Positions 1 through 27,871 of a stretch of DNA of 27,871 nt are shown one piece after another. The position numbers and the translations under genes were made by a program. Below the pieces are notes generated by a model. The model did no database searches, was not told where the DNA came from, and saw only the letters and a list, made by a program, of their open reading frames with translations. Location of the stretch: the NCBI GenBank assembly GCA_040757115.1, contig JBFLYA010000015.1, forward strand, positions 4,463-32,333, in the 5' to 3' direction. The first letter of the stretch is position 1. Every line of letters starts with the position of its first letter. The stretch is from a bacterium. Lineage in GTDB: Bacteria; UBA9089; CG2-30-40-21; SBAY01.

Positions 1-762
1 TCTCTGGCACTGATAAGAGATGTATCTTCATCAGTTTTATCTGAACCATGTGGGATATAAAGTTCTCAGTTCGTTGAATAATAGCTTTTTGCACAGGGGT
101 TTTATCTGAACCATGTGGGATATAAAGAGGAATTTACATCAGCAGGGCTAATACCAGCGGGACCGTTTTATCTGAACCATGTGGGATATAAAGCTTATTT
201 TTGATAAGTGTATCGCAGGTCAAGTTGGAGTTTTATCTGAACCATGTGGGATATAAAGTTTAAATAATAGAGGATACCCTATTCAATTATCAAAGTTTTA
301 TCTGAACCATGTGGGATATAAAGAAAGAAAAATACCCGCATCTTCTATCCGCGGACACGTTTTATCTGAACCATGTGGGATATAAAGAAATTACTTACGA
401 GGCGATGCTATCTGCAAAAGCGGGTTTTATCTGAACCATGTGGGATATAAAGATTTTAAATTCATTTAGTCCGTCTGTGTCCAGGCTCGTTTTATCTGAA
501 CCATGTGGGATATAAAGTATAGGCTCTCTAATTTTTTCAAATACTTCTCTTGAGTTTTATCTGAACCATGTGGGATATAAAGTGTGTCATCCTTACTATG
601 GAACAATGCTTCTCCAGGTTTTATCTGAACCATGTGGGATATAAAGTTATTAATTACGATATTGTGGCTAAGTTCAGCTGGAGTTTATCTGAACCATGTG
701 GGATATAAAGAATGGCACTTGGACGGGGACGGCGAGTAATCCCGAGTTTTATCTGAACCATG
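1..762 (+). CRISPR. CRISPR array, trailer end (12 repeat units, 11 whole spacers)
   Basis: Twelve copies of a 29-nt repeat that begins GTTTTATCTGAACCATG and ends GGGATATAAAG start at 34, 99, 165, 230, 295, 359, 424, 489, 554, 618, 683 and 746. Spacers are 35-37 nt and unrelated to each other; bases 1-33 are the end of a further spacer, so the array continues off the left edge. Ten repeats appear identical. The eleventh (683-710) lacks one T of the T-run and the twelfth (746-762) stops after its first 17 bases, so the right side is the old, leader-distal end. The AAAG 3' end resembles the crRNA 5' handle of I-B-like repeats (ATTGAAAC/G), which agrees with rightward transcription and a leader to the left. 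Repeat and spacer lengths suit a class 1 type I system. The subtype is inference because no cas gene lies in the window. Confidence 0.97.
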
Positions 763-975
763 GAGATTGACCAGAGGTATCAAAGGATTGCATTTGAGGC
801 ATCTGTGCCAAATTCTGTTAAAAGGATACATTGGTTTGTCGATGATAAAAAGATTGCTTTGGTTGGAGCTTCCGAAAAGATATTTTACCAGCCGCAAGAG
901 GGTAAACACAAGATTGTGTGTCTGGATGATGTCGGCAACTCATCGGAGATTTTTATTAAGGTGATTGACAAATGA
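760..975 (+). pseudogene. pbpC: Penicillin-binding protein 1C, C-terminal remnant
   Basis: This is a 71-codon open frame whose only ATG lies inside the truncated last CRISPR repeat; a TGA precedes it in frame and there is no Shine-Dalgarno sequence. The peptide resembles the last part of PBP1C (the BiPBP_C domain): RIxxEAxVP, then RIHWFVDDKK, then EGKHKIVCLDDVG and a final beta-strand ending FIKVIDK. Full-length PBP1C is a periplasmic glycosyltransferase/transpeptidase of roughly 700-800 residues that makes peptidoglycan. Both catalytic domains are missing here, so the fragment cannot have that activity. The reading frame is undamaged, which suggests a fairly recent truncation. The family call rests on pattern recognition of a short domain. 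A small independent protein of this fold is the alternative but is unlikely given the missing start signals. Confidence 0.65.
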
Positions 976-1004
976 TATTAAAAACTAAAGTAACTATTCA
1001 CCCT

Positions 1005-1157
1005 GTAGGAAAGTAAGAGAGTAGGAAAGTAGGAAAGGGGAGACATTGTCCCCAGAAGAGGAATACCGTGCACATCCTTTATCCCTTTCCTACTACCTAC
1101 TTGCCTACTATTTCCTCCTGAAAGTAGGAAAGTAGGAGAGTAGGGAAGTAAGAAAGG
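1005..1157. repeat. Tandem GTAGGAAA-type repeat tracts, direct and inverted
   Basis: A direct tract at 1005-1040 has GTAG-type units every 8 bases. It is followed by an inverted tract at 1084-1116 (CCTACT-type units) and a second direct tract at 1121-1157. A further inverted tract lies at about 1294-1322. Together they can pair into long hairpins. They could act as a transcription end for the leftward ptsI operon, but no classic terminator with a T-run is apparent. Confidence 0.85.
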
Positions 1158-1283
1158 TATTATCTAATTCTATCTAAAGATCTTAATTATCTGCCAGATT
1201 TTCAATCCATTTGGGATATATCTGAAGAAGTGAGTAGGATGCTTATAGGTTTAATCAAATCAATTAAGAGTAAAATAGTATGA
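1152..1283 (+). pseudogene. Four-helix-bundle (S23-like) protein, C-terminal remnant
   Basis: The frame is open from just after a TAA at 1149-1151 to the TGA at 1281-1283, too short for a normal gene and without a start. The peptide contains YYLILSKDLNYL and ends EEVSRMLIGLIKSIKSK. This matches the last two helices of the four-helix-bundle family first known from 23S rRNA intervening sequences, whose typical pattern is YxLxxAKDLGYL followed by EEixrMLxGLIKSL. About two thirds of the usual 110-130 residues are missing. The upstream part is replaced by the GTAGGAAA repeat, whose last bases supply the first codons. The protein's role is unknown in general and this copy is not expected to be made. 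Confidence 0.6.
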
Positions 1284-1350
1284 AGTATTTTCCCCCTTTC
1301 CTACTTCCTACTACCTACTTGCTTGGTATGCTGAATAGTTACAAAGGAAA

Positions 1351-3135
1351 TTAACCCTCCACTAAGTGATTTCTTGCTGTATTGAACAAATGAGGGAATT
1401 TCTTATACATTATTTCCTTGAGGACATTTTCTACTTCATTGACGCTGTGCAATTTAAGTACTTTTTGCACTAATTCTTTTGCCTCAATAAGGCTTATTGA
1501 CCGAATGACCTCTTTTACCTTCGGGATAGAGCTACTGGACATACTTAATTCATCTATTCCCATCCCGACTAAAATAATCGTAAATAATGGGTCACCAGCC
1601 ATCTCACCACACATACCTGCCCATATTCCTTGATTATGTGCAGATTCGATGGTATAATTAATAGAGCGTAAAATAGCCGGATGCGCCGGGTTGTAAAGAT
1701 GAGCTAATTGTTCATTAACTCTATCTATAGCAATGGTATACTGAATTAAATCATTTGTGCCAATGCTAAAAAAATCTACTTCTTTGGCTAAAATATCTGA
1801 AATCATTACCGCTGAAGGCGTTTCAATCATTATGCCAAGTTCTATGTCCGGAGCAAAACATACCTTTTCTGTCTTTAATTCCTGTTTTACCTCTTCAATG
1901 ATTTTTTTTGTAGCTCGTAATTCTTCTAATTCTGAAATCATTGGAAACATTATTCTTAATTTACCAAAGTTACTGGCTCGAAATAGGGCTCTTATTTGTG
2001 TTTTAAACATATTCTTATATCTTAAACATAATCGGATTGCTCGCAATCCAAGGAAAGGATTTACTTCGGTTGGAGTTCCTAAGTAAGATAAATATTTATC
2101 TCCGCCTACATCTAATGTTCTTATCGTCACAGGATATGGTTTCATTTGAGATATTACTTGTTGATATGCCTTTAATTGTTCATCTTCATCTGGTAATTCA
2201 GTTCTATCCAGATACAAAAATTCAGTGCGGTATAATCCAATTCCCTCTGCCCCTTCATCCTTTACAACATCAATTTCCTCTGGTAGTTCAATATTAGCCG
2301 CAATGTCAACTCTATAACCATCATTCGTTTGACCTGGTAAGTCTTTTAGCCAGGCTAAGCCCGCTTTAAATTCATCAAATATCTTTTTCTTTTTCTCATA
2401 TTCGTTAATCGTCGCTTTATCTGGATTAACAATAACAATACCATGACTACCATCAATAATTAGAATATCTCCGGATTTAACTCGAAATGTTATATCTCTT
2501 AATCCAACTACGGCTGGGATTTCTAAAGCACGCGCCATAATGGCGGTATGCGAGGTTTGACCACCTATATCTGTCGCAAAACCCATTATCTTCCCTTTAT
2601 ACATATGCGAGGTATCTGATGGTGTTAAATTATGGGCAACAACAATAACATCTTCCCTTAATTCTTGTAGACTAATATTAGTAGTTCCAACTAAATTTTC
2701 TAATATTCTCCGACCTATGTCATAAATATCTACTACTCGTTCTCGCATATAGTCATCTTCTAATCCAGCGATATTCTCAGTAATCATCTGCAGAACTTCC
2801 CACAAGGCATATTCTACATTGATATATTCTTTTCTTATTCTTTCAGAAACCTCAAAGATAAGTAATGGGTCTTTTAAAATTAATAAATGAGCCTCAAAGA
2901 TATTCGAATATTCTTCACCCATCTCTTCATGAACCTTTTCTTTAATCTTTACAATTTCTTTTTCAGTGCGTCCAACTGCCTCTTTAAAACTATTAATTTG
3001 ATTTTCTACTTCTTCTTCAGTAATCTTTCTCTGGGTTATCTTGAGCTTAGTTATATCTAATAAATAAGCCTTGCCGATAACAATCCCTGGTGAGGCAATT
3101 ACGCCTTTAAGTTTTAACATCGATGAAGTTATCAT
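1351..3135 (-). CDS. ptsI: Phosphoenolpyruvate--protein phosphotransferase (PTS enzyme I)
   Basis: Enzyme I takes the phosphate from phosphoenolpyruvate onto a histidine and passes it to HPr in the cytoplasm, the first step of PTS sugar uptake. The 594-residue product has the usual full length (about 570-590). It begins with the typical KGVIASPGIVIGKA strand. The phosphohistidine motif GGQTSHTAIMARA places the active His at residue 196. The C-terminal PEP-binding TIM barrel shows GLYRTEFLYLDR, LDVGGDK, IGTNDLIQYT and the CGEMAGDP motif with the catalytic Cys. The chosen ATG at 3135 overlaps the ptsH stop codon (ATGA) and has a GGAGA sequence upstream. A second Met at residue 6 lacks a ribosome-binding site. 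It is the last gene of a tightly coupled IIC-IID-HPr-EI operon. Nothing looks damaged. Confidence 0.98.
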   Translation of the reverse strand: MITSSMLKLKGVIASPGIVIGKAYLLDITKLKITQRKITEEEVENQINSFKEAVGRTEKEIVKIKEKVHEEMGEEYSNIFEAHLLILKDPLLIFEVSERIRKEYINVEYALWEVLQMITENIAGLEDDYMRERVVDIYDIGRRILENLVGTTNISLQELREDVIVVAHNLTPSDTSHMYKGKIMGFATDIGGQTSHTAIMARALEIPAVVGLRDITFRVKSGDILIIDGSHGIVIVNPDKATINEYEKKKKIFDEFKAGLAWLKDLPGQTNDGYRVDIAANIELPEEIDVVKDEGAEGIGLYRTEFLYLDRTELPDEDEQLKAYQQVISQMKPYPVTIRTLDVGGDKYLSYLGTPTEVNPFLGLRAIRLCLRYKNMFKTQIRALFRASNFGKLRIMFPMISELEELRATKKIIEEVKQELKTEKVCFAPDIELGIMIETPSAVMISDILAKEVDFFSIGTNDLIQYTIAIDRVNEQLAHLYNPAHPAILRSINYTIESAHNQGIWAGMCGEMAGDPLFTIILVGMGIDELSMSSSSIPKVKEVIRSISLIEAKELVQKVLKLHSVNEVENVLKEIMYKKFPHLFNTARNHLVEG

Positions 3136-3419
3136 TCTTTTTCTCCAAATTTATCTTCGAATAATTTTGTTAATTTTTCTACCGCCTCTATAGCATCTTC
3201 GCCACGGGCATTGATTATTATTTGACTACCTTTGCCTGCATCTAAAGTTCCCACACTTAAAATACTTTTGCCATTTCTCCATCCTGAACCTGAGTTATTA
3301 ACTTTTTTTACTTTAATCACTGATTGAAATTTAGTGGCAGCCTGGACGAAAATAACCGCCGCCCGGAGGTGTAACCCTAATTTATTTTCAAGTGTAACTA
3401 TTTTTTCTACTGAATTCAT
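3132..3419 (-). CDS. ptsH: HPr phosphocarrier protein
   Basis: HPr carries phosphate from enzyme I to the sugar-specific EII proteins. The 95-residue product has the HPr fold pattern: LGLHLRAAVIFVQAA near the N-terminus with the phospho-accepting His17, and NGKSILSVGTL with Ser52 at the site of the regulatory serine. Two features are unusual. The otherwise strongly conserved His-Ala-Arg-Pro is His-Leu-Arg-Ala here, so the helix-capping proline after the active site is gone. There is also a small insertion (NNSGSGW) before the serine loop, which makes the protein slightly longer than the usual 85-90. The start overlaps the IID stop and the stop overlaps the ptsI start, each by ATGA, so translation is probably coupled. 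A regulatory NPr/FPr-like paralogue is possible, but the pairing with ptsI favours the general carrier. Confidence 0.95.
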   Translation of the reverse strand: MNSVEKIVTLENKLGLHLRAAVIFVQAATKFQSVIKVKKVNNSGSGWRNGKSILSVGTLDAGKGSQIIINARGEDAIEAVEKLTKLFEDKFGEKE

Positions 3420-4252
3420 AAAATAATCCTGGTTAAATATTTAATTTCAGAATTATAAGACCACATTCCCATTGTTTTAAAATAAACTAATAAACTTCCT
3501 ATTCCCAATATGAACAAAAAGATAATCAAGGGATTGATTCTTATTCTAATGCCAATGCCTGTGGCAATTATAATTATCAATGATGCTATTCCAATAAAAT
3601 ATTCTTCAACCACATCAGTTTTTATTAAACGGGCATTAAACCAGCAAAGAATACTACTTAATATCCCCAAAAAAGTTATGCCGATAATATTGAATATAGA
3701 TTTAATCCGCTGAAAAGAGATTTTACTGATTTTTTCTATCAGGTTTTCTTTAAGGCAATATCCTTTTTTTATGCCGATAAATCTCAGATATAAAGGCAAA
3801 ATATTATAAATAATCAAGAAAAAGATTATTCCCCAGATAGGGGATTTTTGTATCCAGATTAAGGTTGATGTTATCATCATTCCCAAAAGGGAGATTAAAG
3901 GGCGATATGTTGCCCAAAGCAAACTATCTCCAATTCCAGCCAGAGGCGATGTCATATATGATTTCAAAACCGAGATGTCACCCGGAGTTAATCCTTCTTT
4001 ACCTTTTGATAGTTCTTCTTCTTTTGAAATAATTAAGCCACTAATTAATGTAATAAAATATGGATGCGTATTGATAAATTCTAAGTGTCGAAGAATAACT
4101 TCTTTTTGTGCTCGAGGCTGTGAATACAATTTTTTTATCATTGGGAATATCGTATAAACAAATCCTACACTTTGCATCCGCTCAAAATTGAATATTGACT
4201 GCACAAATAATGACCTGAAAAATATCTTGAAAATATCACCTTTAGATAGCAT
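3416..4252 (-). CDS. PTS system mannose/fructose/sorbose family IID component
   Basis: IID and IIC together form the membrane channel that binds and moves the sugar in mannose-class PTS systems. The 278-residue sequence shows the family pattern: FNFERMQSVGFVYTIFP early, FINTHPYFITLISGLIISKEEE, then the highly conserved region containing PLAGIGDSLLWAT, followed by several hydrophobic segments in the C-terminal half. Length is normal (about 270-300). It starts 4 bases after the IIC stop and overlaps ptsH by 4 bases. The substrate cannot be told from sequence. The IIA and IIB phosphoryl-transfer subunits that should hand phosphate to the sugar are not in the window. Confidence 0.93.
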   Translation of the reverse strand: MLSKGDIFKIFFRSLFVQSIFNFERMQSVGFVYTIFPMIKKLYSQPRAQKEVILRHLEFINTHPYFITLISGLIISKEEELSKGKEGLTPGDISVLKSYMTSPLAGIGDSLLWATYRPLISLLGMMITSTLIWIQKSPIWGIIFFLIIYNILPLYLRFIGIKKGYCLKENLIEKISKISFQRIKSIFNIIGITFLGILSSILCWFNARLIKTDVVEEYFIGIASLIIIIATGIGIRIRINPLIIFLFILGIGSLLVYFKTMGMWSYNSEIKYLTRIIL

Positions 4253-4256
4253 AGAT

Positions 4257-4979
4257 TTAGCCTTTTATAAAAATTACAATACTTGTTAAAATAAAACCAA
4301 CCACAAAATAAATAAAATACTTTCGGACACCTAAAACACTTATTGTTACACCACAACCAAATAATAAAAGTAATGATAAAATAATGGTTAAATCAAATTT
4401 AGTGGCTAAAAGATTTGTTATTATTTTAACGGCAAATAGTCCCACGCTTATAGTCCCAATCAAGATTAAGGAATGGATAATAAAACTCATTCCTATACTT
4501 ATCCAATTTATCCATTCTATCATCTGTAAATTTCCTATTTTAATGTTAGCCTCTAATTTGTGTAAAAGGGTAATATTAACCTTTTCAAACAGGAAAAAAT
4601 CAATCCATCTGGAGAAAAAACCAACAATGATTCCAAAGCACATAGATAAAATTAAAAAACTTACTTTTTCTAACAAATTAAGTGGTAGAGTAATACTACC
4701 AATACAGACTAATGAAGTAGTTGTGATACTACTTATCGCGGCATTTGGTGGAATAATAGTGCCTACTTGAAAGGTATTTATCCAGACTAATTCTAAAACA
4801 ACTCCAATGATTGCCCCTAAATATAATCCTTCTTGAGGCGAGCCTTGCAATGACCCCAGTATTAATCCTAAAAAAGGCGAAACAACCAATGGTCTGGAAA
4901 CCATTGTTTGGGCAATACAATAAGTATCTAAATTTATTAATCCACCAATTAATCCGGCTAATAAGATTTGAACATACAT
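4257..4979 (-). CDS. PTS system mannose/sorbose family IIC component
   Basis: This is the integral membrane sugar-binding subunit that works with IID. The predicted 240-residue protein is very hydrophobic. It carries the family signature QTMVSRPLVVSPFLGLILG, then GLYLGAIIGVVLELVWI and VGTIIPPNAA. The frame can be extended to a TTG at 5033, but that start has no good ribosome-binding site and adds a charged stretch. The ATG at 4979 starts directly at the first membrane helix (MYVQILLAGLIGG) and has AAGG upstream, though at a long spacing of about 13. It is the first gene of the operon; upstream is the mobile cassette at 5044-5297, which may have displaced whatever preceded it. Confidence 0.9.
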   Translation of the reverse strand: MYVQILLAGLIGGLINLDTYCIAQTMVSRPLVVSPFLGLILGSLQGSPQEGLYLGAIIGVVLELVWINTFQVGTIIPPNAAISSITTTSLVCIGSITLPLNLLEKVSFLILSMCFGIIVGFFSRWIDFFLFEKVNITLLHKLEANIKIGNLQMIEWINWISIGMSFIIHSLILIGTISVGLFAVKIITNLLATKFDLTIILSLLLLFGCGVTISVLGVRKYFIYFVVGFILTSIVIFIKG

Positions 4980-5043
4980 CGCAAAATTTCTACCTTTTTG
5001 TAATAGTTTATCACATTTTTTGCCAAAAGTCAAAGGATTTTTT

Positions 5044-5297
5044 GTAACCGTTCACCGCAGAGACACAGAGACGCAGAGAAAAAATTAAAAACTATTTACC
5101 ACATGCCTCATTCCATCACGGATTTTCATCAGAGCAAGCTTTTGAAAACCGACATATCATGATTGATTAACAAATTTGGTTTTGAGGTCCTATGTATTAC
5201 TATGATTGCCTCAATAATCTTTTCTGTTGTCTGATTTATTTCAATCTCTTCTCTGTTCCTCTGCGTCTCTGCGGTGAATTACTATCTGAACGGTTAC
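5044..5297. mobile_element. 254-bp MITE-like cassette with inverted ends and 8-bp target duplication
   Basis: The left end GTAACCGTTCA (5044-5054) is the exact reverse complement of the right end TGAACGGTTAC (5287-5297). GATTTTTT lies directly outside both ends (5036-5043 and 5298-5305), as expected for a target-site duplication. Just inside each end is a CACCGCAGAGAC-type repeat (5053-5078 and 5252-5277) in opposite orientation, so the whole unit can fold back. It holds a GxxExxY-protein remnant and no transposase. The ends are those of the element at 990-1342 with two substitutions. Confidence 0.7.
5129..5278 (-). pseudogene. GxxExxY-family protein, N-terminal remnant
   Basis: On the minus strand an open frame runs out of the CGCAGAGAC repeat and reads INQTTEKIIEAIIVIHRTSK before stopping at 5131-5129. 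This matches the start of GxxExxY proteins (typically ELTEKIIGAAIEVHRxLGPGLLES), a family of small proteins of unknown function. The defining GPGxxExxY motif has decayed to KPNLLI and the remaining two thirds are lost. No start codon or ribosome-binding site is present. The repeat is read in frame as a charged N-terminal extension. It is a dead gene carried inside the cassette. Confidence 0.55.
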
Positions 5298-5341
5298 GAT
5301 TTTTTTAGGGTGTAGGTTTGATAACGAACTATCCCCACTTT

Positions 5342-5893
5342 TTACATCCTCAATTCTACTATCTCATCTCCATCTTTTAAAATTACTTTATCTTCAAATA
5401 CCTCATCTATCTTTACTCCCTGGATGTAATCTCCTCTTTTGAGGAAATATTGATGTGCTTTGTTTCCATCTTGAATTATTGCTGTCCCACTACTTTCATC
5501 AAACACTACTCCTATTAATCTTAAATTACCTACTCGCTTCTCTAAAGGAATTTTAAGCGGTATATCTGGTGGTGGCGATTGTGGCGGTAATTGAGGTGGT
5601 GGTGGCGGAGATATTACGGGTAAATTAGGTAATGACTGCTGAAATACTTTTTCTTTTACCTCTTCCTCCACTAAAGGAACAAATAAATATCGACTACCAA
5701 TTAAATTACTATAATACGAATAGGGTTTAGAAGGAGGTAAATTTATAGCGTTTAACTTTATATCCCCTCTTTTTCTACTGATTACTAATTCTTTTTTGGG
5801 CAAAGAAAAGTAGATAATAATTCCAATACAGAGAATTAAATTTGCTAAATATAAAATTTTATTTGCAAAACTTATCTTATTTAAAGGTAACAT
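5342..5893 (-). CDS. gspC: GspC-like type II secretion inner-membrane protein
   Basis: GspC links the inner-membrane platform to the secretin. The 183-residue product has a short cytoplasmic start, one membrane helix (about residues 12-30), a proline-rich periplasmic linker (about 95-115, runs of PPPPP), and a C-terminal domain (about 120-180). That domain reads LRLIGVVFDESSGTAIIQDG, then a YFLKRGDYI and a VILKDGDEIVEL strand, which fits the HR (homology region) domain. The PDZ or coiled-coil domain found at the end of many proteobacterial GspC proteins is absent. It starts 4 bases after gspM with GAGGAG upstream. Its place as last gene is unusual, since gspC commonly opens the operon. A PilP-like protein is the closest alternative. 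Confidence 0.7.
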   Translation of the reverse strand: MLPLNKISFANKILYLANLILCIGIIIYFSLPKKELVISRKRGDIKLNAINLPPSKPYSYYSNLIGSRYLFVPLVEEEVKEKVFQQSLPNLPVISPPPPPQLPPQSPPPDIPLKIPLEKRVGNLRLIGVVFDESSGTAIIQDGNKAHQYFLKRGDYIQGVKIDEVFEDKVILKDGDEIVELRM

Positions 5894-5897
5894 TGTG

Positions 5898-6425
5898 TTA
5901 CTCCTCTAAGATTCTACTTATAACCAACTGGGCAGATAAGACACCCTTAGTTCCACTTTTTGCTTTTAGTCTTAAAGATGAAACCTTTAGAAGTTTAGAT
6001 GATAATTGATAGATAAATTTTGTCAGGTGATTTATTTCCCCTTCTGCCTCAACTACGATGATAAGTCTTTTATAAAATCCCATATCCTTAACTATTCCCG
6101 GCTTAATATCTACTAAATAAAGGTTTGAAGCCTTAGATATAGATTCTATCACTTTTAAAGTATCCGCTAATTCCTCTTCCAGAGAACCTTTTATCTGTAA
6201 TGTCCTGGAGAATTTGTTATATACCGTAGAGATTTTATCCTTTTGGCTAATAATTCGTCTATTTTTTAAAAGTAGTATTTCCTTAGATAATACCTCGTTG
6301 TTCAATTTGGACAAAAAATTATAGCCTGGTTCAAGTAGATAAGTATATCCTGCATAACCAAGAATGACGGCAATGGTAATCCATAATAATTTCTTTTCTC
6401 TTTTGGTAAATTGTGAAAAAGTCAT
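5898..6425 (-). CDS. gspM: GspM/PilO-like type II secretion platform protein
   Basis: This is a bitopic inner-membrane protein expected to pair with GspL. From the ATG at 6425 it has 175 residues: a basic cytoplasmic tail (FTKREKKLL), one membrane helix (about 14-32), a coiled-coil-rich stretch (about 38-100), and a ferredoxin-like periplasmic domain with a LIIVVEAEGEINHLTKFIY strand-helix unit. The start at 6425 overlaps the gspL stop by ATGA and has AAGGAAG upstream. A longer frame to a TTG at 6449 lacks such support. The family is poorly conserved, so the call rests mainly on topology and position after gspL. Confidence 0.75.
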   Translation of the reverse strand: MTFSQFTKREKKLLWITIAVILGYAGYTYLLEPGYNFLSKLNNEVLSKEILLLKNRRIISQKDKISTVYNKFSRTLQIKGSLEEELADTLKVIESISKASNLYLVDIKPGIVKDMGFYKRLIIVVEAEGEINHLTKFIYQLSSKLLKVSSLRLKAKSGTKGVLSAQLVISRILEE

Positions 6426-7855
6426 AATTCTTCCTTTTCCAGTGGGCAATTAATTTGAAAATCAGTTACTTCACGATTCCCTACTCTTCGTTTGGTAGCA
6501 TAATTTACCTTTACATTCTTAAAATAATCTGAATCTTCCAGTGTAGAAATTAAGGAGAACACTGTTGACATATTTCTTGCCTCTCCTCTAATGATAGTCA
6601 AGGTTTCTTTTTCAAAGATAAGTTCATTTAAAGAGATATCTATAGGAATTAATCTATAAATTTCTGCTAATATATCAAGGCTTAATTGCTGTTTACTCAT
6701 CTGCTCAGAAATAGCGTCAAGTCTTTTTTTCTTTAATTCTATATCCTTAGCTAAAGGTAGATTAATCCTAATTTCTTTATCAAGATAATCTATATATTGA
6801 TAAGTAGCACAGAGTTTTGTAATGGTAAGGACAGATAAACTCAAGATTAAAAGTATTACCAATATGCCCGATAAGATAAAATTAGTATGTTTATCTTTTT
6901 TTCTTTGATTTATTCTGATGGATTCAGGTAACAGGTCAATCCTCTTTTCTGCAGAGCCAATAACTAACCCTACTACTGTTGTTAGTTGAGGCATTTTATC
7001 TGATCTCTGACCTCTGTCTTCTGACTTCTGTCCTCTGTTTTCAGGTGGAACAATAAAACCTTTAAAAGGGGCACATATCTCCACAGGAATACCTATATCT
7101 TCCTCTAATCTTTTATTCAGTCCTTTTAAACTTGCTACTTCACCACTAAGGACAATTTTTTGAATTTCTGCCCCTTTAATTTCTCGTTTGTATACAGTTA
7201 AAGATGTCCTTAACTCCTCGGCTATTCCTTTTAAAGGGTCTCTTCCTGGGATAGAGACACTACGGCTAAAGAGTAATCTATTTTGATTAATAAAGATAAT
7301 ATCCGTAGTCGCAAATCCGATATCTAATATGGCTATGGATAGAGGAATTTCAAGTTGGGTATGCTGATAGGAATTAAAGATTGCCTCGGATGTTAAAAGA
7401 ATTCGAGTAGGTTCTAATTTTATTTGTTTTAAAATCTGCAGGTGTTTGTTAACAATGTCGTTATGTGCTACCACTAACATTACTTGTGTGGAATTATCCT
7501 GTTGAGATAGGATTTGAAAATCTATGATGAGTTCTTCTAAAGGATAAGGTAAGAGTTTACCTGCTTGGAATTTAACCATTTCTGCCAGCTCTTTTTCATC
7601 TACGGAGGGTAATTCTAACCATCTGATAGTAACAAATTGCCGATTGATACAGGTATGAAGATTAACTACCCTAATCTTATTTTTCTTTATGAGCTCAGCT
7701 ATAGTTTGAGATATCTTATTATCCTTTGTCTCATCCTCATCTTGAGGTATTTGAGTAGAGCATAATTTTAATAGTTTAACCCTTCCTTTTGAGTCTTTCT
7801 TTACTTGAATTATCTTTACTGAATAATCATCAAAGTCTATACCGGTAATAATCAT
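6422..7855 (-). CDS. gspL: GspL-type platform protein, PilM-PilN fusion
   Basis: The protein recruits the secretion ATPase to the membrane platform. Residues 1-310 form an actin-like PilM domain: GIDFDDYSVKIIQV (phosphate-1 loop), LPYPLEELIIDF (the PilM signature), LDIGFATTDIIFI and IVLSGEVASLKGL. A membrane helix lies at about 325-347. The rest is a PilN-like periplasmic part with coiled coil and a ferredoxin-like domain (LNELIFEKETLTIIRG and a late VNYATKRR strand). The fusion into one chain is what defines GspL. Residues 272-287 (ENRGQKSEDRGQRSDK) come from a period-7 DNA repeat inserted in frame. It starts 8 bases after gspK and overlaps gspM. Confidence 0.85.
   Translation of the reverse strand: MIITGIDFDDYSVKIIQVKKDSKGRVKLLKLCSTQIPQDEDETKDNKISQTIAELIKKNKIRVVNLHTCINRQFVTIRWLELPSVDEKELAEMVKFQAGKLLPYPLEELIIDFQILSQQDNSTQVMLVVAHNDIVNKHLQILKQIKLEPTRILLTSEAIFNSYQHTQLEIPLSIAILDIGFATTDIIFINQNRLLFSRSVSIPGRDPLKGIAEELRTSLTVYKREIKGAEIQKIVLSGEVASLKGLNKRLEEDIGIPVEICAPFKGFIVPPENRGQKSEDRGQRSDKMPQLTTVVGLVIGSAEKRIDLLPESIRINQRKKDKHTNFILSGILVILLILSLSVLTITKLCATYQYIDYLDKEIRINLPLAKDIELKKKRLDAISEQMSKQQLSLDILAEIYRLIPIDISLNELIFEKETLTIIRGEARNMSTVFSLISTLEDSDYFKNVKVNYATKRRVGNREVTDFQINCPLEKEEL
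7000..7042. repeat. Period-7 TCTGYYC repeat inside gspL
   Basis: About six degenerate copies of a TCTGYYC heptamer lie in the coding region. On the coding strand they read as RGACAGA-like units and encode GQKSEDR-like heptapeptides. The orientation is the same as in gspF, in gspE and in the gspF-gspE gap. Confidence 0.85.
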
Positions 7856-7863
7856 TGTCTAAA

Positions 7864-8760
7864 TTATTCCTCTCTCCAATATTTTATCTTGCCTGTTTCG
7901 AGGTCAATTATTGAAGTTATTTTTTTAGTTACTTTATTTACTATCCCTGTCGCACTAATTCTAAAGGTATTAGAATTAGTAGTAATTAGTTGGCTAATTG
8001 AGTTGTATTTCTCTCCTATTCCCTGGACATTCTTTATATCCTGTGGTGTTTTAAATATGTTATCATCCTCGGTCCCTTCTTTTCCATCAAATCTTGCTCG
8101 ATAATTAATAATATTTTGAGCTAATTCTTCATTTAGTAAGACAGATAATACTTCCTTAGGGGCCGTATTAATATTTATAGCCCCTTGACCATATACCGTT
8201 ATCAATTGGTTAATTTTACCTTCTCCATATAGTATTTTTGAAATTACTCCTTTGACTAATAATAATTCTTCAATGGATTCAAAAGGTGCATTTTTACAAT
8301 GATAATTTTTTAAAATACTCTGGTAATACTCATCCTCAGCCTCATAATCTTCTTCCTTAATATCTACATCCCTCCAGTCAATTATGCAGGAGACTATCTC
8401 TTTATTCAACTGTGGTAGCTTCTCAAGGGTTGTTCTTGTAGCATAATTCAGGTTAATTCTGCGTTCCTCATCACTTACTTGATAGATAAATCTTCCTCTG
8501 CCCAATTCTACCTCTTTTTGCCCATTCCACGGTTCATTAAGGGCATCATAATCATTTGTATCTTTTTTTAACTCTGCAATAGCATAATTAATTCCTGCCT
8601 TCGCTAAGTATAAAGCCCGTAGGGAATCAATTTGAAATTCAGTCAATTTTATCTCTACCCTCATCCGATGAGAGAAAGAAATAGCTAATAAGGTTAAGAT
8701 AGTTAATATCCACAGGGTAACAATCAATACCACTCCTTTTTCATCCTTCATTGTTTTCAT
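7864..8760 (-). CDS. gspK: GspK minor pseudopilin
   Basis: GspK caps the T2SS pseudopilus together with GspI and GspJ. The 299-residue product has a prepilin-type N-terminus: a short basic leader ending KG, followed by VVLIVTLWILTILTLLAISF. It lacks the Glu at position +5, which is normal for this family. The body shows AKAGINYAIAEL, DEERRINLNYAT, IIDWRDVD and the helix-hairpin-helix-like GAININTAPKEVLSVLL, all typical of GspK. The start at 8760 overlaps the gspJ stop by ATGA and has AGGAAG upstream; the longer GTG start at 8784 adds eight residues with no ribosome-binding support. Confidence 0.95.
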   Translation of the reverse strand: MKTMKDEKGVVLIVTLWILTILTLLAISFSHRMRVEIKLTEFQIDSLRALYLAKAGINYAIAELKKDTNDYDALNEPWNGQKEVELGRGRFIYQVSDEERRINLNYATRTTLEKLPQLNKEIVSCIIDWRDVDIKEEDYEAEDEYYQSILKNYHCKNAPFESIEELLLVKGVISKILYGEGKINQLITVYGQGAININTAPKEVLSVLLNEELAQNIINYRARFDGKEGTEDDNIFKTPQDIKNVQGIGEKYNSISQLITTNSNTFRISATGIVNKVTKKITSIIDLETGKIKYWREE

Positions 8761-9314
8761 ATCGAGCTTCCTATGGGAATCCACACCGTCGTAGTAAACA
8801 TCTTTTTATCCGCATAGAGAGAGACTTTTACTGCTTTAGGTGGTTTATTCGTATTCCATGTTTCATGCCAGATGTCTTCTAAATCCAGATACTTGAATTC
8901 TACTTTATCTACAGATTCTATCATTGTCTCTTCTAAATCTTTATTCTCTTGCCATGCAAGAAAAGTTTCTCTCTTTAAAAGTTTATTTTCATCCCATTGA
9001 TAGGTTATTTTTGATAAAGTTTGTTTTTGTGTATCTAAGGCTAAAAAATTCAAATAGGTATCTTTACCTTCAAATTTCTCATTCTCTAATTTAGTTGTAT
9101 TTCTAAGTGCAGTGGATATCTCATCTAAGGATAGTCTTAATTCCTGGTATAAAGATACCTTTTCATCACCCATCTTAGTTACACTAATTCCTTGACTAAA
9201 TGTTGTATAGATAGCCGTGATAATAATCATAAAGATTGATATACCAATAAGCACTTCAATCAGGGTAAATCCATTTATAAGTAAGTGATTAAATCTACTA
9301 TCCCTTCTTTCCAT
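8757..9314 (-). CDS. gspJ: GspJ minor pseudopilin
   Basis: This is a minor pseudopilin of the T2SS tip complex. The 185-residue product has the prepilin cleavage motif NG-FTLIEVLIGISIFMIIITAI with Glu at +5, then a long helix (QELRLSLDEISTALRNTT) and a mostly beta C-terminal domain. Length and pattern agree with GspJ/PulJ. The gene overlaps the end of gspI by 40 bases and the start of gspK by 4, so translation is coupled. Pseudopilins are cleaved by GspO, which is not in the window. Confidence 0.9.
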   Translation of the reverse strand: MERRDSRFNHLLINGFTLIEVLIGISIFMIIITAIYTTFSQGISVTKMGDEKVSLYQELRLSLDEISTALRNTTKLENEKFEGKDTYLNFLALDTQKQTLSKITYQWDENKLLKRETFLAWQENKDLEETMIESVDKVEFKYLDLEDIWHETWNTNKPPKAVKVSLYADKKMFTTTVWIPIGSSI

Positions 9315-9637
9315 TCTACTATTACCTTTACCTCTTTCAAATCTAATTCCTTTATTTTCTTAATTTCGGCTTTCCATGTAAATTCGGATTCATCTTCAAA
9401 TCCTCCCTCTATCTTTCCCGAATAAAGTTCTTGTGTAGTATTTTCTAACTCACTTATCTTCTGGGCAAGTAAAAAAACCGCCTTTGTATAATTCTTAGAT
9501 GCCTTTACTGCCTGCAAACTTATCATAAAAGAGCTTAAGATTAAAACTATTCCCAGACAGAGAATAGACAGGGAAAGCATCACTTCAAGAAGGATAAAAC
9601 CACTGTTAGTCCATATCTTTCTTGTAAATCTTAACAT
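9275..9637 (-). CDS. gspI: GspI minor pseudopilin
   Basis: This is a minor pseudopilin that nucleates the tip complex with GspJ and GspK. From the ATG at 9637 the protein has 120 residues, with a basic leader (MLRFTRKIWTNSG), the cleavage motif G-FILLEVMLSLSILCLGIVL with Glu at +5, and a short beta-rich tail (FTWKAEIKKI, VKVIVEWKEG). That is the usual size of GspI. AAGGA upstream of 9637 supports this start; the frame extends to a TTG at 9655 without support. It overlaps gspH by 32 bases and gspJ by 40. Confidence 0.87.
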   Translation of the reverse strand: MLRFTRKIWTNSGFILLEVMLSLSILCLGIVLILSSFMISLQAVKASKNYTKAVFLLAQKISELENTTQELYSGKIEGGFEDESEFTWKAEIKKIKELDLKEVKVIVEWKEGIVDLITYL

Positions 9638-10103
9638 AATTAATCCTTGTGCCAAATGTTAAAATATACTCTCTACTCTCTTCATCTCTAAGAGTTAATA
9701 CCCCTATATTAACTCTACCATCAGGATAGAAGATAATAGCATCAAGATAGCTATTCATTACAAATTCTTCTGGAAGACAATAGACTTTTCCAGACTTAAC
9801 ATAATAATCAGGGTAGTTAATTGGGTCTTTTTCTACAGATAACCAGTATTTTTTACCCTGATAATCGAGATTCAGTTTATATTTAGTCCTTTCTAAGACA
9901 GCCTTTTGTCGGGCATAGGTGATAAGTGAAGCCATTTCTTTAGCCGTTAGAGAGATTTTAAGATTTTTGTATGTTCCTTTAAAAGATGGTATCGCGGTTA
10001 GTATTAGTATTCCTATCATAGATATAACTATCAATAATTCAAGTAAAGTAAAACCTTTACTCTCTCCTATCTGTTTGTGTTTCTTCCCAGTTGCATACAT
10101 CAT
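9606..10103 (-). CDS. gspH: GspH minor pseudopilin
   Basis: This is a T2SS minor pseudopilin between tip and shaft. It has the prepilin motif KG-FTLLELLIVISMIGILILTAIP with Glu at +5, a helix containing TAKEMASLITYARQKAVLERTKY typical of GspH/FimT, then beta strands with FYPDGRVNIGVLTLRD. The FYPDGR motif is characteristic of GspH. The frame is open to a GTG at 10112. Two adjacent ATGs at 10103 and 10100 sit about 8 bases after AAGG, so 10103 was chosen (165 residues). It overlaps gspG by 47 bases, a large overlap for this cluster. Confidence 0.9.
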   Translation of the reverse strand: MMYATGKKHKQIGESKGFTLLELLIVISMIGILILTAIPSFKGTYKNLKISLTAKEMASLITYARQKAVLERTKYKLNLDYQGKKYWLSVEKDPINYPDYYVKSGKVYCLPEEFVMNSYLDAIIFYPDGRVNIGVLTLRDEESREYILTFGTRINYVKIYKKDMD

Positions 10104-10494
10104 CACCGCCACCTTCTACACCATCCTTTCCGTAAGAAATTAAGTCGTAATCTTCATTATGCACCCCGGGGCAGGTGTAATGGTATGGATTATTCCAGGG
10201 ATCTACGGGTATTTTCTTCTTAAGATAAGTTCCTTTCCAGTTATTCGGGATAGGTGGAGTAGTAGGTTTTTGTCTCAAAGCGGATAATCCTTGCTCAGTC
10301 GTGGGGTAGGAATCATTATCTAATTCATACATATCTAAGGCAACTGAAATACTGACAATATCTGCTTTAGCTCTCGCTACCTTTGCTTGATAAGTTCTGC
10401 CAGTAAATCTGGGCAAGACCATCGCTACCAATATGCCAATAATGATAATGACAAGCATAAGTTCGATTAAAGTAAAGCCCTTATTGTTTCTCAT
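10057..10494 (-). CDS. gspG: GspG major pseudopilin
   Basis: This is the main building block of the pseudopilus. The 145-residue protein has a very short leader (MRNNKG) and the sequence FTLIELMLVIIIIGILVAM with Glu at +5. It then has VARAKADIVSISVALDMYELDN and YPTTEQGLSAL, the loop DPWNNPYHY, and the calcium-site region DYDLISYGKDG followed by GGGDDVCNW. All are hallmarks of GspG. GGAGG lies 8 bases before the ATG. It starts 20 bases after gspF. The C-terminal tail is longer than usual and is encoded where the gene overlaps gspH. Confidence 0.97.
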   Translation of the reverse strand: MRNNKGFTLIELMLVIIIIGILVAMVLPRFTGRTYQAKVARAKADIVSISVALDMYELDNDSYPTTEQGLSALRQKPTTPPIPNNWKGTYLKKKIPVDPWNNPYHYTCPGVHNEDYDLISYGKDGVEGGGDDVCNWEETQTDRRE

Positions 10495-10514
10495 ACCTCA
10501 GTCCTCCTATTTTT

Positions 10515-11771
10515 TTACTCTACTAAGATATTCATCTTAAAAATAGGTAATAGCATGGCAATAACAATAAATCCGACCATAAATCCCATAGCCAAAATCA
10601 CTATTGGTTCTAATAATGAGGTGATTACTTTTATTGACCTATCAAGTTCCTTTTCATAATTTGAGGCTATTTTTAATAATGCCTTTTCTAAAAAGCCACC
10701 TTCTTCGGAAATAGATACCATACTGACCATTAAAGATGAAAAAAACTCTTTGTCTATTAAACTATTCGCAAATCCCTTACCTTCATCGACTTGTTTATAA
10801 ATTCTATCAATATCCTTTTTAAAAATTAAATTACCACTATGACTACTAATTACCTTTAAAGCCTCTAATATGGACACGCCGTTTTTCAATAAAGTGCCTA
10901 AATTTAAACTGAATTTTAAAACCTCTACTTTTTTTATCACCTCACCTATATAGGGTAATGACAACAAGAATTTATGGATAGTTAAACGACCTTTTTGAGT
11001 AGCAAGCATCCTTTTTATGGCAAAGATGACAATTATAAAAGAAGCGAATATCATCCACCAATATTTAGCCATAAAATTACTACTAAAGATTAAAATAAGG
11101 GTAGGAAATGGTAGATTTTGTCCTAAATCCTCAAACATAGTTACTAACTTCGGGATAACAAAAGTCATCAGGAAACAAATGCTTATTATTCCTACCGCGA
11201 CTAATAAACAAGGGTAAATTAATGCGGTAGATACCTTCATCCTCAAATCTTCTATCCTTTCAAGATAATCTCCTGCCCTATCTAACACATGAGGTAACAT
11301 ACCTCCTGCCTCTCCAACCTTAATCATAGTTACTAAAAATGCAGGGAATATTTTAGGGTATTTATTTAGGGCATCAGAGAATTTCATCCCTTGCTGAACA
11401 TTTTTATTTACCTCCTCGATTATTATTTTAAATTGTTTATTTTGGGTTTGTTGATATAATACGGATAAGGCTTTATTTAAAGGAAGTCCGCCTTCAAGTA
11501 AATCTGATATTTGTCTGGTAAACATAGTCACTTCCTTATTATTTATCGGGTTAAATCGCCATAGTTCCTTCTGTTTTCTGTCCTCTGCTCTCTGCCCTCT
11601 GCCTTCTGCTCTCTGCTCTCTGCCCTCTGCCTTCTGTTCTTCCTGTATCAAAACAGGGAAATAACCCATTTTATCTAAGGTATCGACAACTATTTTTTGT
11701 GATTCAGCAACTATGTTACCTTCAAATATATTACCCGATTTATCCTTTGCCTTATATACAAAGTTAGGCAT
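10515..11771 (-). CDS. gspF: GspF inner-membrane platform protein
   Basis: GspF is the polytopic core of the T2SS platform that works with the ATPase GspE. The 418 residues contain an N-terminal MPNFVYKAKDKSGNIFEG segment and two T2SSF domains: the first includes GMKFSDALNKYPKIFP and MIKVGEAGGMLPHVL, the second GVSILEALKVISSHSG, SMVSISEEGGFLEKAL and LEPIVILAMGFMVGFIVIAM. Membrane helices follow each domain. Residues 44-69 are a strongly charged stretch of AEGRGQR-like heptapeptides encoded by a period-7 DNA repeat, placed in the linker before the first T2SSF domain. An AGGAG sequence precedes the ATG. A 128-base gap with the same repeat separates it from gspE. Confidence 0.97.
   Translation of the reverse strand: MPNFVYKAKDKSGNIFEGNIVAESQKIVVDTLDKMGYFPVLIQEEQKAEGREQRAEGRGQRAEDRKQKELWRFNPINNKEVTMFTRQISDLLEGGLPLNKALSVLYQQTQNKQFKIIIEEVNKNVQQGMKFSDALNKYPKIFPAFLVTMIKVGEAGGMLPHVLDRAGDYLERIEDLRMKVSTALIYPCLLVAVGIISICFLMTFVIPKLVTMFEDLGQNLPFPTLILIFSSNFMAKYWWMIFASFIIVIFAIKRMLATQKGRLTIHKFLLSLPYIGEVIKKVEVLKFSLNLGTLLKNGVSILEALKVISSHSGNLIFKKDIDRIYKQVDEGKGFANSLIDKEFFSSLMVSMVSISEEGGFLEKALLKIASNYEKELDRSIKVITSLLEPIVILAMGFMVGFIVIAMLLPIFKMNILVE
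11568..11644. repeat. Period-7 TCTGYYC repeat inside gspF
   Basis: About eleven degenerate TCTGYYC heptamers occur within the coding sequence, read on the coding strand as AEGREQR, AEGRGQR and AEDRKQK. Among the three tracts within coding sequence it is the longest. The reading frame stays open through it. Confidence 0.9.
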
Positions 11772-11815
11772 TCCTTCTCCTCAAATCAGAAGTCAGATTT
11801 TAAAGGTATTGTCAT

Positions 11816-11901
11816 TCTGTCCTCTGCCCTCTGCTCTCTGCTCTCTGCCCTCTGTCCTCTGTCCTCTGCCCTCTGCTCTCTGCCCTCTGACCTCTGTCCT
11901 C
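11816..11901. repeat. Period-7 TCTGYYC repeat between gspE and gspF
   Basis: About twelve tandem heptamers fill most of the 128-base gap and reach the gspE stop codon itself: the TGA is followed at once by GGACAGAGG on the coding strand. A short inverted piece (TCAGAAGTCAGA, 11785-11796) lies nearer gspF. No promoter was recognised in the gap. Confidence 0.9.
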
Positions 11902-13426
11902 ACTGCTGTGTTATTCTTAATACCTCTAATTTATTTGTAATTCCTGCTTCTACCTTTTTCATTCCATCTTCAAGTAATGTCTTCATCCCTAATTCAACTG
12001 CCTTTTCTTTAATTTTATAAGTAGGAGATTGGTTTAATATTAACTCCCTTATCTCATCACTCATTAATAAAATCTCATAAACTCCTGTTCTCCCTTTATA
12101 ACCTGTATATCTACACTCCTCACAGCCAAACTTCTGTCCTCTGTCTTCTGTCCTCTGCCCTCTGTCTCCTTCCTTACACCTCGGGCATATCTTCCTTACC
12201 AATCTTTGAGCAATAATCGCCTCAATAGAGGATGATATCAAATAAGGTTCTATCTTCATATCCAGTAATCGGGCAATAGCTCCTGCGGCATCATTAGTAT
12301 GTAAAGTAGAAAATACCAGATGTCCGGTCAATGCGGTTCTAATCGCCAATTCTGCTGTCTCTAAATCCCTTATTTCTCCTACCATCATTATATCCGGGTC
12401 ATGTCTTAACATCGAGCGTAGTGCATTAGCAAAGGTAAAATCAATCTTTGGTAAAACTTGCATCTGGGTTATCCCTTTTATTTGATACTCAATTGGGTCT
12501 TCAATAGTGATTATATTCTTTTCAATAGAGTTGATTTTAGTCAAGCAGGCATACAAGGTAGTTGTTTTCCCGGAACCCGTTGGTCCTGTAACCAATATTA
12601 TACCATGCGGCTGAGTTATTAATCGATTTATTTTTAATAAATCCTCATCACATAACCCTAATTCTTCTAAGGTATATGGTTTTCTACTCAAAATTCTTAT
12701 ACTTACGCTCTCTCCAAAAGGTGTAGGAAGAACAGATACCCGTAAATCATATTCATCTTTGCCTACCTTAATCTTTATCCTGCCATCCTGTGGAACTCTA
12801 TGTTCTGCAATATTTAAATCTGCCATTACCTTTATCCTTGAGATAATTGCCTGGTGGAACTGGCTAATTTTAGCGGGTATAGGAATATTATAAAGTATGC
12901 TATCAATACGGTATCTTATGGTTAACTCTTTTTCATAAGGCTCAAAATGAATATCCGTAGCTCGGTCATTAATAGATTCTAATATAATTTCATTAACAAA
13001 CTTAATTATCGATGGGTCTTTGGCATTATTACTTATATCTTCAGATTCTTTTGTTTCGCTTGTAATTTCAAGTCTTGCTCCTTCAAAGTAGTCTCCTCTT
13101 GCCTTTATTCCTTCTATGGTTTCTGCCCCTATTCCATAGTATTTTTTAATTGCCTTCAATATATCTACTTCATTACTTAAAACAGGTTTTATTTCGTACT
13201 TTAAGAGGCGTTTTATGTCATCTAAGGTATGAATATCTGTGGGATTAGTCATAGCTACCGTGAGATAACTATCATTTAAAGATAGAGGTATAAGTTTATA
13301 ATGTAAGGCAAATTTAGCGGAAACCTTCCTGATTGCCTTCGCATCTATATGAATATCCTGTAATTGCACATAAGGGATATCAGTTTCCACCAGATTCTCC
13401 TTTTCTTCTGATATAGATTGGTACAT
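11900..13426 (-). CDS. gspE: GspE type II secretion ATPase
   Basis: GspE is the cytoplasmic hexameric ATPase that drives pseudopilus assembly. The 508 residues comprise an MshEN/GspE N-terminal domain (about 18-98), the catalytic NTD2 with DRATDIHFEPYE and YRIDSILYN, and the RecA-like domain. Walker A is GPTGSGKT at 281-288, the Asp box ITIEDPIEYQ follows, Walker B is DPDIMMVGEIRD at 343-354, and the His box is TGHLVFSTLHTNDA. The four zinc-binding cysteines are present (CPRC at 414-417, CEEC at 435-438), but the loop between the pairs is a GDRGQRTEDRGQK-type repeat encoded by a period-7 DNA tract. AGGAG lies 7 bases before the ATG. A type IV pilus PilB is less likely because of the GspD and GspG-K neighbours. 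Confidence 0.97.
   Translation of the reverse strand: MYQSISEEKENLVETDIPYVQLQDIHIDAKAIRKVSAKFALHYKLIPLSLNDSYLTVAMTNPTDIHTLDDIKRLLKYEIKPVLSNEVDILKAIKKYYGIGAETIEGIKARGDYFEGARLEITSETKESEDISNNAKDPSIIKFVNEIILESINDRATDIHFEPYEKELTIRYRIDSILYNIPIPAKISQFHQAIISRIKVMADLNIAEHRVPQDGRIKIKVGKDEYDLRVSVLPTPFGESVSIRILSRKPYTLEELGLCDEDLLKINRLITQPHGIILVTGPTGSGKTTTLYACLTKINSIEKNIITIEDPIEYQIKGITQMQVLPKIDFTFANALRSMLRHDPDIMMVGEIRDLETAELAIRTALTGHLVFSTLHTNDAAGAIARLLDMKIEPYLISSSIEAIIAQRLVRKICPRCKEGDRGQRTEDRGQKFGCEECRYTGYKGRTGVYEILLMSDEIRELILNQSPTYKIKEKAVELGMKTLLEDGMKKVEAGITNKLEVLRITQQ
12131..12170. repeat. Period-7 TCTGYYC repeat inside gspE
   Basis: About five and a half heptamers are inserted between the two CxxC pairs of the zinc-binding loop (residues about 419-433). 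The frame is kept and the cysteines are unaffected. Confidence 0.88.
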
Positions 13427-13499
13427 ACTATTCTCCTGTAAATAGCCGATGTCAGACGTAGGGCAAGGCTTATGGTTTTTGCAAAATCAACTTCCACTT

Positions 13500-13660
13500 T
13501 TTTGGAATACCATAAAATAAATTAAAAATCAAACATCAAAATGTAAAATTACAAATCAAAAATCAAAATATTCTCCAGCTACTTTGTTAATTTACAAGTA
13601 TTTTTGCATTTTGCATTGTAATTTTGATATTTGCATTTTGATATTTACATTAAAGTTCTT
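13500..13660. repeat. AT-rich inverted tandem repeat between gspD and gspE
   Basis: The left arm (about 13523-13570) has ATCAAAA/ATGTAAA-type units and the right arm (about 13608-13655) has the reverse-complement units (TTTGATATT, TTTGCATTT). The spacing of units is about 7, as in the other palindromes of this window. It occupies most of the 313-base gap, so gspE may be transcribed separately from gspD or read through it. I see no gene in the gap. Confidence 0.75.
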
Positions 13661-13739
13661 CTTGCTATCGCTCTCCCCAAAAGAGGAACCTATTTATGAA
13701 AAAGCAATTAGCCTTGCTGCTCAAGACTGTTCTGCTGCT

Positions 13740-15512
13740 CTATTTTTCTTCTCCAGTAATAATTTTAGGGGTAAGTAAAATAACAAGTTCTGAGTTAAGT
13801 TTCTTAGTCGTCTCTTTCTTAAATAAATAGCCCAGATATGGGATATTCCTTAAGAAAGGTACTTGAGCAATCTCCTTGGTTTTCTCTTCCTTTACTAACC
13901 CACCAATAACAATGGTCATCCCATCTTTTATCCTTATTTCGCTTTCTACATTAGAAGTCTCTACGACAGGGAGGTTATCATTTACATATCTTGTTACAGC
14001 ACTTACTTCGGGTTTTATCTTTATAGTAACAAAATCATCCTCACTTATCTTTGGGGTAACAAAGAGTTTTACGCCCACATCAATATAAGTTACCTTTTGC
14101 ACCTTAATCGGATTCCCTTGTTGTGGAACTACAGTCTCTTCAGTGATATAAGGCACATTACTTCCCACTAAAATTTTTGCTTCTTCCCCGCTTATTACTG
14201 CTACTTTGGGGGTAGAGAGTAATTTTGTATCTCCAATAGTCTTTAGTGCCTCTAAGAGTATATGATAATCATCGGTATTTAATACCCCTGCCTCTATCCG
14301 AATTCCTGCCTCACCTTGGGTTAACGCACCAAGGTTAGTCTTGATATTCAAGTTATCCGTCTGCTGGGCTAAATATTCCCAGTCTATCCCAAATTTAAAC
14401 TCATCTGATAAATTTACCTGGATAATTTTTGCCTCAATTACTACCTCTTTTGTCTGGGTATCACAGGTAGTAACAATCTCTTTAATCCTCTTTATCTGAC
14501 AAGGCAAATCACTTACTATAACCTTATTTGTCCTTTTATCCATCTTAACTGTTCCTATCTCTTTAGTTAGCTCATCCTTTATCTTTTCGACTATTTCTTC
14601 TGGTTTAGCATAGTTAAGGGTAAAAATTTCTGTGCTCAGCTCGGGATAGTTATCAAACTCTGTAATCAATTGGGAAATTACCTCTACCTTTTCAGATATA
14701 TCCGTAACAATAATCTTCTTATTTAAAGAATCCGTTTGAAGTTTTCCATCTCGGGATAGGAGACTCTTTAATACTGGTTCTAACTTCTGGGGTTGGGCAT
14801 AAGTAAGGGTAAAAGTCTTTGTTATTGATGGGGTATCTAATACTTTGATAATCTCTTGCATCTGCTGGATTAATTCTGGTAAATCAATAATAATAAGTTT
14901 ATTTGCCCGTTCATCTATAAATATTTTACCGTCTCTGCTCTTTACTCCATTAAGTAATTGAAGGATGGAAGTCGGTTGAGCATATTTTATTTCAAGCATT
15001 CTAAGTATTTTGCGGTCGTTCGCCTTTTTACCATATAACTGTTCATATTCATGATTAGCCATAACCTTAATTAATTCATCTTTCTTTTCATAAGCTAAAT
15101 CATTCACCTCGCAGATGACCTTTAATGCATCTTCTACACTTATCTCCTCTAAGAATATCGTAACTCTACCCTGCACATTCTTGCTGGCAACTATATTCAT
15201 TCCACCTTTTTTAGCCAGGATATTAAGCACATCGATTATTTCCATATTTTTGACATTAATGGTTATTTTATTACTCAGGGTGCGTTTAGTTGGGGTTTGA
15301 ATTTCGGCAGGAGGTATCTCTATTTCTCTATCTGTTGTCGGTAATGGAGGTTGTGGTCTTTCTTGTTCTAATCTCAGTTGTTCCTTTATTTTTTCCCGGA
15401 CCTCTTGAGGTAATGTCTCAGGAGGAAGTGGTATTTCCTTTGATTCCTCTGCTTGAAGAGGGGATAAAGATAAAACGATAAGTAGACATAATAATATTTT
15501 TAATTTATTCAT
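13740..15512 (-). CDS. gspD: GspD secretin (outer-membrane channel of the T2SS)
   Basis: GspD forms the multimeric outer-membrane gate. From the ATG at 15512 the product has 590 residues: a signal peptide (MNKLKILLCLLIVLSLSPLQA), a proline-rich stretch, an N0/STN-type domain (INVKNMEIIDVLNILAKKGG) and three N-domain repeats, each with the YAxPxxI pattern. The secretin core follows, with TPKVAVISGEEAKILVGSNVPYI, VGVKLFVTPKI, and the signature VPFLRNIPYLGYLF near the end. The frame continues to a GTG at 15542 inside a repeat, but only 15512 has AGGAG at an 8-base spacing and a proper signal peptide. No C-terminal S-domain for a pilotin is obvious. Confidence 0.96.
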   Translation of the reverse strand: MNKLKILLCLLIVLSLSPLQAEESKEIPLPPETLPQEVREKIKEQLRLEQERPQPPLPTTDREIEIPPAEIQTPTKRTLSNKITINVKNMEIIDVLNILAKKGGMNIVASKNVQGRVTIFLEEISVEDALKVICEVNDLAYEKKDELIKVMANHEYEQLYGKKANDRKILRMLEIKYAQPTSILQLLNGVKSRDGKIFIDERANKLIIIDLPELIQQMQEIIKVLDTPSITKTFTLTYAQPQKLEPVLKSLLSRDGKLQTDSLNKKIIVTDISEKVEVISQLITEFDNYPELSTEIFTLNYAKPEEIVEKIKDELTKEIGTVKMDKRTNKVIVSDLPCQIKRIKEIVTTCDTQTKEVVIEAKIIQVNLSDEFKFGIDWEYLAQQTDNLNIKTNLGALTQGEAGIRIEAGVLNTDDYHILLEALKTIGDTKLLSTPKVAVISGEEAKILVGSNVPYITEETVVPQQGNPIKVQKVTYIDVGVKLFVTPKISEDDFVTIKIKPEVSAVTRYVNDNLPVVETSNVESEIRIKDGMTIVIGGLVKEEKTKEIAQVPFLRNIPYLGYLFKKETTKKLNSELVILLTPKIITGEEK

Positions 15513-15520
15513 AAGTGCTT

Positions 15521-15525
15521 CTCCT
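15521..15525 (-). promoter_or_regulatory. Ribosome-binding site of gspD
   Basis: AGGAG on the minus strand lies 8 bases before the ATG at 15512 and decides that start. It belongs to a sequence (CTATTTTCAGGAGAAG) that recurs several times upstream. Confidence 0.75.
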
Positions 15526-15535
15526 GAAAATAGTT

Positions 15536-15606
15536 TTTTCACGCAAAGGACGCAAAGGTAATTTTGTCCTTATTTTTCTTTGTGGTCTTTGCGTGCTTGG
15601 CGTGAA
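15536..15606. repeat. CACGCAAAG hairpin repeat, copy 1
   Basis: TTCACGCAAAGGACGCAAAGG pairs with the facing GGTCTTTGCGTGCTTGGCGTGAA arm. Copy 2 at 15882-15953 is nearly identical. The unit period is 9. Confidence 0.85.
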
Positions 15607-15742
15607 ACTTCCTTTCTCTTGAAAAATCGGACTTCTTTTCTGTTTTTTTATCTGCTCAATCCGCTAAATCCGCTTACTACTTATTTTCATCTTCATTTGT
15701 GCCCACTCACGGTGGGCATGAGCGTTTCCCCTGAAAATAGTT

Positions 15743-15816
15743 AATTAGAGATTAGAGATTAGAGAATTAGAACCTGCACTCTTGCTAATCTCTAATCTCC
15801 AATCTCCAATCTCTAT
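15743..15816. repeat. AGAGATT-type inverted tandem repeat
   Basis: The left arm carries TTAGAGA units every 7 bases and the right arm the complement (TCTAATC, TCCAATC units), with a short loop around 15768-15785. It could form a hairpin of about 25 base pairs with mismatches. Confidence 0.8.
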
Positions 15817-15881
15817 GCTCAATTTTCATCCCCCTTTGTGCCCACTCCCTGTGGGCATGACCGTTTCCCCTGAAAATAGTT

Positions 15882-15953
15882 TTTTCACGCAAAGGACGCA
15901 AAGGTAATTTTTCCCTTATTTTTCTTTGCGGTCTTTGCGTGCTTGGCGTGAAA
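15882..15953. repeat. CACGCAAAG hairpin repeat, copy 2
   Basis: This is the second copy of the hairpin at 15536-15606, offset by 346 bases, with only a few substitutions and flanked by the same CCTGAAAAT-containing sequence. Confidence 0.85.
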
Positions 15954-16149
15954 CTTCCCTTCTCCTGAAAATCGGGGTTCGGGGTTCGGATTTCGGGGGT
16001 AGGGGATTCTTTTATTCCCGAGCCCCGAGTCCCGAGCCCCTTAATTTTCATCCCACTTTGTGCCCCGCCAGGGCATGAGTGTTTCTCCTGCCTACTACAT
16101 ATTATATATTAATTTATCCAGATGTCAACTATAAAGTAAAAATTTGAAA

Positions 16150-17358
16150 TTAAAATTCATAATTTATACCTAAGCTAAAATTAATAGAATGATAATTATA
16201 CTTATAAGTTTGCTCATAGGCTGTGTTGGATTTTGAGATGTCATAATAGACCTTTGCTTTTAAATTCCATCCTTTAGAAAGAGGATAAGAAGTCAGGAGA
16301 GTAAATATGTGCTCTTGCTTATCCAACTTTTCTTTTAAATAATTTCCTTTTTTGTCCTGGAGGGGCCTTCCTTTATATTTTCGATAAATATAGTTGTAAT
16401 TTAGATGACAGGGTATATCTTCACAGAGACGAAGAATTAAGGAGGGTGAAATTTTATACTCATTATAATCAAAAAAGTGAAGATAAAGGACAAGACTTTT
16501 GGTATCATAATAGTTTTGATTAGATATTCTTTGATTCAACTCAATTGTTAATTTTACTGCTATCCAATCTTTTAGATTATTAACAAAACCTATCTCTATC
16601 CAATTGATTTTTTCCTTCCTTTTCTCCTCTGAAAAAGGATATTCCGTTCCACTTTTAGGTTCTATTTGAACCAGATCATCTATGTAGTCTTTCCACAAAT
16701 GAATATAATTAAAAGAGTAAATTTTCTCTCTACCCTGTATATCTACCCCAACCCATATCTTATGTCCATAATAGTCTTCTACCTTATGAGGACCTTTTTT
16801 ATAAGTTTTATAATATAACCCTTCATAATAAGGGTATCGTCGAAGATAGAATTTATATCCTCCTTCAAAGATTGCAGGGAGTCTGGATACATAGCCTTTA
16901 TATTCTATTCGCTCTTTTATTCCCCAATCATAATAATTATACAGACCACTGGTTAAACTTTCATCATTTGTGCCTTTTATTTGCTCCTTAAAATATTGAA
17001 GGGAAAGTTTACTTTCAATTTTATCATTGAATCTTCGTATATAACCTAGACTTACAAATTGATCCAATAGCTTATCTGTCCAGACTACCCCTTCTTCTGT
17101 CTGGGTTTGATCTGTTTCTTCGTAAGATATTTCATAAAAAGGAATAAGAAGATTGCTTTTATCAAATTCAAAAGGTAACCCAATATTCAACTGAAGGTTA
17201 ATCCCTAAAGATTTATCTTCTCCCCTTAGTTTGTAATATCCTCCACTAAAATCTGCATTAATTAAAAAGGACTCCTTTAATGCTGCCCAGGCTGGTATAT
17301 TAAAATACAGGAGTCCTAAGAGTAGTGTCCAAAATAAAATCATTCTTTTTATAAGCAT
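16150..17358 (-). CDS. Predicted outer-membrane beta-barrel protein, function unknown
   Basis: I do not recognise a family. The 402-residue product has a clear Sec signal peptide (MILFWTLLLGLLYFNIPAWA, probable cleavage after AWA). It consists almost entirely of alternating hydrophobic/polar strands rich in Tyr, Trp and Phe, with charged turns. It ends in a strand closed by Phe (INFSLGINYEF), the recognition signature of BAM-assembled outer-membrane proteins. About 16-20 strand-like segments can be counted by eye, which I cannot verify. The ATG at 17358 has AAGG upstream; a second ATG at 17343 gives a shorter n-region. It starts 13 bases after the predicted lipoprotein gene and is likely co-transcribed with it. 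It may be a partner of that lipoprotein or a channel. Confidence 0.75.
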   Translation of the reverse strand: MLIKRMILFWTLLLGLLYFNIPAWAALKESFLINADFSGGYYKLRGEDKSLGINLQLNIGLPFEFDKSNLLIPFYEISYEETDQTQTEEGVVWTDKLLDQFVSLGYIRRFNDKIESKLSLQYFKEQIKGTNDESLTSGLYNYYDWGIKERIEYKGYVSRLPAIFEGGYKFYLRRYPYYEGLYYKTYKKGPHKVEDYYGHKIWVGVDIQGREKIYSFNYIHLWKDYIDDLVQIEPKSGTEYPFSEEKRKEKINWIEIGFVNNLKDWIAVKLTIELNQRISNQNYYDTKSLVLYLHFFDYNEYKISPSLILRLCEDIPCHLNYNYIYRKYKGRPLQDKKGNYLKEKLDKQEHIFTLLTSYPLSKGWNLKAKVYYDISKSNTAYEQTYKYNYHSINFSLGINYEF

Positions 17359-17371
17359 AGAAAATTACCTT

Positions 17372-18295
17372 TTAGTACAAAACACCAAACAGATAAGTGT
17401 TAAATCCTCCCCCTACTAAAGATTCTTCACTTGCGTATCTTAAAAATATCTTTGGTACCATAATAGTATCAATTGTCCTGCCTTCAAACTCTGTTGCTGT
17501 ATAGATGGTCTCAATATTATAATCCCTTTGCAATCTTTCAATCTCTCTTAAACCTGATGGTTCCCAGCTAATGGAGTTACCTTCATCATCGATGATATAA
17601 CTTTCTCTTTTTAAGAAGGTATTATTCCACCAGAAGTCTCGATTACTCCATTTTCCACCATTAGGATATTTACCGTTACTCCAATTTGGTTCATGAGCCT
17701 CAAAAGAAAAAGACTCAAAGTCAACCTTTAGTTTATCATTATTATTCACTCGCCAGACAACTTTTTCTGGACATAAGATCCACCATTCTCCAGTTTTTTC
17801 CTTCTGGGCATTAAAAAGGTCCATTACCTCAGGTTTTTCACCAGTCCATTCATACTCTACTGAATCAATGGTGTTGGATAGATGGATAGTCTGTTTTTCT
17901 GCATACCATTCTGGATAACCTGGCCAATCCCATCTAAAGGCTATCTGAGTTATATCTTCAGGTAAATCTTTATTAAATTCTTGTAAAAACCAGAGAGAAT
18001 TCAAGCTTCCTTCACGATGAGAAAAGCTTAGAAATTTAACCTGGTCAGCCTGAGGTCTGAGCACATACTCCTCTACCCTTACCCTATTGCCGTGTATATC
18101 AGTAAGCACCTTTTCTAACTGGGCATCATATTGTCTTGTAATTTGAGTCTCCTGTCTATCAAAGGATATATCACTCCTCTCCTCTGCTATCTGGGTTCGA
18201 TATTCAGCCCTTTCAGCTAAACCCAAAGCATAAGTTAAATTACACCCAACTAAAATCATAATTCCTGCACTTCCTAAAACAAATAGTTTCTTCAT
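17372..18295 (-). CDS. Predicted secreted lipoprotein, function unknown
   Basis: I do not recognise a family. The 307-residue product starts MKKLFVLGSAGIMILVGCN, a signal peptide with a plausible lipobox (LVGC, Cys at residue 18), so it is probably anchored in a membrane. The residue after the Cys is Asn, not Asp, which fits transport to the outer membrane under E. coli rules (inference). The mature part is acidic and rich in Trp and Tyr, with segments such as FRWDWPGYPEWYAEKQT and GKWSNRDFWWNNTFL, suggesting a beta-rich extracytoplasmic domain. GGAGG lies 8 bases before the ATG. The beta-barrel gene follows at once, so the two products may act together. An attC-like sequence lies 64 bases upstream. 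Confidence 0.8.
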   Translation of the reverse strand: MKKLFVLGSAGIMILVGCNLTYALGLAERAEYRTQIAEERSDISFDRQETQITRQYDAQLEKVLTDIHGNRVRVEEYVLRPQADQVKFLSFSHREGSLNSLWFLQEFNKDLPEDITQIAFRWDWPGYPEWYAEKQTIHLSNTIDSVEYEWTGEKPEVMDLFNAQKEKTGEWWILCPEKVVWRVNNNDKLKVDFESFSFEAHEPNWSNGKYPNGGKWSNRDFWWNNTFLKRESYIIDDEGNSISWEPSGLREIERLQRDYNIETIYTATEFEGRTIDTIMVPKIFLRYASEESLVGGGFNTYLFGVLY

Positions 18296-18358
18296 TTTTA
18301 CCGCCTCCTTTTCTCAAGGGTTAAAAATAATAATGAATTAGAATTGAGTTTGTTATCT

Positions 18359-18490
18359 ACCTAACGATAAAGTTCAGGTGCGGAGGGGAGAATTACCACA
18401 AAAGTTTGATAGCAAGATAAAACTTTGAGAGACCACAAAACTCTGACCACGGCACAGTCCCCCGCCGTCAACTGCAACGCAGGGTTAGAC
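18359..18490. other. attC-like palindromic site (solitary integron recombination site?)
   Basis: The 132-base segment begins ACCTAAC (fits RYYYAAC) and ends GTTAGAC (fits GTTRRRY). The inner boxes are also related: GTTCAGGTGCGG after a 6-base spacer on the left, and CCGTCAACTGCAAC before a short spacer on the right, which pair with bulges as in attC sites. The centre can form its own stem (AAAGTTT with AAACTTT). Length is within the known attC range. No integrase gene and no cassette gene with a second site are seen, so it would be an isolated site or a relic. The call is by eye. Confidence 0.45.
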
Positions 18491-18590
18491 AAAAGCTCTG
18501 ATTCGCTGTCTTTTCCTTTTCCTCTGCCTCACCGAATTATTGTGCATTCCACATTCACGGTTGACCCTAAAATATCTCCTTTTTATTTTC

Positions 18591-18663
18591 TCACACAAAG
18601 CCACAAAGAACACAAAGGTTTATTGTTTTATTCAATTCCTTTGTGACTTTGTGTCTCTGTGTG
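18591..18663. repeat. CACACAAAG hairpin repeat
   Basis: The left arm contains ACAAAG units at about 9-base spacing (CACACAAAG, CCACAAAG, AACACAAAGG) and the right arm is the complement ending CTCTGTGTG. It resembles the CACGCAAAG hairpins upstream of gspD in design and sequence. The rest of the 18296-18850 gap holds the attC-like site, a TTTAGTGTC tandem triplet near 18800-18825, and no gene I can support. Confidence 0.8.
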
Positions 18664-18850
18664 ATTATTTTTATTATTCTAATCAAATGAATATTCTTCT
18701 ATTAGTGTAAATTGAAGGTTTTTTATACCAGTGAATGGAAATTTATTAATATCCCCACTGCCTATCTGCTTCTTTATATTCCCAAAGAATAATCAGTCTC
18801 TTTAGTGTCTTTAGTGTCTTTAAAAAAGTTAGATCCTCTCTTTGCTATTA

Positions 18851-19288
18851 TTATGAAAAACCCAAAATCTGTTTAGCTTGTAATGTTATTTGGTAAAGCA
18901 TAACAGGTTTTTTATTTATTAAAGTTTTTAGATTATCAACCGATAAAATAGGTTCAATAAGTTCCATTATATTATTATTTAAAATATTTTCCAATTCTTT
19001 TTCAGTTATATTTTCTGGTTCAAAATAATCAGTTGTTTTTCCTTCTTTTTCATAACTAAAACGAGCTCTAACATCTCCATCCATATATTTTTGTTTTTTA
19101 TGTTCTTTGTTTAATTCTTGTAAAATATAACCTACATTTATATAAAATCCTTCTGAATAAGATGATTTTTGCACTCCTATTACCAATAAAATGTCATTGG
19201 TTTCTTTTAAAAAAGAACTTCCTTTTTTAGAGAATCCTTTCTTTTTTAGAAAGTCGCTAATCACTTTTTGAAAATATATTGACTCCAT
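18851..19288 (-). CDS. DUF4304-type protein, probable immunity protein for the RHS toxin
   Basis: The 145-residue cytoplasmic protein has no signal peptide. Its pattern (FLKKKGFSKKGSSFLKETND, then VIGVQKSSYSEGFYINVGYIL, and a ARFSYE strand) matches the DUF4304 family: an N-terminal helix, a GFxKKGxxF turn, and the QKSxxSxxFYINVG strand pair. The gene begins 15 bases after the stop of the RHS gene. The AAGGA ribosome-binding site overlaps that stop, though at a long spacing of 13. In polymorphic toxin systems the gene directly after the toxin tip encodes the cognate immunity protein, so neutralising the C-terminal nuclease is the likely role (inference from position). I cannot confirm binding or rule out an unrelated DUF4304 function. 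Confidence 0.75.
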   Translation of the reverse strand: MESIYFQKVISDFLKKKGFSKKGSSFLKETNDILLVIGVQKSSYSEGFYINVGYILQELNKEHKKQKYMDGDVRARFSYEKEGKTTDYFEPENITEKELENILNNNIMELIEPILSVDNLKTLINKKPVMLYQITLQAKQILGFS

Positions 19289-19303
19289 TTTTATTTATTT
19301 TCC

Positions 19304-22300
19304 TTAATAAGTTTCCAGTATAGTTTTCCATCCAGAACCATATAAACTTTCCACTTCTTTTAAATAATTTTGAAGTTGTTTTTCCCCCAACTTTATAGCA
19401 CTTGGATTATTTGGTTTTAATTCATAAATAATCTTTTTTTCAAGATCAATGAAATCTACTTTTTTACCGCTTGGCAATCTAAATTCTTTTATCCTAATTC
19501 CTTCTAAAACTTCATCAGCTTTAAAAAGTTTATGGATAGCACGACCTTTAGCGATTGCTTCGGCAACTTTGGGATTAGCAATGCCTCGCTCTCCACTCTT
19601 TACAGCTTTAAGTGCCGCGCCAATTTTTTCCGCAGCCTTTTCTCCCGCCCTTGCTGTTTTAAGTGCTACGCCAGCGCCACCTGGAACACCTGGAATAAAG
19701 GTTGCCCCTAAATCAACTATAATTGCTCCAGCGCCAATCCAACTTGGCGCCATAGCAAACTCTACAACACCAACACCCAAGCTGGTTACATCCCAGACAG
19801 TCTCTGCTGCCTCTCCATCAGGGTCAACATACTTTAATGGATTATTAATTCCATAGGCATAAGGATTCAATCGTTGTGGCTCCCGCAGAATTCGTTGTGA
19901 TGGAACACGCTCAATCGCTGGATCTGAGATAATAAATCTACCTAATTCAGAATTATAGTACCTTGCTCCATAGTAGTATAATCCTGTCTTTTCATCAAAT
20001 CTCTTACCTGTAAACCCTATCTTGTAAGCACTTCCTGGAGAAGCCTTACCACCAAAAGGATAATAATCCTGAGTGGTATAATTATCATCTAGACTATTGG
20101 TAATCACACGAGGAGAGCCAAGATAATCATTATGATAATAGTAAGTTTGGTACTTAGTGCTCGGTAGGGGATGTTCAACTCTTGCTATTACTTGTTCATT
20201 AGCATGAATATAGAAGATATTATCAATAGGTGTTAGCGAAGTAATATCAATAGTCTTTAGTTGCTGGAAATCCTCACTAATTGTTATTATCTCAATATCA
20301 TCTATATACCAGCCTTCATAATCGTTATACCACCCATCTACTGTATCAAAACTAAATTTAAGTTTTATATTATTTATAGTATAAGGTGATATATCGAAAG
20401 ATTCCTCATGCCAATCTTTATAACAGGGACCTTCGTTACAATCATTGTAAAATATCCGATGCCAGGATATACCATCATAAATCTCTACCCTCATATTATC
20501 ATAGTCTCCATAGGAATAAGATTCATGTTGCCATCTTGTCTTGAATTTTAAGGTAGCATTATTTACAGTGGTCAGATCAATAAATGGTGAAGTTAACGCA
20601 CCAAAATTCCTATTTCTACCAGTATCATAATTTGTTCCATTATTATAAGCAAAACAGTATTGAGAGCTATAATTTTTGGTTTTAGAGCGATTCCACAAAC
20701 CATCATATAACCAGAGATTATCCTGCGGTGCTTCCTCTTTTTCAAAATCAGCATTAAAGGAAGATGGTTCAACTCTAACATTATCTATATACCAACCTTC
20801 ATAATCGTTATACCATCCATCTACCGTATCAAAACAGAATCTTACTTTTATTAGTTTACCGGCATAAGCTGAAATATCCAATAATTCCTCATGCCAATTT
20901 GTAGATGCCTGTCCTTCATTACAATCGTTATAAAATATCCGATTCCAACTTTTACCATCCCATACCTCTACTTTTATGTTATCATAATCTCCATAAGAAT
21001 ATGATTCATGTTGCCAACGGGTCCAAAATCGTAATTTAGCCGTTGTTACCTTGGTCAAATCAATAGTAGGTGAGGTTAAAATTCCAGAGTTTCTTCCACC
21101 AGTATTGTAATTAGAGCCATTGTTATAGGCAAAGCTATAATTAGAATTATAACCTTTACCCTGTGCCCGATGCCAAAGCCCAGTTGTAGTCCATACATTT
21201 GGCTCAGGTAATGTTTCAAAATTGTCTTTAAATAAAACAACCGATTGAACGGTTTTTGTGCTAAAATTCTCTTCGTAAATTATCTCTCCTCCAGCATTAT
21301 AATGATATAGAGCAACTAAAGTAATTGTTCCATCATTAGTAAATTTCTTAACCCTTTTCCCATCTCCATCATATACATATCCCTCAAGCCACTTTCCATC
21401 TTGATTAACCTCGACTAATCTATTTTCATAATCATATAAATAGGTAAAAGTGATTCCATTATAGCTCTTAGATTTTAGGTTGCCATTATCATAATATGTA
21501 TAATTATAAAGATTATCTGAGATAAGGCGGTTAGGATGTGAAGCATAATATGTGTAGTTACGAATAGAGGTGCCTGATGAATCTTGAACTCTTGACCATG
21601 TCCGATTTCCTATTTCATCATAATCATATTCTATTTTTAGATTACTTGTAGGATTGTAATCTATTGAGATTAGCCTATCTATAGAATCATAATCATATAC
21701 TACAAATGGAGTGTTAGTCTGGACTAACTCATTATATTCCTCCTTAAGATTTCCTGCTGGCTCATACTTGTAATACCTGTGGAAGATAGGAGAGGTCTTA
21801 ACTACTGTTACTTTCTTCATCCAACCTCGAGGATAATAGTCATAGTTAGTTATAAACTGATTATTATAAGTGATGGATGAGATATCCCCATTAGGTTCAT
21901 AAAGGTATTTTTCAACTATTTTATTCAATCCTTCTACTTCAATAAAATCTACCCGATTGAAGATATTATAACTATAGATAATCTTTTTATTAGAAGGGGT
22001 AATTATCCAGTCAATATTACCTGCTGAGTTATAATGATAGGTAGTAGTATATGTTTGACCTACTCCATTTATCTTCCTTCTTTGTTGAATTAACCTATTA
22101 CACCTATCATAGCTATAATTAGTTACTCCTACATCGTCTATCATATTTGTACGATTTCCAGTACCATTTATTCCTTGATCGTAGGTATAACTTACCTTTT
22201 GAATAAAGTCTTCGCTGGACTGTGGATTGTTTACTTTCGGATCATTTATTGGGTCACTACCAGTGTAATTTAATATCCCCTTTGCTATCACTCTATCCAA

Positions 22301-25300
22301 CTTATCATATCTATATTCTACCCAATTACCTGCCTTTTTCTGTTCGGCATCTCGACTAAACCTTAAATTGCCATTTAAGTCATATTGATACTCCCTCCTT
22401 CCACTGTCTAAATGGTCCACAGCAAGTAATCTATTCAATGTGTCATAAGTATATTTAGTCTCATGGCCATCTTTGTCTTGAATTATAGTCAGGTTGTCTA
22501 ATATATCATAGGTATAATTAGTAGTAAGATTATAAGTCTCTCCTTCGTCCGGAGAGTCTTCCTCTACTTTAACTAACCTACCTAATTTATCAAATGTAGT
22601 TCTCTTATAATGACCATTTTCATCTTTAGTGGTTACCAGATGGAATCCAGCATTATCATTCCTATGGGTAATAGTCACCACGCCAGTGGGCTCTGGATAG
22701 ATAATCTTGTAAGTTCTAAATAATGAATCATAGTGATATTCCGTATAGGTATTTGGTCCTTCTGATTCAATGTAAGGAGAATATTCCTTTTTTATCTTTC
22801 CAATCTCGTTATATTCAACCTTACTACATACACTTTCCCCTGAAGAGGTATAATTTATTGTAACATCAAGTAGTTCCTCACTTGCTGTGGAAACACATCC
22901 TTCCAGATATACCTTCCAGCGCAAGTATCTTTTAACTGGTGAATTAATAATTCCTACAAATTTACCATTTTGCCAGTGTCCCGTTACTTCCTGAGCTTTT
23001 GATTCCTCCCAGGTAAACTCACTCGTATCACTACTTTGGGTTTTAATTTTAATCGATATCATAGGCAGTCCGTGAAAATCTACATTTGCAGAAAAAGTCC
23101 CATAATTATGCAATGTAGAACCAAAATCAATCAATGGAGAAAGAAGTGAACCTAAAGAGACATAGATTAAACCACTAAGATTGAAAGAAAAAGAGGGATT
23201 TGAAGGGCCATGCCAGCCATCCCCATCCATATCTTCAAAAGCAAATGTCCTAAGAATTATCTTATTTGAATCTAGACTAACTAACCCACAATAATTTGAA
23301 TCTTGACTTGACCACCATGGATTAGATGCACCAACGCCATTAGAAGAATAACTTTTAATCTGGGGAGAAGATATAAAAGAGGGAAAGAAAACATATTCCA
23401 TTGTATATTCATGCACATCTTGATTAGTCCACAGTCTCCCATCAAAAAACTGTTTATTTCGATGGCCACATACGCGTTCACTTGTTTTTCTAAGCCCACT
23501 CTGGGCTATTTCTTTGGTAACAATACTTCTTTTAACAGTTCCTGAATTGGTTATATCAATTCCTTCACCTGCACATCCCTTCCATTCTGTTTTATTGTTC
23601 CATGTCTTTGTGTGAGATATAATTGTATTTGTATCATTTGTTTTTGTTTTAGTTTTTATCAATTGCCCCAGTCCATTATAATATTTAGTGGTTTCTTTTT
23701 TTATTTCATTATTTATCTTTTCAGAGATGATAATCCTATTCAAATCATCATCAGAGGAAAAGTTTCCATAATGATAACTATATTGAATAGTTGGAGAATC
23801 AAGGGTATCTTCTGGCTTTATTATTTTCTCTAATCTACCAAAGATATTATATCTATAAATAGTCGAATTCCCATTAGCATCTGTTAAAGTATCTATATCT
23901 CCATTCTCATTATAATATGTATCTACATAATGTCCTAAGGCATTTTTAATACTGGTACAATAGGCATGTTTTAATTCACTGGCACTATTACTTCTTGGAT
24001 TATCATTATCACCAAAATAGTAATAGGTAGAATTGCCATTAGCATCCGTTTTTTGTAAAAGATTACCATAGGCGTCATAGTCAACATAAGTAGTAGTACA
24101 TGTATTCTCTCCAGCATCATATTCTTTATCTCCATCTTTATCTAACCACCTATATTCTGACACTGGATATATCTGAATTCCTTCAGTATCATCAAAATCT
24201 TTATATAAAGTAATCCTTCTATTTGCTAATGTATAATTGTTAAGTTTTTGGTCTTGGATTGTTACTGTCCCTACTTGATTTATCATATGTTTATTTTTCA
24301 TATCATCATAATATTGAAATGCATAGGTGTTTTGTGTTACTCTATTTCCATCATTTCCATGTTCGGTCATAGTTCCCACTAAACCATTTATTGGATTATA
24401 GAGATAATTTATCTCTTGATATGTGCTTACGGTTCCAATTGTAACATTTCCAGATGCAGACCAAGTAAAAACTACACCTTCTGGAGGGTTTGGATACCAC
24501 TCTTGAATCCAATCTCCAGCAATATCGTATATATCCTTTAACACATAACATTTTGCTTTAAAACCATCTGTTCTATTTTCTATAACCTGCATTCCTCCCC
24601 AATAATTATTTGCACTAACAGATAGTTGTGGTGGTTCGTTAAAGGTTATACCATAGGAGACATCTACTATTGCCCAAACATTGTAGATAGCTAACTCAAC
24701 CCACCAGATACTTACCTTTTTATTAGAGCGTTCTTCTTGAGCCCCTCTACTTCCGTTCTTACTTCCCGAAAGATATCTTGTTTCAATACTCTCTACCCCA
24801 TTATATGCAGTTTTATAGGTATTTAATTTTGCCCAACCACTGGTTAATTTTTCCTTTCCACCACTCCATGTAGCCTGGTCTTCAAAGGTATATTTATTTT
24901 CAACTATTTTAATCGCTTTATCTTCCTGGGTGTAATAAGTTATCTTTGTTAATAATCCCCGTCTATAATCCATATCATATTGCCATTCATCGCCTTCATT
25001 AGGATGGGTATAGGCATTTGTAAATTCATGAACACTATATCCAGAAGGTCTGGCTGTAGAATTATTAGAGTCATAGCCTGGAATGACAGTAACCTTACAG
25101 TAACCTACATAACTGTCAGCTTCATGACTACCAATATAAATTCTGTCATTAAGTGACTCACAAGGAGGAGGTTCTATAGGTGTAGCACCACTACTTTCTC
25201 CATAATTATTGGCATCTCCATCCCCTTCCTCTAAATCATAACCCTTTACATTATATAGATATCTAACAATTTGTTTGTTTCCAAGACCATCTGAGATGGT

Positions 25301-27097
25301 TATCGTTTTTACCCTTATTCCACCCCCATATTGAGTTCTATAATCATTATCTATAACTCCCCATAATCCCTCATTTCTACCAGTTCCTGCCGCTTTATTT
25401 CCTACATGGGCGTATCTATCTGACTCATACTCCCATTCAATTGTTCCACCAGTAGGATAAATTACCTTTGTTAAAGACCATGCCTGAGGAATAATATTTT
25501 CCAGTCTACAACTGGAATTATGATTATCTATTGAACCATTGGAATAATAATAACCCCAGCGATCCCATTTATACTTATCCCAGGTTGGATTTTGGGAATA
25601 ATATTCAAATCTTGTTGGAGGTAAAGCATTACCTCCATTTTTGCCTCCTCTACCATATTCTGTAATTTTTGATAAGGTTAACTTGCCTACAGGGGATTCA
25701 GGAGCACCAGAACATAACGGATTGGAATTATTATATTCGCAATAAATACTCTTAATAATCTCAGAAGAATTATTTTTATTATATAATTGTATTTCTGCTA
25801 ACTTCATAGGAGGGTGGTTACTTCCATTAGAAGTTGCTACAAAAGATGCTTTATGTGTAGGTGTTTCTATTGAAGTCAGATGAGCTAATTCTCTTTTGCC
25901 CCATGAGGAAAAATATGTTTTAAACCCTTTATCATTTCTACCTTCATATTCCCCTCCATCAGAGGGATTATGAAAATTATACTCACCATCAACTTGATAA
26001 TTAAACTTAACCCAGTTACCTTTATCATCCCCACCATTATCAGGAATTAAATCTCCATTACCATCAATATAATCTGGAGAAAGAATAGCTGTTAATAGCC
26101 ATTTATATGGGTATGGGTCAAGGAATTCTGTTTTAAGCCTTCCTTTTGTATCTATATCATCTATAATTCCAGGTACTTTCCCCTCAAATCTTGTCTGCCA
26201 CCCTCCAGATTTTACTAAGAGTGGTTGAGCATAAACATATTTGGTACCATCTTTTTCGGTAATAACAAATTTTTTTATCCCGTTAGAAATAGATGCAGAC
26301 AATTCATACTCTATCCTTACAGCATCATCCACTTCAGAATTAGAAGATGTTTGTCCACATGTACGTTGTAGATGGAACTTTCTACTATTAGGACTTCCAC
26401 TTAATACCAATTTATTGCTCTTACCTATTCCTGAAAGATAATATAAATCAGGTGTTGCTCCATCTCGAGGGTCTTCATCCTCTAAATTATGATGGTTGGT
26501 ATATAAAAATCCACCATCTGAAAACTTTTGATCACGAATATCTATATCTGTTTCTCCTACACTCACACTTCGACCAGAAACATAAGGTTTTATTTCAGTC
26601 CCATCATTATTACCCCAACTTACACTAAAACCCATTCCTCCACTAATAAAAAATTGGAAAATTCCCTCGATTATTTGTTCATACCACTTCCTGGGACCAA
26701 CTTCTATTTGTCTAAAGAAGTGTACATTTTCTTTCCCTTTCCAGTAATCATCAGGCCAACTTACTACCTCTCTTGTAATAACTCCTGGACATAAATCAAA
26801 TCCTAATCCTACCCACGATGCCATTTGATTGACTCTAATTCCTGCCTTGTAAGTTAGTTCAACAGGATAATCTAATTCTCCTCGACCAGGTACTGTAAAT
26901 AGTGGAATCTTCAGGTTCATATCGCCAGTATAAAGATCAACTGTAGATTCATCCAGACTAATACCCTTTGGAGTAAAATTATAGATTTCTGGTTCACTGC
27001 CAAAAACTACCTGAGTTCCTACTACCCATGTTGAGACACAAATAAAGCAGGCAATTAATTTTAGCCTGCTTAAAAAACTTAAAACCCATTTTAACAT
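19304..27097 (-). CDS. Secreted RHS/YD-repeat polymorphic toxin with C-terminal REase-fold nuclease domain
   Basis: The protein has 2597 residues from the ATG at 27097. It has a Sec signal peptide (MLKWVLSFLSRLKLIACFI...VVFG), then an N-terminal domain with DLYTGDMNLKIPLFTVPGRG common in secreted RHS proteins. Tyr-Asp repeats (DAYGNLLQKTDANGNS, DILDNLTIIQDKDGHET, DEIGNRTWSRV) run over about 1000-1945. Two tandem beta-sandwich units lie at about 1953-2280 and the RHS core-associated domain at about 2313-2433 (YYYHNDYLGSPRVITN, GLYYYGARYYNSELGRFIISDP, ending NPLKYVDPDG). A hydrophobic Gly/Ala segment follows, and the tip (about 2510-2597) has VDFID, YELKPN and QLQNYL, the D...ExK pattern of restriction-endonuclease-fold toxins (Tox-REase class). 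The RHS shell would encapsulate the nuclease. The frame extends to an ATG at 27181, but SGGWEL there is simply the translated ribosome-binding site of 27097. Confidence 0.92.
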   Translation of the reverse strand: MLKWVLSFLSRLKLIACFICVSTWVVGTQVVFGSEPEIYNFTPKGISLDESTVDLYTGDMNLKIPLFTVPGRGELDYPVELTYKAGIRVNQMASWVGLGFDLCPGVITREVVSWPDDYWKGKENVHFFRQIEVGPRKWYEQIIEGIFQFFISGGMGFSVSWGNNDGTEIKPYVSGRSVSVGETDIDIRDQKFSDGGFLYTNHHNLEDEDPRDGATPDLYYLSGIGKSNKLVLSGSPNSRKFHLQRTCGQTSSNSEVDDAVRIEYELSASISNGIKKFVITEKDGTKYVYAQPLLVKSGGWQTRFEGKVPGIIDDIDTKGRLKTEFLDPYPYKWLLTAILSPDYIDGNGDLIPDNGGDDKGNWVKFNYQVDGEYNFHNPSDGGEYEGRNDKGFKTYFSSWGKRELAHLTSIETPTHKASFVATSNGSNHPPMKLAEIQLYNKNNSSEIIKSIYCEYNNSNPLCSGAPESPVGKLTLSKITEYGRGGKNGGNALPPTRFEYYSQNPTWDKYKWDRWGYYYSNGSIDNHNSSCRLENIIPQAWSLTKVIYPTGGTIEWEYESDRYAHVGNKAAGTGRNEGLWGVIDNDYRTQYGGGIRVKTITISDGLGNKQIVRYLYNVKGYDLEEGDGDANNYGESSGATPIEPPPCESLNDRIYIGSHEADSYVGYCKVTVIPGYDSNNSTARPSGYSVHEFTNAYTHPNEGDEWQYDMDYRRGLLTKITYYTQEDKAIKIVENKYTFEDQATWSGGKEKLTSGWAKLNTYKTAYNGVESIETRYLSGSKNGSRGAQEERSNKKVSIWWVELAIYNVWAIVDVSYGITFNEPPQLSVSANNYWGGMQVIENRTDGFKAKCYVLKDIYDIAGDWIQEWYPNPPEGVVFTWSASGNVTIGTVSTYQEINYLYNPINGLVGTMTEHGNDGNRVTQNTYAFQYYDDMKNKHMINQVGTVTIQDQKLNNYTLANRRITLYKDFDDTEGIQIYPVSEYRWLDKDGDKEYDAGENTCTTTYVDYDAYGNLLQKTDANGNSTYYYFGDNDNPRSNSASELKHAYCTSIKNALGHYVDTYYNENGDIDTLTDANGNSTIYRYNIFGRLEKIIKPEDTLDSPTIQYSYHYGNFSSDDDLNRIIISEKINNEIKKETTKYYNGLGQLIKTKTKTNDTNTIISHTKTWNNKTEWKGCAGEGIDITNSGTVKRSIVTKEIAQSGLRKTSERVCGHRNKQFFDGRLWTNQDVHEYTMEYVFFPSFISSPQIKSYSSNGVGASNPWWSSQDSNYCGLVSLDSNKIILRTFAFEDMDGDGWHGPSNPSFSFNLSGLIYVSLGSLLSPLIDFGSTLHNYGTFSANVDFHGLPMISIKIKTQSSDTSEFTWEESKAQEVTGHWQNGKFVGIINSPVKRYLRWKVYLEGCVSTASEELLDVTINYTSSGESVCSKVEYNEIGKIKKEYSPYIESEGPNTYTEYHYDSLFRTYKIIYPEPTGVVTITHRNDNAGFHLVTTKDENGHYKRTTFDKLGRLVKVEEDSPDEGETYNLTTNYTYDILDNLTIIQDKDGHETKYTYDTLNRLLAVDHLDSGRREYQYDLNGNLRFSRDAEQKKAGNWVEYRYDKLDRVIAKGILNYTGSDPINDPKVNNPQSSEDFIQKVSYTYDQGINGTGNRTNMIDDVGVTNYSYDRCNRLIQQRRKINGVGQTYTTTYHYNSAGNIDWIITPSNKKIIYSYNIFNRVDFIEVEGLNKIVEKYLYEPNGDISSITYNNQFITNYDYYPRGWMKKVTVVKTSPIFHRYYKYEPAGNLKEEYNELVQTNTPFVVYDYDSIDRLISIDYNPTSNLKIEYDYDEIGNRTWSRVQDSSGTSIRNYTYYASHPNRLISDNLYNYTYYDNGNLKSKSYNGITFTYLYDYENRLVEVNQDGKWLEGYVYDGDGKRVKKFTNDGTITLVALYHYNAGGEIIYEENFSTKTVQSVVLFKDNFETLPEPNVWTTTGLWHRAQGKGYNSNYSFAYNNGSNYNTGGRNSGILTSPTIDLTKVTTAKLRFWTRWQHESYSYGDYDNIKVEVWDGKSWNRIFYNDCNEGQASTNWHEELLDISAYAGKLIKVRFCFDTVDGWYNDYEGWYIDNVRVEPSSFNADFEKEEAPQDNLWLYDGLWNRSKTKNYSSQYCFAYNNGTNYDTGRNRNFGALTSPFIDLTTVNNATLKFKTRWQHESYSYGDYDNMRVEIYDGISWHRIFYNDCNEGPCYKDWHEESFDISPYTINNIKLKFSFDTVDGWYNDYEGWYIDDIEIITISEDFQQLKTIDITSLTPIDNIFYIHANEQVIARVEHPLPSTKYQTYYYHNDYLGSPRVITNSLDDNYTTQDYYPFGGKASPGSAYKIGFTGKRFDEKTGLYYYGARYYNSELGRFIISDPAIERVPSQRILREPQRLNPYAYGINNPLKYVDPDGEAAETVWDVTSLGVGVVEFAMAPSWIGAGAIIVDLGATFIPGVPGGAGVALKTARAGEKAAEKIGAALKAVKSGERGIANPKVAEAIAKGRAIHKLFKADEVLEGIRIKEFRLPSGKKVDFIDLEKKIIYELKPNNPSAIKLGEKQLQNYLKEVESLYGSGWKTILETY
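20260..21240. repeat. Internal duplication of a 161-residue beta-sandwich unit in the RHS gene
   Basis: Two in-frame copies are offset by 483 bases: for example, CCTTCATAATCGTTATACCA occurs at 20313 and again, unchanged, at 20796. Both protein copies contain FAYNNGxNYxTG, RWQHESYSYGDYDN, RIFYNDCNEG and FDTVDGWYNDYEGWYID. The pattern resembles MAM-like or immune-inhibitor-A-like sandwich modules. The duplication looks recent because the DNA is still similar. Confidence 0.9.
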
Positions 27098-27106
27098 CAA
27101 TTCCCA

Positions 27107-27112
27107 CCCTCC
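27107..27112 (-). promoter_or_regulatory. Ribosome-binding site of the RHS gene
   Basis: GGAGGG on the minus strand lies 9 bases before the ATG at 27097. It is the strongest candidate among three possible starts (27181, 27130, 27097) and places the signal peptide at the very N-terminus. Confidence 0.6.
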
Positions 27113-27229
27113 ACTTAAAACTCCTTTCATTCCGTAACCTCTCTCTCTCTTATACTTACAACTCTTATTTTGTTTTAACATTTTTTAATACCCCCTTTTT
27201 CAAAAATAATAAAATAAAAAAGGTAATAT

Positions 27230-27451
27230 CTGTGATTCAGACACTGGACATCAGACACAAGACTATAGACTCTATTTATGCAGGAAATTAGTGACATCTA
27301 GGAACTCATCCTCAAAACTTCACTCCCTGAATTTTTTCTAAGCCATACCTACAGAAGTATAGGCAGGTCTCCCACGCCTTCATTCTTCTGCAATTTCTGC
27401 CCGCTTTAGTCTGAAGTCTGATGTCTATAGTCTACTGTCTGAATCACACAG
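27230..27451. repeat. 222-bp inverted repeat pair upstream of the RHS gene
   Basis: The left arm at 27230-27273 starts CTGTGATTCAGACA and the right arm at 27406-27451 ends TGTCTGAATCACACAG. Both arms consist of GACATCAGAC/AGACTATAGAC-type short units. The middle (about 27275-27405) has a small internal hairpin (CCTACAGAAGTATAGG) and no readable gene. The whole could be a non-autonomous mobile element. Confidence 0.75.
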
Positions 27452-27528
27452 AAATGTGTTATTTAAGTTTATAAAATTATATATAACACACAAATAGAGT
27501 TTTGTCAAGTGTTTTTTTGAGGGTGCAG

Positions 27529-27660
27529 AAATTCTCGGTGAAAAATTAGATAGAGGCTCATTATCCCTTATTTTTCTCTCAAAATGTTTACGAAAAATAT
27601 TTTTTTCTATCTCTCCTAAACATAGATGAATTCAGTCTCTAAAAATTCACCGAGAATTGC
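27529..27660. repeat. 132-bp inverted repeat with AATTCTCGGTGAA ends
   Basis: AATTCTCGGTGAA near 27530 is repeated in reverse complement (TTCACCGAGAATT) near 27658, and the pairing continues inward with mismatches (TTAGATAGAGGCT against AGTCTCTAAAAA). No ORF lies inside. To its right (27661-27871) I see only a TATAAT-like sequence near 27736 and purine-rich DNA with no supportable gene. Confidence 0.7.
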
Positions 27661-27871
27661 TGGTATAATACTTTTATATTTCAAAGATATTAAAAAAGAT
27701 TTATAAAAAGTCATCCAGACTACCTGATATATGATATAATCCTGAAATCGGCAAGTAGCTGAGTAAAAAGGGGAGAGGGGGGTGAAAAAGAAGGTTATTT
27801 TGACAAATTTGGAAGGGAATTAAGGAGAAGATGAAGGGAATTAGATAACGGATAGAAAAGAGATGGGATTA

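Follow-up and report, generated by a model that had tools for sequence, protein, structure and literature searches.

Small mobile units with shared GTAAC ends enclose short-word-armed gene cassettes and are most likely moved by an IS66-type transposase

Two units with common ends

The window analysed here is a stretch of 27,871 nucleotides of bacterial DNA that contains two short units, each bounded by perfect 11-bp terminal inverted repeats (TIRs). Unit 1 (990..1342, 353 bp, no strand assigned, CTA end type) opens with GTAACTATTCA on the plus strand (990..1000) and is closed on the minus strand by a perfect 11-bp match to it (1332..1342). Inside the left end lies an arm of an iterated 8-nt word, (GTAGGAAA)n (1005..1038, plus strand), with more copies of the word at 1086-1157 and an inverted arm at approximately 1289-1322; the predicted end-to-end fold has a z of -6.7. 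The plus strand also carries the C-terminal 42 codons and stop of a four-helix-bundle (4HB), 23S_rRNA_IVP protein (1155..1283). An intact protein at another locus (L079), which matches PF05635 with an E value of 6e-35, has the identical sequence at its residues 81-122. The unit itself aligns over 189 nt with an element at L083 at 99.5% nucleotide identity, and its first 50 nt match that element at 96%. Judged from these alignments, unit 1 is a deletion or rearranged derivative of a 484-546-bp element with a 4HB (PF05635) gene. Its flanks show a mere 6/8 match (AAACTAAA/AAAGGAAA) instead of an exact 8-bp duplication, and the stretches of the sister species (G001) that we examined contain no orthologue of the site at 990; no clean empty site is available for it.

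Unit 2 (5044..5297, 254 bp, no strand assigned, CCG end type) has the left end GTAACCGTTCA (5044..5054, plus strand) and a right end that matches it perfectly over 11 bp (5287..5297, minus strand), and it is flanked by a perfect 8-bp target-site duplication, GATTTTTT (5036..5043 and 5298..5305, no strand assigned). Its left arm of an iterated word, TTCACCGCAGAGACACAGAGACGCAGAG... (5051..5090, plus strand), recurs as an inverted copy on the right (5239..5278, minus strand), with a predicted end-to-end fold of z -7.7. On the minus strand are the first ~26 N-terminal codons of a GxxExxY (PF13366) protein (5168..5245), an intact homologue of which, at L103, matches TIGR04256 with an E value of 6e-48. 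By the same kind of comparison, the unit arose by internal deletion from a 472-bp GxxExxY element. The host genome and the sister species contain more than 25 copies with 87-98% identity, most of which break exactly at 5044/5297 or a few bases away. The orthologous site in the sister species was again not cleanly empty: there, GATTTTTT and the right flank adjoin another element, and the sequence of the left flank continues into unrelated DNA on another contig. An Rfam search of positions 700-5600 of the window gave no match.

The original prediction, made from the letters of this stretch alone, had described perfect 11-bp TIRs on both units, short-word inverted repeats just inside the ends, an 8-bp target duplication at one unit and fragments of two different small proteins, and it was right in each of these particulars. 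It had also spoken of the passengers as genes usually treated as unrelated orphans; both belong to curated families (TIGR04256/PF13366 for GxxExxY, TIGR02436/PF05635 for 4HB), although these have no known function. A literature search on GxxExxY returned incidental mentions only.

Ends, target duplications and empty sites

The host genome (G000) was read as stretches amounting to ~0.75 Mb and the sister species over 1.4 Mb. Counted genome-wide, exact GTAACYRTTCA ends number 1065 (525+540) in the host versus 22 (9+13) for the reversed control pattern, and therefore a chance origin of the ends is excluded; the sister species has 1074. Absence of further copies would have refuted the original prediction, and more than 1000 further ends exist. 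With ~1000 ends per genome, the genus carries mini-transposons at a very high density. In 748 kb, 72 elements could be paired, of which 22 are flanked by an exact 8-bp direct repeat, while other repeat lengths from 4 to 12 give 0-2 cases and a displaced control at most 1. In the DNA sampled from both species the 8-bp duplication is exact in 109 of 311 candidate end pairs, and neither set has any of 9-12 bp. In the elements with a duplication, only one end pair is commoner than CTA-CTA.

Comparison of the two species revealed 12 sites that are empty in the other one, with a single copy of the duplication remaining (nine at exactly -8, one at -7 and two read from sequence). The ends are, as had been proposed, the boundaries of presence and absence. 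Exchangeable contents between shared ends, another element of that proposal, are illustrated by the intact 4HB or GxxExxY genes enclosed by GTAAC ends at five loci (L079, L083, L102, L103 and L112), and other subfamilies with neither these genes nor arms have identical ends and 8-bp duplications. No transposase was detected inside the units, either in the list of open reading frames (ORFs) of the window or among the ORFs of the larger duplicated elements that we inspected. The units are non-autonomous mini-transposons, i.e. miniature inverted-repeat elements (MITEs) or, if the gene is intact, mobile insertion cassettes (MICs). They meet the criteria for these classes (TIRs at both boundaries, a fixed 8-bp duplication, empty sites and no internal transposase), the empty-site criterion resting on sites other than the two units of the window.

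Armed cassettes without GTAAC ends

Outside this end system, GxxExxY genes from many phyla are flanked by inverted arms, each made of repeats of a 6-9-nt word, at 50 of 77 loci, against 1 of 143 control ORFs, and 4HB genes have inverted arms in 13/18 and 9/14 cases against none of the controls. GTAAC ends were found at none of 80 GxxExxY genes elsewhere, and the closely related GxxExxY copies L117-L120 have no convincing arms. Armed cassettes of both families are thus widespread across bacterial phyla without GTAAC ends, and the repeats inside the ends form a layer of their own, which belongs to the passenger genes and is not part of the transposon-end system. This is a qualification to the original prediction. 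We found no paper linking GxxExxY or 4HB genes with such arms.

The armed-cassette loci are found between protein-coding genes or in what look like CRISPR arrays. Orthologous sites in the sister species hold, in three instances, a different armed cassette or a gene-less hairpin at the same place; hairpins of tandem words are seen at the L092 site. For L109, comparison with the sister species returned mostly repeat copies and the orthologous site was not found. The L093 unit, a 4HB gene bounded by arms but lacking GTAAC ends, shows neither matching ends nor a target duplication, and at least one gene-less hairpin arose from a unit of this type by deletion.

Conceivably, armed cassettes are not units at all: short-word repeats might expand in the gaps before ribosome-binding sites, the genes being long-term residents and the differences in words the outcome of slippage and conversion. 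The spot beside rpmF, where several species have different words, and the high divergence of the arm sequences are compatible with this. However, the genes at the L089 site are themselves dissimilar between the species, the L093 unit recurs elsewhere as 94-96% identical copies of 545-559 bp with the same ends, together with many short arm copies, and two-sided inverted arms are far commoner than at control ORFs. We consider this explanation unlikely, and retain armed cassettes as units.

Association with IS66 transposases

The original prediction had called for a transposase gene with the same ends, and such genes were found. Four IS66 genes span the interval between perfect 11-bp repeats of the GTAAC type: L074 (1563 bp), decayed and in the host; L133 and L132, open ORFs from the same order; and L134, which is partial. 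In the host, only one IS66 copy of nearly full length was found, and two stop codons interrupt its reading frame. At 13 of 23 IS66 loci an inward end lies 100-330 nt downstream of the domain, versus 5% of random positions. Moreover, the type of end tracks the transposase lineage (A with CCG, B with CTA), lineage A having CCGTTCA in 4/4 cases. Other IS families with 8-bp duplications were dropped on the assumption that their termini do not fit. Termini of GTAAGCG/GTAACCG are on record for IS66 elements (PMC12888890), and ISPpa5a and ISPpa7, which belong to this family, are recorded with 8-bp duplications (PMC3281130). Two criteria for an IS66 derivation are satisfied, namely an autonomous IS66 element with matching ends in the host or a related genome, and GTAA termini with an 8-bp duplication. 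Given that these ends flank IS66 genes in relatives and that end type follows lineage, we therefore regard the units as IS66-type mini-transposons. The family comprises hundreds of tiny elements that most likely borrow an IS66-type transposase acting in trans, an inference made without transposition data.

The passengers could themselves act in transposition, with the GxxExxY nuclease or the 4HB protein binding the arms and helping or replacing IS66, so that units with intact genes would be semi-autonomous. Each gene does lie between its own arms, GxxExxY retains the D..ExK pattern of PD-(D/E)XK nucleases (D67, E77 and K79 invariant), and the arm-bounded 4HB unit is present at several loci without GTAAC ends. 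Yet the same ends and 8-bp duplications occur on subfamilies lacking these genes and arms, and the same gene families live elsewhere without GTAAC ends, which makes such a role doubtful.

We give rather little credence to the possibility that the ends belong to a non-IS66, perhaps undescribed, transposase, the IS66 genes being fellow travellers or trapped between such ends. It could draw on the absence of an exact 8-bp duplication at all four end-matched IS66 copies, and on one genome (G008) with 717 ends and no PF03050 match; IS66 genes truncated at contig ends suggest, if indirectly, that copies went unassembled. Against it stand the four independent end-to-end arrangements, the tracking of lineage by end type and the recorded IS66 termini and duplications. 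Chance inverted repeats or attC-like integron cassettes, whatever the resemblance in small cassettes and variable orphan genes, can be dismissed because of the empty sites, besides the exactly 8-bp duplications and the dispersed inverted ends. Integron gene cassettes (attC, array at attI) were rejected, as the units are dispersed, with TIRs and 8-bp duplications, and the criterion is not met.

A nested organisation

Taken together, we are confident, short of certainty, that two layers are nested here, an IS66-type mini-transposon outside and an armed small-gene cassette inside. In the outer layer, an IS66-family DDE transposase would most likely recognise GTAAC[CT][AG]TTCA ends in trans and insert the units into A+T-rich 8-bp targets, lineage A presumably acting with CCG ends and lineage B with CTA ends. 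The inner payload is a GxxExxY gene for a PD-(D/E)XK-type protein, or a 4HB gene, flanked by inverted arms of 6-9-nt words. In a transcript, the arms would base-pair to give a single long stem, comparable to the 23S rRNA intervening sequences (IVS) cut out by RNase III, and might let the cassette occupy operon gaps harmlessly, which is inferred without RNA data. In this phylum, IS66-type ends may have enclosed several armed cassettes and then amplified them, the capture being likewise inferred, and internal deletions produced many of the 200-350-bp units. The interpretation offered by the original prediction is supported and largely right.

Two widespread orphan families thereby gain a context, as passengers between short-word arms that were mass-mobilised by IS66-type ends in one phylum. 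For functional associations such as the 23S_rRNA_IVP genes reported inside cas operons (PMC3936711), inserted cassettes offer a simpler reading. A broader proposal, on which we are close to undecided and lean slightly to the sceptical side, is that armed cassettes are distinct, pan-bacterial and very small mobile elements, mainly of operon gaps and exchangeable in place for another gene and word. They would be the common origin of rRNA IVS, hairpins of the short tandemly repeated repetitive (STRR) type and apparent CRISPR- or operon-associated orphan genes, with IS66-type ends as one of several vehicles. It joins rRNA IVS, STRR hairpins and the short-word repeats ahead of 4HB genes in one testable hypothesis.

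Comparison with known systems

The end system shares GTAA-type termini, a DDE_Tnp_IS66 transposase and 8-bp duplications (PMC3281130) with single-gene IS66 and tIS66 elements. Passenger capture is known in the IS66 family, from tIS66 elements such as ISPa75-fosZ (PMC12888890), whereas here the units are transposase-free, 200-550 bp long, present in hundreds of copies per genome and have an 11-bp end repeat. Perfect TIRs, a fixed-length duplication, the lack of a transposase, internal-deletion derivatives and high copy number are all typical of MITEs and MICs; what differs is that one end system is common to two unrelated small gene families, with ~1000 ends in a 4.3-Mb genome. REP/BIME sequences with their RAYT gene also consist of a gene flanked by palindromic repeats with many gene-less copies, as do the armed cassettes, but here the words differ from locus to locus and the proteins are of other families; we set RAYT/REP aside because the words are not conserved.

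The 23S rRNA IVS with an S23/4HB ORF have been described as selfish and possibly mobile (PMC4990558, PMC11270868). Like them, the 4HB cassettes meet the criterion of a gene between inverted complementary arms, which are predicted to form one long stem. They do not meet that of location in an rRNA gene, being found instead in operon gaps, CRISPR arrays and mini-transposons; furthermore, the arms here are iterated short words, and GxxExxY genes have the same layout. Finally, the cyanobacterial STRR sequences (PMC2670836) are tandem 7-8-nt words forming intergenic hairpins, a description that fits the hairpins of the L092 site and the arms, although here the words vary by locus and form inverted arms flanking a gene on both sides.

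Elements with shared inverted ends

Perfect 11-bp inverted ends bound both window units, GTAACTATTCA at unit 1 (990–1342) and GTAACCGTTCA at unit 2 (5044–5297), and immediately internal to them each unit has inverted repeats of a short word. GATTTTTT stands on each side of unit 2, and the flanks of unit 1, AAACTAAA and AAAGGAAA, agree at six of eight positions. Unit 1 is 99.5% identical over 189 nt to a 484-bp element with a four-helix-bundle (4HB) gene (PF05635/TIGR02436), retains the final 42 codons of that gene and is a deleted and rearranged derivative of this element. Unit 2, which retains about 26 codons of a GxxExxY gene (PF13366/TIGR04256), is derived from a 472-bp element that carries this gene. 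Used as a query, it matched more than 25 copies (87–98% identity) in the host genome (G000) and its sister species (G001), most of which begin and end exactly at, or a few bases from, 5044 and 5297. In G001 (contigs C94 and C198; L233, L245) the right flank with GATTTTTT is joined to another element (GTAACCGTTCAGGGCTATAC), and on the left the flanking sequence continues into unrelated DNA; the unit 2 site thus shows a rearrangement at the element boundary. A CRISPR array (window 1–760, repeat about GTTTTATCTGAACCATGTGGGATATAAAG) stops some 230 bp short of unit 1.

The host genome (4.3 Mb, 462 contigs) contains 525 + 540 exact ends, against 9 + 13 for the reversed control pattern (1065 vs 22). 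Within 748 kb we found 72 paired elements (median 246 bp), 22 with an exact 8-bp flanking repeat; repeats of 4–7 bp occurred once or twice per length, repeats of 9–12 bp were absent among these 72, and the displaced control gave 0–1. When the end pattern was relaxed and both genomes of the genus were included, exact 8-bp duplications flanked 109 of 311 candidate pairs, and target sites were 77% A+T in a subset with 94 exact duplications. Elements with exact duplications were then compared between G000 and G001, where flanks were about 91–100% identical. At ten sites the other species lacked the element and its flanks overlapped by 8 bp (7 in one), and six were filled in both; reading the remaining sites from sequence added two empties, the rest including nested changes within the same insertion. 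Among the empty sites were 4HB-carrying elements of 546 and 326 bp (L085, L094). This family of ends reaches high copy numbers in the phylum (1074 exact ends in G001, 717 in G008, 307 in G005) and is near background in the sampled genomes outside it, except that G026 has one small cluster of paired ends.

Elsewhere in the host genome, open 4HB and open GxxExxY genes lie between such ends, and CTA, CTG and CCG end types all enclose closely similar GxxExxY genes. Other elements with these ends have other subterminal words (e.g. CACGAAG, CACAGAG, GACAGGAT) or no known gene. A third GxxExxY lineage (L298:14570–15132) has TTTTGACAGGATGAACAGGAT arms, lies inside GTATCTATTCA/GTAACTATTCA ends and is flanked by an exact 8-bp duplication.

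IS66 genes between the same ends

A PF03050 search of the phylum recovered IS66 genes enclosed by these ends: in the host (L074, 1563 bp, two in-frame stops), at L133 (1505 bp, 476-aa ORF, ends GTAACCGTTCA), at L132 (1737 bp, 541-aa ORF, NCBIfam IS66 E 2e-84, ends GTAACTACTCA) and at L134 (partial gene, ends GTAACTATTCA). An inward-facing end lay 100–330 nt downstream of the DDE domain at 13 of 23 IS66 loci, against 5% of random host positions. End type follows lineage: CCGTTCA in all of lineage A (L074, L133, L135, L139), CTATTCA or a CTACTCA-like variant in B (L132, L134, L143, L145, L137) and CTGCTCA in C (L034, L149). IS66 members with GTAAGCG/GTAACCG termini, and members with 8-bp duplications, are on record (PMC12888890, PMC3281130). 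A lineage B fragment in the host (L035) is 97.5% identical over 40 aa to L134, from a different family of the phylum, which suggests recent horizontal transfer.

The assignment has weak points. None of the four end-enclosed copies has an exact duplication, and no intact IS66 copy was found in the host assembly, in which contig breaks truncate a number of IS66 genes. G008 gave no PF03050 match at E 0.001 despite its 717 exact ends; its mobiliser may have been lost, be unassembled or be different. By every feature tested, the outer layer is an IS66-type mini-transposon with an unusual passenger system.

The original prediction had described the perfect ends, one 8-bp duplication and fragments of two different genes, and these observations are confirmed; further copies, ends marking presence/absence boundaries and a transposase gene with the same ends were all found when looked for. 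Its interpretation, one mobilisation mechanism with exchangeable contents, is supported and extended: common ends do enclose different genes, but the inner repeats do not belong to the IS66 system.

Armed cassettes

Across 80 loci from many phyla, the GxxExxY gene lies mostly between inverted arms of an iterated word (ACCACAGAGACACAGAG, ACCACGAAGGACACGAAG or ACCGCGGAGGACGCGGAG types). Arm scores of at least 13 were reached by 50 of 77 GxxExxY targets vs 1 of 143 control ORFs, and no tested GxxExxY locus of this set had a GTAAC end within 150 nt. In the host, arms flank 13 of 18 4HB genes and 11 of 18 GxxExxY genes but no control ORF (0 of 28); for the 4HB genes of a distant class the count was 9 of 14, vs none of 10 controls. 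Words are locus-specific (CGGGACTC, GTGTCG, TATAGTTT, GCAGAGGG, GTAGTCA, AATTCAC, AAATTCCA, GTAGAGA, CACGAATTA and others): iteration and inversion are conserved, the word sequence is not. In predicted RNA the arms pair end to end (z −4.7 to −7.7), which is no independent evidence because inverted repeats must pair.

By a crude ORF caller, a co-directional gene follows 14 of 14 host 4HB cassettes and 44 of 62 far GxxExxY cassettes, the latter often 45–75 nt ahead of the next ORF. At L089, G000 has a 4HB gene with AAAAGTC arms where G001 has, in the same spot and orientation (flanks 90–93% identical), a 4HB gene quite unlike it, between TTTAGTG arms; at L097 a GTAGAGA-armed 4HB gene stands against a CACAGAG-armed unit. 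Next to rpmF (identified from its encoded sequence), a 4HB gene with GTAGTCA arms in G000 corresponds to gene-less hairpins of GGTAATTG in G001 and TTTTGGAT in G003. These three differences could also have arisen if separate insertions hit the same permissive position. GTAAC ends are lacking from the L093 4HB unit, of which full copies (94–96% identity) occur at other G001 loci along with many short arm copies; the orthologous G001 site retains the hairpin only. The armed cassette therefore acts as a unit, one whose ends and mode of insertion are not yet resolved.

Another 4HB cassette (L096:1300–2050, AAATTCC arms), not present at the orthologous G001 site, is enclosed by inverted repeats of another kind (perfect, 20 bp, GGTAACTAGTGCTCTGTCGC), which adds a second vehicle for this type of cassette. 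Two more (L076, L081; CGGGACTC and GCAGAGGG arms) adjoin or sit within repeats of form GACCTGATGAATAAGGGATTGCGAC, apparently a CRISPR array. In G026 and G058, from another phylum, the many 4HB genes are often paired back to back in divergent orientation, with a few hundred bp between them, an arrangement that differs from the one described here.

Comparison with known systems

Our literature searches, which excluded most subscription papers and all preprints, found no paper tying 4HB or GxxExxY genes to such arms. In cas loci, a 2013 survey counted 18 genes of the 23S_rRNA_IVP family, of which one separates cmr3 from cmr2, and treated them as CRISPR-Cas-associated functions (PMC3936711); by analogy with the present loci, inserted armed cassettes would be a simpler reading. 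The inner layer resembles 23S rRNA intervening sequences, whose stem encloses a 4HB ORF (PMC4990558) and which are scattered in CPR rRNA genes (PMC11270868), in its presumed working and in that ORF placement, but the cassettes here lie outside rRNA. In appearance it also recalls the STRR of cyanobacteria, in which 7-bp words form hairpins (PMC2670836). Unlike either, its layout is common to an unrelated protein family, GxxExxY, and to many phyla.

Follow-up and report, generated by a model that had tools for sequence, protein, structure and literature searches.

The locus examined here raises the question of why tandem tracts of one heptamer (TCTGNNY) occur in three T2SS genes and in the gap between two of them. 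The tracts lie in a window (i.e., the whole stretch of DNA that was analyzed; 27,871 nt) from a genome referred to here as G000, which we compared with a sister genome (G001; GspE 95% identical). The closest named relatives of GspE are from the Omnitrophota (59% identity). Heptad repeats have been known from cyanobacteria for decades and were later found in Xanthomonas and Beggiatoaceae. To our knowledge, they have no agreed origin, and we know of no function for the protein (S23, or IVP) of rRNA inserts, the gene for which proved relevant to this locus. The tracts and their host genes are as follows.

6422 to 7855, 10515 to 11771, and 11900 to 13426: ORFs hosting the tracts (gspL/pilM-like, gspF, and gspE, respectively)
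6999 to 7040, plus strand: TCTGNNY heptad tract in the gspL/pilM-like gene (PilM/PilN-like), encoding ENRGQKSEDRGQRSDK on the minus strand; equal in length in G001
11570 to 11639, plus strand: TCTGNNY heptad tract in gspF, in the linker ahead of the first T2SSF domain; 21 bp (three units) longer than in G001
11785 to 11798, plus strand: short opposite arm (ATCAGAAGTCAGAT) of the gspE-gspF element; in G001 the arm is longer and is followed by an IVP gene
11799 to 11815, minus strand: spacer of about 18 nt between the gspE-gspF arms; an IVP gene stands at that place in G001
11816 to 11901, plus strand: main arm of the element between gspE and gspF, made up of 12 TCTGNNY heptad units
12133 to 12167, plus strand: TCTGNNY heptad tract in gspE, in the zinc-binding loop (CPRCKEGDRGQRTEDRGQKFGCEEC); equal in length in G001

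The host genes were identified by Pfam domains (PilM_2/PilN for the gspL-like gene, T2SSF for gspF, and MshEN/T2SSE for gspE). A preliminary description of the window had placed the tracts in these genes and in the gspE-gspF gap, in a single orientation. Its coordinates were correct; all of the tracts are TCTGNNY on the plus strand, and a 14-bp heptad pattern matched the window 33 times (1.6 matches expected; 0 of 100 shuffles reached 33). A 25-bp heptad pattern matched the complete genome (4.3 Mb) 283 times, while the reversed-pattern control yielded 0. Thus, what the window shows is a sample of a feature that extends throughout the genome. In two genomes of the sister genus (G002 and G003), heptads of the reversed pattern (i.e., GTCT-type) were commoner than those of the TCTG type, suggesting that the dominant unit differs among genera.

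At the orthologous gspE-gspF site of G001, inverted arms (TCTGNNY/RNNCAGA) enclose an intact, stop-free ORF of 123 aa, the stop codon of which falls within the downstream arm. The ORF (G001:C94:6652-6966) matches PF05635 above the curated cutoff (E value, 7.1e-35; 121 bits). PF05635 is the family of the protein encoded by 23S rRNA intervening sequences (S23/IVP), and the sequence relatives of this protein among solved structures are PDB 2gsc and 2rld. Since the spacer at 11799 to 11815 of the window resembles the start of the IVP gene when compared by eye (AGAATGA N7-8 TTAAAA), loss of the gene from the window genome is suggested. The sequence comparison suggests that the gspE-gspF tract of the window is the remnant of an IVP cassette, in which the gene is gone and both arms are kept. 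Elsewhere, the gspE-gspF junction holds nested heptad hairpins of two other units (G005) or none (G008).

The arrangement in G001 proved to be general. PF05635 genes above the cutoff number 23 in G000 and about as many in G001, and the family occurs in 130 of 366 genomes but in 0 of 14 control genomes. The IVP genes are flanked upstream and downstream by tandem arrays that are mutual reverse complements, and the arm unit differs at nearly every locus, except among copies of one element. In G000 and G001 together, 41 of 45 IVP genes scored above the 95th percentile of 191 control ORFs for inverted arrays. One IVP locus was also taken from each of 36 genomes, 25 of which lie outside the window's phylum; of these loci, 28 scored above the 99th percentile, and 24 exceeded the maximum, of 533 windows from the same set. 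Plasmid-borne IVP genes are mostly cyanobacterial, and 10 of the 12 inspected on cyanobacterial plasmids have arms (e.g., GGCAGGGGGCAGGGAGCAGGGGGCAG in Nostoc sp. UHCC 0302). The period of the arrays around IVP genes is mostly 7, with 8 and 9 also occurring; in 828 kb of G000, period 7 was found in 77 of 104 arrays and period 14 in another 13, and at loci of other phyla, period 7 accounted for 18 of 23 arrays. A preference for operons, measured as codirection with neighboring genes, was mild and not significant (28 of 36 loci versus 66% for other genes), and a tblastn search with one query protein gave no match among 50,697 phage records. 

Two further observations concern the surroundings of these genes. 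A small GxxExxY-like ORF (LITDRIINACINVHKELGPGFLESIYHNALKVEF) occurs inside repeat-armed elements (L288, at about 14400, and L242 in G001 C116), so IVP may not be the sole cargo. In addition, a CRISPR-like repeat (GACCTGATGAATAAGGGATTGCGAC) adjoins or surrounds IVP cassettes and GACTCGG heptad arrays (L216 and L211, G000 C7 and C42; L236 and L232, G001).

Paired arms are also common where the gene is absent. In the sampled sequence, an inverted partner lay within 800 bp of 70 of 122 noncoding arrays (48 of 85 in G000 and 22 of 37 in G001), compared with 4 of 100 and 3 of 40 random segments, respectively; for about 43% of the noncoding arrays, no partner was detected. None of the 18 coding arrays (0 of 15 and 0 of 3) had such a partner. 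The window itself holds the following hairpins, none of which is assigned to a strand.

5051 to 5278: inverted tandem-repeat hairpin with arms of the CGCAGAGACACAGAG type (40 nt, 83% complementary)
13518 to 13652: heptad hairpin between gspE and gspD, with AAATCAA/TTTTGCA-like arms; G001 has a short TCTG tract instead
15744 to 15813: heptad hairpin (ATTAGAG/CTCTAAT) upstream of gspD
15972 to 16040: heptad hairpin with TTCGGGG and CCCGAGC arms
27231 to 27448: inverted tandem-repeat hairpin (GACATCAGACAC.../GTCTGAAGTCTGATG...) with 41-nt arms

The 23S rRNA gene of G000 likewise contains an ORF-less tandem-repeat hairpin, between CACCGAAGCT and GGTAGGGGAG (folding z, -6.0), at the site of positions 1027 to 1054 of the annotated E. 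coli 23S gene. We take this gap to be helix 45, the helix that carries the Coxiella intervening sequence. None of the PF05635 matches of G000 and G001 lies inside the located 23S genes. In the 23S rRNA of G001 (L346:100-400), a group I intron-like insert of about 250 nt follows TATAACGGTCCTAAGGTA; it is absent from G000.

Turnover was compared at orthologous G000/G001 sites, the flanks of which are mostly 90 to 99% identical. Two sites hold the same IVP in both genomes. At three sites (gspE-gspF, C265, and C126), one sister has an IVP and the other a bare heptad tract. At the gyrA and C130 sites, each genome has its own IVP (35% and 22% identity between the sisters), and the arms differ as well. 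An IVP stands opposite another hairpin at the C16, rpmF, and C211 sites and opposite a compact gap at C333. The copies at C108 and C6 are MITE borne and represent clean insertions with duplications of 8 bp (ACTTTTCT) or TTAA. The variety of these states indicates that cassettes and arms change fast and by more than one route.

IS66-type MITE ends (i.e., GTAA terminal repeats with an 8-bp duplication) were absent from the gspE-gspF site in both G000 and G001 but were found at other sites (e.g., C108). MITEs of this kind enclose some IVP cassettes, with an 8-bp target duplication, whereas most cassettes are without such ends, and their heptad arms are internal. Since some cassettes lie within MITE-like elements that have their own ends and duplications, their movement may owe nothing to IVP or to the heptads. 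We noticed numerous MITE-like elements bounded by GTAACTATTCA or GTAACCGTTCAGG (IS66-like GTAA, 8-bp duplication; L155, L219, L260, L150, and their G001 partners), inside which tandem repeats with units of 7, 8, or 9 bp form hairpins. Window positions 1005 to 1306 hold AGTAGGA-type arms of the GTAACTATTCA element family with no intact IVP gene.

The tracts inside genes are single arrays located in loops or linkers. The preliminary description had argued that they are tolerated when the added length is a multiple of 3 and had suggested comparing strains for changes in steps of 21 bases. In G001, the gspF tract lacks exactly 21 bp, the gspL and gspE tracts do not differ in length, and the coding-tract differences between G000 and G001 (21, 36, and 24 nt) are all divisible by 3. 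For this comparison, only rows with unique flanks were used, since the automatic pairing mismatched some repeated elements. Relative to G005, the gspF and gspL tracts are insertions (18 and 7 aa, respectively), as had been proposed for all three genes; for gspE, a clean insertion is not supported. The zinc loop of GspE varies in length: most Omnitrophota homologues have a longer one, and that of G005 is just 6 aa shorter. The tract therefore looks like a loop replacement.

The same description had also held the heptamer to be free of stops on both strands, which is correct for TCTGYYC only. TCTGACC and TCTGACT (in the gspL tract) carry TGA on the plus strand, and in 21 of 45 sampled tracts, one or more of the TCTG-sense frames contain a stop. 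That the repeat encodes the same cyclic peptide in all frames is true, yet this holds for any period not divisible by 3. Each of the 11 clear coding TCTGNNN tracts, which represent about eight independent loci, has CAGA in the sense strand and thus encodes a charged peptide, while stops alone would predict a share of only about 55% (an estimate from frame counts). The difference makes selection on the encoded peptide likely, and the sequences therefore point to a peptide-level filter on coding tracts as the likely case. Of the two terms used earlier for the element (i.e., adapted or filtered to be protein neutral), "filtered" fits better than "adapted."

In-frame tracts from several unit families are also present in other proteins, as the preliminary description had anticipated. 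A 1536-aa iron-sulfur/FAD protein (HdrA-like, by eye; L259:2630-7240) contains six of them, drawn from three unit families, and two of its tract sites differ between G000 and G001 (by 36 and 24 nt). In related genomes, the same loops of this redox protein hold other units (e.g., NPHSAFRIPHS, DPRSAIRDPRS, and NPESRAPSPESRVP). Thus, the sites persist while the units turn over; for protein evolution, this means that loops of conserved proteins are refilled again and again by repeats of a noncoding type. Coding tracts are a minority, and the main habitat of the arrays is noncoding. There, most of them form inverted arms, which in many cases surround IVP genes, and protein neutrality is irrelevant.

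On the basis of these results, we consider it probable that a single genome-wide population of arrays underlies both forms, i.e., paired noncoding stem-loops that often hold an IVP gene and, as filtered lone arrays, the coding tracts. This reading builds on direct observations (the association of arms and gene and its wide occurrence, the turnover, the absence of partner arms for arrays within genes, and the frame and orientation constraints). The main noncoding form would be a stem-loop of two inverted arrays, often with a gene for the IVP/S23 four-helix bundle in the loop. Such cassettes would be laid out like 23S rRNA intervening sequences but would be placed between protein genes, often within operons, and would turn over fast. 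By analogy with those sequences, the arms would be expected to pair in the transcript, the resulting duplex could be a substrate for RNase III, and the IVP protein would presumably bind the paired arms. The gspL, gspF, and gspE tracts would be lone arrays sharing the unit family of the intergenic one, most likely derived from the same pool by slippage or ectopic copying. Their survival would require a length divisible by 3, a position in a loop or linker, and a strand that specifies a hydrophilic peptide, a filter that the frame and orientation data support.

Period-7 repeats are described as the commonest class among those of 5 to 11 nt, and polymerase slippage has been proposed as their source (Mrazek 2007, as cited in PMC4679880). 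If a property of the replication enzyme expands such repeats, arms and IVP genes might merely share tolerant gaps. The dominance of period 7 in unrelated genomes (18 of 23 arrays in other phyla), the lone coding tracts (one of which differs by exactly three units), and the concerted drift of units at conserved loops are all consistent with this explanation, and slippage alone could produce the coding tracts, given that they have no partner arm. As an account of the whole, we regard it as rather unlikely, because slippage generates direct arrays and not inverted pairs, yet 57% of the noncoding arrays have an inverted partner, and because arms bracket IVP genes in most genomes tested, a level that random ORFs of the same genome reach in 5% of cases. 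Still less probable is that ordinary MITEs (with IS66-like GTAA ends and 8-bp duplications, or others) carry the arrays as cargo or consist of them, with IVP and heptads as passengers. The insertions at C108 and C6 of G000 and the near-identical copies at many sites are what such elements would leave; however, most IVP cassettes (e.g., those at gspE-gspF, gyrA, rpmF, flgG, C130, C152, C333, and C16) have no such ends, and the cassettes of cyanobacteria and other phyla also have arms, with different units.

Two other explanations address parts of the data. The charged peptides and the loop or linker sites of the coding tracts would suit adaptive linkers that are encoded by repeats through coincidence, but this is very improbable, since homologous loops in the phylum hold quite different units (NPHSAFRIPHS, EVRSQKSEV, and SPEPRAPSPE) and the same repeats occur outside genes. 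G-quadruplex elements, similar to the GGGNATC repeats of Xanthomonas, are a scarcely credible source; GGGCAGA units could yield four G-tracts, and inverted pairs have been reported in Xanthomonas too (PMC4692102), but most arms are A+T rich (e.g., ATAGTTG, GTTTAGT, AAATATC, and GTGAATT) and unable to form G-quadruplexes, a majority that rules them out as a general cause. An origin by reverse transcription is also unlikely; the reverse transcriptase family is represented by one full-length match in G000 and a 182-aa fragment in G001, which are distant from most tracts.

The paired-array cassettes share features with several known systems. The 23S rRNA intervening sequence of Coxiella burnetii (helix 45) is also an inverted-repeat stem around a PF05635-type ORF, which is adjoined by tandem heptamers (GACAGAT) with a strain-variable copy number (PMC4990558). 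The gspE-gspF cassette sits between two protein genes and not within an rRNA gene; it is an intervening sequence in layout but, being outside rRNA, not by location. The cassettes, known here from sequence, further differ in that their arms are wholly tandem arrays with locus-specific units. According to earlier reports, cas loci (PMC3936711) and the rRNA inserts of CPR bacteria (PMC11270868) also contain IVP genes. The Avd protein of diversity-generating retroelements has a homologous four-helix bundle fold similar to PF05635 (PMC10053308), but most cassettes have no adjoining reverse transcriptase, and G001 has only a fragment of one.

Like the STRR heptads of heterocystous cyanobacteria and the GGGNATC repeats of Xanthomonas and Nostoc, the arrays described here are 7-bp tandem units that are dispersed and mainly intergenic; the Xanthomonas repeats sometimes form inverted pairs (70 to 75 pairs; PMC4692102). 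The present arrays differ in comprising many unit families per genome, in being tied to IVP genes, and in having mostly arms that are not G rich. The TAACTGA heptads of Beggiatoaceae are also mostly intergenic, with few in ORFs and an orientation limited by stop codons, so that the argument from orientation and stops has already been published for them; they consist of a single unit located upstream of start codons, with no inverted arms or S23 link reported (PMC4679880). Thus, earlier work had described heptad repeats as well as the heptamers of one S23 insert. For the general link between S23 genes and inverted heptad arms, we found no report in the open-access literature.

If the repeats and S23 form one element, then the repeats are its stem, and the protein probably acts on that stem. 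The pairing recurs across bacteria, including cyanobacteria, and could explain the origin of the long-known heptad repeats. With a confidence slightly short of even, we propose that S23 genes across bacteria mark a widespread class of compact elements (i.e., heptad arm, gene, and inverse arm) that repeatedly enter and leave operons and that many dispersed heptads, such as the cyanobacterial STRRs and in-frame tracts, may be their arms, scars, or offspring. The sister genomes provide occupied and empty sites, and cultured Nostoc strains offer experimental material. Elsewhere in the window, we noted a 65-bp tandem repeat (2.5 copies) at positions 489 to 647 and a very long minus-strand ORF (2625 aa; 19304 to 27181).
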